Shown here: piece after piece, positions 1-64,000 of the stretch
Layout of the letters: each line of letters begins with the position of its first letter
Numbering within the stretch: position 1 is the stretch's first letter
DNA from: Bacillota bacterium
Lineage (GTDB): Bacteria; Bacillota; Proteinivoracia; UBA4975; VEMY01
Length of the DNA: 64,000 bases
Direction of reading: 5' to 3'
Assembly: GCA_009711825.1 (NCBI GenBank)
Contig: VEMY01000005.1
Coordinates: 1 to 64,000, forward strand
The notes under the pieces: model-generated
What the model was told of the DNA's origin: nothing
The model's input: the letters and a program-made list of their open reading frames with translations, nothing else
Databases searched by the model: none
Program-made: the position numbers and the translations under genes

Positions 1-126
1 GCACCTTCGAGATTCTACTGATTTTCCCGACTCTCGACCAGTTGTTACATATGGTAACTTGACCGCTGTCGTTCATAACCAGCTTGCTGTAGTGTGTCTA
101 CAGCGGCGCGACTGCCCGTCGCACAT
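1..126. other. Left edge, no gene seen
   Basis: No convincing coding frame lies here. The only structure is a perfect 7-bp inverted repeat GCTGTAG/CTACAGC with a 5-nt spacer at 86-104; it has no T-run and its role is unknown. The short plus-strand frames that begin here are antisense to the thiolase gene. Confidence 0.4.
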
Positions 127-150
127 AAAAACCCCGCCACCAGGCGGGGA
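127..150 (-). terminator. Intrinsic terminator of the thiolase operon
   Basis: Read on the minus strand, CCCGCC and GGCGGG arms with a short loop are followed directly by a T-run (AAAAA on the plus strand). It lies just after the thiolase stop codon and closes the CoA-transferase/thiolase operon. Confidence 0.85.
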
Positions 151-155
151 GGTCA

Positions 156-1331
156 TTAACGTTGAACGATGGCCGCGATACCCTGGCCGCCGCCAATACA
201 GAGGGTGGCAAGCCCGGTCTGCACATCCCGACGCTGCATCTCATAAAGCAAGGTCACGAGAATACGGGCGCCGCTGGCGCCAATCGGGTGGCCGAGGGCA
301 ATGGCGCCGCCGTTGACATTGACGATATCAGGATTGAGGCCCAGTTCCTTGTTAACACTCAGGGCCTGGACGGCAAAGGCCTCGTTTGCCTCCACCAAAT
401 CCAGGTCATCGATGGTGAGGCCGACCTTGGTCATTAGTTTCTGGACAGCGCTCACAGGGCCAATCCCCATCACCCGGGGCTCAACACCGCTACTAGCGGC
501 AGCGACAAAGGTGGCCAAGGGGGTAAGGCCCAGCTCCTGGGCCTTACTTTCCGACATCAGCACCAATGCAGCGGCGCCGTCATTGATCCCAGAAGCGTTG
601 CCCGCGGTTACTGTTCCGTCTTTTTTGAAGGCGGGGCGAAGTTTCGCCAGCTTTTCCGCTGTCACTGCCCGGGGGAATTCATCCTTGGCAAACACAATCG
701 GGTCGCCTTTGCGCTGGGGAATCTCCACCGGCACAATCTCCTCGGCAAAGCGCTCGGCGGCCAGGGCCTCCTGGGCCTTACGCTGACTCTCGGCGGCAAA
801 CTGGTCTTGCTCTTCACGGCCAATCTGGTATTGCTCGGCCAGGTTTTCGGCAGTTATACCCATGTGCACATCCTCCAGAGAACACCAAAGCCCGTCTTTA
901 ATCATGGCATCATCGACGGTGCCATGGCCCATGCGATGTCCCCAGCGGCCGCCAGCCAGATAATAGGGGGCACGGCTCATGCTCTCGGTGCCACCGGCGA
1001 CGACAACATCAGCATCGCCCATGGCAATCGCCTGAGCGGCCATGGCCACAGCCCGCAAACCGGACCCGCAGACCATATTGATGGTCATGGCGGTTGCCTC
1101 TACGGGAATCCCTGCTTTAATTGCCGCCTGCCGGGCGGGGTTCATACCCTGACCTGCTTGCAGGATATTCCCCATAACCACTTCATCCACCAGTTTGGAC
1201 TCAATCTCTGCCCGCTTCAGTGCCTCTTTGATGACAATTGATCCCAAGTCGGCGGCGCTGAAATCTTTGAGGGCGCCACCATAGTTTCCGATGGCGGTCC
1301 GCACCGCCGAAGCGATAACAACTTTTTCCAT
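156..1331 (-). CDS. thlA: Acetyl-CoA acetyltransferase (thiolase)
   Basis: Degradative/biosynthetic thiolase that interconverts two acetyl-CoA with acetoacetyl-CoA in the cytoplasm. At 391 aa it has the usual family length. The acyl-accepting Cys88 sits in [11 protein letters not shown], His348 in GHPIGASG and the proton-relay Cys378 in CIGGGQG near the C-terminus, so all catalytic residues are present. It is the last gene of a minus-strand operon, 15 bp after CoA-transferase subunit B, and is followed by an intrinsic terminator. The context suggests use of acetoacetyl-CoA or other 3-ketoacyl-CoA in butyrate, ketone or acetate metabolism; the direction of flux cannot be read from sequence. 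Confidence 0.95.
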
Positions 1332-1346
1332 GCTAACACCTCCAGC

Positions 1347-2009
1347 TTATATTTCCATGGTCCCCACAGTTTCGGGGATTATCAGGGTCGCGTCGGTATT
1401 GGCTGTAACTGACTCGACGGTCTGGTCCGGAGCAACTTCCCGCAACACCAGACCATCAGCGGTAACTTCAATTACTGCCATATCGGTGACAATTAGATCG
1501 ACCTCCGCTTTCGCCGTCAAGGGCAGGCGACACTCGCCGAGAATCTTTGACGAACCGTCCTTGGCCAGGTGTTCGGTGGCTACAATCACTTTCTTTGCCC
1601 CCACCACCAGGTCCATGGCACCGCCCATCCCGGGCACCATCTTGCCAGGTATCATCCAGTTGGCAAGATTGCCGCAGGCATCGACCTCCAAGGCGCCCAG
1701 GACCGTGGCATCGACATGGCCACCGCGGATAATCGCAAACGATGTGGCGCTGTCAAAACAGCAGCCGCCAGGCAGTATAGTCACCGGCTGGCCACCGGCA
1801 TTGGCAACATCGGGGTCTATAGACTCCGGATCCGGGGCCGGTCCAACTCCAAGAAAACCGTTTTCCGATTGGAGGATGACATTGACGCCAGAGGGAATAT
1901 AATTTGCAACTAAAGTTGGCAGACCGATGCCCAAGTTCACCACATCGCCGTCCCGAAACTCCCGGGCGATGCGCTTGGCAATCATTGCCCGCTTCTGCTT
2001 TTTATCCAT
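1347..2009 (-). CDS. 3-oxoacid CoA-transferase subunit B
   Basis: Beta subunit of a two-subunit family I CoA-transferase (AtoA/CtfB/ScoB type), which moves CoA between acyl-CoA and a free acid through a glutamyl-CoA intermediate. The catalytic Glu49 lies in the conserved SENG motif followed by GFLGVGP. The start MDKKQK (220 aa) is chosen over an in-frame ATG 11 codons upstream, because that one lies inside subunit A, whereas this ATG follows the subunit A stop by one base and is preceded by GGGAGGG. The tight spacing implies translational coupling with subunit A. The acid substrate is not identifiable from sequence. Confidence 0.93.
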
Positions 2010-2010
2010 T

Positions 2011-2664
2011 CTATTCGCCCTCCCGTACCAGGTAATCGACAAAGATACCGGGGGTTACCACCAGATCGGGGTCAAGCTCGCCCACTTCGACAATCTCTTC
2101 CACTTCAGCCAGGACCAGATCAGCGGCCATTGCCATCAGCGGGTTGAAATTGCGGGCAGAACGGCGGTAAACAAGGTTGCCGGCCCGGTCTGCCTTATGG
2201 GCCTTGATCAGGGCCACATCCGCTTTGATTGGCATCGCCAGAATATAATCTGTGCCAGCCACAGTGAGCACTTCTTTACCCTCCTGAGCGACTGTGCCCA
2301 GCCCGGTAGGGGTCAGCACTCCGCCCAGTCCAGCGCCAGCGGCCCGGACCTGCTCTGCCAAGGTCCCCTGGGGAACTAGGTCTACAATTAACTCGTTGGC
2401 ATTCATCTGCTCACCCGTCGGCGGATTGGTACCGATATGAGATGCGACAGCCTTGGCGACCTGACGATTGACAATCAAGCGGCCAATGCCACGATCGGGA
2501 AAACCGGTATCATTGGCGATAACAGTAAGGTCATCGGTTCCAGTTGCGATTAGAGCATCAATGATTCCGTGGGGAGAACCAACAGCCAGGAAGCCGCCAA
2601 TCATTATACTACTGCCAGCTTTAATCTTGCTTGCGGCCTCGCTACAACTTATAATTGGTTTCAA
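2011..2664 (-). CDS. 3-oxoacid CoA-transferase subunit A
   Basis: Alpha subunit of the family I CoA-transferase (AtoD/CtfA type), about 217 aa, with the N-terminal glycine-rich [14 protein letters not shown] stretch typical of the family. The start is a TTG at 2664: a strong GGAGGTG lies 7 nt before it, while the ATG 15 bp upstream overlaps that ribosome site and so cannot be served by it. It is the first gene of a three-gene operon with subunit B and thiolase. A 130-bp divergent region separates it from a small plus-strand gene, so the promoter must lie there; no clear -35/-10 pair was found. Confidence 0.92.
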
Positions 2665-2793
2665 ACAACACACCTCCATTGCCTGTTACTACTCAGATAA
2701 GGGTTATATTCTCCAAGCACAGGCTGGGTTCCTTCATTCACAAGCTCTGACACATAAAAGTCAACAAACAATAATTGTACCAGGAGGATTGCC

Positions 2794-3081
2794 ATGAAAA
2801 TACCCGCTGACCTAAATCTCGACGGACTGATAGTGTTGGCTATGCTCGAAGACGAACCCCTGAACCAATTATTAAGTTATATTCACCGCCATCGCTGGGA
2901 TACCACTATTATTGTGAACAGGCCAGTGCCTGCTGAGTTGAAAAAGCAATATCCGACGCTCGTCGAAGTAAAATCTCTACTTGTCCTGCCCCGACACTCT
3001 GTGGACGCAATAATCGGTGGCGGCGAGCCACTGTCGCCCGACTTAAAGCGCATTCTGACTACAGACGGATTTGTCCTTTAA
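2794..3081 (+). CDS. Small conserved-looking protein, function unknown
   Basis: A 95-aa protein with no recognised family. It has a good ribosome site (AGGAGG, 7 nt before ATG), which supports it as a real gene. The sequence alternates acidic and hydrophobic stretches, has no signal peptide, no cysteine and no membrane segment, and contains a GGGEPLSPDLKR turn region near the C-terminus. It is divergent from the CoA-transferase operon. No function can be assigned. Confidence 0.6.
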   Translation: MKIPADLNLDGLIVLAMLEDEPLNQLLSYIHRHRWDTTIIVNRPVPAELKKQYPTLVEVKSLLVLPRHSVDAIIGGGEPLSPDLKRILTTDGFVL

Positions 3082-3083
3082 CG

Positions 3084-3114
3084 AAGTTATTGTCAATTTT
3101 GACACCGATAACTT
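3084..3114 (+). terminator. Hairpin after the small unknown gene
   Basis: Nested inverted repeat: outer arms AAGTTAT/ATAACTT and inner arms TGTCAA/TTGACA around a TT centre. It follows the stop of the 2794 gene by a few bases. There is no proper T-run, so it may be a weak terminator or a protein-binding dyad. Confidence 0.4.
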
Positions 3115-3183
3115 GCATGATTTGCATTTTCACCGGCTAAAATGACACTTTCACCGGAAGTTTAACATCCTCCTATTCATAAA

Positions 3184-3192
3184 TGTTATAAT
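3184..3192 (+). promoter_or_regulatory. Extended -10 promoter candidate
   Basis: TG-T-TATAAT forms an extended -10 element in a 330-bp AT-rich gap between the 2794 gene and the peptide remnant at 3410. No good -35 is visible, which is tolerable for extended -10 promoters. It would serve the peptide/exporter locus. Confidence 0.45.
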
Positions 3193-3409
3193 GTTGCATG
3201 ATAATGAACTGTTAAGAATGTTTTTAATCCAGTTCTTTGTTCGTCTCGATACAATATTTTTCAGACTCATTGAATTTATCATTTATCCTGGCATGGACGG
3301 GTACAAAGACCTAATCCAATAGGCTATGAGAGGAGTGATTACATCTTGCCTGGTTAATATTTTACATATTACCTATATGCAACAGCTATTTAGGGATAGG
3401 AGATTTAAC

Positions 3410-3778
3410 ATGAAAAGAAAGTTAACATTGATGACAATCATGTTTTTATTGGTGCTACTTCTAGGGGGAATTATTAATTCTGCTGATGCCCAGTGGCAAA
3501 CACGACAAACAAGACATAATTATGATTGCCTTTGACATGGGAGTCCCTGTATGTGGGTGAGGTTTAACAGTCACGGAATTCAGTTACTGGTCAAATAGCC
3601 GATGCGTGGTTTGATTGGAATGTACATTACCCTAACAGCGTGAAAGTCGACCATGTAAGAATCTACCAGTTTTCAGGATGGGGAAGAGCTGAAGGAAGAT
3701 ATACAACACAGTCCAGTTTATGGGGAGATTGGATGTCCTGGAATAAACAAACACATACAATAATTCACGATTGGTAGT
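3410..3778 (+). pseudogene. Remains of a secreted Trp-rich peptide, bacteriocin-like
   Basis: The frame opens at ATG 3410 after AGGAG with a clear signal peptide (MKRKLTLMTIMFLLVLLLGG then a SADAQ cleavage region) but stops at 3535 after 41 aa. Downstream, in a different frame, an uninterrupted Trp/Tyr-rich segment of about 60 codons (with ADAWFDWN and LWGDWMSWNK) runs to a TAG at 3776-3778. Joined, the two parts would make a secreted protein of about 110-120 aa, as in lactococcin-972-type bacteriocins, which also sit beside ABC exporters. The family call is an inference from layout and composition. At least two frame changes are needed, so it reads as a decayed gene. Confidence 0.5.
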
Positions 3779-3786
3779 AGTTAATC

Positions 3787-3825
3787 TGGTCAACATCCCT
3801 GGCTAAGTGTCAGGGATGTTGACCA
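3787..3825 (+). terminator. Strong hairpin between peptide remnant and exporter
   Basis: A perfect 15-bp inverted repeat (TGGTCAACATCCCTG and its complement) encloses a 9-nt loop. The following bases are only moderately T-rich, so it could terminate, attenuate, or stabilise the upstream mRNA and limit expression of the ABC exporter that starts 28 bp later. Confidence 0.6.
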
Positions 3826-3853
3826 ACTTTGCTTAAATTGGGGGGTAGATGTT

Positions 3854-5944
3854 TTGTTAGAGTTGAAGAATATTAATATTAAATTTGACCGGGAATTGAT
3901 CAATAACGGATCGCTAACAATCCTTGATGGAAAGATTACGGCTATTATCGGTGAAAGCGGGTGCGGGAAGTCAACACTTCTGTACCACCTTGGCTTAATC
4001 ACCTCCAATAATCAATATCAATATTTGTACAATAACAATGAGATTAATTTAAGTAATGATACAGAACTAAGCGGAATCAGGAAGACGAAAATAGGCTACA
4101 TATTTCAGGATAATAATCTGATTGAAGATTTAACTGTTAAGGAAAATATACGGTTATCTGCAACCATCGCCGGCATTCAAATTACCGATGAAAGTATCCG
4201 GGATTACCTGGACACCGTTGAACTGTCAGCATTGAACGAAAATCAATATCCAAGACAACTGTCTGGCGGAGAGCGTCAGCGAGCAGCCTTGGCCAGCGTA
4301 CTTGCCAAGCAACCGGACTTAATCATTGCCGATGAACCGACATCTTCTCTGGATCAAACCAATACAGAGATTATCATGGGGATATTTAAAAAAATCGCTT
4401 ATGAATTCAAGAAGAAAGTAGTAATTGCCTCTCATAACGAAAAGGTCTATACTCTGGCCGACGTTATTTATGAACTCAGAGATAAAAGAATTGACGTCAA
4501 GAAGGGACAAGCATTATTAACTGAAACAATTGACGAACAAAAGCTATATACACATAGTAACTACAAGCTAAAGCCCGGGTTTTACTATAATTATGCAAAA
4601 AAAATAGCCAGAAAAAGCCGTAAGCAAAAGTTGCTGATGACTATTCTTTGCGCAGTGGCAATTGCCTTTAGCGCCGTAGTCTACAATTTTGGCGATGCAT
4701 TCTTTGAGCAACAAGAACAGCTGATGGATGAACTATCGAACCGGGAAATTTTTGTCGTAAACATGACAACGCCGGGCCAGGCCTTACATCATATAGATAA
4801 CGACCCGATTACAGCCCCGGAGGCTGCCGCGCTGGCCCAAATAAGCAATGTGGACACAATATACCCTTTCCTTGAGTTCCGCTCAGATGGAATCGAAGGA
4901 ACTGGTTCTAATATGCGGCCAATTTCCAAATCCAATATAAAGGTTCTAATCAATCAAACCGAACAGAACTATGAATTTGATGGTAGTGACCCGCCTCCTT
5001 ATAACATGTTTAGTCTCATTTCGTACTATCCCGAACAGGGATTAGAAAAACGGGTAAATATCGAATCGCCTGAAGGAGCCGAAGACGGCGTTTATTTGTC
5101 TGCCCATCTGGCGCACGCGCTGGACATCGATGATTTGGAAGAACCTGTTTTAATCCAATTGCAGGCTTGTGTGCCGGTTGGCGTGGAGGAAACGGAAATG
5201 ACTGTCGGCGGCGGCACAGCTGGCGGCGGCACATATGATATTCTAATCGATGTATCTGCGATGGTGGAACTGGAGTTTAGAGTCGCGGGAATTTTGAATG
5301 CTAACGTAGTCAACCGCTATTCTGGCCGAGGCCCGAATGTAATTTATGTACCATACTCATCTATGCAAGAAATCCTGGAAGAAACCCAAGCGCAATATGC
5401 AGAAGAAGATCAGGAATGGTCTTCCAGCTCCTACGTTTTATTTGCCAAACATTACAACCAGGTCGAGACAATAATGGAAAGAGTATCTTTCGTCAACCCT
5501 AACTTCGCTTCGGTGAGCGAGTATCAGGACATAGAAACAATGAACGCTATGATTACTAACGTCAGGGAAATCGCCTTTTCGATAGTGCTGGCTGTCCTGG
5601 TCATCATTTTCTTGCTGATGTCAATTATTCACATGAACTATGTGTTGGGACGTAAATATGAGATTGCACAACTAAAGGCGAATGGGTTAACGAGATTGGA
5701 TTTGCTGAAACTTATTATGGTAGAATCGGCCAGGCATATTGTTATTGTTACAGTACTGGCAAGTGTCGTTTCCATCAGCCTGGTTGCTGCAGTAAATCTC
5801 TTGTTCAGCTATACAATGGTCAGCGTTGGGGCAGGTATATTTGCAATTAACTTGCTGGTTTCGTTATTATCCGTGTTTGTGCCGACAATAATTTCTGTTG
5901 TCGTGATTAACAAATACAAGCCCGACAGTATAATGAGGAATTAA
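3854..5944 (+). CDS. ABC exporter, fused ATPase and FtsX/MacB-type permease
   Basis: A single 696-aa chain carries an N-terminal ABC ATPase (Walker A GESGCGKST at 33-41, signature LSGGERQR, Walker B LIIADEP) followed by a first membrane segment near 260-280, a large extracytoplasmic domain of about 290 residues, and three C-terminal membrane segments of the FtsX family from about 575. This is the MacB arrangement for exporting peptides or lipid-like substrates by a periplasmic/outside mechanotransmission. The start is TTG, 8 nt after GGGGG; the nearby ATG is out of frame. The adjacent secreted-peptide remnant suggests peptide export or self-immunity. Substrate unproven. Confidence 0.85.
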   Translation: MLELKNINIKFDRELINNGSLTILDGKITAIIGESGCGKSTLLYHLGLITSNNQYQYLYNNNEINLSNDTELSGIRKTKIGYIFQDNNLIEDLTVKENIRLSATIAGIQITDESIRDYLDTVELSALNENQYPRQLSGGERQRAALASVLAKQPDLIIADEPTSSLDQTNTEIIMGIFKKIAYEFKKKVVIASHNEKVYTLADVIYELRDKRIDVKKGQALLTETIDEQKLYTHSNYKLKPGFYYNYAKKIARKSRKQKLLMTILCAVAIAFSAVVYNFGDAFFEQQEQLMDELSNREIFVVNMTTPGQALHHIDNDPITAPEAAALAQISNVDTIYPFLEFRSDGIEGTGSNMRPISKSNIKVLINQTEQNYEFDGSDPPPYNMFSLISYYPEQGLEKRVNIESPEGAEDGVYLSAHLAHALDIDDLEEPVLIQLQACVPVGVEETEMTVGGGTAGGGTYDILIDVSAMVELEFRVAGILNANVVNRYSGRGPNVIYVPYSSMQEILEETQAQYAEEDQEWSSSSYVLFAKHYNQVETIMERVSFVNPNFASVSEYQDIETMNAMITNVREIAFSIVLAVLVIIFLLMSIIHMNYVLGRKYEIAQLKANGLTRLDLLKLIMVESARHIVIVTVLASVVSISLVAAVNLLFSYTMVSVGAGIFAINLLVSLLSVFVPTIISVVVINKYKPDSIMRN

Positions 5945-5985
5945 TGCCTGCAAACTCGCTAATCTGTAACCAAATAAAAATTTTA

Positions 5986-6014
5986 TTGCAAATTTTTGCC
6001 GGAAATAGTATAAT
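5986..6014 (+). promoter_or_regulatory. Sigma-A promoter for zinc-ribbon gene
   Basis: TTGCAA and TATAAT are separated by 17 bp. The transcript would carry a leader of about 105 nt that includes a GGTTTAGG/CCTGAACC hairpin before the ribosome site of the gene at 6125. Confidence 0.75.
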
Positions 6015-6124
6015 TGACACGCAATCCTTTTTGTTGGCTGGGCCTGGAAAGATCAACTCCTTGTCTGAGGTTTAGGTCCCCTGAACCAGACCAACGGGGA
6101 TATACCATTCAAGGAGGTTTTTTT

Positions 6125-6397
6125 GTGAGCTTTACTGACAAGACCCTGCAATGCCGCGACTGCGGTAACGACTTCGTGTTCACCGTGGGTGAGCAGGAAT
6201 TTTACGCCGAAAAAGGATTCACCAACGAACCGGGACGCTGCCAAGATTGCCGTGGCAAGCGCCGCACCCAAATGCGTAGTGGCCAGCGGGAAATGCACGA
6301 AGCAACCTGCGCCGAATGCGGTGCCGAGACCCAGGTTCCCTTCAAGCCCACCAATGGCAGACCTGTATACTGCCAGAGCTGTTTTTCCAACCGCTAA
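6125..6397 (+). CDS. Zinc-ribbon protein with CxxC-x17-CxxC domain
   Basis: A 90-aa cytoplasmic protein with two zinc-ribbon units. The first has a CRDC pair near the N-terminus and CQDC about 26 residues on; the second is CAEC followed by exactly 17 residues and CQSC, the signature of the CxxC-x17-CxxC family. The start is GTG at 6125, behind AAGGAGG with a T7 spacer. Longer in-frame extension lies in the leader and is unlikely to be translated. It has its own promoter and terminator, so it is monocistronic. The family is often small and of unknown role, probably nucleic-acid or protein binding. Confidence 0.85.
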   Translation: MSFTDKTLQCRDCGNDFVFTVGEQEFYAEKGFTNEPGRCQDCRGKRRTQMRSGQREMHEATCAECGAETQVPFKPTNGRPVYCQSCFSNR

Positions 6398-6402
6398 AAA
6401 TT

Positions 6403-6435
6403 AATAAGCCAGGCTTGCCTGGCTTATTTTTTTTG
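6403..6435. terminator. Bidirectional terminator
   Basis: Perfect 11-bp arms AATAAGCCAGG/CCTGGCTTATT with a CTTG loop are followed by an eight-T run on the plus strand, ending the zinc-ribbon gene. The A-rich left flank also gives a partial T-run for the convergent acetyltransferase gene, whose stop codon lies in the right arm. Confidence 0.9.
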
Positions 6436-7407
6436 TGAAGAAAAGTTGTGAAACGACCGGCCATAAAACCCGTCTATCTCAGGCAGATCCGCATCTGTAT
6501 CGCTTGTAGCAGCCGCCTGCGAAGCCGTGGCTGCAGCCTCTAAAAGATAATATTTCCGCCTGGGCTCAAATCCGGCCAGCTTAAACATAAGATTTGTAGC
6601 CTGGTTCTGGGTGTCAAAGAGCATGTTCACCTGCGAGAGTTGCTGCTCCTTAAGCACAGCCAACACATCGTACAGCACTTTACGGGTGAAGCTCTTACTT
6701 CTGTTGATGGTTGTCAGGTATAACCGTGCATCTCCTATCTCCACATCCCTGGGCTCGTGATAAAGGGCCACAAGCGGCTGACCGTTGCTATAGCCCAATT
6801 GCCAGCGTTCCGGCTTAAAACCTGGTGCCTGACGACGGCGTTCAAACTGAGCATGATCCCAAGGAGGAATCCCATACACACCCGACATACCCTGATTGAA
6901 GAGCTCAATCCATTTCGGCGCCAGCTCCGGCGCCTGTTTAAGGGAAACCATGCTAAACCCTTCCATCTGAGTTGTAGTTGCGGGTAATTTGTCCAGGGAA
7001 TAGCTCATCTCCACCAGTTCACGGACCTGACTGAATCCGATTTCATTCAGTTTGCCTGCTAGAGGACTTTCGGCCTCAATCAGCGTCTGGACAGTTACAG
7101 GTGCAGAGACCAACTCTCCAATGGTGGCGCAGCACTGGTGCCAAACATTATGCCAGTAAGATTCATCCAGATCATCTGCCTTGCCAAGACGTAAAATATA
7201 GCGGCCCTCACCTCCGGCAATCAGATGCACACAGACCAGCAGCTGCTCTTCACTTTTTAGCAAAAGACAAGCATCCCCCGGACCAGAGTAAGCAGCAAAC
7301 TGTTCACTGTAAAAGGGTAGCAGGTTGTCTACATTCTCAACACCTGGCTCCAGAAGCCGGATAATGTGGGGTAGATACTCCTTGCTAAAAGGAATAAATT
7401 GCACCAT
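6424..7407 (-). CDS. GNAT-family acetyltransferase
   Basis: A 327-aa protein with the length of a two-domain (tandem) GNAT. The C-terminal half has the recognisable GNAT pattern: a beta-bulge region (GYSNGQPLVALYHE), then a core ending in MFDTQNQATNLMFKLAGF, the usual '..N..A..ly...GF' signature. A consensus promoter lies at 7422-7450 and a GGTGAGGTG ribosome site precedes the ATG. It is monocistronic. Substrate is unknown; the A/T/D-rich tail between about 295 and 315 looks like a linker. Confidence 0.75.
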   Translation of the reverse strand: MVQFIPFSKEYLPHIIRLLEPGVENVDNLLPFYSEQFAAYSGPGDACLLLKSEEQLLVCVHLIAGGEGRYILRLGKADDLDESYWHNVWHQCCATIGELVSAPVTVQTLIEAESPLAGKLNEIGFSQVRELVEMSYSLDKLPATTTQMEGFSMVSLKQAPELAPKWIELFNQGMSGVYGIPPWDHAQFERRRQAPGFKPERWQLGYSNGQPLVALYHEPRDVEIGDARLYLTTINRSKSFTRKVLYDVLAVLKEQQLSQVNMLFDTQNQATNLMFKLAGFEPRRKYYLLEAAATASQAAATSDTDADLPEIDGFYGRSFHNFSSQKK

Positions 7408-7421
7408 GACACCTCACCACC

Positions 7422-7450
7422 ATTACAAAAATATTACAATAGTATTTCAA
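7422..7450 (-). promoter_or_regulatory. Sigma-A promoter for the acetyltransferase
   Basis: On the minus strand TTGAAA and TGTAAT are separated by 17 bp, 15 bp before the start codon at 7407. Confidence 0.6.
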
Positions 7451-7476
7451 CACCGTAACATTTTCTCCTGCATGGT

Positions 7477-8337
7477 TTACCAAATTTGCAAAAATTTTTT
7501 TCCTTGACGCCAATTGCGAACTTGCCATAACAGTACTACAGCCAAAAGCGGCACAGCAAATAGCAGTACTAATTCAAGCCACACCATTCCAAAGGATTGT
7601 GTCCCCAGGGCCGGCAGCAATGTCAAAAGTCCGATAAAAGTACCGTCGTAGACCCCCCAAAACGTCCAGCCAAGCAGAACCGGAAACAAGAGTCCTGCCC
7701 AATATACCAGCAGAGCTGTCACAGGCCGCATAACGGATCCCAGCGTAACCAAAGGCAGGCCGGCAACAAGGAGCACAACACCCAAGGCCGTTGGCCAGAG
7801 ATTTACGGCAAAGATTGGTGACCAATGCCAGAAAAACAGATTGCCGACACTGACCAGGAGCACAATTGTCAGCCATAATCCGGGAATTGTACACAGGTCG
7901 AGAACACGCGCAAGCCTGCCCCGGGCCAGCTGCCCAAAACTCCACCAGATAACAAACGACAAAGCGGGAGGCACTAACGCCATTAACAAGAAGTTTAACC
8001 CCGGAGATACAAAAAACAAGCTGTTGCCAACTTCATACCAGGGATCAGCGTGCAAATAACCGAGACGCGCCAACTGAACAATCCATGCCACAGGGCCGAT
8101 GGGCACTCCCACCCGGAACAACGAAACCATGGCCAAGGCAGCCAAAACCCAGAGCAACAGTGCCTGCCCGCGAATAGCGGCTATATAGCCGACCTGGGCA
8201 TGGGTCTGCTCTAAGTGACTATTGAACTGGGCAACCCCCGGCAAAAATAATTCCAGGTACATAAGAACAGCAATAAACGCCACCAACGCATAGCCTAGGC
8301 GCGTCCAGTCTGTAACTGACTTTGAATTCGTTTCCAT
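7477..8337 (-). CDS. Polytopic membrane protein, unknown
   Basis: A 286-aa protein with about eight hydrophobic segments spread along its length (for example YALVAFIAVLMYLELF near the N-terminus and LLFAVPLLAVVLLW near the C-terminus). The start METNSK is preferred because GGAGGAAGAG lies just upstream; a longer in-frame start 30 codons earlier has no ribosome site. No transporter motif or conserved charged pair was recognised. It is transcribed towards the acetyltransferase gene with a 70-bp gap that contains that gene's own promoter. Confidence 0.6.
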   Translation of the reverse strand: METNSKSVTDWTRLGYALVAFIAVLMYLELFLPGVAQFNSHLEQTHAQVGYIAAIRGQALLLWVLAALAMVSLFRVGVPIGPVAWIVQLARLGYLHADPWYEVGNSLFFVSPGLNFLLMALVPPALSFVIWWSFGQLARGRLARVLDLCTIPGLWLTIVLLVSVGNLFFWHWSPIFAVNLWPTALGVVLLVAGLPLVTLGSVMRPVTALLVYWAGLLFPVLLGWTFWGVYDGTFIGLLTLLPALGTQSFGMVWLELVLLFAVPLLAVVLLWQVRNWRQGKKFLQIW

Positions 8338-8532
8338 ACACTCTTCCTCCTTTGGGTCACCTACATAGTTCGCCCCCGGTGGCCGCCATCCCTTCCAACC
8401 GAGGTGCACAATTAAATATTTTTCCATACGTCGCTGGAATTAACCAATTTTCAATATAACCGCACGCTGGAAGCAGGAATTTTTTGTATTTTGGCGTATT
8501 TTATCAGCAACGAGCTAAAGGGGGAGTTGTAC

Positions 8533-11109
8533 ATGGATGTGATTCTGACCATGCTAGCCAGTCATATCGCTGGCTTTGCCTTGGATAAATTAGATGCCAA
8601 ATCCGTGCAGCAGCTGACCCGCAATCTGGCGGCCCTAGGTGGCAAAGAGCCGGCCTTGACCCTGGAGGGGGAGGCCCTGACCCTGTTGGATCCGACGGTG
8701 GATTTTTTTCAGCTACTGGGAGCCCTGAACCGACTCTACACCGGTAAAAATACCAACTTAACCCTGGACCTGCCCACCTCTGTAGCGCTCCCGGGGCCCG
8801 AATGTTCCTGGCTACATATCCGGAGTGGCCGGGGGAATATCACAATCCTTCCCTCCGGCATGACCTGCCCGGAGCCGTCTGCCAGGCCACCACGGCGGTG
8901 CAGCAGTTCATTCCCCAGCGCACACTACCATATGACTCCCGAACTGGCCACTTATTTCGCCCGGCGAATCTGGGGGCATCAGGAATTGCGGGAAGGGCAG
9001 TATGCAATAATCGAACGGATATTCAGCCGCCGAAACTGCCTGGGAATTATGCCTACCGGCGCCGGCAAGTCCCTGTGTTTCCAACTGGCTGCCCAGCTCT
9101 TGCCTGGGGTTACATTGGTTGTAAGTCCCCTGGTATCCCTGATGCGTGATCAATACACCAATTTGGTGCAGGACGGAATTTCCGGAGTTGAATACATTGA
9201 CAGCGCGAAAACAGGGCAGGAGAAACGGCTAATCTTCAATCAGCTCCATAACGGCCAACTTAAACTGCTCTATATATCCCCGGAACGCCTTCAGATTGAT
9301 AGCTTTCAACAAGAACTGAAGCGGGCGATGCAGACCTGCCCCGTCAGCTTGCTGACCATTGATGAAGCCCATTGTATTTCTGAGTGGGGCCACGACTTCC
9401 GGCCTGCCTATTTGAGGCTGCGTCACTTTGCCACTACGATTGGCTCGCCACCAATCTGCGCCCTCACCGCCACCGCCTCCCAAACAGTCAGAGAAGATAT
9501 CATCCGCCTCCTGGGCCTAAGTGATGAGGATGTTATCACGCCCCAGACCCTTGACCGCCCAGAAATAAGTTTTCAAGTCCTGACAATAGACGGTGATAGC
9601 CGACAGGCAGTTGCCGAAGCACTAGAAGAACAAATCCCGTCGATATTGCAAAAACCCGATCTCGCTGCCGTGCACAAGCAGGGCGCTGGTGTCGTGTTTG
9701 CCCCGTACGCCAATCCCCAAGGGGAAAATACCCGTGCCTTTGGCACAGTCAGCATTGCCGAATATCTCACAGAAAAACAACTCACATGTCGTATTTATCA
9801 CTCACGCCTGGGCGATGAAACCCGACGCCGGGTTCAGGACGATTTTAAATCTGACAAGTTTCCCCTCTTGGTCTCAACAAAGGGCTATGGCATGGGCATT
9901 GACAAAGCTAACATTGACTATATTATTCACGCCTGTGCGCCGCCATCTCTGGAGGCTTATTACCAGGAAGCGGGCCGGGCTGGACGAGACCGGGAACATG
10001 CCCACTCCCTGATAATTACCAGACCCAGGCTACAAAAATGCATCGACCAAAGCAGTCATACTCCCGATGAGCTACTGCCTTCCTGCCACAACGGTTGGCG
10101 GTGCACCATCACCGGCGCACCAAAATGCGATTATGGCATCCAGGCCGGGATGCTGGCAAATGATTACCCCGCCAATGCAGAAATCTCCCAGCGCTTCCAG
10201 GAGTACCTGAAAAACCTTGAACAGTACGCCCAGGGGGAGGCTGAATTCACGTATCTTTCGCCCGCCCGCCGCAGCGCTGAAGATCTGCGCTACCTGCACC
10301 ATCTCCATGAATTAGGCGCCGTCGCTGACTTCCGGGTTCTGGAATACCGCCATGCCGGCAAAAAACAATTTAACCTGCTTTTGGCCGTAGCTCTGTCTTC
10401 ACCGGAGAGCCTACATAACCACTGGTTCTTGACAAATAAGGTTGTGGAACGTATCCGCCTCCACAAACAACAGAAATTAAACATGCTGGACAGTGTGCAC
10501 GCATACATAAAGACAAGCAGCTGTCGCCGCAGTTTTCTGATGGATTACTTCGGCGACCCGGTCGGCTACACGCGGTGCAATTTTTGTGACATTGACGGCA
10601 TCGATCTGAGTTCAGCCCGTTCCGATGCTATGCTGTCCAGGACGCAACTGCTGGAGTCCCTGGAGCAAATGTTGAAGGAAAATGACCCCCAGGTAATCCC
10701 CCGATGTCTGGAAGCAATACCGGCCGACCAGGAGGCCTCGGTCCGGATTCGAGCGATGCGTATCCTGGAGGAACAACCGGATAACACGGTAGCGGCTCTT
10801 CTGGCCGGCTTGTATTCCCTGGGGGAGGAACAATTGCTGGCCTCGGGCCTCCGCTATCTCTGGCAGGGTCTTGAGGCGGTGTCGCCGCAGGAAACGCTCA
10901 CCGAGGCCGTACTTACCGAGGCAGTCCATCGTTCTCCGGCCGCTGCCGAGCGCCTAATCTGCCGCCGGGCCAACCGTCTCCCCCCCTCAGTGCTGCGGCG
11001 ACTGGCCGGCTGTCTGCAGCCGCCAGCTCGGTATACCGATCTGCATCTGATTGTCGGTGTCGGTCAATTGGAACAAGTAAGTGCCATGATTAAGCGGGAG
11101 GTGGGGTAA
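8533..11109 (+). CDS. Variant RecQ-family ATP-dependent DNA helicase
   Basis: Superfamily 2 3'-5' helicase of 858 aa. Core motifs: GAGKS at 176-180, DEAH at 277-280, the RecQ-specific WGHDFRPAY aromatic-rich loop, TATA motif III, and GRAGRD motif VI. A zinc-binding region follows (CRRSFLMDYFG ... CNFCD). About 150 extra residues precede the helicase core and about 190 helical-repeat-like residues follow the zinc region in place of a normal HRDC domain. The ATG at 8533 has GGGGGAG 6 nt upstream. Between about 8795 and 8930 the alternative frame has more natural codons, hinting at a compensating pair of frameshifts. It directly abuts the next gene, a membrane coiled-coil protein. Confidence 0.85.
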   Translation: MDVILTMLASHIAGFALDKLDAKSVQQLTRNLAALGGKEPALTLEGEALTLLDPTVDFFQLLGALNRLYTGKNTNLTLDLPTSVALPGPECSWLHIRSGRGNITILPSGMTCPEPSARPPRRCSSSFPSAHYHMTPELATYFARRIWGHQELREGQYAIIERIFSRRNCLGIMPTGAGKSLCFQLAAQLLPGVTLVVSPLVSLMRDQYTNLVQDGISGVEYIDSAKTGQEKRLIFNQLHNGQLKLLYISPERLQIDSFQQELKRAMQTCPVSLLTIDEAHCISEWGHDFRPAYLRLRHFATTIGSPPICALTATASQTVREDIIRLLGLSDEDVITPQTLDRPEISFQVLTIDGDSRQAVAEALEEQIPSILQKPDLAAVHKQGAGVVFAPYANPQGENTRAFGTVSIAEYLTEKQLTCRIYHSRLGDETRRRVQDDFKSDKFPLLVSTKGYGMGIDKANIDYIIHACAPPSLEAYYQEAGRAGRDREHAHSLIITRPRLQKCIDQSSHTPDELLPSCHNGWRCTITGAPKCDYGIQAGMLANDYPANAEISQRFQEYLKNLEQYAQGEAEFTYLSPARRSAEDLRYLHHLHELGAVADFRVLEYRHAGKKQFNLLLAVALSSPESLHNHWFLTNKVVERIRLHKQQKLNMLDSVHAYIKTSSCRRSFLMDYFGDPVGYTRCNFCDIDGIDLSSARSDAMLSRTQLLESLEQMLKENDPQVIPRCLEAIPADQEASVRIRAMRILEEQPDNTVAALLAGLYSLGEEQLLASGLRYLWQGLEAVSPQETLTEAVLTEAVHRSPAAAERLICRRANRLPPSVLRRLAGCLQPPARYTDLHLIVGVGQLEQVSAMIKREVG

Positions 11110-11694
11110 GTGGATACAACCCAACTATATGCACGGGTAGAAGCGGCCTTAGCTGAATTTGTTGAAACAGCAGACAAGCTCAGGAAACAAAAAAACCAGG
11201 CAGAACTGTTGCTGTCACGGGCAGAGTCGGCTCTGGAAGCCGCTGACCGTTTCCAGGCGCTGGAAGGTGAGTTGGATACACACCTGGCTACTTTCAAGCA
11301 ATACCGAAATGACCTGAAGCACCAGCTCCAGGCCCTGGAAGAACGCTATACCGAGGAAATGGCAGCGGCTGTCGATGGTCTGAACCTGCTGGAGGAAAAT
11401 ATTGCCGATACCCTAAAGGACATGCGCCGTGAATATAAGAATATGCATAACTCGTGTAGCGACCGCCTGGAATTGATACGCTTGCGCAGCTTAGAGCAGA
11501 TTCAGCGCAACTCCCAACTTCAAGAGCAGGCCTTGACGGACTTGCGGGAAAATCTTAACGAGGAGCTGACGGAAATCGCTGATTCTCTTAGCGAAATCGG
11601 CAGGAATCAAAAAAACAGCAACCGGAGAATGTTAATCCTGGCTACATCTCTCGTCGCAACTTGGCTCATATTGATCCTAATTGGCCTGGCATAA
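11110..11694 (+). CDS. Membrane-anchored coiled-coil protein
   Basis: A 194-aa protein starting with GTG immediately after the RecQ stop codon, so it is almost surely co-translated with it. Nearly the whole length up to residue 170 is charged, leucine-heptad coiled coil; one hydrophobic segment (LILATSLVATWLILILIGLA) forms a C-terminal tail anchor that would leave the coil in the cytoplasm. No enzyme motif is present. The coupling suggests a structural partner that tethers the helicase, or DNA bound by it, to the membrane. That role is an inference. Confidence 0.75.
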   Translation: MDTTQLYARVEAALAEFVETADKLRKQKNQAELLLSRAESALEAADRFQALEGELDTHLATFKQYRNDLKHQLQALEERYTEEMAAAVDGLNLLEENIADTLKDMRREYKNMHNSCSDRLELIRLRSLEQIQRNSQLQEQALTDLRENLNEELTEIADSLSEIGRNQKNSNRRMLILATSLVATWLILILIGLA

Positions 11695-11830
11695 AGAAAC
11701 TTTACCGAGCCCAGCGGCAATTGATTGGTTGGAAACACAGGTTTAATTCCGCCTATTCGCAATAAGGTGTTAAAAAACCAGTGAAAATATGATAAAGTGT
11801 TAACATACAACTGTGGAAAGGGGAATCACT

Positions 11831-12271
11831 TTGATACGGGGAATGTTAATTATACTGGGTATTGTTGCATTGTTAGTTGGGGCAGTCCTTACGCCTTCGA
11901 TTCCACTTGACCGTGAGGAGTTCGCTATTACCTTAGAGTTGCAGGGAGACGAGAGTTTTTATCGCCACGACGGAGAGTTATTACTCATTGACGGCGCCAT
12001 GACGAGACTGCTTTTTGGACGCAGAACAGTTGTCGGGACTGCAAGTGTTGGAGACATGAAACTGCAGCTCACAAGCTACAAACGCCACGACGGAGGATAT
12101 ATTTTAGAAATGACGGGATATGATGATGAAACCACGCCCGGACTAATTAATAAGGCCTATCTCCAGTTTCAGGGAAGTTTGCTGGACAGGCCGGAAAATG
12201 CTACCCTGAGCCTGACAATTGATAATGAAGAGGCGGCTGAAACCTTTACAACCGAATTCCAAGATCGATAA
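11831..12271 (+). CDS. Secreted or membrane-anchored protein, unknown
   Basis: A protein of about 146 aa with a hydrophobic N-terminal signal or anchor (MLIILGIVALLVGAVL) and a mostly beta-rich extracytoplasmic remainder without cysteines. The likely start is TTG at 11831, 6-7 nt after AAAGGGGA; the GTG six codons upstream overlaps that site. It lies alone between the RecQ pair and convergent metG, with a bidirectional terminator after it. Family not recognised. Confidence 0.6.
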   Translation: MIRGMLIILGIVALLVGAVLTPSIPLDREEFAITLELQGDESFYRHDGELLLIDGAMTRLLFGRRTVVGTASVGDMKLQLTSYKRHDGGYILEMTGYDDETTPGLINKAYLQFQGSLLDRPENATLSLTIDNEEAAETFTTEFQDR

Positions 12272-12277
12272 TAAAAC

Positions 12278-12305
12278 GGGCATCTGACGATGCCCCTATT
12301 TTTAT
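12278..12305. terminator. Bidirectional terminator
   Basis: Arms GGGCATC/GATGCCC with a TGAC loop; T-rich tracts flank both sides (CTATTTTTATTT on plus, GTTTTATT on minus). It separates the convergent 11831 gene and metG. Confidence 0.85.
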
Positions 12306-13945
12306 TTGCCAAGTTTGGCTAGTTCGATATCGATAATTTCCTTGTCCAGATTGGGGAAGAGAATGCCCGGTTTATGCACTGGTGATTTGGGGCTTAAATT
12401 TACCCGCTCCCACTGTGGATTGTCTAACTCCAGGGCCGCAAAGACTTTTTCACTGGCAAAGGGCAGGAAAGGCGCTGTCAGTACTGCTAGGCTGGCGATT
12501 GCCTTCAGGCAGACAGTGATTGTTGCGGCGCATTGATCAACTTCAGATTTAATCGTCTGCCACGGCGCCTGACTGTCGAAATATTTATTGCTGCGACGCA
12601 CTTGCTCAAAAATTTGTTTCAGGGCTTCTTTGAAGCGGCCCTCCTCAATTGCATTGCCGGCAGTGGTAAAGACGGTATCTATCTCCGCTAACAGCTGCTC
12701 TCCTTCCGGGTTGCTGCCTCCCGGAACAACACCATCAAAATATTTGTGCACAAAACTTACTGTTCGGTTGACTAGATTGCCCCAGGCGCCAGCCAGTTCG
12801 CCATTGTTACGTTCGACAAATTCCCGCCAGGAGAAATCTGCATCCCGGGATTCAGGACCGTTGACGGTCATAAAATAGCGCAGGGCATCGGCAGAGTAGC
12901 TCTCCAAAAACTCGGGAATCCATACCGCCCAATTGCGGCTGGTGGAGAGCTTTTTCCCCTCAATTGTCAAAAACTCACTGGAAACAACGTGGTTGGGAAG
13001 ATTATACTCGGGATTCATGGCCAGAAGAAGCCCTGGGAAGATAACTGTGTGGAAGGGGATGTTGTCCTTGCCATGGACGTAATAACTGACCGCGTCCTTG
13101 CTCCAGAACTCTCGCCATAGATTGGCATCTCCCCGTTGTTCGGCCCAACGGCGGCTGGTGGTGAAGTAGCCCAATACCGCTTCAAACCAAACATAGACGC
13201 GCTTATCTGTAAAGCCCTCGATGGTCAGTGGAATTCCCCAGTCGATATCCCGGCTGATTGCGCGGTCATGCAGCCCTTCCCGCAGATAGCGGCGGGTCAT
13301 TTCCCGGGCATTTAGGCGCCAGCCGCTGCCGTTTGTCTCCAGCAGCTGTTCCAACTCGTGCTGCAAACCGGACAGTTTAAAGAACAAGTGCTGAGTCTCC
13401 CGGCGTCCCGGTTCCTGGCCGCAGAGCTTACAGCGCCGCTCTTCCAACTCTTCCGGGTCCAATAAGGCGCCGCAGGCGTCGCACTGGTCTCCCCGGGCCT
13501 CTTTGGATTGACACCGGGGGCAAACGCCCTCTACATAGCGGTCGGGCAGGAATTTGCTGCAGTTATCGCACCAGGTCTGGAGCATTGTCTTGGTATACAG
13601 CCAGTCCCGGGCGTAAAGGTCTTCAATAATCGCTTGCACCTGCTCCTGATGCTGGGAATCGATAGTCGCAGTGTACAGATCATAACTAAAGCCCAGCTTG
13701 TCGAAGCTCTCCACAAACTCCTGGTGGAACTGTCTGGCCACATCTCCGGGCTTCCGCCCTTCTTCTCCCGCCCGAACGGCGATTGGCGTCCCATGACAGT
13801 CGCTGCCGGAAACAAACAGCACCTTATCCCCCCGCAACCGAAAATAACGGGCAAGAATGTCCGCCGGCAAAAGACCGGCTATGTGGCCCAAGTGCAATGA
13901 ACCATTGGCATATGGCCAGGCAGAACAAATCAAAACATTTTTCAT
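12302..13945 (-). CDS. metG: Methionyl-tRNA synthetase
   Basis: Class I aminoacyl-tRNA synthetase that charges tRNA-Met in the cytoplasm. The HIGH motif is HLGH at 18-21, the KMSKS motif is KLSTS at 332-336, and two zinc knuckles are formed by cysteine pairs at 126/129, 142/145, 155/158 and 172/175. At 547 aa it lacks the C-terminal dimerisation (Trbp111-like) domain seen in many bacterial enzymes. The ATG follows GGAGGTGTCAAG. Expression is controlled by a T-box leader directly upstream that reads the Met codon. Four Cys pairs mark the MetG1-like form. Confidence 0.96.
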   Translation of the reverse strand: MKNVLICSAWPYANGSLHLGHIAGLLPADILARYFRLRGDKVLFVSGSDCHGTPIAVRAGEEGRKPGDVARQFHQEFVESFDKLGFSYDLYTATIDSQHQEQVQAIIEDLYARDWLYTKTMLQTWCDNCSKFLPDRYVEGVCPRCQSKEARGDQCDACGALLDPEELEERRCKLCGQEPGRRETQHLFFKLSGLQHELEQLLETNGSGWRLNAREMTRRYLREGLHDRAISRDIDWGIPLTIEGFTDKRVYVWFEAVLGYFTTSRRWAEQRGDANLWREFWSKDAVSYYVHGKDNIPFHTVIFPGLLLAMNPEYNLPNHVVSSEFLTIEGKKLSTSRNWAVWIPEFLESYSADALRYFMTVNGPESRDADFSWREFVERNNGELAGAWGNLVNRTVSFVHKYFDGVVPGGSNPEGEQLLAEIDTVFTTAGNAIEEGRFKEALKQIFEQVRRSNKYFDSQAPWQTIKSEVDQCAATITVCLKAIASLAVLTAPFLPFASEKVFAALELDNPQWERVNLSPKSPVHKPGILFPNLDKEIIDIELAKLGK

Positions 13946-13966
13946 CTTGACACCTCCAAAAAATAA

Positions 13967-14205
13967 CTAAAAACCCGCCCCAGCCATCGGCCGGGACGGG
14001 TAAGAACCCGCGGTACCACCCCGCTTGTTGTCTTAAGACAACCGCTTGGCGCGCTGTATCGGGCGCTCCCGGCCCGGCCTTGCCCGAAGGTTCGACCGTG
14101 CTGCTCAGGGACCATCTTCGGTCAGAAATCCGTTGTCGGTTCCCACCAATGCCGACTCTCTGCAAACAGATTGACAGACCTACTCTTCCCGTCATTGCGT
14201 TAATT
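13967..14205 (-). promoter_or_regulatory. Met-specific T-box leader
   Basis: Minus-strand leader of metG. It holds the stem I AGAGAGTCGG and GGTGGGAACCGA elements, the specifier ATG at 14113-14115 in the GAAGATGGTCC context, the T-box sequence GGGGTGGTACCGCGG (about 14010-14024), and an intrinsic terminator at 13967-14001 with a T-run. Uncharged tRNA-Met binding would favour the antiterminator and switch metG on. Family knowledge gives the mechanism; the specifier codon matches the gene. Confidence 0.95.
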
Positions 14206-14219
14206 TATGGATAATCACA

Positions 14220-14248
14220 ATTATAAGCGCTGCCACTGAAGTTGTCAA
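14220..14248 (-). promoter_or_regulatory. Consensus sigma-A promoter of the metG T-box
   Basis: Perfect TTGACA (14243-14248) and perfect TATAAT (14220-14225) with 17-bp spacing, on the minus strand. Transcription would start near 14212, a few bases before the T-box stem I. The -35 lies 4 bp past the stop of a 44-aa membrane-protein gene. Confidence 0.93.
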
Positions 14249-14252
14249 ACTT

Positions 14253-14387
14253 TTATAAGCGGTTTATAAGCGCCCAAATAATCGGCAAAACAAAGCGCCC
14301 AAGGAAGTACAGGATTGCCAGCAGCGCCAGCAAATAAGCGCCATGCCGGATTAAAGCCGTAGATGGCTCTTTGGATTCGTTGCGCAT
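14253..14387 (-). CDS. 44-aa single-pass membrane protein
   Basis: A short open frame with ATG at 14387 after AGGGGGAACGGAC. It encodes a charged N-terminus (MRNESKEPST) and one long hydrophobic helix (AYLLALLAILYFLGRFVLPI), ending INRL. The good ribosome site and clean membrane segment support a real small gene. It sits just upstream of the metG promoter on the same strand. Function unknown. Confidence 0.6.
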   Translation of the reverse strand: MRNESKEPSTALIRHGAYLLALLAILYFLGRFVLPIIWALINRL

Positions 14388-14428
14388 GTCCGTTCCCCCT
14401 TTATTGGCTATTCTCCCCACCTAACCAA

Positions 14429-14457
14429 TTGCTATACCGCTCACTGCAGGGTATACT
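14429..14457 (+). promoter_or_regulatory. Promoter candidate for 52-aa gene
   Basis: TTGCTA and TATACT are separated by 17 bp, 32 bp before the start codon of the plus-strand small gene at 14490. Confidence 0.55.
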
Positions 14458-14489
14458 CTAAGAGAAATTCGCTATAAAGGGGTGTTTGC

Positions 14490-14648
14490 ATGAATCGAGG
14501 TTGGGTCTTTTGGCTTGGAGTTTTGCTGGCCATCGGCGGAACGATGATCACACGCTTGGATATCGGCAGCCCCAACGCCGGGCATATCCTATCAATAATT
14601 GGCCTGGGCATGGTTTTCTGGGATTTCGTCCGCCGCGGTGGCACATGA
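14490..14648 (+). CDS. 52-aa two-helix membrane protein
   Basis: A short frame with ATG at 14490 after AAAGGGGTG. It encodes two hydrophobic helices (WVFWLGVLLAIGGTM and ILSIIGLGMVFWDFV) linked by a polar turn, ending in a basic RRGGT tail. It is divergent from the 44-aa gene and has its own promoter candidate. It converges on the HEPN-type gene. Function unknown. Confidence 0.6.
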   Translation: MNRGWVFWLGVLLAIGGTMITRLDIGSPNAGHILSIIGLGMVFWDFVRRGGT

Positions 14649-14675
14649 GGATAAGCAGCAGACGACAGGCCGTCG

Positions 14676-15221
14676 TCATTCTCCACTAGTTAATTCGTCG
14701 AGAACCTTGAATAATTCCCGGGCATCGCTCAGGGCCTCCCGGCAAAACTCTTTGCTCAAGACAATTTTGCCCCCATCTTCAAACCTTAAATGGGGACTGG
14801 ACTGGACCAGGTCCCGGGCCTGATGGTCATCTGCATCCGGCTTGCCCAGTGCATGCATGAGCACGTTGCGCAAATGATTATAGGCCTTTAGGCGTCGCCA
14901 CAATTCACCGGTTTCGGGAAAATTCAGTTTGCAGACCTCTTTCAGATAGCTGGCAGCGCGCTGAATCCCAGTCCCTTTTATATCTTCCAAACCCTTTTCA
15001 TAGTTGTGGTCCATTTGCAGCTGATAACAGACATCATTCATCCCGGTTTCCAACAAAGCATACATGGTCAAGAATACCGTAGTGTGCAGAAGATAGGGGA
15101 AATACGCCTCAAATTCCCACTGTTCAGATTCAGCCTTTGCCCGCTTTCCCCTTTTATTAAGGTAATCGTCAACATATTCAAGATAGCGTTCCAGCTCGAT
15201 AAATTGTTGATTCCTATCCAT
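14676..15221 (-). CDS. HEPN-motif protein
   Basis: A 181-aa largely helical protein. The motif RNVLMH at 118-123 (Arg-Asn-x3-His, preceded by AYNHL and followed by ALGKP) is the R-x4-H signature of HEPN domains, which in many toxins, abortive-infection proteins and RNA-processing enzymes forms an RNase site. The start at 15221 has GGAGGTACTC just before it. No antitoxin or nucleotidyltransferase partner is adjacent, so this is not a standard MNT-HEPN pair. Ribonuclease activity is an inference; a catalytically silent helical HEPN is also possible. Confidence 0.6.
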   Translation of the reverse strand: MDRNQQFIELERYLEYVDDYLNKRGKRAKAESEQWEFEAYFPYLLHTTVFLTMYALLETGMNDVCYQLQMDHNYEKGLEDIKGTGIQRAASYLKEVCKLNFPETGELWRRLKAYNHLRNVLMHALGKPDADDHQARDLVQSSPHLRFEDGGKIVLSKEFCREALSDARELFKVLDELTSGE

Positions 15222-15243
15222 GAGTACCTCCATTCAGCTAAAT

Positions 15244-15269
15244 AAAAAACCTGCCGCGGCAGGTTTTTT
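15244..15269 (-). terminator. Terminator after cold-shock gene
   Basis: Symmetric CCTGCCGCGGCAGG palindrome flanked by AAAAAA and TTTTTT, so it can end transcription from either side. It ends the cold-shock gene just before the ribosome site of the HEPN gene. Confidence 0.9.
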
Positions 15270-15271
15270 AT

Positions 15272-15472
15272 TTACATCTTTTCAACATTTACCGCTTGGG
15301 GACCATTGGAACCCTCGGTTACTTCAAAGCTGACTTGCTGACCTTCATCCAGACTCTTAAAGCCATCACCCTGGATTGCGCTGAAATGCACAAACACATC
15401 GGGCTCGCCATCCACCTGAATAAAGCCATAGCCCTTCTCATTGCTGAACCACTTAACTTTACCTTGCTTCAA
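15272..15472 (-). CDS. cspA: Cold-shock protein
   Basis: A 66-aa single OB-fold nucleic-acid chaperone that binds single-stranded RNA/DNA. RNP1 is KGYGFI at 13-18 and RNP2 is VFVHF at 26-30; length is exactly that of the family. The start codon is TTG, 7 nt after GGAGG. A small hairpin lies immediately upstream of the ribosome site. A strong terminator follows. It is monocistronic. Confidence 0.96.
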
Positions 15473-15479
15473 AACTTGA

Positions 15480-15502
15480 CCTCCTAAGTATTTTCATACT
15501 TA
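15480..15502 (-). promoter_or_regulatory. 5' hairpin next to csp ribosome site
   Basis: TAAGTAT/ATACTTA arms with a 4-nt loop (15485-15502) directly abut GGAGG (15480-15484). The position could tune initiation of the cold-shock mRNA or be an operator; nothing more can be said from sequence. Confidence 0.35.
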
Positions 15503-15529
15503 GTATACCCAAGACCCAGTCAAATAACC

Positions 15530-16022
15530 TCAATGTCCACGAGAACCGGCATTACCATTCCGGGCAGTTACTTTATAATAATAATGCGTAATACACGCCA
15601 AAAGGGCGGCAATAATTGGTTCAACTCCTTCTCCAATATGGATATCCACAGAGTGGCCGATAACATCTCCGCCCAGTCGGCCGCTCAGGTTTTGATTTTC
15701 GATGCTGAGATTTATATCAAAGCCCAGCACTTCGCCGCCGACCCGTCCGGTAAATTTTCCTTCGCTGCTCCGCAGAGTGATGCTCTGTCCGTCAACCGCG
15801 CCACCAAACCGACCACTAATTTCTGTTGCACTCCGTGTCAGAACAACATCTTTACCAAAAACACCGCCCCCGAGTCGCCCGGTGATTTGAGAATCGGAAA
15901 GTTGAATCCGGACGTCTCCTCCTCGAAGCAAGCCGCCAACCCGGCCGTCAACCGTCGTTTCCGTCACGGCACACCGGATGTCAATCCGCCAATAGCGCCA
16001 CCCACACGGCCATTAATTTCAC
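15530..16022 (-). pseudogene. Frameshifted 22-residue-repeat beta-helix-like protein
   Basis: The uninterrupted part (15530-15967, GTG start, 145 aa) contains five tandem repeats of about 22 residues with consensus [IVFL]xGR[VLF]GGxVxGxDIxL. Upstream, in the neighbouring frame, a sixth copy (EINGRVGGAIGG) is encoded, and one missing base near 15986 breaks the link, so the native protein probably began near 16022. Regular Gly/Val spacing suggests a right-handed beta-helix or solenoid, somewhat like bactofilin-type repeats, but the family is not recognised. It follows the GNAT gene closely and may be co-transcribed with it. Confidence 0.55.
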
Positions 16023-16039
16023 TTAATTTTAAGCCCCTT

Positions 16040-16795
16040 TCATTCCTGCCAAGCGACAATATTTCTAACCTCGCCGATATCCTGGAATCCGCTTTGTAAA
16101 TACAATTTGCGGGCAATATCATTGTCCACAAGCAGGTAAAGGCCTTCTCCTCCCCTGCGGGTAAACTCCTGCTGCATATGCTGCATCAAGGCAATCGCGC
16201 ACCCCTGACGGCGAAATTCCGATAGAGTGCGGAAGTTCTCCACCCGGGCCAGAGAGCCCTGATAAAATAAATATCCGGTGGCTGCCGGAGTACCGTTAAC
16301 CCGAACCAGGTAGTACTGGACATCAGGATTGGCAAATTCCCGGGCAAACACCGTCTCAATCATCTCCGGGGTCCCCCAGGCCTGCTCACCGGTGACAATA
16401 ATCTGCGCTTCGGCCCGATTATGCTCTTCCACTTTTTCGACAGTTATCCCCGGTCGCAGAGGCGGTTCAACAGGCAGTGAATCCCATAGCATCACTGTAA
16501 AAATATCTTCTTGTATCTGGTAACCTTGCTCTGCCAAATACTCCACGAGGCCTGGCGGTTTTGTAAACTGGTCGCAATAAATACGGGGGATCAAACCCCG
16601 ACTACGGTAAAAATCTTCAATCTCCGCGATTGTATCAGCAACTTTACCGGCGGTAACGTTGATGTCCTGGGCGTGATTGGAATCGTGATGTTCGGGATTA
16701 TCCGGATTCCAAAATAACGTCCCCCAGGCACGGTCTTCCCGGTTACTGATTATGCCAAAGTAACCGGCATTATGCTCTAATAGTCTTTTCAGCAT
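16040..16795 (-). CDS. GNAT-family acetyltransferase
   Basis: A 251-aa acetyltransferase with a C-terminal GNAT core: FRRQGCAIALMQHM is the acetyl-CoA pyrophosphate-binding region (R/QxxGxG/A type) and LLVDNDIARKLYLQSGFQDIG is the closing motif. The ATG at 16795 overlaps the stop of the upstream membrane-protein gene by one base (TGATG) and has GGAGGTGGATTG before it, so the longer in-frame start is rejected. Coupled translation links it with the upstream gene. Substrate unknown. Confidence 0.8.
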   Translation of the reverse strand: MLKRLLEHNAGYFGIISNREDRAWGTLFWNPDNPEHHDSNHAQDINVTAGKVADTIAEIEDFYRSRGLIPRIYCDQFTKPPGLVEYLAEQGYQIQEDIFTVMLWDSLPVEPPLRPGITVEKVEEHNRAEAQIIVTGEQAWGTPEMIETVFAREFANPDVQYYLVRVNGTPAATGYLFYQGSLARVENFRTLSEFRRQGCAIALMQHMQQEFTRRGGEGLYLLVDNDIARKLYLQSGFQDIGEVRNIVAWQE

Positions 16796-17421
16796 CAATC
16801 CACCTCCAAAGAATGTTTGGTGGTCTCGGTCGGCCAAAAGAATTGCATAACCGATAGAAATCCCAGGAAACAACTGAGGAATCCGGCAGCCACCAAGTGT
16901 AAACCACCATATGTCAACCAGGCTACAAGGGAAAAAGCACTGATAATTAGCAACCATAATCCCCAAAGTAAAGCTCGGCCGCGATTACCCGGCTTTGTAT
17001 CGGGCAGGGACGAGCGCAAGGCCAGACGCTGCAGCCAATCCGGCAGTCGATACTCCAATAACGAAAAACATAGAATTAGAGCTGCAATAATCTGCAGAGT
17101 CAAAACAACAGTAATGAGTCCGCTGAGCCAAACTAAGGTTGCGGGATACAGGGTAATCATATACTTGATTCCCCAGTAACCAAAGCAACCACCCAATAAC
17201 CAATCTTTGCCTTCCCGGGCCCACCAATGGTACCAATATATGTGCCGGCTGCCTGCCCAATGCAACCTGCCCGCAAGTCTGCCGCTGGCAAGCTCAACCC
17301 ACTGCCGCCAACCTAAAGCAACCAACCGGTATTTGGCGCCGGTAACAAGCAGTAAGAGTAAATAGGGTGTACCGAGCATCAACAGTTCCACAAAATCACC
17401 GCCTGTACAATCAGTTCTCAT
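16795..17421 (-). CDS. Membrane protein coupled to a GNAT enzyme
   Basis: Up to 208 aa with about five hydrophobic segments (YLLLLLVTGAKY, then TLVWLSGLITVVLTLQIIAALILCF, and two near the C-terminus). The start is uncertain: ATG at 17421 has a weak ribosome site, while a GTG at 17391 has GGCGGTGA upstream. Trp/Tyr-rich loop HIYWYHWW lies near residue 60. It is translationally coupled to the acetyltransferase, which may modify a substrate in or at the membrane. Family not recognised. Confidence 0.6.
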   Translation of the reverse strand: MRTDCTGGDFVELLMLGTPYLLLLLVTGAKYRLVALGWRQWVELASGRLAGRLHWAGSRHIYWYHWWAREGKDWLLGGCFGYWGIKYMITLYPATLVWLSGLITVVLTLQIIAALILCFSLLEYRLPDWLQRLALRSSLPDTKPGNRGRALLWGLWLLIISAFSLVAWLTYGGLHLVAAGFLSCFLGFLSVMQFFWPTETTKHSLEVD

Positions 17422-17498
17422 TGAAATTCGACGTCCGACCAGTTTTTCCCTGCTGACAGGCGGGTACGTTCATATGACAAAATGAGACCGCTACGGCC

Positions 17499-17942
17499 TC
17501 ATTTATTGATTGTAATCTGCTCTCTAGCCAATTCATCACAGCGATTGTTGAACTCGTTATCAGCGTGGCCCTTAACCCAGACCCAGGTAATGTCATGTCC
17601 CTGAATCAGCTGCAACAATTGTTGCCAAAGGTCGATATTCTTAACCTTGCCCTGTTTAAAATTATTTCGCTGCCAGCTTTCCAGCCAGCCTTTGTTGAAT
17701 GCATTAATAATAAGTTCAGAATCACTATAGACGGTGACCCGACATGGTTCTTTCAGGGCACGAAATCCTTCAATCACTGCCCGCATCTCCATCCGGTTAT
17801 TTGTGGTTTGCTCCTCAAACCCGCTGAGTTCCTTTTTATGGGCACCAAACATGAGAATAGCGGCCCAGCCTCCAGGCCCGGGGTTGCCAGAACATGCGCC
17901 ATCGGTATATAGCGTAACAGCCTTTAGTTCTCTTATCATCAT
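17499..17942 (-). CDS. rnhA: Ribonuclease HI
   Basis: Cleaves the RNA strand of RNA-DNA hybrids in the cytoplasm. The DEDD active site is visible as Asp in YTDGACSG, Glu in NRMEMRA, Asp in YSDSELI and Asp in KGHADN. The start is the ATG-ATG pair at 17942, 147 aa, behind GGAGGACGAG; the longer in-frame start lacks a ribosome site. It includes the basic-protrusion region between the second and third acidic residues in partial form. Monocistronic. Confidence 0.95.
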   Translation of the reverse strand: MMIRELKAVTLYTDGACSGNPGPGGWAAILMFGAHKKELSGFEEQTTNNRMEMRAVIEGFRALKEPCRVTVYSDSELIINAFNKGWLESWQRNNFKQGKVKNIDLWQQLLQLIQGHDITWVWVKGHADNEFNNRCDELAREQITINK

Positions 17943-18020
17943 CTCGTCCTCCTGATAACACTGCTTCAACAGTATTCTCTCTTTTTACACATCAATCCTT
18001 CCCCGAGACAAAAAAAACAT

Positions 18021-18049
18021 TTGACAGACCTGCGCCCGCGTGCTATATT
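18021..18049 (+). promoter_or_regulatory. Promoter of the trpB T-box leader
   Basis: Perfect TTGACA and TATATT with 17-bp spacing. Transcription would begin near 18056, just before the first T-box, and no other promoter of similar quality lies between here and trpB. Confidence 0.85.
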
Positions 18050-18054
18050 TGTTT

Positions 18055-18293
18055 CAACTTGGCATCAAGGTAAAGCGTTGAGCGGGATTAGTACCTGCAG
18101 TTATTACGACCGCAGCGAGCCGGGGCGGTGGGAGCCGGCGTCGTTCTTGCAGCGAATGGACCCGTGAGCGTCCGGGGGAAACAAGTATCCCGGAACGGCA
18201 GCCACCGTTATCGGCTTTGAGGGGACCTGTTTACGGTCAACTAAGGTGGCACCGCGGAGATTTCCGTCCTTAAATCAGAGGACGGTTTTTTAT
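18055..18293 (+). promoter_or_regulatory. Trp T-box leader, first of two
   Basis: A complete T-box riboswitch: stem I region, specifier TGG at 18157-18159 in the GAATGGACC context, T-box sequence AAGGTGGCACCGCGG at 18243-18257, and terminator arms CCGTCC/GGACGG at 18264-18285 with a TTTTTTAT run. Uncharged tRNA-Trp should promote read-through. Confidence 0.95.
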
Positions 18294-18299
18294 ATCCAA

Positions 18300-18537
18300 A
18301 TAAAAACAATGGAAAGTGATGATTGGGAGTAGTACCTGACAAACAGGGGCTTTCCAGCGAGCCGGGATGGTGTAAGCCGGCAGCGTCTGGTCAGGGAATG
18401 GACCCAGGAGCGCCCGGGGGAATTAAGTACCCCGGCCGGCAGCCGCCGTTACCGGCAAAAGAGCGGACCTGGTTACAGGTCAACTAAGGTGGCACCGCGG
18501 CTTACCCCCGTCCTTTTTTGAGGACGGTTTTTTATTT
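18300..18537 (+). promoter_or_regulatory. Trp T-box leader, second of two
   Basis: A second complete T-box with specifier TGG at 18399-18401 in the same GAATGGACCC context, T-box sequence AAGGTGGCACCGCGG at 18486-18500 and terminator arms CCGTCC/GGACGG at 18508-18527 with a long T-run. The two leaders are in series, so both must be read through before trpB is transcribed. Confidence 0.95.
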
Positions 18538-18591
18538 TGGAGGTGATGACAATGCTGTGAAGGCATACCAGATTCAGACAACCAAAGCTTT

Positions 18592-18613
18592 CCGGCACGG
18601 TTCATCATGCCGG
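18592..18613 (+). promoter_or_regulatory. Small hairpin before trpB
   Basis: CCGGCA/TGCCGG arms with a 10-nt loop between the second T-box and trpB. No T-run follows. Role unknown. Confidence 0.35.
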
Positions 18614-18660
18614 ATGTTTGAATGAAAAACTACAAAATACTCTAGAAAGGGGTCTGAAAA

Positions 18661-19869
18661 ATGCAAAACGCCTATAAAACAAAGCGGGGGTTTTACGGAC
18701 AATTTGGTGGCAGCTTTGTTCCCGAGGAATTACAAGTGGTATTAGATATCCTGGAAACCAGGTATACTGAATCGATTAACGACCCGGCCTTCACCCGAGA
18801 ACTGGACAAGATGTACCAACAGGCGATAGGACGTCCTAATCCGCTCTATTTTGCCGAACGTCTAACTGAGAATCTGGGTGGTGCCCAAATATTTTTAAAA
18901 CGAGAAGACCTAAACCATACCGGCTCCCATAAAATTAACAACGCCATCGGACAGGCGCTTCTGGCCCGGCAAATGGGTGCTAAACGGATAATCGCCGAGA
19001 CGGGTGCCGGACAGCATGGTGTGGCCACTGCGACCGCCGCCGCAATGTTTGGCCTGCCCTGCACAATTTATATGGGTGCCGAGGATATGCGCCGCCAGGC
19101 CCTGAATGTTTATCGCATGGAGTTGCTGGGCACTCGGGTCCACAAGGTTGAAGCCGGGGCCGGGACCTTGAAGGACGCAGTTGACGCCGCTTTGGAAGAT
19201 CTGATGGCCCATTACGACACCACCTATTACCTGCTGGGTTCGGCGGTAGGCCCCCACCCTTATCCGGCGATAGTCCGCCATTTCCAGGCAGTAATTGGTC
19301 GCGAAGCCAGAGAGCAAATCCTTCACCAACAGAACCGGCTGCCAGATTATGTTCTTGCATGTGTTGGCGGTGGCAGCAATGCCATCGGTCTTTTTTCCGG
19401 CTTCCTCAACGATTTAAACACCAAAATTATCGGTGTCGAACCAGCTGGTCATGGTCTAAACTCAGGAAAACACGCCGCTCCGCTTTGCAAGGGAAAACCT
19501 GGAGTCATCCACGGCTTTAAATGTCATATGTTGGGCGATAAAGCCGGCAACTCGCGGCCCACCCATTCGCTGGCCGCAGGCCTGGATTACCCCGGCGTCG
19601 GCCCAGAGCACAGCCATTTGAAAGAAACCGGTCGCGCCAACTATGTTGCAGTCACCGACCGCGAGGCCCTGGCGGCCTTCAATGTGCTATCGCGCACCGA
19701 GGGGATAATCCCCGCTCTGGAGAGCGCCCATGCTGTGGCCTATGCGTTAAAACTGGCGCCCACCTTGGCGAAAGAGCAGGCGCTTATTGTCAACCTCTCA
19801 GGGCGCGGTGACAAGGATGTGGCCCAGGTGAGTAAACTGGACAATACCGTCCCGCTCAGCCAAGTATAA
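18661..19869 (+). CDS. trpB: Tryptophan synthase beta chain
   Basis: PLP enzyme that condenses indole with L-serine to give tryptophan. The PLP lysine is Lys91 in [10 protein letters not shown]; the phosphate-binding GGGSNAIG loop and the C-terminal SGRGDKD motif are intact. Length (402 aa) and [10 protein letters not shown] start mark the classic TrpB1 form, which normally pairs with TrpA. Yet no trpA or other trp gene is adjacent: it is monocistronic behind two Trp T-boxes and before a terminator. Either trpA lies elsewhere or this copy salvages free indole. The ATG has AGAAAGGGG upstream. Confidence 0.96.
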
Positions 19870-19884
19870 AGCAGAACAATCAAA

Positions 19885-19920
19885 AAACGGGCTGCCCCTG
19901 ATTGAGGGAACAGCCCGTTT
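19885..19920. terminator. Bidirectional terminator
   Basis: AAACGGGCTG and CAGCCCGTTT arms surround a 16-nt loop between convergent trpB and the nitroreductase-like gene. A-run on the left and T-run on the right serve both directions. Confidence 0.85.
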
Positions 19921-19930
19921 AGGACGGTTA

Positions 19931-20740
19931 TCAGTTCCAGCGCGCAGACAACTGGTAATCCCATTCAGTCGTCGGTGGTTCTTCGGCCTGGAAAAAGTCG
20001 CAATTGACACCCACGTCTTCTGCCGCCAAACGCAGGTGGCAGAGGGCGATGCCAATATCAATCGGTGTAAACCTACCGGTCAAATTCTTCAATTTTGGTC
20101 GCGCGCTGTACACGTGTATCACATTGTTATCGGGATACAACCGCCAGGGCTGCCGATTGACTGCTGAAGGAGCCCGGCGCAAAGCCGACAGGATATGTTC
20201 CCAACCCGGGTTCGAATGCAACCAAGAGTCCAGGGGAAAATTCTTAGGCAGCAATCGCTCTACTGGCAACCGCCGGCTCATACCGGCGGCAGCCTTCAAA
20301 GCCCGGTTCCAGGTCTGGGATGCAGTCTGGCCCAAGGCTATCAGGGCATGAACAGTATCCGCGCCAGTAAGCTCCAACTCTTCACTGAGCTGGTTTTTAT
20401 CAAAAAAACCGCCAATCCAACAGGTTCCCAAACCCATTGCGGTGAGCTCAAGCACTATCCTCTCTACAGCAAAACCCAGGTTAAGTAGCGACTGGTGTTT
20501 GCCATCGCAGATGGCAGCTATGTACAAAGGCGCTCGTATTTTGCCGTAGCTGCCGATAAAGCCGGAGAGATGGGGATGAACTTCTTCGCCTGGCAAAAGC
20601 CGCAAACGTAACTGGTTTTCGTTGAGAAGCGAAGGGCTTTGCAAACAATGCATCACCTGCCCCGTCAGCTGCGAATTTAGTTGCTGCTGATACTGACGCA
20701 CAGATTTTCTGGTGTGTATTTGTTGAATCCAACCACCCAC
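19931..20740 (-). CDS. Nitroreductase-fold protein (TM1586 type)
   Basis: A 269-aa protein resembling a fused nitroreductase pair: an N-terminal region with RKSVRQY and a central GLGTCWIGGFF segment typical of FMN-binding nitroreductases, and a second half with SALRRAPSAVNRQPWRLY, which is the classic FMN-contacting RxxPSxxNxQPW motif. This order matches the putative TM nitroreductase family. The GTG start is 7-8 nt after GGAGG. It lies 11 bp after the upstream 20752 gene, so the two are likely one operon. Substrate unknown. Confidence 0.8.
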   Translation of the reverse strand: MGGWIQQIHTRKSVRQYQQQLNSQLTGQVMHCLQSPSLLNENQLRLRLLPGEEVHPHLSGFIGSYGKIRAPLYIAAICDGKHQSLLNLGFAVERIVLELTAMGLGTCWIGGFFDKNQLSEELELTGADTVHALIALGQTASQTWNRALKAAAGMSRRLPVERLLPKNFPLDSWLHSNPGWEHILSALRRAPSAVNRQPWRLYPDNNVIHVYSARPKLKNLTGRFTPIDIGIALCHLRLAAEDVGVNCDFFQAEEPPTTEWDYQLSARWN

Positions 20741-20751
20741 AATTTTTCCTC

Positions 20752-21657
20752 CTATAGATCCAGGGAATATTTGTCAGGAAGAGCGAACTTCTTCCGCGCC
20801 TGCTCGTATTCTTCGGCGAACCGAGACGGCTGCGACAGCAATTGAACTAGATGATTACGGCCAAAGGCGCTTTCAATCACCTGACACATATAGGTGCCGA
20901 TTGGATATCTGGCCGTCAGCGCAGAAGCCGCTGTCAGAGCAAACTGCCGTTCCAAATCCGCACGAAGCTGTTCAGGATTACTGCTCTCGTCTTTGCATTT
21001 TTCTCTTAGTTTGGCAAAATCATGTTCCCGCCGTTTCTCTGCTGCTGCCCACTGTTGCGAGACAACACCGCTGGTGGGCAAGGTGAAGAATAGAGTGGCC
21101 GCCCCTTCCAAAAATAATTTGCTTAAAAATGACGAGACGACCTGCTCACGGGAATTTCCCGCTTGTTTGGCAAATTTTTGCGTACAAATTCGATGCACAA
21201 AATGACACAGCAAGGACAAAAGCGGCGTATCCTCGACAAAAAGCTTGCGTTTCCGCTGCTCTAAGGAAAACACATTTATTGCCAGCTGTTTCCCCTGAAA
21301 AACCACCGGCCGGCAGGCACCAGGCACAAAAAAAACTTCTGCGTCAGTTTCTACCTGTTCGGGTAAATGCCTGATCAACAATTGCTCCAGCGACACACTG
21401 GACACCCGGCCCAAAATATTTAAGATATCGGACCAACCGGCATCCTGAGCTGCGGTTGTCACCGAAGCAGCCAGCTCCCGTGCGCCCTCAAAGCCAGCCG
21501 AATTGCCGTCGGAAATCGCCCGCGCCACTTCATCGGGATTAATTCCAGCTTGTTGCCAGTAAATATTAAATCCTTGGTTAGACGTAAAATCAGCGGGTCT
21601 GGGTTCTGTCAGGGATTTAACTGACCCCAACTCGATAATGATGGACACGCCCACCAC
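20752..21657 (-). CDS. Hypothetical protein upstream of nitroreductase-like gene
   Basis: A 301-aa soluble protein with no recognised family. It has a hydrophobic helical centre (LLSLLCHFVHRICTQ and LEGAATLFF) and charged C-terminal helices. The overall pattern recalls predicted zinc-peptidase-like DUFs, but no HExxH is present. Several GTG codons cluster at the start, and the exact one is uncertain. It probably shares a transcript with the nitroreductase-fold gene downstream. Confidence 0.55.
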   Translation of the reverse strand: MVGVSIIIELGSVKSLTEPRPADFTSNQGFNIYWQQAGINPDEVARAISDGNSAGFEGARELAASVTTAAQDAGWSDILNILGRVSSVSLEQLLIRHLPEQVETDAEVFFVPGACRPVVFQGKQLAINVFSLEQRKRKLFVEDTPLLSLLCHFVHRICTQKFAKQAGNSREQVVSSFLSKLFLEGAATLFFTLPTSGVVSQQWAAAEKRREHDFAKLREKCKDESSNPEQLRADLERQFALTAASALTARYPIGTYMCQVIESAFGRNHLVQLLSQPSRFAEEYEQARKKFALPDKYSLDL

Positions 21658-21798
21658 TCCCTTGCTTGTTCCTAAGTGTATTATTCTATATTTAAAATAA
21701 TTTTCCTCTGAAAATAACCAATTTTATGCAGCAAAACACTGTATCGACTCTATGGCTGCTGGGAAAAATAGATTTGAACCCAGTAAGGAGGCGATAAA

Positions 21799-21969
21799 AT
21801 GAGCAGCAGTGGTATCGCAACCAGTTGGATTATTGTTGGCTTGGGTATCGTGGTTTCACTGATCGGTTGGTTTATTGGCGGCAATCTTGGCTCAGGTATT
21901 TTGGGCTTTGGTCTTGCCCATATCGTGCTGGGTCTGCTGGACACCGCCCGTCCCAGTGTCCGTCACTAA
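21799..21969 (+). CDS. 56-aa two-helix membrane protein
   Basis: A short frame with ATG at 21799 behind AAGGAGGCG. It encodes a glycine-rich pair of membrane helices (WIIVGLGIVVSLIGWFIGG and LGFGLAHIVLGLLD) and a short basic tail. A terminator follows at once. The clean ribosome site and terminator make it a convincing small gene of unknown function. Confidence 0.7.
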   Translation: MSSSGIATSWIIVGLGIVVSLIGWFIGGNLGSGILGFGLAHIVLGLLDTARPSVRH

Positions 21970-21996
21970 AAAATGGCACCTTAGGTGCCATTTAAT
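21970..21996. terminator. Terminator after 56-aa gene
   Basis: AAATGGCACC/GGTGCCATTT arms with a TTA loop, flanked by A and T tracts. It lies between convergent genes and may serve both. Confidence 0.8.
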
Positions 21997-22003
21997 ATTA
22001 ATT

Positions 22004-22363
22004 TTAGTCAAATAGGAGGTTATCTCCTTTTTGCAGACCGGCAGGGGTCTTAATTAAGTAATCACTGGCCCCCAGCTTCAGGGCGTGCTCAATTATTTCA
22101 CGGCGCCTATAAGAAGTCACCATCGTAATTTCCGGCTTATAATCTTCGTATTGAACAAGTTCTTCCAAAACTCCCAGCCCATCCAGTTTGGGCATGATTA
22201 CATCAAGAAAAATCTTATCAGGACGATGATGCAGTATCCGTTCAACGGCATCGGCGCCATTATCTACTGATGCAACAATTTTATAATTTTGTTCCCTGGC
22301 CAATTCCTCAACGCGCGCGCGGGAAATGGGATCATCGTCGGCAATAATCGCTGTTTTAAACAT
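22004..22363 (-). CDS. Stand-alone response regulator receiver domain
   Basis: A 119-aa CheY-like receiver: acidic pocket Asp9-Asp11, phospho-acceptor Asp54 in FLDVIMP, Thr83 and Lys105, all in the normal order. There is no output domain; it ends soon after helix 5. The start at 22363 has AGGAGGGAGAAG before it. No histidine kinase is adjacent, so its partner is elsewhere. It is divergent from the GNAT gene at 22510. Confidence 0.92.
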   Translation of the reverse strand: MFKTAIIADDDPISRARVEELAREQNYKIVASVDNGADAVERILHHRPDKIFLDVIMPKLDGLGVLEELVQYEDYKPEITMVTSYRRREIIEHALKLGASDYLIKTPAGLQKGDNLLFD

Positions 22364-22509
22364 CGGCTTCTCCCTCCTGCCGTTTTTTATTTTATTCAAC
22401 ATTAACAGCAAAATCCCTGCTAATTCCAAAAAAAAAACCGCACTTTGTTGTGGTAAACCGTGAGAAAATAAACTATAATTTATCTAGTAACTAGTAGGGG
22501 GGAGTGAGC

Positions 22510-23583
22510 ATGTCGTATCCAATAGAGGCATTAGATTTTCAAAAGGATTTTCCTGAGTTCAGCCGTCTGTTTAAGGTCATCTATGATGGCAAAGAGCCAT
22601 GCCGAAGCATGTATGAATGGCTGTTTGTCAAAAATGTTTTTAATCGTGAAGGCCATTTCCTGCACGTGGCCAAAGATGGCGCCAAGGTTGTTGCCTCTGA
22701 CTGTCTGCTTCCTGTGCCAGTCATAATCAATGGCAACCAGTATAATGCCGCCTGGTCAATTCGGACAATGACGGACCCTGAGTATCAACGCCGGGGAATT
22801 TTCCGGGCCCTGACAAATCACAATATTGAAGCTGCTCGCAGGCAGGGAATTGATCTAATTCTTGGCTTTGCCAACAACAATTCCTACCCGGGGTACGTCA
22901 AATTTGGCTGGGAAGTGCTGTTTGAGCGCACCGCCAGTTACCGACCACTGAATCTAGAAAAAGCCCTGACAAAAAAGCTTCGTCTGCCGGGGCTGGCCAA
23001 GCTGGCCAATGAGGGATATCGGCGCTATGACCACAGAAAGTTACAGGCCAACTCCCATCGACATACCGGTTGGTTTCGTTTTACCAACTCAACACAAGCG
23101 CCGCCGGAAACTGATAGTTTATGGGCAAAAATGCATAACTTTGCACCAATCATGGTAGCACGACATCACAAATATTGTGACTGGCGCTACAACCAAAGGC
23201 CTAACCACAAGTACAAGTTTATCACCGCATACCAAGGCGCAGAACCGGCCGGCCTCTTGATCTGGCGAATGCTTAAAAACGGCTCGGCGCTTTTAGTGGA
23301 CTATGTCGGCCCCCGTAGCAAAGATCTCATTGTTGCTCTGGCAAATCAGGCCCTGATTCAAGCAAGGAATAACGGAGCCAATTTGATGTTGGAAAGTACT
23401 GGTCCGTATTTCAGAGCGGAGCTAAAAACCCTAGGCTTTAGAGATCTCGGGCGCCCTTTGCAAAACAATCACTTCATTGCTCTGCGCCTTAACGAAAAAT
23501 TGGATTCCAAAATCCTGGGATCTGAAGAAAACTGGTTTTTTTCCTATGGAGACAGCGAGTTCGATCTCGATGCAGGCTTCTAG
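22510..23583 (+). CDS. GNAT-family acetyltransferase, large
   Basis: A 357-aa protein with an N-terminal GNAT domain: WSIRTMTDPEYQRRGIFRAL is strand 4 plus the acetyl-CoA-binding loop, and ILGFANNNSYPGYVKFGW is the closing motif. The C-terminal half looks like a second degenerate GNAT-fold domain, as in Eis-like or FemX-like proteins. The ATG at 22510 is spaced 6-7 nt from GGGGGGA, better than the GTG two codons before. Monocistronic, with terminator. Substrate unknown. Confidence 0.78.
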   Translation: MSYPIEALDFQKDFPEFSRLFKVIYDGKEPCRSMYEWLFVKNVFNREGHFLHVAKDGAKVVASDCLLPVPVIINGNQYNAAWSIRTMTDPEYQRRGIFRALTNHNIEAARRQGIDLILGFANNNSYPGYVKFGWEVLFERTASYRPLNLEKALTKKLRLPGLAKLANEGYRRYDHRKLQANSHRHTGWFRFTNSTQAPPETDSLWAKMHNFAPIMVARHHKYCDWRYNQRPNHKYKFITAYQGAEPAGLLIWRMLKNGSALLVDYVGPRSKDLIVALANQALIQARNNGANLMLESTGPYFRAELKTLGFRDLGRPLQNNHFIALRLNEKLDSKILGSEENWFFSYGDSEFDLDAGF

Positions 23584-23586
23584 AAG

Positions 23587-23624
23587 ACTGCGCCGTGTGG
23601 CATTCACGCGGTGCAGTTTTTTTA
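23587..23624 (+). terminator. Terminator after GNAT gene
   Basis: ACTGCGCCGTG pairs imperfectly with CACGCGGTGCAGT across a short loop, followed by seven Ts. Confidence 0.85.
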
Positions 23625-23628
23625 TCCA

Positions 23629-23657
23629 TTGACAGTGGCTACTTGAGCTATCATAAT
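23629..23657 (+). promoter_or_regulatory. Promoter of the flavoprotein gene
   Basis: Perfect TTGACA and CATAAT with 17-bp spacing, 37 bp before the start codon of the gene at 23694. Confidence 0.75.
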
Positions 23658-23693
23658 TTATAATATGGATAATCTTTCCGGGAGGTTGACCGA

Positions 23694-24278
23694 ATGCAAA
23701 TAACTGCTCTTAGCTGTGGCCGCCCCCAGGGCAACAGCGCTGCCCTGGCCGATTACTTTCTACAGCAACTTACCGGATTTGCCACCACCAGTCACCATAT
23801 CCAGCTGGCAACTGCGGCAATTACACCCTGCGGCAATTGTGAATACCGCTGTTTTTCCGGTAGCTGTCCTTATGATGATGAAGCAGATGCCATCCTCTCA
23901 AAACTTTATTCGTCAGATATCACTGCGCTGTTTGTACCTACATATGGTGGGTTGCCGCCGGCAACCTGGGTAGCGCTGATGCAAAGGCGCCAAAGCATGG
24001 ATTGGAAACGGCAAAATCCGCGTCAGTTTCTTGTAGGAGTTGTGCTAGCCAATGCGGCGGGCGCTACCAGCAAAGAACACACTCCCAAGATTATTGAAGC
24101 CACGGTGGCAGACTGGGGTGCAGCCAAAACAGCGTATATGCAGGTAGAGCCTCGGGAGCACCAACAATCCTCCCTCACTCCAGACCTTATTTTGGCCGGA
24201 GATGTCCAAAGGAAACTATCCGGTATCGTTGATAAAATTTACGTTTGGCATCAGGGTCGGACAGCAAACCAAATTTAA
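23694..24278 (+). CDS. NADPH-dependent FMN reductase-like flavoprotein
   Basis: A 194-aa flavodoxin-fold protein. The phosphate loop is SCGRPQGNSAALAD, followed by a CGNCEYRC-x4-CPYDDE cysteine cluster typical of iron-sulfur flavoproteins and related FMN reductases in anaerobes, and the aromatic PTYGGLPPA flavin-contacting loop. The three or four clustered Cys could hold a [4Fe-4S] centre or act as redox thiols. It has its own promoter and start behind GGGAGG. Role probably in electron transfer or oxidative-stress defence. Confidence 0.8.
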   Translation: MQITALSCGRPQGNSAALADYFLQQLTGFATTSHHIQLATAAITPCGNCEYRCFSGSCPYDDEADAILSKLYSSDITALFVPTYGGLPPATWVALMQRRQSMDWKRQNPRQFLVGVVLANAAGATSKEHTPKIIEATVADWGAAKTAYMQVEPREHQQSSLTPDLILAGDVQRKLSGIVDKIYVWHQGRTANQI

Positions 24279-24286
24279 AGTATGCG

Positions 24287-24319
24287 CCACTTGGGGTCAT
24301 CACCCTTGGGGCGCTTTTA
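24287..24319 (+). terminator. Imperfect terminator after flavoprotein
   Basis: GCGCC/GGCGC arms with G-rich inner pairing and a TTTTACTTTT tail between convergent genes. Imperfect stem, hence moderate certainty. Confidence 0.5.
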
Positions 24320-24868
24320 CTTTTCCCGGCGAATATGTTTGGCCAGCATAATATCCGGTTTGCCAGCTCCGTTGGCGTCGGGAATAACGCCGACAATTTC
24401 ATACCCTTGCTTTATGTAAAATTCGTAGGGGTGGCCATGGAAATTTTCTATATGTTGAAGTTTTTTCAGCACGCCGGGGAAAAGCTCACAATTGCCGATA
24501 CTTGTCTCGCCCTTGGTGTCATCGCTGCCAATATAAATTGTGCCGCCTCCGCGAACGCTGATTTCGGCTTCCAGGTCAGCCACTAGAGCCGCGCCCAAGC
24601 CCTGGCCGCGATAGCCCTCCCGCACCATCAGGGGGTGCAGCTCCCAACACATGCCATTATAAGCAGGCAGAGCGCCAATCATGCCCAAAACCAGATTTCC
24701 TTCAACGGCAATTCGGGCAATCCGGTCGGTGGCCAATAATTCCTCCACCTCGTCTCTGGCAGCGGCCAGTGTCGGCCACCCGTCAGGACAGGGAAAAGCC
24801 TGATGTAAAAGCTCAGCAACCTGCTTGACTTGCTCAGTACCTGCGACAAAATCGGTAATGTTTACCAT
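24317..24868 (-). CDS. GNAT-family acetyltransferase
   Basis: A 183-aa single-domain GNAT. EGYRGQGLGAALV is the acetyl-CoA pyrophosphate loop (RGxGxG/A) and EFYIKQGYEIVGV the closing motif. The start MVNITDF at 24868 is preferred, because GAGGTG lies 4-5 nt before it while the ATG six codons upstream overlaps the ribosome site. Monocistronic. Confidence 0.85.
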   Translation of the reverse strand: MVNITDFVAGTEQVKQVAELLHQAFPCPDGWPTLAAARDEVEELLATDRIARIAVEGNLVLGMIGALPAYNGMCWELHPLMVREGYRGQGLGAALVADLEAEISVRGGGTIYIGSDDTKGETSIGNCELFPGVLKKLQHIENFHGHPYEFYIKQGYEIVGVIPDANGAGKPDIMLAKHIRREK

Positions 24869-24977
24869 TATACACCTCTTTTCCAATCTTACTGCAATAC
24901 CAAACTAAAACTATTAGCATTAGTCTACCGCTTTTTCAAGGCTTTGAAAACATCATGAAGATGCTTTTTAGTATAGA

Positions 24978-25003
24978 AGCTCAACCCCAGGGCGAAGTTG
25001 AGC
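24978..25003 (-). terminator. Terminator overlapping the EIIA-like stop codon
   Basis: AAGCTCAAC/GTTGAGCTT arms; the gene's last codons and TGA lie in the hairpin. The T-tract on the minus strand is poor. Confidence 0.5.
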
Positions 25004-25373
25004 TTTTCGCCATCAAAATACCTTCTTTGCCGGCAGAAACCGCCAGCTCTAAAAGCTGGATAAAACTGAGCTCTGAACGGCTCTTCAGCACAGCCATCAG
25101 CATTGGTAGATTGGCCCCATAGACAACCTTAGCCCGGTTTGTGAAGTCGGCGGCCACTTGGCCACATACTCCCTGCCGTGAATCCACCAAGATTAACACA
25201 GGCCCAGGGCAGTTTCTCACCAATAACTCCAGTTCCCGTCGCAAGTTATCCTCGGTATCGCCAGGTTGTAAACCCAAGGCATAGACCCCTTGCTGACGAC
25301 CAAGCACCTGCTCGGCAGCTGTTACCAACTCCAGGGCAAGCTTGCGCATTCCAAGCACAATTACCGCTGGCAT
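24981..25373 (-). CDS. EIIA-Man-like protein lacking the active-site histidine
   Basis: A 130-aa protein with the fold pattern of PTS EIIA of the mannose/DhaM family: an N-terminal strand-helix (VIVLGMRKLALELVTAAE), the ILVDSRQGVCGQVAAD segment at the usual 'D..GG.P.N' place, and GANLPMLMAVL. The phosphorylated His that should follow the first strand (position 9-10) is replaced by Met-Arg, so phosphotransfer is unlikely. No EIIB, EIIC or Dha kinase is nearby. The start at 25373 follows AAGGGGGG. A regulatory or binding role is inferred. Confidence 0.65.
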   Translation of the reverse strand: MPAVIVLGMRKLALELVTAAEQVLGRQQGVYALGLQPGDTEDNLRRELELLVRNCPGPVLILVDSRQGVCGQVAADFTNRAKVVYGANLPMLMAVLKSRSELSFIQLLELAVSAGKEGILMAKSSTSPWG

Positions 25374-25411
25374 AATGTCCCCCCTTGATTTCATCTTGGT
25401 TATAATCTTTC

Positions 25412-26110
25412 CTAAATATACAAACACATGCCATTTTCCTTGAGCCAATGCAAATGTTCTCGGTAATTGGGGCAAGCCCCTTCCACCAGCCCCCAAAACC
25501 GGGGTGAATGGTTCATCTCCTGTAAATGAGCCAGCTCATGTAACAAAACATAGTCCACAACCGCTACCGGCGCCAAAAGCAGCCGGAAATTAATATTTAG
25601 ATTCCTGCCGCCAGAACAACTGCCCAAAATACTTTGCTGATCACGAACCTTCACCTGATTGTAATGAAATTGAAAGTGCCGTTGGTTTAGATATGCCACC
25701 CGCCGGGGCATGTAATCCTGGGCAATCTGCCGATATATCCCTGCTACTAACTCGCGAACAATCTCCCGCTCCGCTTTACGGGGAGTAATAAAAATAGTTC
25801 TGTCTCGCAGGGTAGCCTGAAAAGCATCACCCGCTCCGAATTGCAAACTCAGTTGCTCATCCAAAAGCGGTATTTGCTGACCACTATTATATTCACGCCG
25901 GGGACATTTTTTCCGAATCCGAGCAAGATTCGTACTTAACTGCGACCAGTGTTCCTTAACAACTGCCTCAGCACGCTTGCGAGGGCACCCCACCGGCACC
26001 CGCACGATGATGCCATCCTGGGGATTCATGGTAATATGGATTTTTTTCAGCCGGGGCGAATGTTCCAGCGTCAGTTGTTGGCCATTGATGGTGAGGATGC
26101 TCTTTTTCAT
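25412..26110 (-). CDS. YgjP-like zinc metallopeptidase
   Basis: A 232-aa protein of the YgjP/SprT-like family. The zinc site is HELAH in VVDYVLLHELAHLQEMNHSP, with a third His in NHSPRFW. The N-terminal half is a beta-rich domain (SPRLKKIHITMNPQDGIIVRVP) typical of the family. ATG behind AGGAGG. It is divergent from the LexA-controlled helicase at 26223, so the shared 110-bp region may regulate both. Substrate unknown. Confidence 0.88.
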   Translation of the reverse strand: MKKSILTINGQQLTLEHSPRLKKIHITMNPQDGIIVRVPVGCPRKRAEAVVKEHWSQLSTNLARIRKKCPRREYNSGQQIPLLDEQLSLQFGAGDAFQATLRDRTIFITPRKAEREIVRELVAGIYRQIAQDYMPRRVAYLNQRHFQFHYNQVKVRDQQSILGSCSGGRNLNINFRLLLAPVAVVDYVLLHELAHLQEMNHSPRFWGLVEGACPNYREHLHWLKENGMCLYI

Positions 26111-26162
26111 TCCTGTCCTCCTGAAAAATAGATGTCTCTATTCTAACATTAATTTTTTTCAT

Positions 26163-26190
26163 GGAACATATGTTCCAGAAATGTTATACT
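26163..26190 (+). promoter_or_regulatory. LexA (SOS) box and -10 of the nuclease-helicase gene
   Basis: The perfect palindrome GGAACATATGTTCC at 26163-26176 matches the Gram-positive LexA/DinR box (GAAC-N4-GTTC, best form with ATAT). It covers the -35 region of a promoter whose -10 is TATACT at 26185-26190, 33 bp before the start codon. Repressor bound here would block RNA polymerase. The call rests on the palindrome and its position. Confidence 0.8.
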
Positions 26191-26222
26191 AAAATTATCC
26201 TTACTTAAGGCGGGGGAAGTTT

Positions 26223-28532
26223 ATGCCTAAACTGACAATCAGCGTCCGCGATCTTTTGACCCTACGCTTTGGTCCCCGGGATATCAGCCGCGCTTATGTT
26301 CATCCACTACGACTCCAGCAGGGAATCCAGGGCCACAGCGCCGTTACCGCCACCCGCCCAGCGGAGTATAAACGAGAAGTTTCCGTTTTTTACGACTGGC
26401 AGAGCGAGAACTGGCAGCTCACTGTCCGCGGTCGCATTGACGGCTACCAGGACACCGGTGATTACATATTGGTGGAAGAAATCAAAACAACCTGGCTCCC
26501 TCCTGAGCGCCTGGATCCGCAGCACAACCAATTTTATCTGGCCCAGCTCGGCGTCTATGCCTGGATTGTGCAGGACCAAAGCCCCGGACGGACAATTCGG
26601 GCCCGCCTCACCTGGTGGCACTTGGAACAAGAAGAGGAGCGCTCCATTGACCTCACAGCGGAGCAAATTGCCAACAGCGGTAAACTGTTGGCCGAATTGG
26701 TTCGCGATTACATCAACCAGGAACAACGCCAGCAACAGTGGCTGGCGGGGAGAAACGCCAGCTTACGAACCCTCGCCTTTCCCTTTGCCAGCTATCGCCC
26801 CGGTCAACAGGAGCTGGTGGCAACAACCCAGCTGGCCCTGGAGCAAGACCAGGACCTGATGGTCGAGGCGGCCACCGGTATTGGCAAAACAGCCGCAATC
26901 CTCTATCCCGCCCTTCAGTGGCTGGCAACTGCTCCACCCGAGGCAAAGTTATTCTTCCTTACAGCAAAAACCTCGGGGCGGGCAATAGTGGAGGAAACCC
27001 TGCATCGCCTGCCGGGGCTAAAACTGCGGGCGGTGTTTATCGAAGCCAAAGAACGCAGCTGCCGCCATCCTGAGGGCGATTGTGACACCTGCGAATTGGG
27101 CCGGGACTTTTACCCCCGGGCGACAAAGCTACTGCCCGGGTTATTGAACCGGCAAATTCTCAGCGTCGACCTGATCCGGGAACAGGCAGACACGGCCAAA
27201 CTTTGCCCTTTTGAACTGGGTCTTGAGGCCGCCTCCCTGGCAGATTTGGTGGTGGCAGATTACAATTATGTTTTTGACCCCCTAGTCCAGCTCAAACGTT
27301 TTTTCGGTCCGGGGCAAAATGTCCCGGCGGCCCTGTTGGTGGATGAAGCCCATAATCTGGTGAGCCGGGGGCGAGAAATGTTCTCCGCGACGCTTGCAAA
27401 GAAGCAGATTCTTGACCTGCAACGGGCACTGAAAACTGAAAATCCCCAACTGGCCGATCAGTTTGGAGATCTGAACAAATCCTTTATTCAATGGAACAAA
27501 GAACTTAAAGCCCAGGGGGGCGGGATGCTGCTCTTAGACAAACTGCCCTGGGGCATGCGCGCCAAACTGGAGCGCATGTCGGAAACCATCGCGCTTATGG
27601 AATCAGAATCGGTAGAACTGGCCGATTTCAGCAAGCGCCTGCTCCGCTTCAACCGCATCTGCCAACACCTAAGCCCGGAACACGCCGTTTATGTATCCCG
27701 GCAGGGGGGCGACACCTTGCTTCAGATATTTTGCCTTAACCCCGGCCCGCTGCTAAAACAACAACGGGGGCAAAACAGAGCAATATTTTTTTCCGCGACC
27801 CTCAACCCCGGCCCTTACTACCGGGAGTTGTTGGGCTGTCGGGAGCAATATCTGGATGTGAACCTGCCCTCGCCCTTTCCCCGGGAAAATAGACTCTATG
27901 CCCACATCCCGGGCATTCAAACCCGCTTTGTGGTGCGGGACAGATATTACCCCGCGGTGGCCCGTAACATCGCCAGGGTGGTAAGTTTCAACCCAGGCAA
28001 TTACATCGCCTACTTCCCTTCCTACACCTACCTGCAAGCGGTTGCGGCTTACCTGCCGGAATACCTGCCCTCGGGCTTCAAGCTGCATTGTCAGCAGGCA
28101 GGCATGGACATTGCTGCCCGCCAGGAGTTGCTGGCGGCCCTCACCGGCGCCGGCGCCAATCTGGGCATGGCTGTGATGGGCGGCCTGTTTGGCGAGGGGG
28201 TGGACATGCCCGGCGAGCAGCTGATTGGCACCATCATTGTCGGTCCCGGTCTGCCAATGGTCTCAGCACAACAACAACTGATTCGGGACTATTTTGACCA
28301 AAGTGAAGAAGGAAGTGGTTTCCTCTACGCCTACCTGATTCCCGGTCTCCTGCGGGTGATTCAATCGGCCGGCCGGGTGCTGCGCACACCGGAGGACAGA
28401 GGAATTGTTGTCCTGATGGACGACCGCTTCCGCAGCGAGGGCTATCGGCAACTGCTTCCGGAAAGCTGGCTGGCAGAAGGGCTGTTTGCATCTGCCTGGC
28501 CAAGCCGTATCGAAGAATTTTGGTCCAGATAA
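26223..28532 (+). CDS. PD-(D/E)XK nuclease fused to XPD/DinG-type helicase
   Basis: A 769-aa protein. The N-terminal ~170 residues have a Cas4/RecB-like nuclease site: Asp73 in RIDGYQDTGDY and EIK at 86-88. The helicase follows, with ATGIGKT at 217-223, DEAH at 374-377, and four cysteines (280, 287, 290, 328) placed as the [4Fe-4S] ligands of XPD/DinG enzymes; late motifs include QSAGRVLR. It should unwind 5'-3' and cut DNA during repair. A LexA box covers the promoter, so it is predicted to be SOS-induced. ATG behind GGCGGGGG. Confidence 0.9.
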   Translation: MPKLTISVRDLLTLRFGPRDISRAYVHPLRLQQGIQGHSAVTATRPAEYKREVSVFYDWQSENWQLTVRGRIDGYQDTGDYILVEEIKTTWLPPERLDPQHNQFYLAQLGVYAWIVQDQSPGRTIRARLTWWHLEQEEERSIDLTAEQIANSGKLLAELVRDYINQEQRQQQWLAGRNASLRTLAFPFASYRPGQQELVATTQLALEQDQDLMVEAATGIGKTAAILYPALQWLATAPPEAKLFFLTAKTSGRAIVEETLHRLPGLKLRAVFIEAKERSCRHPEGDCDTCELGRDFYPRATKLLPGLLNRQILSVDLIREQADTAKLCPFELGLEAASLADLVVADYNYVFDPLVQLKRFFGPGQNVPAALLVDEAHNLVSRGREMFSATLAKKQILDLQRALKTENPQLADQFGDLNKSFIQWNKELKAQGGGMLLLDKLPWGMRAKLERMSETIALMESESVELADFSKRLLRFNRICQHLSPEHAVYVSRQGGDTLLQIFCLNPGPLLKQQRGQNRAIFFSATLNPGPYYRELLGCREQYLDVNLPSPFPRENRLYAHIPGIQTRFVVRDRYYPAVARNIARVVSFNPGNYIAYFPSYTYLQAVAAYLPEYLPSGFKLHCQQAGMDIAARQELLAALTGAGANLGMAVMGGLFGEGVDMPGEQLIGTIIVGPGLPMVSAQQQLIRDYFDQSEEGSGFLYAYLIPGLLRVIQSAGRVLRTPEDRGIVVLMDDRFRSEGYRQLLPESWLAEGLFASAWPSRIEEFWSR

Positions 28533-28557
28533 AAAAGGAGCCACGGCTCCTTTTTTT
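28531..28557. terminator. Bidirectional terminator
   Basis: GGAGCC/GGCTCC arms flanked by six As and seven Ts, between the helicase gene and the convergent MFS gene. Confidence 0.9.
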
Positions 28558-29830
28558 AGATACTTTTTAGGACGTCATTGCGCTTCATCAACACCACAAT
28601 TCCCAACATTCCGAGTCCCGAGAGCACGGGGATGCTCCACGCTGGCCAGATTTCAATCAGTAACCCGGCGAGCACGAAGCCCACCGGCGAGATCGATATC
28701 GCCGCGGTTTGCAGCAGGCCGAACACTCGTCCCCGGTACTCTTCAGGGGTTTCCCTTTGCATGAGGACAAAAATCGGTACATTGATAATCGGCTTGGTAA
28801 CGCCGGAAACAAGAAGCAAGCCAATGTATATCGTCAGAAGCACACGGATATCCAGGGGCAAAAACGCCGGAAGCGCCGGGATCCCCAGCGCAAGCTGCCC
28901 TAGTGAAAGAACCAGCGCGCCGATAATCAGCATCCGATATTTGCTTTTCGCCTCGGGCCTGATGGAGAGCACCAGCGAACTGATAAAGATCCCGGCCGGG
29001 AAAATCGCCATCGCCAGCCCATACTGGGCCTCACTGAAACCAATTACGTTATTGAGGATGAACGGCAGCGCCACGCTAAACCCCATGGCGGTGAAGAAAT
29101 TGATAAACACCGCATAGCAGCAGATGGCGTATAAAAACTCATGGCGTCGGAGGAATCCCAGCCCCGCTGCCAAATCCGCCAGCACACTCTTGGCTTCGCT
29201 CTTTGCGCCCTTGACGTTTAGATGAAAATCGATAAATAGTTCGGTAATCCCCGAGAGAAGAAAGGCAATACCGGTGATAATCATAAAGATGCGGATGTCC
29301 ACCAGAACAAAAATCATTCCCCCGACTGCCGGAGCAACAATCTCCGCCAGCGAAAAAATACTGTGACTAAGGGAGTTTATTCGCATCAGGCGCTTATCAT
29401 CGACAAGACCAGGGGTGGCGGCATCGAGGGTAACTGTAAACAGTGTATTCACCAGTGACAACAGCACTGTTGCGACATAAATATAGGATAAATGCAAGCC
29501 CCAGAACCCGGATAGAATGAACAAGCCCGTAACCACGGCGCCGCTGAGCAGGTCCATGCTAACAACCATTAATTTTCGTGGCAATCGGTCGGCGATGACA
29601 CCGGCAAACGGACCGATGATGATCCGAGGCAGCACACTGAGCAATAACGTGGTGGCGAAGCTCATCCCAGAACCAGTGACCTGCAGGACATAGAGGCCGA
29701 TTGCGAAGTTATAGATCAAAGTGCCAAAGGTGGAAACTAGTTTACCTGCCAGCATCAATGCCATATTCGCCTGGGCCCGGCGCTCAAACTCTGGCCCTTC
29801 CAGGGACAGGACTTTTTCAGCTGCTTGCAT
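28556..29830 (-). CDS. MFS efflux transporter
   Basis: A 424-aa major facilitator with twelve predicted helices and the MFS_3 type DRLPRKLMV loop between helices 2 and 3 (motif A). It resembles macrolide/multidrug exporters. Its ATG overlaps the stop of the ArsR gene by one base (TAATG), so it is translationally coupled. Third gene of an MFS-ArsR-MFS operon. Substrate unknown. Confidence 0.88.
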   Translation of the reverse strand: MQAAEKVLSLEGPEFERRAQANMALMLAGKLVSTFGTLIYNFAIGLYVLQVTGSGMSFATTLLLSVLPRIIIGPFAGVIADRLPRKLMVVSMDLLSGAVVTGLFILSGFWGLHLSYIYVATVLLSLVNTLFTVTLDAATPGLVDDKRLMRINSLSHSIFSLAEIVAPAVGGMIFVLVDIRIFMIITGIAFLLSGITELFIDFHLNVKGAKSEAKSVLADLAAGLGFLRRHEFLYAICCYAVFINFFTAMGFSVALPFILNNVIGFSEAQYGLAMAIFPAGIFISSLVLSIRPEAKSKYRMLIIGALVLSLGQLALGIPALPAFLPLDIRVLLTIYIGLLLVSGVTKPIINVPIFVLMQRETPEEYRGRVFGLLQTAAISISPVGFVLAGLLIEIWPAWSIPVLSGLGMLGIVVLMKRNDVLKSI

Positions 29831-30717
29831 TATGAGTCCCCTTCAAAAAAGCGTTCGAACTGCTCTGCAAGGCGAAGCATTCCCCCGGGGCGGAGACTGT
29901 AGCGGTCGTTGTCTGGGGTCACATGCGCCCGGACCAGCCCAGAGGCCCGCAAGATAACCATGTGATGATGAACTGTACTTTTGGCGAGACCAATAAATTT
30001 AACCACATCGGTAAAGGTACGGGTGCCAGCGCCCAAAAACCGCAAAATCCGCAGGCGGTTTTCATCCGCCAACGCCCGCCCACCCCGCAGCAAGGCCGGT
30101 GCCGGACTCGCCAAATCCGTGGATGCGACATCCACGGGGTAATAAATACAGTATTCTCCTGCCCCCCAGTCGTTCAAGTTCCACGGACTGTAGTGATATT
30201 GAGGAACGAGGACAACCCGCTCCAGCCCGGGCCACTCCAATGTGACGCCGTTGGTGGCGCGCTCGATTTGCTCTTCAGACGTCCAATCCTGCCGAGAGCG
30301 TTCCTGGGCATCTGCCGTCAGCTGTGCCAGTATTTCAGGGTCCACTTTGCTGAAATACACTCGCTGCCAAATATTCAGCCCTTCTAACCACTGCTGGTGG
30401 AGTTCATCAACATCTAGGCGAGAAAGCTGTCCCTTCTCATCCCGGGGCAACAATAGTGTAATTATCTCCTGTTTACTGAGGCCGGCGAACCAAGTCAAGA
30501 AGTCCTCGGCTGTCCGAGCCGGGGATAGGCGGCACAACACCAGGGGCAACGGAGACAGTTTGCGATAACGCTCCCCATATCCGTCCGGTACCTGCTTAGT
30601 TACTGATTTAAGCCACTTCGGTCCCAAATCCGTAATTTTATTCCCTTTGTTATCGAGGAAAGCGAGCAAACTGATGACCAGCTCATAACAAGGACGGGGA
30701 TCGTATTCTACTTGCAT
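29830..30717 (-). CDS. ArsR-type regulator with long N-terminal domain
   Basis: A 295-aa protein whose C-terminal 90 residues form a winged helix (ADENRLRILRFLGAGTRTF then AKSTVHHHMVILRASGLV, the ArsR recognition helix). The first 200 residues are a helical domain of the type that accompanies some large ArsR regulators; it probably senses the effector. It lies between two MFS genes and is co-transcribed with both, so it likely represses the operon through the duplicated dyads at 31969-32014. No CxC metal site is present, which argues against a metal effector. Confidence 0.85.
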   Translation of the reverse strand: MQVEYDPRPCYELVISLLAFLDNKGNKITDLGPKWLKSVTKQVPDGYGERYRKLSPLPLVLCRLSPARTAEDFLTWFAGLSKQEIITLLLPRDEKGQLSRLDVDELHQQWLEGLNIWQRVYFSKVDPEILAQLTADAQERSRQDWTSEEQIERATNGVTLEWPGLERVVLVPQYHYSPWNLNDWGAGEYCIYYPVDVASTDLASPAPALLRGGRALADENRLRILRFLGAGTRTFTDVVKFIGLAKSTVHHHMVILRASGLVRAHVTPDNDRYSLRPGGMLRLAEQFERFFEGDS

Positions 30718-30732
30718 CTGCTTACACCTCCA

Positions 30733-31953
30733 TCACATGCTTGCTTCTGCCATGTTGTCATCGTTTAGATTCAGAAACACAGGGGACACCAGGGCAATCA
30801 GGGCCACCAATGCAACCATCCCGCCGGCTATAATGAAGAGCAGTGGTAAACCCCAAAACTCGGCCACCACGCCGCCGACAAAGCCGCCCACGGGCATGCC
30901 CAGCTGGGCAAGCAGAATGCGGACAGCAAAGACCCGCCCCATTAAGTCTGCAGGTACCCGCTTCTGGTAAATCGTGTTGTTGTGGATGTTAAATATTATC
31001 ATTGTAAAACCATAGATGCTGTTTAAAATAATCGCCACCCAGAGATTTGTGACCAGGCCAATTAGGGCCAAGATAAGGCCACCGGCCACCTGAAAGCCCA
31101 TCATTACCAAGCGACGGTCACCAGGCTCCCGGCTTAAACCGGTCCAAACGGTGGCCGCAATCATACCCAGGGAACCAGCGCCGGTAAACAAGCCATAGTG
31201 AAAGGCATCGCCGGCAAGGCGCTCGGTAATCAGCGGCAATAGCATCGGGCTGGTGGCTGAAGCACAGGTGTTGGAAATGGCCAGGAAAATACCCACCCAG
31301 AAGAGAGCGGGATTTTGGCGGAAAAACACCAGCCCCTGACGAAACTGGGTCAGCCAGGGTTCACGGCCAGTGCTCCCGGAACGGCAGGACGGAAGCATTG
31401 TCAGCAATGTAGCGGCGACTGCGGTAAGCACCACCATCAGAACCAGAACTGGCCCTGCCCCCAGATAGCGGATCAGCCCTCCGCCCAGGGGTGGCCCGAC
31501 CAGGTACATAATCTGCTGAGTCCCTTCCAGCAAAGAGTTCCCCTTTACCAGGCGATTGCGGGGCAAGACTGAAGCAACAACAGCCATGCTAGCCGGCCGG
31601 AACAGGGGCTCCATCAGACCGTTGCCAAAGGTCACGGCGTAGATATGCCACGCCTGCAGATGACCAGAAAAAAACAAGATCATTGGCGCCACAAGCATCG
31701 TCGCGCAGGCAAACTGGCTAAAGGCCAGCACGTTGCGGCGATCCCAGCGATCCAGCCAGGGACCGGACCAGAGTTGAACGGCAAGGCTTGGCAGCCAAAA
31801 CAACAGCCAGGCCGTGCCCATGGCCACCATCGATCCTGTCAGCTCCAGGAGCAACCAGGACATGACGAAGGCAAAAAACGTGCCGCCCAAACCGGCCACT
31901 GCCTGCCCCAACCAAATAAAAACAAACGAACGGTTTTTGAATAAGTCACTCAT
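30733..31953 (-). CDS. MFS efflux transporter
   Basis: A 406-aa MFS protein, first gene of the operon, with twelve helices and the motif A variant GPWLDRWDRRNVL after helix 2. It is a paralogue-like neighbour of the 28556 transporter; both resemble the macrolide-efflux MFS_3 branch. The start follows GGAGGGATTAAA. Two conserved dyads lie just upstream. Possibly the two proteins export different drugs or form a heteromer. Confidence 0.88.
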   Translation of the reverse strand: MSDLFKNRSFVFIWLGQAVAGLGGTFFAFVMSWLLLELTGSMVAMGTAWLLFWLPSLAVQLWSGPWLDRWDRRNVLAFSQFACATMLVAPMILFFSGHLQAWHIYAVTFGNGLMEPLFRPASMAVVASVLPRNRLVKGNSLLEGTQQIMYLVGPPLGGGLIRYLGAGPVLVLMVVLTAVAATLLTMLPSCRSGSTGREPWLTQFRQGLVFFRQNPALFWVGIFLAISNTCASATSPMLLPLITERLAGDAFHYGLFTGAGSLGMIAATVWTGLSREPGDRRLVMMGFQVAGGLILALIGLVTNLWVAIILNSIYGFTMIIFNIHNNTIYQKRVPADLMGRVFAVRILLAQLGMPVGGFVGGVVAEFWGLPLLFIIAGGMVALVALIALVSPVFLNLNDDNMAEASM

Positions 31954-31968
31954 TTTAATCCCTCCAGC

Positions 31969-32014
31969 GTTCGCATATTATCGAACTACGTATCTAGTTC
32001 TATAATAATCGAAC
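31969..32014 (-). promoter_or_regulatory. Duplicated 18-bp operator-like dyads
   Basis: Two related dyads, GTTCGATAATATGCGAAC (minus strand, 31969-31986) and GTTCGATTATTATAGAAC (31997-32014), are direct repeats 28 bp apart. Each has GTTC/GAAC ends. They lie 16-60 bp before the first MFS start, where the promoter must be, and are the best candidates for the ArsR operator. Confidence 0.7.
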
Positions 32015-32035
32015 CCTCCGGAAAAGCAATACAAA

Positions 32036-32067
32036 ATAAAAAAAGATGAAAGCTTTTTTAGCTTTCA
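32036..32067 (-). terminator. Terminator of the DUF2892-like gene
   Basis: GAAAGCT/AGCTTTC arms with a five-base loop overlap the stop codon; a T-rich run follows on the minus strand. Confidence 0.8.
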
Positions 32068-32285
32068 CCCAGTTCAATTGTTTGTTTTGGGTTGTCTGAT
32101 GACCAACCCAACATGTCGTACATGACGGAAAAACCATGCAAGCCCTCCATCACGCCCATCACGCCGGTTGCAAAAAGCAAGTCATTGACCTTCGGGTTGC
32201 CTCGCCGCGCCAGGGCATAGCCAGCCAACATGCCTCCGCCAACCATGTGCAGTACCCGATCACGGTAACCAAGATTTCGCCGCAA
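32058..32285 (-). CDS. Small DUF2892-like membrane protein
   Basis: A 75-aa protein beginning RRNLGYRDRVLHMVGGGML, which matches the 'N-GxxDRxxR' start of DUF2892/YgaP-type two-helix inner-membrane proteins; a second hydrophobic stretch lies at LLFATGVMGVMEGL. TTG start after GGGGAGCG. It sits between the MFS operon and the MobB/ECF operon but has its own terminator. Function unknown. Confidence 0.65.
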   Translation of the reverse strand: MRRNLGYRDRVLHMVGGGMLAGYALARRGNPKVNDLLFATGVMGVMEGLHGFSVMYDMLGWSSDNPKQTIELGES

Positions 32286-32337
32286 ACATATCGCTCCCCT
32301 GTAGTGGTATTGTTAGTTTGAAGCAAAATCGCTGCCC

Positions 32338-33087
32338 TTAGTCATTGTTAATCTTAATTTCAATTGGTTTATGCGCCTGGTAACCGTCTAAGGTCGAAAC
32401 CAGGCCAATTAAGGTTTTTGCCAACACTTCTTGAACAAAGGGCACCATCGTTATATCCTGTTCGCCTACTTTCAGGCGCACCCGCTGCTCCAGGACACAG
32501 TCTTCTCGGCTTGCCTGGCCGCGGTTAATCTGCCCCAAGAGGTCACGACAGGACATCCCACAGAGACCGCAACACTCAGCGGTGAAGTCAGGCAAGAGCT
32601 TTGGCACTTTTGCCTCGACAAACTTAAGCAGTTGCTCAGATTCCCTGAGGACATTAAATACCGGCAGCCCCTTATACTCGCTGTCAATCCTGTTGGCAAT
32701 TACACCGGCAATCCCAATGACATAAGCATCCAGCTGCTGCTCGATACCCTCTTCATCATGAGCGCAGATTATCCGCGGCACATTGGCGTCACGTACGCCC
32801 TCCAGCACTACCCAGTCATGTTCATAAAAGCTGAGTATTTTCTGAATCGGTAGTTTGCCTGGGAACAAAACATCAGTCTCCTGCATGCCCCGGGCCGTTA
32901 CCAGCTGGGCGCCGGCTGACCGGTGGCGATCGGTGTTGGACCCCGGGGTATCAATAGCAAACTTCTCAAAGTGAATATCCTTCACCGAGCCCACGCTGTA
33001 TCTCTGCCGGCGCAGCCCGGAAATTATCGTTTCCACAGTTGTCGTCTTGCCTGAGCCCGTGATTCCGGTTACAGAAATCACCCTCAT
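32338..33087 (-). CDS. mobB: MobB-like P-loop GTPase
   Basis: A 249-aa protein with a Walker A GITGSGKTT (GSGKT at 11-15) and the MobB-type layout (SVKDIHF, DTPGSNTDRHRSAGA, VLEGV). MobB helps attach nucleotides to molybdopterin. A C-terminal extension with a cysteine cluster (CCGLCGMSC then a further Cys about 23 residues on) could bind a metal or cluster; it is absent from minimal MobB. The start overlaps the EcfT stop (TAATG). It closes an operon with an ECF transporter, linking uptake to cofactor synthesis. Confidence 0.85.
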   Translation of the reverse strand: MRVISVTGITGSGKTTTVETIISGLRRQRYSVGSVKDIHFEKFAIDTPGSNTDRHRSAGAQLVTARGMQETDVLFPGKLPIQKILSFYEHDWVVLEGVRDANVPRIICAHDEEGIEQQLDAYVIGIAGVIANRIDSEYKGLPVFNVLRESEQLLKFVEAKVPKLLPDFTAECCGLCGMSCRDLLGQINRGQASREDCVLEQRVRLKVGEQDITMVPFVQEVLAKTLIGLVSTLDGYQAHKPIEIKINND

Positions 33088-33827
33088 TACAGCCACCCCC
33101 TGTAAATTGACATCAGTGTCAAACCTCCAAGTAACGAGCCGAAAATTATTAGGTAATCCACAGTTCGCAAAATCGGTGGTTCCAAGTAGGTGCGCCGGGG
33201 ATAGGCGCGAAATGCCCGCGCTTCCATAGCTGTGGCTACCCGACGTGCCCGGAGCACAGCCCCGGCAACCACCGGCAGTAATATATAGTTATATATACGC
33301 AGTTTCTGCCCCAGGGGAATGTTGGCAAGCTCCACGCCCCTGAGCTGCACTGCGGTGAGAGCGTCCTGAAATTCCTCGGTGAGGACCGGCAGAAAACGCA
33401 TTGCCAGCAAGACCATGAAGGCCAACTCATAGGGGACTTTCCACTTGATTAGCCCCATGGCTATCTGCTGCGGGTCTTTGCGATTTAAGAGCATCACCGC
33501 GCCGACAATAATCAAAAGGCGCAATAGCACTGAAAATGCAGCCCAAACACCTTCTACAGTGAGCAAACGGAAATCGCCAATCTGCACAAGGACGCTGCCG
33601 CCGGAATGAGCCAGGCTTTGGATTACCAGTAAACCCAATAATAGCGGCGCGAACCGGCGCGCGCGCCTAAGCAGCCGCATGTACTGCACCCGGCCGAGGG
33701 CCAACAATATCAACACAAATAAAAACAAGCCCCCCAGCCAAAAAACCTGATTCAGATAAATAGCCAGACTTGTAACAACCAGAACAAAGGTCAGAACAGA
33801 ACGGGGATCAAGCTCCTGATTAAACAT
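33087..33827 (-). CDS. ecfT: ECF transporter T component
   Basis: A 246-aa transmembrane scaffold of an energy-coupling factor transporter: four to six hydrophobic segments and the coupling-helix region with the ARRVATAMEARAFRAYPRRT stretch (the EcfT/CbiQ 'A-R-x' signatures contacting the ATPases). It overlaps the upstream ATPase gene by 8 bp. With two ATPases and an S component in the same operon it forms a dedicated, not a shared, ECF module. Confidence 0.9.
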   Translation of the reverse strand: MFNQELDPRSVLTFVLVVTSLAIYLNQVFWLGGLFLFVLILLALGRVQYMRLLRRARRFAPLLLGLLVIQSLAHSGGSVLVQIGDFRLLTVEGVWAAFSVLLRLLIIVGAVMLLNRKDPQQIAMGLIKWKVPYELAFMVLLAMRFLPVLTEEFQDALTAVQLRGVELANIPLGQKLRIYNYILLPVVAGAVLRARRVATAMEARAFRAYPRRTYLEPPILRTVDYLIIFGSLLGGLTLMSIYRGWL

Positions 33828-34473
33828 GGAGACGCCCCCCTTCCAGACGGAGGATTCGAGAGCAGCTGTCCTGGCTCAAATCGGGGTCATGGCTTATCAG
33901 GACATAACCGCAGCCCCTTTTTCGAACCAACGTCAACAACTCGCGAAAGCTCTGTTTGCGAAACCAATCCATGCCTGTGGTGGGCTCATCGAAGATCACA
34001 AATTCCGGCTCCAAAATCAGGACGCTGGCCAACGCCAAACGCTGCTTTTCACCCTGGCTGAGATTAAAAGGGAAACTATCAGCACAATATTCCAGCTCGA
34101 ACAACTCCAACATCGCCTGAACCCTGCGCTTGATCTCCCCATCAGCAACCTGTCGGTGGCGAAGGCCGAACCCAATTTCCTCCCTCACCGAGGGGGTAAA
34201 CAGCTGTTTTTCCGGATTTTGAAATATATAGCCGATGCGCCGGCCCACCTCGGCCAAAGAATATTGGCCCAATGGTTTGCCCGCTAAGTGCACCTGGCCA
34301 TTGGCAGGCTGCAGAATTCCAACCATAATCTTACCCAACGTTGTCTTGCCGCTTCCGTTGGCGCCGACCAGGGCAACAGTTTCACCGGGATGGATTGCCA
34401 AACTAATGTCTGTAAGCACTTGCCGGCCACCAGGCCAGGAAAAATTAACTTTATTTAAGCTTAAAAACTCCAT
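33820..34473 (-). CDS. ecfA: ECF transporter ATPase (second)
   Basis: A 217-aa ABC ATPase: GANGSGKTT at 37-45, Q-loop IFQNPEKQLF, signature LSQGEKQR, Walker B FVIFDEP. The Q-loop 'NPE-QLF' form is typical of EcfA/CbiO. The start is MEFLSL at 34473 because GGAG lies 8 nt before it. It is in tandem with a second EcfA and overlaps EcfT. Confidence 0.9.
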   Translation of the reverse strand: MEFLSLNKVNFSWPGGRQVLTDISLAIHPGETVALVGANGSGKTTLGKIMVGILQPANGQVHLAGKPLGQYSLAEVGRRIGYIFQNPEKQLFTPSVREEIGFGLRHRQVADGEIKRRVQAMLELFELEYCADSFPFNLSQGEKQRLALASVLILEPEFVIFDEPTTGMDWFRKQSFRELLTLVRKRGCGYVLISHDPDLSQDSCSRILRLEGGRLHV

Positions 34474-34487
34474 ATCATTCACTCCGT

Positions 34488-35216
34488 TTATTGCCTGGGC
34501 CGATAGTAGCGCTCCAAAGCACTCAACACTTCATTGTAACTTGCCGCTACTTCAATACTGCCGGAACTAATGGCGATCACCCGGTCAGCCTGGCGCAACT
34601 GTTCAAGATTGTGTTCAACCATTACTACCGCCGTTCCCCGGCGTCGCACATCGGCGATTATTGCCTGAATGCGTTCCGCCCCGGCTGCATCCAGCTGCGA
34701 AGTAACCTCATCGAGTATTAGAATCTTCGGCTCCATGGCCAACACCGCTGCCAGGGCCACAATCTGCTGCTGGCCGCCGGAAACCTGGTTGGGATTATTG
34801 GGTAATAGGGCGGAGATTCCTGTTCGCGCTGCCACCGTTTCAATTACCCGGGCAATATCCGCCGGTTCGCGGCATAGGTTTTCCGGGCCAAAAGCGAGCT
34901 CGTTGCGAATCACTGGCAAAAACAACTGACTTTCCGGATCCTGAAACACAATCCCCACCTGAGTGGCAATAGCAGGCAAAGTAATCTCCCGGGTATCCTT
35001 GCCAAACAGCAAGACCTCCCCGGACATGTCACCACCTTGCTGGTGGGGAATAATGCCGCTGAGACATAAACATAAAGTGCTTTTCCCGCAACCGCTAGGG
35101 CCAACCACCCCAAGCATTTCCCCCGCAGACAGTGAAAAGCTGACATCTCTTAATACCTGTGATGCATCAGGGGAATAGCGGTAAGACAAGTTCCTGACGG
35201 TAAGTGCGTCCGTCAC
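34488..35216 (-). CDS. ecfA: ECF transporter ATPase (first)
   Basis: A 242-aa ABC ATPase: GPSGCGKST at 39-47, Q-loop FQDPESQLF, signature VSGGQQQ, Walker B LILDEVTSQLD. It differs enough from the neighbour to form a heterodimer. Its start overlaps the stop of the SUOX-fold gene by 4 bp, so it is translationally coupled to it. Confidence 0.9.
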   Translation of the reverse strand: MTDALTVRNLSYRYSPDASQVLRDVSFSLSAGEMLGVVGPSGCGKSTLCLCLSGIIPHQQGGDMSGEVLLFGKDTREITLPAIATQVGIVFQDPESQLFLPVIRNELAFGPENLCREPADIARVIETVAARTGISALLPNNPNQVSGGQQQIVALAAVLAMEPKILILDEVTSQLDAAGAERIQAIIADVRRRGTAVVMVEHNLEQLRQADRVIAISSGSIEVAASYNEVLSALERYYRPRQ

Positions 35217-35716
35217 CGCACCTCGGCCTCGACAGCGAATTTACACCAGCGCTGACCGAACTCATCCTGGCGGGGGATTACCAACAAAGGTCCGCTGCCG
35301 CCCGAATCTTTGGTGCCCAGCGGCTCACCGTCCCGTTCCCAGACCAGGTACAGATGCTCTTCACGCAGAACTTCTTCCACAGGAAACGCTACCGTGTAAC
35401 CATCAATCGCTTTGACGGTGACTACCTCCACGCCCTGGAGTATATCCGCATCTGTTGCCTGAAGCACCGTAGACAACGGAACACCTGTATAGGTGTTGTC
35501 CACCGGCTCCTTGCCACTGGAGCGCAGGGTTTTTGTAAACTGGGACTGATTGAGCTGCTGCAGCGCCGCCAAATCCAGCGTTGTGGTTTCGTCGCCGTAT
35601 GTCACAGTGAAGTTTGCGTCTTCGTAACCCTCGACATCCGGCCGGTTGATATATGCCAGCACACCAACCAGAACGACCAGCAGCACTATCACAGCGATTA
35701 ACAATTTGTTACCCAT
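35213..35716 (-). CDS. Membrane-anchored sulfite-oxidase-fold (molybdopterin-binding-like) protein
   Basis: A 167-aa protein with an N-terminal anchor (LLIAVIVLLVVLVGVLAYI) and an extracytoplasmic domain resembling the molybdopterin-binding domain of sulfite-oxidase-type enzymes (FTKTLRSSG ... YTGVPLSTVLQ ... VKAIDGYTVAFPVEEVL ... GPLLVIP). The cofactor-ligating Cys of true SUOX enzymes is not evident, so it may bind pterin or another small ligand rather than catalyse. Placed between the S component and the ATPases, it could be a receptor-like partner for uptake. That role is an inference. Confidence 0.7.
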   Translation of the reverse strand: MGNKLLIAVIVLLVVLVGVLAYINRPDVEGYEDANFTVTYGDETTTLDLAALQQLNQSQFTKTLRSSGKEPVDNTYTGVPLSTVLQATDADILQGVEVVTVKAIDGYTVAFPVEEVLREEHLYLVWERDGEPLGTKDSGGSGPLLVIPRQDEFGQRWCKFAVEAEVR

Positions 35717-35771
35717 AAATCAATCTACCTCCCATAAGAAAACGAATTATTATATCCAGCAAAACATCTTA

Positions 35772-36332
35772 TCACTCGACGCCAATTTTAAATCTGCGCA
35801 ACTGCTTCAAAAGTCCAAAAGCCACCAATCCACCAAGCCCACCAGCCAAAGAAAGGACGGCAGTTAAGAGCGCCAAAAACACTAGGGGTGCATCTAATAT
35901 TGGCACCCGCATTACAACTGTCAGCACCGGTAAACTGCCAGCAAAGTTGGCGACAACACCGCCAGCGAAAGCGCGGGGCGGCGACGTAGGTCCGGGGCGC
36001 ACAAGCAAGTACAACAGGTCAACAGCAATCCCGGGCAGGGTGTAACTTACAAGACTGAAGGCGCCGTGGTTGCCGAAAGGGGAAACTAAAACCATTAACG
36101 CCTGAACAAGCGCAATCAGTGTTGCCGACCCCGGCTTGTTGCCGGTGAGTCCATACCCCAACACAATCCACAGCATGTAGAAACCACCAGCGACAACTCC
36201 TCCCGGAATAAAAAGCGGGCCGGTAATGATCTGTGCCAGCGGAGTAACGATTGGCTTAATTGCGATACCCAGGGCGGCCATCATTGTAATTATAACTAGA
36301 TCAAGCAGCGAGAATCGCTTAAGTAAGGACAA
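35772..36332 (-). CDS. ECF transporter substrate-binding S component
   Basis: A 186-aa membrane protein with about six hydrophobic segments and the small-residue-rich first helix (LVIITMMAALGIAI) characteristic of S components that dock on EcfT; the ITGPLFIPGGVVAGGFYMLW stretch resembles the YkoE/ThiW-like group. The TTG start at 36332 has GAGGTGAT 4-6 nt upstream. First gene of an operon ending with MobB. Substrate is unknown; context suggests a molybdenum/tungsten or pterin-related solute. Confidence 0.8.
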   Translation of the reverse strand: MSLLKRFSLLDLVIITMMAALGIAIKPIVTPLAQIITGPLFIPGGVVAGGFYMLWIVLGYGLTGNKPGSATLIALVQALMVLVSPFGNHGAFSLVSYTLPGIAVDLLYLLVRPGPTSPPRAFAGGVVANFAGSLPVLTVVMRVPILDAPLVFLALLTAVLSLAGGLGGLVAFGLLKQLRRFKIGVE

Positions 36333-36341
36333 TATTATCAC

Positions 36342-36591
36342 CTCTCATTAGAAACACTCTGCCAGGATGGCAGCGGCTCCAATACTTCTTAATCTCACTT
36401 AGTATTACTTTCTCAAAGCACATATGCCGGCTGACAGTTCAAAGTTTTAGTGATACCCGTGCTATGATAAGATTATATTAAATCAGTAGTTAATACTAAT
36501 AATCAAATGATAATTAAAACCCCAAAAGCACTTAATTTTAGTCATATTCCGCTGTCCTGACAAATATCATTATCCTAGCAAAGCAACCGGG
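36342..36591 (-). other. AT-rich gap between riboswitch and S component
   Basis: No gene recognised. It contains a CTGCCA/TGGCAG hairpin at 36359-36373 close to the start of the S component gene. A 20-codon minus-strand frame has no ribosome site. Confidence 0.4.
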
Positions 36592-36619
36592 ATAAAAAAA
36601 TACCATTCCCATGGAATGG
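36592..36619 (-). terminator. Intrinsic terminator after the putative riboswitch
   Basis: CCATTCC/GGAATGG arms with a 3-nt loop are followed on the minus strand by TATTTTTTTATC. It lies 16 bp after the structured element at 36636-36740, so a transcription-attenuating switch is likely. Confidence 0.8.
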
Positions 36620-36635
36620 CAGCATTAAACAAGCA

Positions 36636-36740
36636 GACAGGCTCCTTTCCACGCCGGGAGGCACGTCCGTTTCCAAACGCACCCTGTCGCCCCGAGCAGC
36701 CTGGCCATCGCTGTAGCCTTTCGGGGTCGGAGTTGAGTTA
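36636..36740 (-). promoter_or_regulatory. Candidate Moco/Tuco-type riboswitch
   Basis: On the minus strand this is a GC-rich structured element in an AT-rich gap. Arms CCCCGA/UCGGGG enclose a CAGC/GCUG stem; a second helix GACAGG/CCUGUC encloses GCCUCCCGGCGUGGAAAGGAG, which resembles the conserved GCCUCCC...GGAAAGG core of the molybdenum-cofactor RNA motif as I remember it. It lies upstream of an ECF-MobB operon and is followed by a terminator, both fitting. I could not align it to the family model, so the class assignment is provisional. Confidence 0.6.
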
Positions 36741-36819
36741 GTGCTTTATTTCGCTACAGACTCTCGTTTCTCCTGCAAAAACAAGTATTTTTACCTGGTA
36801 AACTTAGGAGGGGTGGAAG

Positions 36820-37264
36820 ATGGATAAAACGCAATTGGTGAAAAACTGGATACGCCATTATGATGTCGAGCAAATTGCCGGGGGTAAAAAGAAGGCATTT
36901 GGCTTAGGCTGGAAATTGCTTAATGACTATCTTTACTTTCTTGAAACAGGCCGTTGCCCAGAAACCAAAGAGGAATTTTATGATTACAGCCAGTTTATCC
37001 ATACCTTTGCTGACAGTATTGCTGGACAGGATGACGACCTGTACGAATGGATTGTAAAGTATGGATCTACCCTCACTCAAAGAAACATCCAGGACGAAAA
37101 GAACCTAAGTGGTGAACTCCCTAATTCGCACTGCCCGCTATGCAGTGTTCGTCTAAACAGTGAACGGGTAGCCCGGAACGAAGATGGCAGTGTACGCCGT
37201 TCCCCAACGGGCGTGTCGCGAATGCGCTAGCAAACTTGAAGCAAAAGACTGGTCTGCCGGCTGA
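36820..37264 (+). pseudogene. Zinc-ribbon-tailed protein, frameshifted near the end
   Basis: The frame from ATG 36820 (after AGGAGGGGTGGAAG) gives 136 aa and ends at 37230 in an improbable Arg/Ser-rich tail. In the neighbouring frame, from about 37193 to the TGA at 37262-37264, the codons read YAVPQRACRECASKLEAKDW. Joined, this gives CPLC ... CREC, a normal zinc ribbon. One base is therefore missing or extra near 37193. The N-terminal 100 residues are helical and not recognised. It is either a recent mutation or a sequence error. Confidence 0.6.
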
Positions 37265-37286
37265 CCTGCAAGGGTGAGTTTTTGGT

Positions 37287-38362
37287 TTAAACTAGCGGTT
37301 TGAGAATATAGCTCTGCATATAAATTGTAATTATGTTTGGGAGCTCAATATTTTGGCTTGTAGCCGCAACCACTAAATCATATTCGGGAACCACGTAGAG
37401 ATACTGGCCCGCAAAGCCCAACCGTAGAAACATTCTACAAACTCTGTACCAACCAAAAGACTTGTCGTCCACCACTGGAAACCATACTGACCGCCTCCGA
37501 TCCGGGAACCTTTTGAATGACTTGTCGTTGACAGCTCTACCCAATCAGCGGGAATTATCTGTTCTTCATCCCAACGCCCGTTGTGCAGATAGAGCAATCC
37601 AAAGCGGGCAAGGTCCTCAGCGCACATCCATAAATCAGTTCCGCCGGCATAATACCCCTGGGGGTCAGTTCTCCACTCCACTTCCCCAATTCCAATCGGG
37701 CTAAACAGATTTTCCCGGGCGAATGAATATGTATCTTGGCCAGTTGCCCGGGTAATAATCACAGAAAGAAGATGGGATGCGCCTGTATTATAATTGAAAC
37801 TTGCACCAGGCTCCTCTAGTAATCTTCTGCCGAGCACGAACTCCACCCAGTTTTCACTGTCCCTAAATTCATTGAGGCGCCCCTGCTAAGTGGTAAACTC
37901 CGGCCAGTCCCAACCTGTGGTCAGCTCCAGCAAATGTCTGATTGTCATCGAATCCCGGCGCTCATCAGGGGCTAGGTTGTCCCATTCCGGAAAAAATTCA
38001 GAGACGGGCTGATCAAGTTCAAAATAACCCTGGTCAACAGCAATACCGGTCAATGCCGAAATCACACTTTTGGTAATCGAATATATTGGCACAATATTAT
38101 CGTATGCCCCTAACATATAGTCCTCATGCTGGAAATAATGATAGACCTTAAACCCATTGCGCACAATCATAATATTTGTGATTCGGTAATTGTCTGTATC
38201 TGCCTCCATTTCTTCCAGTAGCTCGACATCAAACCCCTGAGAGACCGCTGTCGCTTCTTGCCATTGCTCTGTCGGCCAATAACTCATTTTTGCAGGACCC
38301 TTTTCTGCACAGCCATTAATCAACAAGAGGACAATAAATATAACAAAAATTAGTCGTTTCAC
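37287..38362 (-). pseudogene. Lipoprotein serine hydrolase (beta-lactamase family), interrupted
   Basis: The gene begins with GTG at 38362 after GGAGG, encodes a lipoprotein signal (LLLINGC) and a class C beta-lactamase-like hydrolase: SITK is the SxxK nucleophile motif, YNT the second motif. An in-frame TAG at 37886-37888 splits the chain just after WDWPEFTT; the same frame then continues with perfect sense (FVLGRRLLEEPGASFNYNTG). A frameshift near 37430 disrupts the C-terminus, whose end (QYLYVVPEYDLVVAATSQ) is in another frame. Two lesions make this a pseudogene. Confidence 0.85.
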
Positions 38363-38559
38363 AATAACCTCCAAAATAGTATTAATATTTTTATTATATA
38401 TAAACATCGTCAAAGCTACAACTTCCAAGGACCGAGCAGAGGAGATTTTCTGCCCACTGCCGTGTTGTCTGAATGGGAACTGTCAAGAGTTGAATACACC
38501 GAATCGATATTTTAAAGAGCGCCCGGTTATCAGGGCGCTCAATGCTGTTTATAATCAGA

Positions 38560-40482
38560 TTAATTTCTCATTTCGGCGATGATACCCCGGGCGATAGACA
38601 CCGCTTCCTGGCTGCCCAGAGGTGGCTCCCCTTCCAGGCAAATTGTGAGCACAAGTTCGTCAAAATAACTGACATACCAACCCAATTGACGGGTGGCGCT
38701 TACTTCCGCTGTTCCGGTTTTGCCCCGCACACCCTCGCTTCCGGCCCAGGCCAGAGCTTGGGGGTCTGCAGCTGCCGCCAACAACACTTCGTCTAGAAGC
38801 GCAAGATCTTCCACAGCAAAATCAGTTGTCAGCCATGGCTCCGAGACGGCCCCCTGGATTATCACCGGCGCCGGAAGTGCGCCATCCTGACGGGCAATCA
38901 GGGCGTACATCGTGCTCAGATGCAACGGGGTAACCAGCATTTGGCCCTGTCCATAACTCAAGTCACGGAGATGGCGCTGAGAGCGGTCGTCGGCCTTAAT
39001 CTGGGAACTGCGGCTATTAAGGGCAAAAGAAAAATCGATCCCAAATCCTAATTCTTCACTGTACTGCAAAAACTTATCCCACCCAATTGCATCGACTGCG
39101 TTGGCAAAATAGACATTATCCGAGTATTTCATTGCAGCACGGAGATCAACTTCGCCGGCAGGGCGCTCAACCCGCCTGATGGTTTGCCATTCCCTTGGTG
39201 TATCCCACGCCTCTGTGGGATCCAAACTGCCGGCAGCAAGCCCCATCAGGGCAGTAAATGGTTTAAACGTGGAACCAGGGGCATAAATCCCATTAAAGGT
39301 CCTGTTTAAAAATGGAGAGTCCTGCTCGACAATAGCATTATACTCGGCGCTGCTGATACCAAGGGAAAATAGATTGCTGTCAAAACCAGGATTGCTCACA
39401 ACGGCAATTATTTCGCCGTTGGCATAATTCATCGCCAATGCACTACCCTGTTGGCCCGCCATTTGTTCGTCCAGAATCAGTTGAAGATCAATATCCAGGG
39501 TTGTTTGAATATCCTTACCTCCGACAACAGGCAACTCGACAATTGTGCCAATATCACGGCCATTGGGATCGACCAGAAAGATACGGTAACCAAACTCCCC
39601 GGCCAGTTCCCGCTCAAAAACATACTCCAATCCCAGCATCCCTGCCTGGTCGGAACTGCGATAGCCATACTGTTCCAGCTGCGCCAATCGTTCCGCAGTC
39701 AGGGGCGCCATATATCCGATTGTTGTCGCCAAAGACTCAGGTATGTCATAAAGCCGACCCGTGCTGGCACGCACATGCACCCCGGGGATACTTGCAAGTT
39801 CGTCCCTGATTTCCTCAGCTAATTCTTTCCGCATCGTACGTATGGGCACAAAACTGTCTGGCTGCACCCAGCCCTCAGACAAGCTGCGTTCTATTGAGTC
39901 AACGCTGGGCCCCACAAGCTCTGACAGACGGGGAAGGTCTTCGTCATTAAGGAACCTGGGCTCCAAACCTATCCGGACCACTTCCCCATTATAGGCTAAG
40001 GGCATACCGTTGCGGTCATAGATACTACCACGCTCCGGACGCACTCTTTCCACTCGCACCCGTAAGTCGGCGGTGAGGACAGGAAATATGTGCTCATGGT
40101 CCCAGTCCAAAAGCCATGACTCCTCCCCTTGCTCCATGAACACGCTGTAAGTCTGGGTGAATTCAGGCACAGTGCTGGTGGTAAATGCCAGTGTGTATGT
40201 AAGTTCACGCCTCTCCCCGTCCTCGTCACCAGCCACCTCCGCCACGCCGAGGCTTTCCAGACCAATTCCCTCACTAATCAGTCTGTAACGCTCAACAAAT
40301 GTATCTCTGTCCGTCCGTTGTCTCGCGGTTTCTGTAAGCATGTCGTACATTTGATCGTAGCCGCCCGCCTCCCATAATGCGACAAATCGACTCAAAACTT
40401 CACTGGGAGTCGGAAATGAATCGCCACTACATCCGGGTATAAACATGCCAAAAATTAAAATTAAAATTAAAAATTTCCGCAT
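38560..40482 (-). CDS. Class B penicillin-binding protein, MecA/PBP2a-like
   Basis: A 640-aa peptidoglycan transpeptidase. It starts with a lipoprotein signal (lipobox IPGC, Cys18), followed by a NTF2-like MecA N-terminal domain, a PBP dimer domain, and a transpeptidase domain with Ser404-x-x-Lys407 (STFK), SDN at 454-456 and KTG at 588-590. That order is typical of MecA-type low-affinity PBPs. The ATG has GGAGGTGGAAAGG upstream; a longer in-frame start lies in the promoter region. Divergent from spore coat genes. Confidence 0.93.
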   Translation of the reverse strand: MRKFLILILIFGMFIPGCSGDSFPTPSEVLSRFVALWEAGGYDQMYDMLTETARQRTDRDTFVERYRLISEGIGLESLGVAEVAGDEDGERRELTYTLAFTTSTVPEFTQTYSVFMEQGEESWLLDWDHEHIFPVLTADLRVRVERVRPERGSIYDRNGMPLAYNGEVVRIGLEPRFLNDEDLPRLSELVGPSVDSIERSLSEGWVQPDSFVPIRTMRKELAEEIRDELASIPGVHVRASTGRLYDIPESLATTIGYMAPLTAERLAQLEQYGYRSSDQAGMLGLEYVFERELAGEFGYRIFLVDPNGRDIGTIVELPVVGGKDIQTTLDIDLQLILDEQMAGQQGSALAMNYANGEIIAVVSNPGFDSNLFSLGISSAEYNAIVEQDSPFLNRTFNGIYAPGSTFKPFTALMGLAAGSLDPTEAWDTPREWQTIRRVERPAGEVDLRAAMKYSDNVYFANAVDAIGWDKFLQYSEELGFGIDFSFALNSRSSQIKADDRSQRHLRDLSYGQGQMLVTPLHLSTMYALIARQDGALPAPVIIQGAVSEPWLTTDFAVEDLALLDEVLLAAAADPQALAWAGSEGVRGKTGTAEVSATRQLGWYVSYFDELVLTICLEGEPPLGSQEAVSIARGIIAEMRN

Positions 40483-40587
40483 TATTCCTTTCCACCTCCT
40501 GACGTTTTTGCCGTGATTGGGTTGAATATATTTTAAGCCACAATCAAAAAATACTGATGGCACAAGATTTTTTAAAGGAGGGTCATA

Positions 40588-40773
40588 ATGTCCCAACTGA
40601 ATCAGCTGGAATTGCAAAACCTCAGGCATTTGATTGGATCCCATGACACAGCTGCGCAAAAATTAGAAGCGTATGCCCAGTCTTGTAACGATCCGCAAAT
40701 CAAACAGATGTTCCAACAGTCGGCCCAGTCTGCTAGAAGCGCAAAACAAAAGCTCGTTTCATTCCTTAGTTAG
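40588..40773 (+). CDS. Small CotF-like spore coat protein
   Basis: A 61-aa glutamine-rich helical protein, behind AAAGGAGGG. It resembles the N-terminal half of CotF-type coat proteins and is directly followed by a full CotF-like gene (11 bp apart, own AGGAGGG), which supports the annotation. It likely acts in spore coat assembly in the mother cell. Confidence 0.65.
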   Translation: MSQLNQLELQNLRHLIGSHDTAAQKLEAYAQSCNDPQIKQMFQQSAQSARSAKQKLVSFLS

Positions 40774-40784
40774 GAGGGAAATTA

Positions 40785-41039
40785 ATGCAAGAAAAAGACA
40801 TGGTAAATGATGTCCTGTCGATGATTAACAGCAGCCTGACCGGCTACGCCAATGTAATTTCTCAATGCTCCAACCAGCAATTGCGGCAGACAATCCAGCA
40901 AATGCGAAATTCTGATGAGCAGTTCCAGTTCCAACTCTATCAGGTTGCTGAGCAAAAGGGCTATTACCAGCCAGCACAACAAGCTAACCAGCAGGATATT
41001 CAACAGGTTAAATCGCAGGTTGGCGGCGGCATGTCATAA
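40785..41039 (+). CDS. cotF: Spore coat protein of the CotF family
   Basis: An 84-aa helical protein with the CotF pattern (MQEKDMVNDVLSMINSSLTG, then QCSNQQLRQTIQQMRN, then GYYQPA). The QEKDMVNDxLxxxNxS start is the recognised family signature. It indicates that the organism sporulates. Same operon as the preceding 61-aa gene; a terminator follows. Confidence 0.9.
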   Translation: MQEKDMVNDVLSMINSSLTGYANVISQCSNQQLRQTIQQMRNSDEQFQFQLYQVAEQKGYYQPAQQANQQDIQQVKSQVGGGMS

Positions 41040-41044
41040 CTGCC

Positions 41045-41074
41045 AAGTGAACCCTTTAGGGGTTCACTTTTTAA
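41045..41074 (+). terminator. Terminator after cotF
   Basis: AAGTGAACCC/GGGTTCACTT arms with a short loop and a T-rich tail (TTTTAATT). Confidence 0.85.
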
Positions 41075-41385
41075 TTAAAAGTCGCCCCCAGTATTAGTCC
41101 CTCGGCCACACCCATTGTTTCCATATAGATTACCGACGGCTCAGTAATCTTGGCAAATAGTGGTGTTTTACCAGCCAGTCGGACATCTGTTTCCAGGTAA
41201 TCCAAGTTTTCCCTGACCATAAGACGCCCATCTTGATTTAAGGACAACTTGTTCTTGTCCATACAGATATAACCATGATATTCAATAACCTTGGAGATAA
41301 TGAGCGCCTCAGCAATAGTTTGTGCCTTACGGACAAATAAAAGCCGGATTAGCAGCCAAATGCCGGCCCTTTGCGTCGCATACAT
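41071..41385 (-). CDS. Hypothetical protein, second of a pair
   Basis: About 104 aa from ATG at 41385; the only strong ribosome site (AGGAGGTG) lies about 16 nt before it, so start placement is uncertain. It has an N-terminal basic hydrophobic segment (IWLLIRLLFVRKAQ) and then a soluble part with no known motif. It starts 14 bp after the stop of the 41399 gene, so they form an operon. Family not recognised. Confidence 0.5.
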   Translation of the reverse strand: MYATQRAGIWLLIRLLFVRKAQTIAEALIISKVIEYHGYICMDKNKLSLNQDGRLMVRENLDYLETDVRLAGKTPLFAKITEPSVIYMETMGVAEGLILGATFN

Positions 41386-41398
41386 TAAATGGCAACAA

Positions 41399-42097
41399 CT
41401 ACACCTCCTGGTCAAGGAAATTATAGACGATACCGGCAGTAACCAATGCGCGGAACTGGTCGCCTTTAGGATAGAGAAGCAGACTGTCTCCCATTTTACA
41501 TGTCAAAGGGACAGCGAAGGATATATCCCTGACTACATTTCCTGAGCGAATTTGTAGATGCGTCGCGTACTTAACTTCTTCTATACTGACGCTCGATTGC
41601 CACCGGGAAATATCTACATTAGGATAATCGATAACTTCAAAATAAATTGGCGGCTGGCCCAAAACTTCCTGCTCCGGTGCTATATAATTCAGTGTTGTAT
41701 CCAGAATTACTGTCTGCTCATCTTGAAATTCCAAATCCTCTCTATACATCAAGACATAGCCAGTGTAAGCAACAGAATCAAGGTTAACAAACCTTGACTT
41801 GGGACAGCACTCTAAGTACAGCTTGCGCAAAAGCAATTCCCGATCCCACATATCATCTGTACTGTAGATATTTTCTTGCTGCCATATTTCACGTAATTTA
41901 AGCTCCAACTTGTCTCGGTTTATCCCGCCAAGGAATCCATAGCAGCCCAAATAGTCTGCAACCGCCTGCTCCATAGACTGCCAGTCGAGCCAGCTAGTTT
42001 CCAAATTGCTTTCGGTAAGTGCCACCAATAGCACACCGCGGAAGGACCCGGCGATAAACCCAATGTGCTGCCCTGCGGGCGTCGAGACATTGAACAT
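41399..42097 (-). CDS. Hypothetical protein, first of a pair
   Basis: A 232-aa soluble protein without recognised domains. The ATG follows AGAGGTGAGTTT. It is rich in aromatic and acidic residues in the middle and has two Cys (ECCPKS). It is probably co-transcribed with the smaller 41071 gene. It lies downstream of the oligoendopeptidase region on the opposite side of a gap; no function suggested. Confidence 0.5.
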   Translation of the reverse strand: MFNVSTPAGQHIGFIAGSFRGVLLVALTESNLETSWLDWQSMEQAVADYLGCYGFLGGINRDKLELKLREIWQQENIYSTDDMWDRELLLRKLYLECCPKSRFVNLDSVAYTGYVLMYREDLEFQDEQTVILDTTLNYIAPEQEVLGQPPIYFEVIDYPNVDISRWQSSVSIEEVKYATHLQIRSGNVVRDISFAVPLTCKMGDSLLLYPKGDQFRALVTAGIVYNFLDQEV

Positions 42098-42153
42098 AAA
42101 CTCACCTCTTTGCTAGATATATTCGCTTTAAAGCAATTTTTTCCTTTACGAAA

Positions 42154-42177
42154 TTAGCCCCGCGTAGGCGGGGCTAA
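42154..42177 (-). terminator. Hairpin after the M3 peptidase
   Basis: TTAGCCCCGC/GCGGGGCTAA arms with a 4-nt loop directly after the peptidase stop. The T-run on the minus strand is short, so termination may be partial. Confidence 0.65.
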
Positions 42178-42180
42178 ATT

Positions 42181-43941
42181 TTATTCGGTAAGGTCCAAAA
42201 ACTCCTGGGCATCGGCAACCGCCAGGTCAACCGCCTGCTGCCAAAAGTCCGCTTTGGTCAGGTCCACACCGAGATGACGCTGGGCCAGATCTTCCACCCG
42301 CATCCGGCCGGTATCCCGGAGCAAATCGACATATTTTTGCTCAAAGTTCTTCCCTTCCTGTCGGGCCATGGCGTATACACCGGCGCTGAACAGATAACCA
42401 AAGGTATAAGGGAAGTTGTAGAAGGGAACGGCTGTGATGTAGAAATGAAGTTTGGAACACCAGAAGTGGGGATGCCAGGTGTTAAGGCTATCCCGGAAGG
42501 CCTGCTTCTGGGCAGTGAGCATCAGATCGTTGAGCTGATCCACGCTAACCGGGCCACGGCGCCGTGCCTCGTAGAAGCTGGTTTCAAATAGAAAGCGGCT
42601 GTGGATATCCATGAAGAAGGAAATGCTGTTGCCAACCTTGCCGCCAAGCAGGGCAATTTTTTCATCCTTTGAGGTTGCGTTCTGAACGGCAGCATCGGCA
42701 ACCACCATTTCCGCAAAAGTAGAGGCAGTTTCTGCCACATTCATGGCATAGCGCTGACACATCAGGGGCAAGTCGGTCATCACAGACTGGTGGAAAGCGT
42801 GGCCAAGTTCATGAGCCAAGGTAGACACAGAATTGGCGCTCCCCGAATAGGTCATAAACACCCGGGTCTGGCCACTCATGGGTAAGCTAGTGCAAAAAGC
42901 GCCCTGGCGCTTGCCGGAACGGTCCTCCACCTCAACCCAACTGTTGCGGAAGGCCTTTTCGGCGAATGCAGCCATCTTGGGGCTGACTTTGCCGAACTGC
43001 TCCATTACAAAGGTGGCACCTTCATCATAACTATATGTTTTGGCACTTTTCCCAACAGGGGCATGCAAATCAAACCACCCCAGCTTTTCTAGCCCCAACA
43101 GTTTGCCCTTGCGTTCCAAGTATTTGACAAAAATATCCTTGTTTGCATCGATAGTACTCCACATAGCATCAAGGGTAGCGTTGGACATACGGTTGTATTC
43201 CAAGGGCTCTTTAAGAACTTTGTCCCAGCCCCGGTGCCGGTAGAGGTTGAGACGGAATCCAGCCAGATGGTTGAGGGCGCCGGCGCAGAGTTCGGCCTCC
43301 TTACTCCAGGCCTGTTCCCACTTTTCCGCCATGGCATGACGTACTTCCGGGTCGGCATCAGAGAACACGTTCTGAGCCTGGCCAACAGAAAGCTCTTGAT
43401 CCTTGCCGTCTTTCTTAAAGGGAATCTGCATCCGGCCGGTTATGATGTTGTACAAATCACTCCAGCCGTGGTAGCCGTCCACAGCCAAATCATTTGCCAG
43501 CTTTTCCTGAGCTTCAGGCATTTCATCGGCGGCCCATTGGCGCCGCTCCTCCAGGTTGAAGGCCAGCGGGGCGAGATCTTTCAATAGTTCCTGCCATTCT
43601 TGATTAGGAATTGCCAACAGCTGACGGTCTACAGAAGTTTGTACTGAGCCGTAGGCCGCACGTAATTGCTGGAGCTTGCCGGCCAGCAATTTTGCTTGCG
43701 TATCCTTTACGTTCTGGGCATTAAGACAGCCAATAAAGGCGCCAGCTTCACTGAGGCGACCGCCGAGATTCTGCATCCGCTCCACAAAGGCAGGCCAATC
43801 ATCAATTTTAGCCTGTACATCCTTTGCCAACTTATCGATATCCCGGGAAATTTCTTCTATGTAAGCCGCCAACTGTGGTGACTCGCTGCCACCGGGGAAT
43901 ATAGATTCCAGATCCCAGACATGCTTGAGGTTTGTTAGCAT
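42181..43941 (-). CDS. pepF: Oligoendopeptidase F, M3 family
   Basis: A 586-aa zinc peptidase that cleaves short peptides. The zinc motif is HELGHAFH in STLAHELGHAFHQSVM. The chain has the full M3B pattern, with an N-terminal coiled region and an FPYTFGYLFSAGVYAM segment near the end of the active-site cleft. The ATG at 43941, 8 nt after AAGGAG, is preferred over the GTG three codons earlier that overlaps the ribosome site. Cytoplasmic, no signal peptide. Confidence 0.93.
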   Translation of the reverse strand: MLTNLKHVWDLESIFPGGSESPQLAAYIEEISRDIDKLAKDVQAKIDDWPAFVERMQNLGGRLSEAGAFIGCLNAQNVKDTQAKLLAGKLQQLRAAYGSVQTSVDRQLLAIPNQEWQELLKDLAPLAFNLEERRQWAADEMPEAQEKLANDLAVDGYHGWSDLYNIITGRMQIPFKKDGKDQELSVGQAQNVFSDADPEVRHAMAEKWEQAWSKEAELCAGALNHLAGFRLNLYRHRGWDKVLKEPLEYNRMSNATLDAMWSTIDANKDIFVKYLERKGKLLGLEKLGWFDLHAPVGKSAKTYSYDEGATFVMEQFGKVSPKMAAFAEKAFRNSWVEVEDRSGKRQGAFCTSLPMSGQTRVFMTYSGSANSVSTLAHELGHAFHQSVMTDLPLMCQRYAMNVAETASTFAEMVVADAAVQNATSKDEKIALLGGKVGNSISFFMDIHSRFLFETSFYEARRRGPVSVDQLNDLMLTAQKQAFRDSLNTWHPHFWCSKLHFYITAVPFYNFPYTFGYLFSAGVYAMARQEGKNFEQKYVDLLRDTGRMRVEDLAQRHLGVDLTKADFWQQAVDLAVADAQEFLDLTE

Positions 43942-44021
43942 TAGCTTCACTCCTTGTTATATAATGGTTATGTAAGTGTTTCGACACCTGACAGAAAATA
44001 CCTGCAGAAAGAGGTGGTTAG

Positions 44022-45035
44022 ATGACCATGTTATTTTCCCCTTACCAGCTAAAAGGTATAACCCTCAAGAACCGGATTGTAATGGCGCCGATGTGCACCT
44101 ATTCCTGCATGACCGAAGACGGGAAAGTGGCTCCCTGGCATCTGGTTCATTACGGCAGCCGGGCAATCGGCCAGCCGGGAATGATCATTGTCGAGGCAAC
44201 CGCAGTCACGCCACGGGGACGGATCAGCGTCAATGACCTGGGCCTGTGGGATGATAGTCAGATTTCCGGCATGCAGGAGCTGGTCGCGACAATCCACAGC
44301 GAAAACTGCGTTGCTGCGGTACAACTAAACCACGCCGGCCGCAAAGCCGTGGTCGGTGAACCGGGGCTTGCCCCCTCCCCCCTGGCGTTCAGCACGGACT
44401 ATCCTCGGCCGGAGGAGCTGAACATCGACCAAATAGAGACGATAATCGGACAGTTCCAGGCAGCGGCCAGGCGAGCAAAATCAGCGGGATTCGATGTTAT
44501 CGAGCTCCACGGCGCTCATGGCTACCTGTTGAATCAATTCCTATCGCCCCTGACCAACAGACGAACTGATGAGTACGGCAGCACTCCGGAGAAACGCTTC
44601 AGGCTACTGGCGCAGATAACAGAAGCTGTCCAGGCAGTCTGGGACGGCCCGCTAATGGTGCGGCTCTCGGTGGAAGAGTACCATAGCGAAGGAAACGGCC
44701 CCGATGAGACTGCCTACAACGTAGAGTGCCTGCAGGCCCTGGGAGTGGACATGATTGACTGCTCCAGCGGCGGCGTGCACCCGGCGCGGGTCCCCCATTA
44801 TCCCGGTTACCAGGTGCCCTATGCAGAGCGCTTTCGCCGGGAGTTCGGCATTGCCACCGGCGCCGTTGGTCTGATTATCTCCCCTCTGCATGCGGAGGAA
44901 ATTCTCCAAAATGGGCGTGCCGACCTGGTATTGCTGGGCAGGGAGCTGTTACGGAATCCTAACTGGCCGATCTATGCAGCCAGAGAACTGGGCGCTGAAA
45001 TAAAAATACCCCGCCAATATCAGCGGGGCTGGTGA
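44022..45035 (+). CDS. namA: Old Yellow Enzyme homologue (YqjM/NamA type)
   Basis: A 337-aa FMN-dependent ene-reductase. It has the YqjM-type N-terminus KNRIVMAPMCTYSC with the regulating Cys, the QLNHAGRK active-site segment with catalytic His, and ELHGAHGYLLNQFLSPLTNRR in the barrel. Family members reduce activated C=C bonds with NAD(P)H. ATG behind AGAGGTGG. Monocistronic with a hairpin after the stop. Confidence 0.93.
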   Translation: MTMLFSPYQLKGITLKNRIVMAPMCTYSCMTEDGKVAPWHLVHYGSRAIGQPGMIIVEATAVTPRGRISVNDLGLWDDSQISGMQELVATIHSENCVAAVQLNHAGRKAVVGEPGLAPSPLAFSTDYPRPEELNIDQIETIIGQFQAAARRAKSAGFDVIELHGAHGYLLNQFLSPLTNRRTDEYGSTPEKRFRLLAQITEAVQAVWDGPLMVRLSVEEYHSEGNGPDETAYNVECLQALGVDMIDCSSGGVHPARVPHYPGYQVPYAERFRREFGIATGAVGLIISPLHAEEILQNGRADLVLLGRELLRNPNWPIYAARELGAEIKIPRQYQRGW

Positions 45036-45040
45036 ACGAT

Positions 45041-45071
45041 GGGGCCAGGTCCGGCGTAAGCGGGGATCTGG
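45041..45071. terminator. Hairpin between convergent OYE and MoeB-like genes
   Basis: GGGCCAGGTCC and GGATCTGGCCC arms around an 11-nt loop; followed by TTTACC on plus. Likely ends one or both genes, weakly T-rich. Confidence 0.5.
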
Positions 45072-45075
45072 CCCT

Positions 45076-45765
45076 TTACCTCTCTCCAGGTAACCGGTAA
45101 AATTCCTGGGATAAAGTATCGACAAACAGCATCGTTCCGCCGGAGAGTAAATCTCCCCGGCCAATCAGCAGCTTGGTCACCTCTGCCACTTGCAGGCTGG
45201 CCACCAGGGCGGGAGTAAAGGATGGATTGCCCAATTTCTCCTCCAAGCCCATATTCCGCTCCCCGGTATAGATTCGGTCCAAGGTATCATCGCCGGGAAG
45301 AATTGTCGCCACCTGGCCATACCAACCGGCAATCGCGCCGTGAACCATAGGGATACCGAGCCGGGCGCATTCCGCTTGCAATAGTTTGCGTCCGGAGACA
45401 TTATCCAAGGCATCGACAACTACATCGTGGCCCTGCAGCACTCCCTGGGCATTCTCAGAGGAAAGCCAGATATCCATCGTCGTGACCTGAACATGGGGAT
45501 TAATTTGGCGGATATGTTCAGCCGCCTCCAACGCTTTACTCTTTCCCAGGTTATCTACCCGGCACAACAGTTGCCGATTGAGGTTGGATTCCGCAAACAC
45601 ATCACCGTCCACAACAGTAAGGGCGCCTACCCCCAGGCGTGCTAGCATCTCTAAAATATAACCGCCGAGCCCGCCGCAGCCGATAACTGCGGCCTTTTTT
45701 TCGCGCAAGAGCAGATTTTCCGCTTCGCTGAGCATGCCGATATTTTTACGATAACGTTCCATCAA
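45076..45765 (-). CDS. MoeB/ThiF-family adenylyltransferase
   Basis: A 229-aa E1-like enzyme with the nucleotide-binding VIGCGGLGG (29-35 core), the NLNRQLL arginine-bearing loop and VDALDNVSGRK. It should adenylylate the C-terminal Gly of a MoaD/ThiS-like protein. The CxxC zinc pairs of classical MoeB are absent, as in short HesA/MoeB-like partners of AOR operons. Its start overlaps the MoaD-like stop by 4 bp. Last gene of the AOR operon. Confidence 0.88.
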   Translation of the reverse strand: MMERYRKNIGMLSEAENLLLREKKAAVIGCGGLGGYILEMLARLGVGALTVVDGDVFAESNLNRQLLCRVDNLGKSKALEAAEHIRQINPHVQVTTMDIWLSSENAQGVLQGHDVVVDALDNVSGRKLLQAECARLGIPMVHGAIAGWYGQVATILPGDDTLDRIYTGERNMGLEEKLGNPSFTPALVASLQVAEVTKLLIGRGDLLSGGTMLFVDTLSQEFYRLPGER

Positions 45766-45986
45766 CCGCCACCCACCGGCGGGAAAATTGAGATAGTATC
45801 CTGCGGGGCCAGTTCTGAATCCAACGTGACATCGAGGCGATTGCGGAGCAATATTGCAGCATCTTGCTCCGCAATCGCAAGGACAGCGAGCACGTCTCGC
45901 ACAACCGCACTCTCTTTGAGTTCAATTGTCAAAGTCTTCCCCCTGCCTTCCCGCAAAGTGGCAAACAACCGTACGTTAACTTGCAT
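45762..45986 (-). CDS. moaD: MoaD-like ubiquitin-fold sulfur carrier
   Basis: A 74-aa beta-grasp protein ending in GGG, the C-terminal diglycine needed for thiocarboxylation in molybdopterin synthase small subunit. VRLFATLREGRGK is the MoaD signature. The ATG at 45986 has AGGGGGTG before it; a longer in-frame start lies inside the radical SAM gene. It is between the radical SAM maturase and the MoeB-like gene, so it probably feeds the pterin dithiolene of this AOR. Confidence 0.9.
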   Translation of the reverse strand: MQVNVRLFATLREGRGKTLTIELKESAVVRDVLAVLAIAEQDAAILLRNRLDVTLDSELAPQDTISIFPPVGGG

Positions 45987-45997
45987 TGGCACACCCC

Positions 45998-47062
45998 CTA
46001 GGGACAGATTACAAAATTCCGGGCCCACAAGCAATCCCCGCAAGTGGGCATATTGCCTTCGCAGTCCCAGACTGTTGAATTAATTATCTCACAGCCATCC
46101 ACCAATTCACAGTCCATACAAGAGGGGTACTGATTGGTAAACACTGTATAGCGAAAGCGTCGGTAGGCTTCGCTGTTCCAAATCTCTCGAAGCGTCTGCT
46201 TCTTAATTGAGCCAAAGGAATGACGTACTACTTCTTTCGGTCGCTCAAAAACATATTCCCGGCCATTATGGGCCAGACGATAGCACGGCACCACGTCGCC
46301 AAGATAGTTGATCATCATTGCCGCCTCGTCGATAAACCGGCAGCGTCGGATGGTCTTCAATTCATAATTAGGAAGAACTAGATTCACTCCGCGCAAAAAC
46401 GAGTGATTGCGAACCCGGTTAAACAAGTTGCGCATTGCTTCATTCTGATATCGGGAATAAAGAATTTTACCGCTGTGTTCCTCGGTCTGGGGTACAAGAT
46501 TGGATATGATTACGCCGTGGATTTTTTCTTGGGCAGCGAGATCAATCACGGAGCGCAGCGAATCAATATTATCACAGGAAGCGACAAATTGCAGCCAGAG
46601 GGTGGGACCGCCAGAGTGGCGTCGTAGATTTGCAAGTCCCGCACGCACCTGCTGCAAATCTGTGCCGCGTATGCGGTAATATTCCTCGTCGCCGCCATCT
46701 ACGGAAATCACCAATTTATTGACATGGGCTGCAATTAGTTTAGCGATTCGGTCTTCGGTCAAAGAGATTCCGTTGCTGGTCACTGTCAGTCGACAGGAAG
46801 CAAACAACTTTACAGCACGGTCAAACAGTGGCGCATGGGTCGGTTCGCCAATTCCACCCAACACCACCTCTGGATGCTCGCTAAACCTTGCAGCCTCCTG
46901 CGCCAGCGCCTCCAGCAACTCCCCGGGCAAATCCCCTGTTCCTTCTGTCCAGGCGCGACGGTAGCAAATTTGGCAATTTAGATTACAGCGACTGGTAAGT
47001 TCCAAATAGAGGCGCCGAGGTTCAGAATCTATAAAGTTGGGCACATAACCCGGTTTTTCCAT
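45998..47062 (-). CDS. Tungsten-cofactor oxidoreductase radical SAM maturase
   Basis: A 354-aa radical SAM enzyme: Cys26, Cys30, Cys33 in CNLNCQIC bind the S-adenosylmethionine [4Fe-4S] cluster, GGIGEPT is the GGE-like motif and SNGISL the SAM contact. A cysteine-rich C-terminal SPASM-type region (CMDCELVDGC ... CEGNMPTCGDC) would hold further clusters. In family terms this matches the maturase found beside tungsten AORs. It is co-transcribed between AOR and MoaD. The reaction it performs on the AOR is not established here. Confidence 0.88.
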   Translation of the reverse strand: MEKPGYVPNFIDSEPRRLYLELTSRCNLNCQICYRRAWTEGTGDLPGELLEALAQEAARFSEHPEVVLGGIGEPTHAPLFDRAVKLFASCRLTVTSNGISLTEDRIAKLIAAHVNKLVISVDGGDEEYYRIRGTDLQQVRAGLANLRRHSGGPTLWLQFVASCDNIDSLRSVIDLAAQEKIHGVIISNLVPQTEEHSGKILYSRYQNEAMRNLFNRVRNHSFLRGVNLVLPNYELKTIRRCRFIDEAAMMINYLGDVVPCYRLAHNGREYVFERPKEVVRHSFGSIKKQTLREIWNSEAYRRFRYTVFTNQYPSCMDCELVDGCEIINSTVWDCEGNMPTCGDCLWARNFVICP

Positions 47063-47081
47063 CTACATCACCTGCAGTGCA

Positions 47082-47109
47082 GGAAGAGCTTCTTTGCAGA
47101 AGCTCTTCC
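47082..47109 (-). promoter_or_regulatory. Intercistronic hairpin between AOR and maturase
   Basis: A perfect 11-bp stem GGAAGAGCTTC/GAAGCTCTTCC with a 6-nt loop fills the gap between AOR and the radical SAM gene. No T-run follows on the minus strand. It may protect the AOR mRNA or reduce downstream expression. Confidence 0.6.
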
Positions 47110-47116
47110 CATATTT

Positions 47117-48910
47117 TTAGCTGATATCTAGTTCCTGCAACTTCGCGCTGGTCGGTACACCATTGGCATCCCAGCCCCGCTGCTCATAATACTCAGGCAG
47201 CAGCTCTGCTAGCTGATGAACCTTGCCCTTGGCGGGGCCATCAGGCATCGGCTCTTCCAGCAGTCGCTTAGGCAGTGTATCGTCTGCCTTGGTAAAGCCA
47301 GCCTCCAGGTTAAACAAACGCTCCACGTTCCAGATCCGCTCACCGGCGGTAAGCAAGCTCTCCGCTGTGTGCTCGCTGCCAGTAACAGCATTCAACAATT
47401 CTGCATAATCTTCAGCGCCCAGAGCAAAGGATGTGAAGAGACAAAGCCCCATGGAATCAATGGCCGCAGTCAGGTCCTGGAATATCTTGGACCAGGTAGC
47501 CTTACCTTCCAAGCTGAACCGATCCAGTTTTTCGGGCACACCGAGAATCTCAGGCGAAATCAGGTAGCCCCGGACATGGCAGCCGCCGCGGTTGGTAGTA
47601 GCATACTGGAGGCCCATTCCCTGAATTCCCCGGGGGTCATAGGCCGGTAATTCCAGCTTCTTGACACTCATCGACACCTCTGGCATACCGTACATCTCGC
47701 CCAACCGGTAGGAACCTTCGGCCAATTTATCGCCAAAACCTTCCCGCATACCCATCGCCTTTGTCCAGTGTATAACCGCGTCAGCATCACCAAACTCCAA
47801 GCCGGCGCCGTTCAATTCATCGGCCTTAATCTTGCCTCGTTGGTAAAGCTCCATCGCAGCGGCAATCGTTGTGCCGGCGGAAATTGTATCCAGGCCCATT
47901 TCATTACACCAATAATTGGCCTTGATAACCGAACCCAGGTCTTTGACCCCACAATCGGCGCCGAAGGCCCATATTGTTTCATATTCGGGTCCTCCACCCT
48001 CCACATCATCGACAACGCAGTAACGGCCGCAGCCAATTGGGCACCGATAACAGACGTCCTTCTTGGTCAGATACTTCTCAGCCAGGGTTTCACCGCTAAT
48101 TGCCTCGGCATCCTTAAACACGCCTTCTTGGAAGTTATTGGTGGGAAAGACGCCGTTCTCATTGATGATATTGACCAAAACTGCCGTGCCGTATGCGGGC
48201 AAACCCTGTCCGGTGACGCCATGCTCGCGGATTTTCTTAATCGCAGCACCGGTAATTTCTTTGAGCTTCTCCGGATTGGCCACAGCCACTTTCTTGCTGC
48301 CCTTGACAACGACAGCCTTGAGATTTTTGGAGCCCAAGACCGCGCCAACACCGGAACGCCCAGCCGCCCGATATCGATCGTTCATCACGGCAGCCAGCTT
48401 CGAGAGCTTTTCGCCGGCCGGCCCGATGTTCAGCACTTTAGCCTTATCGCCATATTCCTTCTGCAGAAGATCTGTTGTTTCGGAAGTCACCTTGCCCCAA
48501 AGATGGTCGGCATCCTTTATTTCCACATTATCGTCTTCTATGCTCAGATAGACCGGCTTCTCGGCTTTACCTTCAAAAACCAGGAGGTCATAGCCCGCAA
48601 ACTTAAGTTCGGCGCCCCAAAAGCCACCGGAGTTGGAACAAGCAATGGTGCCGGTGAGCGGAGACTTGGTAATGACCATGTAGCGACCACCCGTCGGCGT
48701 CGGCGTGCCGGTGAGCGGACCAGTAGCAATAAATACTTTGTTATCCGGACTTAGGGCATCAACACCTGCCCCCACCTCATCGCGTAAAAGCTTTTCGGCC
48801 ACGCCGCGGCCCCCGATGTACTTGGTTGCCAATTCCGAATCAAGCGTCTCTGTCTGTACCGTCCGTTCGGTGAGATTAACCCGCAGAATCTTTCCGTTAC
48901 TTCCATACAT
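47117..48910 (-). CDS. aor: Tungsten-type aldehyde:ferredoxin oxidoreductase
   Basis: A 597-aa AOR-family enzyme that oxidises aldehydes to acids with ferredoxin, using a tungsto-bis-pterin and one [4Fe-4S]. Cluster ligands are Cys287, Cys290 and Cys294 (CYRCPIGC) and Cys490 (MGLCLF). The N-terminal YGSNGKILRVNL and GGRGVAEKLL segments are standard. The start at 48910 has GGGGGTAGAG upstream. A -24/-12 promoter lies before it and the sigma-54 activator gene is next to it, so transcription is conditional. First gene of AOR-rSAM-MoaD-MoeB. Confidence 0.95.
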   Translation of the reverse strand: MYGSNGKILRVNLTERTVQTETLDSELATKYIGGRGVAEKLLRDEVGAGVDALSPDNKVFIATGPLTGTPTPTGGRYMVITKSPLTGTIACSNSGGFWGAELKFAGYDLLVFEGKAEKPVYLSIEDDNVEIKDADHLWGKVTSETTDLLQKEYGDKAKVLNIGPAGEKLSKLAAVMNDRYRAAGRSGVGAVLGSKNLKAVVVKGSKKVAVANPEKLKEITGAAIKKIREHGVTGQGLPAYGTAVLVNIINENGVFPTNNFQEGVFKDAEAISGETLAEKYLTKKDVCYRCPIGCGRYCVVDDVEGGGPEYETIWAFGADCGVKDLGSVIKANYWCNEMGLDTISAGTTIAAAMELYQRGKIKADELNGAGLEFGDADAVIHWTKAMGMREGFGDKLAEGSYRLGEMYGMPEVSMSVKKLELPAYDPRGIQGMGLQYATTNRGGCHVRGYLISPEILGVPEKLDRFSLEGKATWSKIFQDLTAAIDSMGLCLFTSFALGAEDYAELLNAVTGSEHTAESLLTAGERIWNVERLFNLEAGFTKADDTLPKRLLEEPMPDGPAKGKVHQLAELLPEYYEQRGWDANGVPTSAKLQELDIS

Positions 48911-48952
48911 CCAATCTCTACCCCCTCATTTATTTGATACATCCATCTAATA

Positions 48953-48968
48953 TGCAATAATTGTGCCG
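48953..48968 (-). promoter_or_regulatory. Sigma-54 (-24/-12) promoter of AOR
   Basis: On the minus strand CGGCAC-N5-TTGCA matches the sigma-54 consensus (TGGCAC-N5-TTGCW) except for the first base. It lies 43 bp before the AOR start and is transcribed away from the activator. The nearby activator has GAFTGA, which fits. Confidence 0.88.
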
Positions 48969-48994
48969 CCGATAACAATTTACTCTGACATAAC

Positions 48995-49014
48995 AAAAAA
49001 GCCCCGACAGGGGC
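48995..49014 (-). terminator. Terminator of sigma-54 activator gene
   Basis: GCCCC/GGGGC stem with a GACA loop, followed on the minus strand by TTTTTT. It isolates the AOR promoter from read-through. Confidence 0.9.
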
Positions 49015-49017
49015 AAA

Positions 49018-49034
49018 TGTATCAAATTGGTACA
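49018..49034. promoter_or_regulatory. Upstream activating dyad
   Basis: TGTATCAAATTGGTACA is a near-perfect dyad (TGTAYC...GRTACA) about 50-80 bp upstream of the sigma-54 promoter, the expected place for an enhancer-binding protein site. A half-site TTTGATACAT lies between the promoter and AOR. Confidence 0.6.
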
Positions 49035-49065
49035 GGTGGACAAGCAGAGTTTGTTTCAGAACGGG

Positions 49066-50940
49066 TCACTGCTCCATATTGGAACAATCCAACTGTAGCT
49101 TTCGATATAATGTCGTGCGACCGATACCCAATGCCCGGGCAGCTGCAGTGATGTTGCCATTATACTTTGCCAGAACCTGGTGAATATGATTTAGTTCTGC
49201 CGTAGCCAAGTCCTCCACTTCCAGTTCGGCGCATCTGGCGCCAATCGGCTGGACGCGGGGCGGAAACTGCACTGTGTCCGGGGAGCTTAACATACTTTCA
49301 ATCACGTTTTCCAACTCCCGGATATTGCCCGGCCAATTGTAATCGAGAAACCGCCTACGCAGCTGTTCATTGATTTGCAGGGGCCGCTTATTAAGCTTTG
49401 CCGCTTTCGAACGCGCAAAATAATCTGCCAACAAGGGGATATCTAGTTTTCGCTCCCGAAGTGGCGGCAGGCGCAAGGCAAGCACATTCAAGCGGTAATA
49501 AAGGTCGCCCCGGAAGTTGCCTGCCTCCACCTCCCGAACTAAATCTTTGTTGGTGGCAGCGATTATCCGGACATCAACTTCTATTACTTTACTTCCTCCT
49601 ACCCGGTAGAGGCGCCCCTCTTCCAGAACCCGCAACAAATTAGCCTGCATATCCAGGGGCATCTCGCCAATCTCGTCCAGAAACAAAGTGCCGCCATCGG
49701 CCAACTCAAACTTGCCCGGCTTACCGCCGCGCTTGGCACCGGTAAACGCCCCTTCCGCATACCCAAACAGTTCCGACTCAATAAGGTTTCGGGGAAGGGC
49801 GCCGCAGTTCACGGCGACAAATGGCTCGTCCCGACGACTGCTGGCGTTGTGGATACTCTGGGCGAACACCTCTTTACCTGTACCGCTTTCGCCGGTAATC
49901 AGCACCGTGGACGGGCCGTCGGCAATTTGGCGGGCGAAGCGAACCGCCTTGAGAAATTTGCTGTCCCGGCCGATAATGCTGTCGAAGGTATAAAAACTCT
50001 GCTTGCCGGAGATACGGTCCACAAGCTTGCGAATTTTCTGGATATCCTTAATTACACAGACATAGCCCTGATGGTGCCCATGCTCGTCATCGATAATGTA
50101 GTAAATGCTCAAAGTACAGTGCAATTTACCGCTGCGCCCCCGCACAAAGTCCTCTTCCTCGTAATATGTTTGTTCCCGGGTGAGAGTCTCTTTGATCGAG
50201 TCCCAACCCTCAATAAAATTTTCCACCCGCATCCCGACGACTTCCTGCTGAGTAAAGCCCAGCATTTGCTCGGCCTTTTTGCTCAGGGTCTTCATATAGC
50301 CCCGGGCACCGACCGTAAAAATTCCCGCATCGATGGAATCGACGATCGTCTGGATATATTTGCTGGCCACCAACAATTTGTTATGAGCGAGCTTATTAGC
50401 CAGCATACTCTCAATGGCATGTGCCGCCGCCACGACCATGCCCAAAGTATGTGAATGGACGAGAGGTATGTTGCCGGTCAGATCCAAGGTACCGATGATC
50501 TTCCCCTGGGGGTTGCGGATCGGCGATACGGAACAGGTCCAGCGATGATAAGCACTAACAAAATGCTCCTTGCCGGTGACCTGGATTGGCTTGCCCTCCA
50601 CCAAGCCTGTACCCATCGCATTGGTGCCAATATGGCGCTCATTCATAGAGGCGCCGGGAATCATTTTCAAGTTATGGGCATCGTTCAAAATCTCCTCATC
50701 GCCGATGATTTTCAAAATTATGCCCTCGGCGTCAGTAAGGATAACGAGAAAGTTTGAGCCGCGCACAAAATCCAGCAACTGCTCCATAAAAGGAGCCGCA
50801 ATCTCCATCAACTCCTGGCAATCTTCCAAACGGCGCCTCAGTTCAGCACCCTCAAGAACCAGAGAACTGTAAATCCGGGTAAAATCCACACCCATCTCTC
50901 GACAGCGTCGATGTGAACGTTCGATAAAACCTTTGGCCAT
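49066..50940 (-). CDS. Sigma-54-dependent transcriptional activator
   Basis: A 624-aa enhancer-binding protein of the AcoR/DhaR type. Domains in order: GAF sensor (about 60-190), PAS (about 205-305), AAA+ ATPase with Walker A GESGTGKE at 350-357, sigma-54-contacting GAFTGA at 397-402 and Walker B LDEIGEM near 421, then a Fis-type HTH at about 595-616. ATP hydrolysis opens the promoter. It lies directly upstream of AOR, and the dyad at 49018 is a likely binding site. Signal is unknown, probably a small molecule bound by the GAF or PAS domain. Confidence 0.95.
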
Positions 50941-51023
50941 CTGCTCACCCCCTGCATTTGCCTCATTGTATCATTTTGAAACGATTGTGAAAAGCATCAT
51001 TTTACTGCCTACAAGCCAGATTA

Positions 51024-51032
51024 TGCTATAAT
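51024..51032 (+). promoter_or_regulatory. Extended -10 promoter for DUF1189 gene
   Basis: TG-C-TATAAT lies 28 bp before the start codon at 51061; no clear -35. Confidence 0.6.
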
Positions 51033-51060
51033 TCACCTATATCATAAGAGGGGTGTTACT

Positions 51061-51861
51061 ATGAACTTTTTTGTTAAATTCTTTAAAAGTTTTACAGACA
51101 TTAAAGCATATCAACAATTTGCCAAGGAGCCCTTTGGTCGTGCCTTCGGCTTCCTTATCCTTGCCACCCTGATTCTATCGTTAGCCGCCATCATGCCGGG
51201 AATTATCCAGTTTAACAGGGGTATCAATCAGGTTGCCGGCCTGTTTGAGGAAACGCCCTTGGATTTCAGTCTCCAAAACGGAGAGTTAAGTGTTAACGTG
51301 GATATGCCCTTCTACCACACATATGAAGACAGCACAACAATTATCGATACAAGCGGAGGAACGAGCGCTTCTGTGCTGGAGGACTACGATAAAGCAGTCC
51401 TGTTTACTGCCACCCGTATGTTGATTAAAGACGGAAATTCAACCGCAGAGGTCAGCTTTCAGGCGCTACCTAATATTTCCTTGAGCACACGGTTTCTGGC
51501 GACTTTTTTCCAGTTCTTTAAATGGGCGATACCATTGGTGGTGATATTCAGCTTTGTAATCACTTTGGTCGTCCGTCTGGTCCAGGCGTTGCTTGTTGCA
51601 GTGGTAGCGGTAATTTTAGCAGCAATTCTCAAAGCAGGGCTGGGCTTTGGCAATGTCTTGGCAATGTCAATCTATGCCCTCACCTTGCCGGCGATAATCG
51701 GTGTATTCCACAGCTGGCTGCCATTTACAATCCCCGGCCTCTACTTCAACATAGTGTTCTTCAGTGTAGCCGGGCTGTATATGGTACTTGCCCTCTTGAA
51801 AATAACCAAAACACCAATTGAGGACGGTTCTGAATTGGCGGGAACTGAGCCCGGTGAGTAA
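51061..51861 (+). CDS. DUF1189 membrane protein
   Basis: A 266-aa membrane protein: FVKFFKSFTDIKAYQQFAKEPFGRAFGF is the DUF1189 N-terminus, followed by one helix, a 110-residue outside domain, and four C-terminal helices. Role unknown in the family, often proposed in maltodextrin or cell-wall contexts. The next (broken) nucleotidyltransferase gene starts inside its last codons. Confidence 0.85.
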   Translation: MNFFVKFFKSFTDIKAYQQFAKEPFGRAFGFLILATLILSLAAIMPGIIQFNRGINQVAGLFEETPLDFSLQNGELSVNVDMPFYHTYEDSTTIIDTSGGTSASVLEDYDKAVLFTATRMLIKDGNSTAEVSFQALPNISLSTRFLATFFQFFKWAIPLVVIFSFVITLVVRLVQALLVAVVAVILAAILKAGLGFGNVLAMSIYALTLPAIIGVFHSWLPFTIPGLYFNIVFFSVAGLYMVLALLKITKTPIEDGSELAGTEPGE

Positions 51862-52490
51862 ACAGAAACAAGCAATTTCGGCCATCCTGGCCGCAGTGTG
51901 CGAGCATCCGGCGGTGCGAGCGGTATTCCTCAAGGGCTCGCTGGCCACCAGCAACGGAGACCAGTATTCGGACGTGGATTTCTACTGTCTCGTCGACGAA
52001 AATAAGCAAGCAGGGTTTTTGCAGGACCGCCTGCCCATTCTTGCGAACTATAAGCCCGTTGTTTATTGGAGCGAGCAGAATTTTGTCGGTCCCCAGATTG
52101 TAGCCGTCTTTGCTGACGGCCTACATTTCGACCTCTATACCGTAACCGAAACCAATTTTCCCCGGCAAGGTCAATTCAAGGTGTTGTATGACCCAGAAAA
52201 TATCCTGGCCAGATTCAGCTCCCAAGGGATTTTTCCGTTTCAGCCCGACAAGTTGAAGAATGGTTCCATGAGTTCAGCTTCTGCATCCTGGAATTCGAAG
52301 CCGCGTGGCAGCGGGGCGATATTTGCTGGGCCACGCGCCTGGCCAGCCATATGAGCGGCAATCTGGAACAGTCCTAAGGCATATTTACGAACCGGAGGCG
52401 AGACTGTACCGGCCCCAGCTTACCCAAGGGCGTTGCGAGCCTCCGAAGCACTGGCGGAGCACGGGGACGGTTCTCCTGCTCCCGTACCCG
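51854..52490 (+). pseudogene. Nucleotidyltransferase-like gene, frameshifted
   Basis: The GTG at 51854 overlaps the DUF1189 end. The N-terminal 130 residues have the minimal nucleotidyltransferase motif KGSLATSNGDQYSDVDFY (GS...DxD), like aminoglycoside adenylyltransferases. Near 52255 the sense continues in another frame (EEWFHEFSFCILEFEAAW), and near 52375 it changes again (HIYEPEARLYRPQ). At least two shifts, so it is a pseudogene or error-rich. A dispersed repeat at 52463-52483 overlaps its end. Confidence 0.75.
52463..52483 (+). repeat. Dispersed GGGGACGGTTCT element, copy 1
   Basis: GGGGACGGTTCTCCTGCTCCC. One of at least five related sequences in the last 12 kb of the window. Self-complementary flanks (GGAGCACGGGGAC...) are weak here. 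Confidence 0.6.
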
Positions 52491-52518
52491 TAAATGAAAC
52501 ATCTAGGAGTGAATACCT

Positions 52519-52893
52519 GTGTTTAAACGAGTTCTATTCGTCGCGATTATGTTGAGTCTGTTTACGCTAAGTGCCTGTTCCGGCAGCCAAAGCGTCAAAC
52601 GCAGTCAATGGAACATGGGGTCTGCTGAATCCTTTCAGGAATCCTTCGTTTTTGAAGCTGACCCGATGAGAAATTTGACAGATCTCCAACTGGAAATCGA
52701 CGTTGACATAAAAGAGGGGCAGGCAAGCTTAGTGGCCACCAATCCCAACGGTGAAGATGTCTGGTCCGGCGACACTGATAGTAAATTGCGAGTGCGGGAA
52801 AAATTCGATATAATCCCTGGAGAATGGACACTGGTGGTCACTGTCAGTGAGGCCCGAGGTAGCGTAAAAACCGTATGGAAGGGTACAAAATAA
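52519..52893 (+). CDS. Small lipoprotein, unknown
   Basis: A 124-aa protein with a lipoprotein signal peptide (lipobox LSAC at 17-20) and an extracytoplasmic all-beta domain with SLVATNPNGEDVW and VREKFDIIPGEWTLVVTV, resembling small beta-sandwich ligand-binding or DUF4625-like modules. GTG start behind TAGGAG. Terminator follows. Function unknown. Confidence 0.7.
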   Translation: MFKRVLFVAIMLSLFTLSACSGSQSVKRSQWNMGSAESFQESFVFEADPMRNLTDLQLEIDVDIKEGQASLVATNPNGEDVWSGDTDSKLRVREKFDIIPGEWTLVVTVSEARGSVKTVWKGTK

Positions 52894-52919
52894 TAGGCGT
52901 CAAAACGCCTGTTATTTTA
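52892..52919. terminator. Bidirectional terminator
   Basis: AATAGGCGT/ACGCCTGTT arms with a CAAA loop, T-rich right flank and A-rich left flank, between convergent genes. Confidence 0.8.
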
Positions 52920-53393
52920 TTCAGTGCTACCGATTTCATCTGCCCAGACTTCCAGACTCTTTAGGCTCATTTCCGCCATTTTCATATTTAAGGCAATTTG
53001 CCCTGCCGGCAGCATCCCGGGCTGCAACTCATGGATGTTGGCGAAGGTCCGGCCGGCATTATCCAGGCAAGTGCAAAACATAGCTAGTTTTTTACCGCTA
53101 AAGTCATGGGTGCTAAGAAAAGTGCGCAGCGGTGGCGCAATCCGGCCTGCCCACACCGGTGTGCCAATGAAGATGGTTTGGAAATCAACTGGGTCAATCG
53201 CAAGCGGACGCAATTGGGGCCGTCTTTTAAACATTGCGCCAAACCCGCCAGTAATATAGGTAGAAAACCCTTCAGAATAGGGCTTCAACGGTTGCAGCTC
53301 CAAAACCTTGGCCCCGGTTCGGGCGGCAATCAGTTTTGCGGCCCGACGGGTGTTGCCAGTCAGCGAAAAATAAACCACCAATTTATCATCCAC
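52917..53393 (-). CDS. Flavodoxin-like protein
   Basis: A 158-aa FMN-binding flavodoxin fold. The FMN phosphate loop is SLTGNTRRAAK near the N-terminus; IGTPVWAGRIAPPLRTFL is the second flavin loop and FCTCLDNAGRTF the third. This loop set is that of flavodoxin_4-type proteins in anaerobes. GTG start after GAGGGG. Likely an electron carrier or reductase. Confidence 0.85.
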   Translation of the reverse strand: MDDKLVVYFSLTGNTRRAAKLIAARTGAKVLELQPLKPYSEGFSTYITGGFGAMFKRRPQLRPLAIDPVDFQTIFIGTPVWAGRIAPPLRTFLSTHDFSGKKLAMFCTCLDNAGRTFANIHELQPGMLPAGQIALNMKMAEMSLKSLEVWADEIGSTE

Positions 53394-53409
53394 AACAATT
53401 ACCCCTCAA

Positions 53410-54183
53410 TCAAGCGGCACGCCGCTTTTTTTTCTTTTTTGGTCGTGTGAGATTAAACCCGAGCAATGAATTTATCAGCAACGGCAAGTGGACAATCCCC
53501 ATCCACAAGAACCCTCTGTCCAACACAAACCAGGTAAGCATGTTCGTTATGCCGAAAACAATCCCAATAAAAGCTGTTCCCCTCAGCAAAGTGCGGTTAA
53601 CGTTGGGATAATAGAGAATCAATACTGCCAACAGAATCGGGATAAGCATGCAAAAGGTCAGTAACGATTCGCTGGTCAAGAATTTGGCCAGGACTAGATT
53701 CTGGGAGCCGGTAACCGAGTCCACAGGCATCCAAAACGCAAGAATTGCCAGAGGCAATACCAACTGTCTTTTCATGTCTGGCGCAGCCAATTGACTCCCT
53801 GGTGTAATCGCTTCCCAGGCCCAGAGGCCGGCAACAATAAGCATCAAAAGCAAATTCCCCGTCAAAACAGTGAGGCCATAACTGGCGGTATCGGCGATAT
53901 TTTGAAACACTGCTACAACTAACAAGAGCAAAGCTGCAAAGGTGGCGAACGGTCGCCAAAACAAGCGGGGTCGAGTGGCCAACCCAACAGCCAGGCCAAT
54001 AAAAATCAACTTGGAAACAACAAACAACTCCGGGAAACGGTAAACGTAAGGAGCAATCAGAACCTCCTTAATCACTGCCGGGGTATCAACAGCGGTGAAT
54101 TCTATCTGGGACAAGGGGGGCAAAAAGAATACCAACACCAACAGTAATAGAAACCACCAGCGTTCAAATAGCACCTTAATCAA
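53410..54183 (-). CDS. Polytopic membrane protein with poly-Lys tail
   Basis: A 257-aa protein with about eight hydrophobic segments and a C-terminal PKKKKKRRAA cluster that should sit in the cytoplasm. The TTG start at 54183 is chosen because GAGGAG lies 8 nt before it; longer in-frame starts lie in the preceding gene. No family recognised. Confidence 0.6.
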   Translation of the reverse strand: MIKVLFERWWFLLLLVLVFFLPPLSQIEFTAVDTPAVIKEVLIAPYVYRFPELFVVSKLIFIGLAVGLATRPRLFWRPFATFAALLLLVVAVFQNIADTASYGLTVLTGNLLLMLIVAGLWAWEAITPGSQLAAPDMKRQLVLPLAILAFWMPVDSVTGSQNLVLAKFLTSESLLTFCMLIPILLAVLILYYPNVNRTLLRGTAFIGIVFGITNMLTWFVLDRGFLWMGIVHLPLLINSLLGFNLTRPKKKKKRRAA

Positions 54184-54187
54184 AATA

Positions 54188-54736
54188 TTATCTCCTCTCC
54201 ATATAGGGACGGTTCCCCTGCTTCCGAGGCAGGAGTTCGTACTTGCACTCATCGTACTTCTCCCCTGTTTTTTGGTTAGTCCGGGAAACGGTTTCGGTTA
54301 GCTGAAAGCCCACTTTCTCTAGGATCCGAATCGAAGCGGTGTTCTCAGCAGTGCAACAGGCTATAACGCGCTCTAGGTTCAATTCTCTAAAGCCGTAATC
54401 AAGAACTGCCGTTACTGCCTCAGTAGCAAATCCTCGCCCCTGGTATCCCGGTGCGATGATATAACCAAGCTCCCGTGTTGCTGGTTGTTTTCGCGCCGGC
54501 GCCAACATCAAAGCGCCCACCAGCGTCACCCCTGGCCGTAAACTGACCGCAAGTCGGCTGGGGAAGACTTCCCTGCGGGCAGAAGCAATCAGCCGTTGCA
54601 CATCGAGGATGGAATACGGTTCCTCTGGGATATAGCGCATAACATCGGATGACGAGAGCATCCGCAAGCAGGCCCTGCCATCCCAGCGCTGAAACCGACG
54701 CACCAGCAAACGCTCTGTCTTGATTCCTCGGAACAC
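54188..54736 (-). CDS. RimJ/RimL-like N-acetyltransferase
   Basis: A 182-aa GNAT with the RimJ start (IKTERLLVRRFQRWD), acetyl-CoA loop APGYQGRGFATEAV and terminal motif ENTASIRILEKVGFQL. The C-terminal 15 codons lie in a copy of the dispersed GGGACGGTTC element, so the native stop may have been changed by that insertion. Monocistronic or cotranscribed with the next membrane gene. Confidence 0.88.
   Translation of the reverse strand: MFRGIKTERLLVRRFQRWDGRACLRMLSSSDVMRYIPEEPYSILDVQRLIASARREVFPSRLAVSLRPGVTLVGALMLAPARKQPATRELGYIIAPGYQGRGFATEAVTAVLDYGFRELNLERVIACCTAENTASIRILEKVGFQLTETVSRTNQKTGEKYDECKYELLPRKQGNRPYMERR
54206..54225 (+). repeat. Dispersed element, copy 2
   Basis: GGGACGGTTCCCCTGCTTCC overlaps the end of the RimJ-like gene. 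Confidence 0.6.
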
Positions 54737-54800
54737 CCTAACTCCCCCACTCCAATCAATTCTTGCTAAAAATCTCCGTATGAGTAACGGGTTGTCAAAC

Positions 54801-55295
54801 TTATTGTGCGGTTAATAACTTCAAAATTGCTGTCGCTGCTTCATCCGGCGACAGTACAGTTGTGTCCAACTGAAATGTGTCCATATCCAGGTATCCAGGC
54901 AAAGTACTGGTGCTCTTTTGAACTTTATGCTCTTCCCGGCCACCAGCTATCATCCGTCGACGCAGCTCTTCAGGACTGCAAACCAAAGTAATACGCTGAA
55001 GGTTAAAGCTCAGGTCTGCCAAGGGCCCAAGAACTATATCAAATACTTCCGCGCGGGGGATTACCCAACTGAAAATCACCATCTCCAACTTAGAGTTGGT
55101 AAGGAAGTTGCGCAGCAGGTGGGTGATGTTGTCCTCTACCATACGCTTGTTTTCTTCGTTTGCCGTAAACGGATTCATCATCCAGCACCAGTCTCCATCC
55201 AACCAGACTGAGTTTTCTATCTGCCGATATAACCGTTCGCAGGCAGCCGTTTTCCCCACTCCTGGCGGGCCATTAACGATAAGCAATGATTTCAT
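54801..55295 (-). CDS. Small P-loop kinase-like protein
   Basis: A 164-aa nucleotide-binding protein with Walker A GPPGVGKTA close to the N-terminus, WLDGDWCW motif and an LRRRMIAGGRE lid-like region, like zeta-toxin or shikimate-kinase-like AAA proteins. The start overlaps the upstream GNAT stop (ATGA). It is the second gene of a two-gene operon. Possible role in phosphorylating a small metabolite or antibiotic. Confidence 0.7.
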   Translation of the reverse strand: MKSLLIVNGPPGVGKTAACERLYRQIENSVWLDGDWCWMMNPFTANEENKRMVEDNITHLLRNFLTNSKLEMVIFSWVIPRAEVFDIVLGPLADLSFNLQRITLVCSPEELRRRMIAGGREEHKVQKSTSTLPGYLDMDTFQLDTTVLSPDEAATAILKLLTAQ

Positions 55296-55750
55296 TTTAC
55301 CACTTCCCACTCACAAAATACCGCCAGTTCATCATCCTCCACAAAGCCCATGCGGCGATAAAAAGACCGGGCGCTGGGGTTATCTGCGCCTACGTAAAGC
55401 CGCACCTTCCAAAGCTCCCTTTCCCGGGCCAGGCAAAACACCTTTTCCATCAGAGCATCGGCAATGCCCTTCCCCCGGTACTCTGGAGCCAGCCATAATT
55501 CATCTACATAGAGCAGGCCCCGGCGTCGATCAGGTTTGGGAATCAGTACTGCATTAATCCAACCGACAAAGGCATTGCCAATCTGGGCCGCATAGACCCA
55601 GAAATCTTCATACTTGAGAAACTCCAACTCAGGGCCCGTTGGCTCGCCAGCTGCAGGTTTACGCTCGCCTGTCACACGCCAGTGCACCAAATCCCGAAAC
55701 AAATGGTAATTGTCGCTTGCAACTTGTTGGATTGTAAATTTATGTGACAT
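55292..55750 (-). CDS. GNAT-family acetyltransferase
   Basis: A 152-aa single-domain GNAT: APEYRGKGIADALMEKV is the acetyl-CoA loop and NPSARSFYRRMGFVEDD the terminal motif. The ATG at 55750 has AAGGAGGAG before it. First gene of an operon with the P-loop protein at 54801, a layout typical of drug-modifying or resistance-type gene pairs. Confidence 0.88.
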   Translation of the reverse strand: MSHKFTIQQVASDNYHLFRDLVHWRVTGERKPAAGEPTGPELEFLKYEDFWVYAAQIGNAFVGWINAVLIPKPDRRRGLLYVDELWLAPEYRGKGIADALMEKVFCLARERELWKVRLYVGADNPSARSFYRRMGFVEDDELAVFCEWEVVK

Positions 55751-56145
55751 TTTCTCCTCCTTATTCCAGTAAAAATCCAACGACCAAAACACAAAAATCC
55801 CACAGTTAACCCTGCAGGATGTCTAAGTATTCATGTTCAGCCCAGGTTACTCAACATCGGTACACCAACAAAGCATGGCCGTTTGGCACGCCAAGTAAGC
55901 GACCGCGATATACTGTTACCCGAATCTCAAAAATCTAGAATTACTTTCATGCTTACACCCCTAGCTCAATCAGATAACAACCCACCGTAATTGTAACGAA
56001 CTAAGAATCATTTGTAAATCATGGAAGCATGGGAAGCATGGGGACGGTTCTTTTGCTCCCATTGCGTGTAAGCCAGGCCAGAGGCAAAAGATTGTCCCCA
56101 TGCTCCGGAAAATATTGTATAATCAGTCTATAAGGAGTGGTGCCC
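55751..56145. other. Gap with a REP-like element
   Basis: No gene recognised in 395 bp. The only structured part is the inverted repeat at 56036-56103. A TATAAT lies 5' of the MazG gene, at about 56117-56122, without a good -35. Confidence 0.45.
56036..56103. repeat. REP-like inverted repeat, copy 3 of the dispersed element
   Basis: Left arm GCATGGGGACGGTTCTTTTG (56036-) and right arm ending ATTGTCCCCATGC (56084-56103) form an imperfect 20-bp inverted repeat around a 27-nt loop. It is preceded by tandem copies of GGAAGCATG. This is the most complete copy of the dispersed element and shows it is a palindromic unit. Confidence 0.75.
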
Positions 56146-56493
56146 GTGACTGATTCAATAACCCCTGTTGGAAATCTCAAGGCACAAGTGCGCAAATTTG
56201 TCGATGAGCGCAACTGGAATCAACATCACAGTCCCAAAAATCTCGTCATGAGTATAGCCATCGAGGCAGCTGAGCTGATGGAAGTATTTCAGTGGCAGAC
56301 AACAGACACCGCCTGGAAAGTCAAAGACAGCGAATCCATAGCAGCCGTCCAAGATGAGTTGGCGGACGTGATGATTTATTGCCTGGCCCTTGCCAACCAG
56401 CTGGATATCGACATCACAGAGGTGATAGGGGAAAAAATGGAGCGCAATCAGCGACGCTTTCCACCCACGACCAAACTGCGCTCAGAGCTCTAG
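56146..56493 (+). CDS. MazG-like nucleotide pyrophosphohydrolase
   Basis: A 115-aa all-alpha NTP pyrophosphohydrolase. EAAELMEVFQW and DELADVMIYC are the ExxE and ExxD metal-binding motifs. This short form resembles dCTPase/RS21-C6 enzymes that clean up non-canonical dNTPs. GTG at 56146, 8 nt after AAGGAG. It may be cotranscribed with lacZ downstream. Confidence 0.92.
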   Translation: MTDSITPVGNLKAQVRKFVDERNWNQHHSPKNLVMSIAIEAAELMEVFQWQTTDTAWKVKDSESIAAVQDELADVMIYCLALANQLDIDITEVIGEKMERNQRRFPPTTKLRSEL

Positions 56494-56525
56494 AATCAAA
56501 TAATTTCCATTGGAGGGGAGAATAG

Positions 56526-59632
<3,107 letters not shown>

Positions 59633-59634
59633 CT

Positions 59635-59666
59635 GGCTCCGGCTACAGCCGGTGGCCTTTTTCTTT
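59635..59666 (+). terminator. Terminator after lacZ
   Basis: GGCTCCGGCT/AGCCGGTGGCC arms with a short loop and TTTTTCTTT. Confidence 0.8.
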
Positions 59667-59767
59667 GGGCAGTAGCATAGGTCAATAGAGTCAGATAAAA
59701 CACCGAAGAATAAAGCCAAGACACGCCCCCATGACTACACCCGACAAACGCTCGCTGCTAACTACAC

Positions 59768-60754
59768 TCACTGTGCAATCAAAAGCCTTCCAGCGATTTG
59801 TAAGTGCAAAGTCGCCACAAGTAGCAGCCCCCACATGGAGAAATTAAAGAACGGGACAAAGTATGGCCCTAGATAAAAAATGTAGTTGCCGGGAAACAGT
59901 ATACCGCCGACTATTAGCAGGCCGATTGTTACCAGCTTGCACTTGCCTCCAGCCATTGCTAACCAGAAGAAGGCGGAAATCAATAAGCCCCCGGTACCCC
60001 AACCGTCGATGCCATGTTGGTAACCGTCTTTAGCAGCAAGCACGGTCAGGGCAGCGAAAAGCACCGCCACTCCAAGGAACAACCAGCGTCTGCCGGACCA
60101 GGATATCGTATAGGACATAACTCCCAGGCTGAAGAGCAGCGTCGACCCATAGATAAGCGTGTCCCCCGTTGAATTCATCCCAAACCAATACGCGATGCTA
60201 ACCAACCCAAACACCGCCAGGGTCCGCAGGCAGAGCTTGAAGAGCCGCGCCAGCCCTGCATGCACACTATTTTGGCGCAAAAACAACCATCCATGCAGAA
60301 CTGTGCCTACGGCTAGCACAACCAGCAACAGGTGAAATCCCCATTCCATAAATACAACTCTGCTGTCTGGCGGCCCATGGCTCCCCCAGTTTACAGTGAG
60401 GAATAACGTGATACCGCGGATTTCCAGACCCGTCGCAATGGTGGCCAGTAGGGCAAAAAGATTCGCGCCTAATCTGTGGCCAGATTCCGTCCGCAGCAGG
60501 CTCAGCCCAAAACAGACAATTATGGAGGCTATTATCATGACAAAGAGCAAATCAAACTGATATCCATAAAAGAGATATTCCCGGCGTGCCAGGTCAAATA
60601 CAGGTAAAGCCTGATAGTGGCCAACTCCCCGATAGGCACTGAGAAACGGCAAAAACAAGGCAACACCAGCAACCCCGGCTAGGACAATCGCCAACCATCG
60701 TAAAGGTCCGGAGTCTATTTGCTCAGCCTGCTCGGCCGTACGCATCCAGTTCAT
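59768..60754 (-). CDS. Polytopic membrane protein, unknown
   Basis: A 328-aa membrane protein with about ten hydrophobic segments. The ATG at 60754 follows GGAGGGATTTATA; a longer in-frame start has no ribosome site. Pattern resembles DUF-type tryptophan-rich membrane proteins; no transport motif found. Preceded by a terminator that isolates it from the Rieske oxidoreductase gene. Confidence 0.6.
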   Translation of the reverse strand: MNWMRTAEQAEQIDSGPLRWLAIVLAGVAGVALFLPFLSAYRGVGHYQALPVFDLARREYLFYGYQFDLLFVMIIASIIVCFGLSLLRTESGHRLGANLFALLATIATGLEIRGITLFLTVNWGSHGPPDSRVVFMEWGFHLLLVVLAVGTVLHGWLFLRQNSVHAGLARLFKLCLRTLAVFGLVSIAYWFGMNSTGDTLIYGSTLLFSLGVMSYTISWSGRRWLFLGVAVLFAALTVLAAKDGYQHGIDGWGTGGLLISAFFWLAMAGGKCKLVTIGLLIVGGILFPGNYIFYLGPYFVPFFNFSMWGLLLVATLHLQIAGRLLIAQ

Positions 60755-60838
60755 TATAAATCCCTCCTCTCTCCAAACAATTACTTCTCGCCGCTCACAC
60801 TGCTTACGACCAACAGCCCGAAAAAGTTTCACCAATAT

Positions 60839-60869
60839 AAAAACTCCCGCCGAGTGGCAGGAGTTTTTC
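60839..60869 (-). terminator. Terminator of the Rieske oxidoreductase gene
   Basis: AAAAACTCCCGCC/GGCAGGAGTTTTT arms, GAGT loop, T-run on the minus strand. It lies just after the stop codon at 60871. Confidence 0.9.
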
Positions 60870-60870
60870 T

Positions 60871-62418
60871 CTAGAGGAGATCCAGTTCAACTTCGTTGGC
60901 GCCCTGAGACTGATGGTGCAGGCCATGAAAGGCTGGCCCTTCAACAATATCTCCCTCCCAGGTGAAACGGGAGCCATGGCAGGGGCAATCCCAGGTCTTT
61001 TCGCCGCTGTTCCATTTCAATTCGCAGCCCATATGCGGGCAGGTGATGTCCACGGTATGGAGCTTACCCTGTTCATCCCGATAGGCGCCTAGGCGCTGAC
61101 CGTCAATGATGACGATTTTGCCTTCGCCCCGCTTGACGTCAATGTCGCCCCCCGGGAAATTCAACTTGCCACCAATTAACTGTCCGGCAACGTTAATATT
61201 TGTCCTGGCCAGTTCACCAACAGATTTGAGATTAATTTTCCGCTGGGGACTGAACACGTCCTGCCAGGGACTGCTGCCGTTTACAATCGAGTCCTTGATT
61301 AGCAGCGCCGAGACAGTGCTGGTGGAGATACCCCATTTGCGAAAACCGGTGGCCACATATACTCCCGCACTACTGGAGCGCACTTGCCCGATGTAGGGGA
61401 TGTTGTCGATGGTGGTGTAATCCTGGGTAGACCAGCGGTAGGGAATGTCCTGCACAGTGAAGGAGGCCTCGGCAAACTCTTGAAGCTTGCGGTAGTGATC
61501 CATCGTCGCCTCACCCTGGCGGGTCTTATGATGCTCCCCAGCCACCAAGATCATCTCTCCGTCTTTATAGCGCTGGCTGCGCAAGGAACGGCCCGGATTC
61601 TCTGCCGTCACATACATGCCTGGTGGCAATTTGTCCTCAGTCCTAACTCCCAGAACATAGGAACGATTGGGATACATGCGGGCGAAATAGATGCCGAGAC
61701 CGTCATGGAAGGGAAAATGACTGGCCACAACAACTTCATCCGCAGTAACTGTATAGCCGTTCTTTGTCGTAATGGTATGGGGGGTATCCTCTTGAATATC
61801 CACGGCCCGGGTGTTTTCGAAAATTGCACAGCCTGAGCCAGGAATCATTTCTGCCAAAGCCAGAACATATTTACGGGGATGGAATTGGGCTTGATTATCA
61901 AAGCGCAGTGCGGCTTTAACATCAAAAGACAAATCCAGTTGCTTGACAAACTCAGCTTTAATCCCCAACTTGGTGGCCGCCCGCGCTTCCTTTTCGAGCT
62001 TTGGCACATATTTGTCCTGCTGGGTGTAAACATAGGCAGGCTGCCACTGAAAATCGCAGTCAATCTCCTGCTGCTCGATAATTTCTGCCATTGTCTGCAC
62101 CGCGGTCTCATTGGCCTCTGCGTACTGACGGGCCATTTCTTCGCCAAATTCCGTCCAAATCTGATCATAAATCAAACTGTGCTGAGAAGTGATTTTGGCC
62201 GTCGAATGGCCGGTGGTCCCTTGACAGATCCGGTCTGCCTCCAACACCGCCACCTTTACCCCGGCCTGCTTCAACATCCAGGCGGTAGAAATCCCAGCCA
62301 ATCCGCCGCCAATTACCGCAACATCCACATAGATATTATCATCAAGTGTTGGGTAATCGGTTGTGGGAGTAGAGGCCAACCAATAGGACTCCGGTAATCT
62401 GGTAAGTTCAGTACTCAT
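60871..62418 (-). CDS. FAD-dependent oxidoreductase with C-terminal Rieske domain
   Basis: A 515-aa protein. The N-terminus has the FAD dinucleotide-binding motif VIGGGLAGIST near residue 35 and the STAKITSQHSLIY segment of the DAO family (glycine/D-amino-acid oxidase type). The C-terminal 80 residues are a Rieske [2Fe-2S] domain: Cys460-x-His462 and Cys478-x2-His481 ligate the cluster. This fusion is the YhfW type in Bacilli. AGGAGATTGAT before the ATG. Monocistronic with terminator. Confidence 0.93.
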   Translation of the reverse strand: MSTELTRLPESYWLASTPTTDYPTLDDNIYVDVAVIGGGLAGISTAWMLKQAGVKVAVLEADRICQGTTGHSTAKITSQHSLIYDQIWTEFGEEMARQYAEANETAVQTMAEIIEQQEIDCDFQWQPAYVYTQQDKYVPKLEKEARAATKLGIKAEFVKQLDLSFDVKAALRFDNQAQFHPRKYVLALAEMIPGSGCAIFENTRAVDIQEDTPHTITTKNGYTVTADEVVVASHFPFHDGLGIYFARMYPNRSYVLGVRTEDKLPPGMYVTAENPGRSLRSQRYKDGEMILVAGEHHKTRQGEATMDHYRKLQEFAEASFTVQDIPYRWSTQDYTTIDNIPYIGQVRSSSAGVYVATGFRKWGISTSTVSALLIKDSIVNGSSPWQDVFSPQRKINLKSVGELARTNINVAGQLIGGKLNFPGGDIDVKRGEGKIVIIDGQRLGAYRDEQGKLHTVDITCPHMGCELKWNSGEKTWDCPCHGSRFTWEGDIVEGPAFHGLHHQSQGANEVELDLL

Positions 62419-62482
62419 ATCAATCTCCTGCCATATTTTTTCTTAACTTCCCCTTCCCAGCAAAACCCTATGCGCACCAAAT

Positions 62483-62502
62483 CAGGACGGTTCTCATTTG
62501 GC
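62483..62502 (+). repeat. Dispersed element, copy 4
   Basis: CAGGACGGTTCTCATTTGGC, flanked by CACCAAAT and ATTTGGCAC as weak inverted arms. It lies in the gap after the Rieske oxidoreductase gene. Confidence 0.5.
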
Positions 62503-62583
62503 ACTTCCTATATAATAAGGTAATCCCGGTGGAGAGAGACAGGATCTTGTACGCCAGGGGGTTTCATAGTTCCATTTATTCTG

Positions 62584-63253
62584 TCAGGCAATTTTACCAT
62601 CTCTTAAACAAATGGTAATATCAGCTTCTTCGGCCAGCCCTTTGTCGTGAGTGACCAGGATAACCGTTTTACCGGCTTGTTTCAATTTGTGAAGCAGTCG
62701 GATAATTTGCTCGGCAGTGGCCGAATCCAGATTGCCTGTAGGCTCGTCAGCCAAAAGCACTTCCGGGTCATTGGCAAGTGCCCGCGAGATGGCCACCCGC
62801 TGGCACTCGCCTCCTGAGAGTTTGGCGGGACGGTGATTGGCCCGTTCTTTAGGAAACTCTGCTTGTTCCATGCAGGCTAGTGCCCGGTTTTTGATATCGG
62901 GATGCCGGGCTAGCTCCAGTGCCAACTCCACATTCTCCCGAGCAGTCAGCGTCGGTATTAGGTTGTAAGCCTGGAAGATAAACCCGATTTTTTTGCGCCT
63001 TATATTCAGCAGCTGCTGCTCGCCTAGTTTTCAATGGCTCTCCCATACCCATACCACCGAAACTTCCTGCAGGCCGCACCTCAAATTGAGTGCCCATTTC
63101 TGCAGCCATACTATCCAACTGGATTTCTAGGGCATTATTGAGACTCATACTCATGATAGCAAGAGCAAAAGCGACAGCGACCAAAAGGCTGATTAAAATG
63201 GCGCGGACGGGTCGTCGAACCAGATTACGCATAGCCCTGCGTATGTTAAGCAT
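62584..63253 (-). pseudogene. Deletion fusion of FtsX permease start and ABC ATPase end
   Basis: The gene starts at 63253 with a normal FtsX-type N-terminus (RNLVRRPVRAILISLLVAV). After about 75 codons, near 63025, it runs into the middle of an ABC ATPase in another frame (RRKKIGFIFQAYNLIPT, then LSGGECQR and EVLLADEP). The FtsX remainder and the ATPase start with Walker A are missing. A deletion fused two adjacent exporter genes into a non-functional remnant. Confidence 0.85.
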
Positions 63254-63362
63254 AGGATACCTCCCTTGTTATGTTCTTTTATGAGTTTATCCGTCGATTC
63301 TTAACTATTAGCAAACAAGCTATGAACTAGTTGTGAACAAAAACCCGGATGGCAACTTAGTT

Positions 63363-63381
63363 CAGGACGGTTCTCGAGGGC
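63363..63381 (+). repeat. Dispersed element, copy 5
   Basis: CAGGACGGTTCTCGAGGGC, the most divergent copy. Confidence 0.5.
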
Positions 63382-63506
63382 AACGCTTATTAATCTTCGA
63401 CTGTGAAAAGCTAACAAAAAGTTGCGCATATCGCCCTGTCTTTCAGCTACAATACTTCCTCTCAATTTGAGTTTACTCGCTAGACCACACCAATTGAGGG
63501 GGAAAT

Positions 63507-63537
63507 AAAAAACCGGGCTACACTTGCTCCCGGTTTA
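63507..63537 (-). terminator. Terminator of the right-edge gene
   Basis: AACCGGG/CCCGGTT arms and TTTTTTATTT on the minus strand, just after the 63549 stop. Confidence 0.85.
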
Positions 63538-63548
63538 GATTCAAAAGC

Positions 63549-64000
63549 TTAGTTCAATTTTAAAGTCCACCGCTCGGGGTAGAAAAGGTTGACTGGAAAA
63601 ATGAAGTCAGCCCAATTATAGAACTCTATTGCCAGTTGGTCAAAATCATAGTCTTCCATACTTGTAGAAGTTGAAAGACGATAACTCGCCTGAATCGCCA
63701 CCGGCTCATTGGGATAAATACTTATCCTGCTATAATCCGGCTTATCAACGGCAATAATTTCGTCTACCTTGGCCCGCTCTCCATACGGTCCAATCACATC
63801 AGGGGCAAAATCCTGAATCCGTTTACTCTCAACCCGGTAGGTCCCAACATTGGTTACCTGCATGTCCACAACAATCCAACGGTTAGTGCCAAGGACTTCC
63901 AAGTAAGGTTCGTTCCTGGTTAACTTCTTCAACGTTCAGCACTTTGTACTCCCATTTCACATTGCGCAACTCATCAGGAACACTAAAAGCTTGATTCGTG
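63549..64000 (-). pseudogene. C-terminal part of a secreted beta-domain protein, frameshifted and cut by window edge
   Basis: The last 120 codons read RWIVVDMQVTNVGTYRVESKR with an extracellular immunoglobulin-like DUF4352 pattern. Upstream of about 63905 the sense shifts to another frame (NVKWEYKVLNVEEVNQER), continuing past the window edge. Either a frameshift mutation or a sequence error. Gene extends beyond 64000. The N-terminus cannot be seen. Confidence 0.6.

Follow-up and report, generated by a model that had tools for sequence, protein, structure and literature searches.

A Moco/Tuco riboswitch-controlled ECF transporter operon in Bacillota predicted to salvage preformed molybdenum or tungsten pterin cofactor

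A six-gene operon, located within a 64,000-nucleotide stretch of Bacillota DNA (hereafter, the window), most likely encodes a system by which preformed Mo or W pterin cofactor (Moco/Tuco) is taken up and salvaged, a reading to which we assign a probability of roughly 0.78. At the sequence level, this is based on a riboswitch and its terminator, the gene identities (Table 1), conserved synteny, and a host genome in which MoaC, MoeA and oxyanion binding proteins were undetected beside enzymes using Moco/Tuco.

Table 1 Features of the operon and of neighbouring cofactor-related genes in the window.
Feature	Position	Strand	Evidence
Moco/Tuco riboswitch aptamer RF01055, form without P3 stem	36626..36744	-	cmscan 58.5 bits (gathering 36)
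Intrinsic terminator directly behind aptamer, expression platform	36601..36621	-	9-bp stem then TTTTTTTATC
ECF S (substrate-binding membrane) component, YkoE fold	35772..36341	-	PF09819, 42 bits
SUOX-fold protein, membrane-anchored, predicted outer pterin/cofactor receptor	35213..35716	-	PF00174, 34 bits
EcfA (ECF ATPase)	34488..35216	-	TIGR04520, 200 bits; PF00005
EcfA' (ECF ATPase)	33820..34482	-	TIGR04520, 168 bits; PF00005
EcfT, transmembrane coupling protein, CbiQ family	33087..33827	-	PF02361, 82 bits; TIGR02454, 60 bits
MobB-type GTPase with C-terminal Cys cluster	32338..33096	-	PF03205, 66 bits; NF011064
Radical SAM maturase of tungsten-cofactor oxidoreductases, outside operon	45998..47062	-	TIGR04317, 352 bits (cut-off 380)
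Aldehyde ferredoxin oxidoreductase, outside operon	47117..48910	-	AFOR_N + AFOR_C

All six minus-strand genes of the original prediction (S component, SUOX-fold protein, EcfA, EcfA', EcfT and MobB) were confirmed by profile matches. The overlapping stops and starts it described were found at three of the five junctions (SUOX/EcfA, EcfA'/EcfT and EcfT/MobB, a few bases each), but not at EcfA/EcfA' or S component/SUOX, which are separated by gaps of 5 nt and 55 nt, respectively. The S component, EcfT and two EcfA-type ATPases form a dedicated ECF module within one operon. The likely ATG start of MobB is at 33087, its top NCBIfam matches were 'MobB/FeS domain' models, and a tail of the CxxCGxxC type occurred in 45/47 homologues. 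The S component, SUOX-fold protein and MobB, whose co-occurrence in other genomes was proposed as a check, do recur together: the order S-SUOX-A-A'-T-MobB was found in many families and dozens of genomes across the phylum. As the gene order is identical in dozens of genomes, the arrangement is not chance. Genes joining the operon in relatives encoded a phosphodiesterase (PDE), a SUOX-repeat lipoprotein, an FMN-binding protein and an APH-like kinase, and in genomes G284 and G096 MoeA was located between MobB and the kinase.

The RF01055 aptamer (E = 1.8e-11 for the window) covered the full model (positions 1-135), and the P3 positions were deleted in its alignment, identifying it as the P3-less (Tuco-type) form. 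The region delimited by the original prediction ended at 36740 and spans nearly all of this riboswitch, which was left unnamed there. An Rfam scan of the window returned RF01055 and T-boxes and no TPP riboswitch. The genome yielded only two RF01055 matches, each associated with components of the proposed uptake system. The second, with the same aptamer/terminator layout, was located upstream of genes encoding a SUOX-repeat lipoprotein and a PDE (PF01663), both of which sit inside the operon in relatives. In an alignment, the two-metal site of this PDE (D295, T331, D428, H432, D468, H469, H480) was kept in 28-29/29 homologues. RF01055 was present upstream of 32/47 operons, with no riboswitch upstream of the other 15 within the sequence fetched, and all 52 riboswitch matches (80 named loci) lay on the operon strand. 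The RNA class is identical to that of the known Moco/Tuco regulon, in which the P3-less form is tied to the tungsten cofactor (PMC2408646). However, the riboswitch-controlled genes reported by Regulski et al. 2008 either encode enzymes or serve synthesis or oxyanion transport (PMC2408646), whereas the operon described here is predicted to function in cofactor uptake. Two P3-less RNAs of S. wolfei, left as exceptions in that study, precede 'putative sulphite oxidase' genes (PMC2408646) and may be part of the proposed uptake system.

The genomic make-up of the host was consistent with salvage. Absences were judged from family searches only, which for Moco synthesis covered MoaC and MoeA, and neither was detected in its genome (99.76% complete); TupA, ModA and WtpA were likewise undetected by family searches. 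PF13531 and TupA-type searches of the host matched PstS and an aminoethylphosphonate-type protein, with a weaker PF13531 match at C40:25933-26700 (371 aa, 46 bits). MoaC and MoeA had no match in any operon-carrying relative of the host's order, and both families were found in 11/14 control genomes. Use of the cofactor is nevertheless indicated by two formate dehydrogenases and a tungsten aldehyde oxidoreductase (AOR) encoded by the host, which has also retained MobA and MobB. The aldehyde ferredoxin oxidoreductase encoded outside the operon (Table 1) is a likely consumer. Of the substrate candidates originally put forward (an oxyanion, a pterin or a cofactor precursor), this combination of losses and retained genes speaks most for the cofactor in finished or almost finished form. 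The suggested link to Mo/W-pterin metabolism was right, and the riboswitch, the conserved synteny and the complementarity with loss of Moco synthesis make it stronger than first claimed.

This complementarity was apparent among near-complete genomes possessing a molybdopterin oxidoreductase (PF00384), where the S component occurred in 10/14 MoaC-negative versus 22/213 MoaC-positive genomes (odds ratio 21.7, P = 5e-7, shared ancestry uncorrected). When the enzymes were ignored the association was weak, with 19/47 carriers lacking a MoaC match; it became strong only after genomes without molybdopterin oxidoreductases were set aside. In four MoaC-negative genomes, all near-complete and with a strong PF00384 match, the S component was undetected. 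TupA/ModA were found in none of 17 MoaC-negative carriers, compared to 7/8 MoaC-positive carriers tested. The same contrast was observed within a single genus, one genome (G056) having MoaC and TupA and no S component, the other (G095) having the S component and no MoaC, MoeA or TupA. Because MoaC was present in 28/47 carriers, the uptake system does not serve auxotrophs only.

The SUOX-fold protein possesses an N-terminal anchor helix, and its top seven fold matches were PruR pterin-binding proteins (including 7kom, 7kos, 7kou, 7kp2 and 7rkb). None of 55 homologues had the Mo-ligand Cys at the expected position, which was matched by inspection rather than from a ligand-bound structure; Ser/Thr occurred instead at the LRSSG position. 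It thereby resembles PruR of Agrobacterium, Vibrio and Klebsiella, which is likewise small, exported and of SUOX fold and lacks the Mo-ligand Cys (PMC13259868). PruR signals to DcpA and c-di-GMP, whereas the protein described here is membrane-anchored, is encoded in a transporter operon and belongs to Bacillota. With PruR as its nearest solved relatives and the Mo-ligand Cys missing, the predicted role as an external receptor gained support.

The AlphaFold model of the S component (pLDDT 90) was closest to 5edl, a YkoE-type structure (TM 0.73), which was recovered by fold search; a PDB sequence search gave no match. With ECF vitamin transporters that have a dedicated A-A'-T module, YkoEDC (thiamin/HMP type) being closest in S-component fold, the operon shares a YkoE-fold S component, two EcfA proteins, a CbiQ-type EcfT and cofactor riboswitch control; one difference is the secreted PDE added in relatives. 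Import of a thiamin precursor or another vitamin, to which PF09819 and this fold relationship would point, is nonetheless highly improbable. Identity to YkoE was only 17%, the riboswitch is of the Moco/Tuco and not the TPP class, the neighbours include MobB and the predicted SUOX-fold receptor, and the S component is associated with MoaC loss. This reading was rejected because of the class of riboswitch, the gene neighbourhood and the phyletic distribution. Homologous S components of confirmed thiamin/HMP type (YkoE-like), together with freely varying neighbours, had been named as grounds for regarding the cofactor link as chance; the fold is indeed that of YkoE, but the gene neighbourhood is conserved rather than freely variable.

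Other substrates can be weighed against the same evidence. Co and Ni are transported by known ECF systems, and import of molybdate or tungstate, as an ECF counterpart of ModABC/TupABC/WtpABC, would suit the MoaC-less carriers without TupA/ModA. The riboswitch class also governs molybdate transporters (PMC2408646). However, a cell lacking MoaC and MoeA, neither of which was detected in the host, would have no use for an oxyanion taken up, and a pterin-binding-type protein and a PDE outside the cell would make no sense for one. These classical ABC importers likewise supply Mo/W and sometimes adjoin the operon (locus L046, and directly in genome G052), and several MoaC-carrying carriers have TupABC or ModABC as well; they differ from the operon in having a substrate-binding protein and in being undetected in MoaC-negative carriers. 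As MoaC/MoeA-less hosts could not use the oxyanion and TupABC coexists elsewhere, this quite improbable reading was rejected as the main one. Both oxyanion and thiamin uptake fit worse than import of preformed Moco/Tuco.

Import of a metal-free precursor (molybdopterin or cPMP), with the metal inserted via an unrecognised route, is unlikely, although the SUOX fold binds pterins and an imported apo-form could be metallated where MoeA lies inside the operon. As searches of the host gave no MoeA and no oxyanion binding protein, the simplest import product is already metal-bearing. The structural proximity to PruR could also indicate import or sensing of a smaller pterin such as neopterin or monapterin. 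The PruR site is reported to be truncated and probably too small for Moco (PMC13259868), and a PruR-like receptor might therefore bind a smaller pterin, which counts against the preformed-cofactor reading. Import or sensing of a smaller pterin is nonetheless very improbable, as no DcpA-type gene was seen in the operon, the riboswitch and MobB point to Moco, and a simple pterin is no substitute for missing MoaC/MoeA.

For preformed cofactor, we infer that Moco/Tuco is the substrate and is imported with its metal. Anchored SUOX-fold proteins would capture the pterin cofactor outside the cell, and a secreted PDE would clip dinucleotide forms (MGD, MCD) to the mononucleotide cofactor. The gene for this PDE lies at the second riboswitch locus in the host and within the operon in relatives. 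The S component and its own EcfA/A'/T module would import the cofactor with ATP, after which MobB and MobA would add GMP for the formate dehydrogenases, whilst AOR could use the cofactor without the nucleotide. In the predicted direction of regulation, plentiful Moco/Tuco would cause the riboswitch to stop transcription via the terminator that follows the aptamer. A point against this reading is the oxygen sensitivity of free Moco, which requires any external supply to be either anaerobic or bound to protein. That these steps make up a full bacterial route living on the Mo/W cofactor of others (SUOX-fold capture, PDE trimming, metal-loaded ECF import and re-addition of the nucleotide inside) seems, on balance, probable.

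To our knowledge, the predicted substrate is known for no ECF system. Literature on bacterial Moco/molybdopterin uptake, import, salvage, transporters or auxotrophy, with subscription papers and preprints outside coverage, contained no report of this system. The prevailing view is that cells needing Moco must make their own, the exception being Caenorhabditis elegans, in which mature dietary Moco is taken up and used (PMC9793310). The proposed system has in common with C. elegans that mature Moco comes from outside and is used inside; however, C. elegans is an animal without a known transporter, whereas the operon is bacterial. The proposed system allows a direct genetic test, namely rescue of a Moco-deficient laboratory strain. 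If the prediction is true, bacteria unable to make the Mo/W pterin cofactor obtain it ready-made, against the prevailing view of own synthesis, and the full route would permit the repeated loss of whole Moco synthesis and oxyanion import in anaerobic Bacillota.

The six minus-strand genes of the original prediction, encoding the S component (PF09819), SUOX-fold protein (PF00174), EcfA, EcfA', EcfT and MobB, were present at the claimed location. The Cys-rich tail ascribed to MobB was also found, its Cys cluster being conserved in 45/47 homologues. The coupling is less uniformly tight than claimed: at three junctions neighbouring genes share a few bases, but one gap spans 5 nt and the S/SUOX gap 55 nt. 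A YgaP-like small transmembrane protein gene immediately downstream of MobB is possibly co-transcribed. The original prediction did not name the RF01055 Moco/Tuco riboswitch upstream of the operon (58.5 bits; cut-off 36), whose aptamer is directly followed by an intrinsic terminator (see table). This aptamer lacks the P3 stem, a form tied to the tungsten cofactor by Regulski et al. (PMC2408646).

Coordinates of features in the window and in two relatives' loci.
Feature	Location	Strand	Context
Methionyl-tRNA synthetase-type gene	12302-13945
T-box leader	13989-14204	-	Upstream of the synthetase-type gene
T-box leaders, tandem pair	18069-18518	+	Upstream of the PLP-dependent enzyme gene
PLP-dependent enzyme gene	18661-19869
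YgaP-like protein gene	32058-32285	-
Intrinsic terminator	36621-36601
RF01055 riboswitch	36744-36626
Radical SAM maturase (TIGR04317)	45998-47062	-	Beside AOR
AOR	47117-48910	-	~10 kb upstream of the operon riboswitch
MoeA (locus L045)	7692-8192
TupABC and ModE-like HTH gene (locus L046)	4384-7253

Only two RF01055 matches were found in the whole host genome. The second, on contig C40, is arranged in the same way as that of the operon, with a promoter-like site, then a P3-less aptamer, a terminator and a gene. The genes behind it encode a SUOX-repeat lipoprotein and a type I phosphodiesterase/nucleotide pyrophosphatase (PF01663) that is exported; in the latter, the seven metal and catalytic family positions are each kept in at least 28/29 homologues. 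In E. coli, Moco RNA repression persists without MobA (PMC2408646), indicating that Moco, rather than its guanine dinucleotide form, is what the RNA detects. This agrees with detection of the form proposed to be imported. The window also carries T-box leaders.

Family searches of the host genome (completeness 99.76%) returned no match to MoaC (PF01967) or MoeA (PF03453), and neither was matched in any operon carrier within the host's taxonomic order. Cofactor enzymes are encoded: two molybdopterin oxidoreductases in formate dehydrogenase-type loci, each with an in-frame TGA, and a tungsten aldehyde ferredoxin oxidoreductase (AOR) next to a radical SAM maturase of tungsten-cofactor oxidoreductases. 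Amongst genomes of ≥90% completeness that had a strong PF00384 match, the S component occurred in 10/14 MoaC-less versus 22/213 MoaC-bearing genomes (odds ratio 21.7, P = 5e-7, without ancestry correction). These 10 MoaC-less carriers were spread over 7 families, so the pattern is not confined to one lineage. Within one genus, genome G056 had MoaC and TupA without the S component, whereas G095 had the operon without MoaC, MoeA or TupA.

TupA, ModA and WtpA were not detected in the host: its PF12849 match was PstS, adjoining PstC/PstA, and the stronger of its PF13531 matches an aminoethylphosphonate-type protein. TupA or a strong ModA was found in 0/17 MoaC-less carriers versus 7/8 tested MoaC-bearing carriers (P = 2e-5). 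MobA and a MocA-like nucleotidyltransferase were retained in the host. Its gene set thus keeps nucleotide addition and use, with no detectable step for importing the oxyanion, making the pterin or inserting the metal; judged from gene content, this is what would remain given import of a metal-loaded mononucleotide cofactor.

For the S component model (pLDDT 90), the best solved match was 5edl, a YkoE-type ECF S component (TM 0.73, 17% identity). The conserved Lys28 and Arg144 of the S component would be in keeping with a negatively charged ligand. The SUOX-fold model (pLDDT 92) has one N-terminal helix and Ser/Thr in place of the Mo-ligand Cys; its seven best solved matches were PruR pterin-binding proteins, with sulfite oxidases ranking behind. 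PruR is a periplasmic pterin receptor, although its own site is said to be too small for Moco (PMC13259868).

The S component was found in 47/399 genomes sampled from the phylum, and the S-SUOX-EcfA-EcfA'-EcfT-MobB order recurred in many families. Across 80 named loci, the fuller operon comprised FMN-binding protein, SUOX-repeat lipoprotein, S, phosphodiesterase, SUOX, A, A', T, MobB and APH-like kinase; both genes at the host's second riboswitch therefore belong to the same operon elsewhere. Among the carriers are isolates, for example Alkaliphilus peptidifermentans, Anaerovirgula multivorans, Maledivibacter halophilus and [Clostridium] ultunense. A riboswitch lay upstream in 32/47 operons with enough upstream sequence, and a covariance model built here from 22 riboswitches gave 52 matches in the 80 loci, 52/52 on the operon strand. 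In the distant genome G247, without MoaC or MoeA matches, a diverged S component directly follows a strong Moco riboswitch, and a MobA-type gene lies further downstream.

Variants were also observed. In some genomes keeping Moco synthesis, the operon includes MoeA, flanked by MobB and the APH-like kinase (L045 and related loci in G284 and G096), and a TupABC tungstate importer and ModE-like HTH gene adjoin the ECF operon in G052 (L046). Diverged S components immediately precede MobB at loci L070, L072, L074 and L076, where no EcfA/EcfT genes were found alongside, as if they used a shared energizing module. Some genomes hold >12 Moco riboswitches, several closely tandem (G061, contig C21; G383, 26 RF01055 matches).

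In the proposed mechanism, SUOX-fold proteins would capture cofactor outside the cell, the phosphodiesterase would trim dinucleotide forms, the trimmed cofactor would enter by ECF import, MobA/MobB would put the nucleotide back and the riboswitch would give feedback control. We infer the cofactor as substrate, its metal state and the trimming role, as well as any roles that the APH-like kinase and FMN-binding protein would have in relatives' operons. In S. wolfei, the P3-less RNAs preceding 'sulphite oxidase' genes, which PMC2408646 treats as exceptions, may mark SUOX-fold receptors of this system. No description of a bacterial Moco or molybdopterin importer was found in the open-licence PMC literature. 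PMC9793310 gives as the prevailing view that Moco-requiring cells synthesise their own. The ECF transporter architecture is known; the substrate and physiology would be new.
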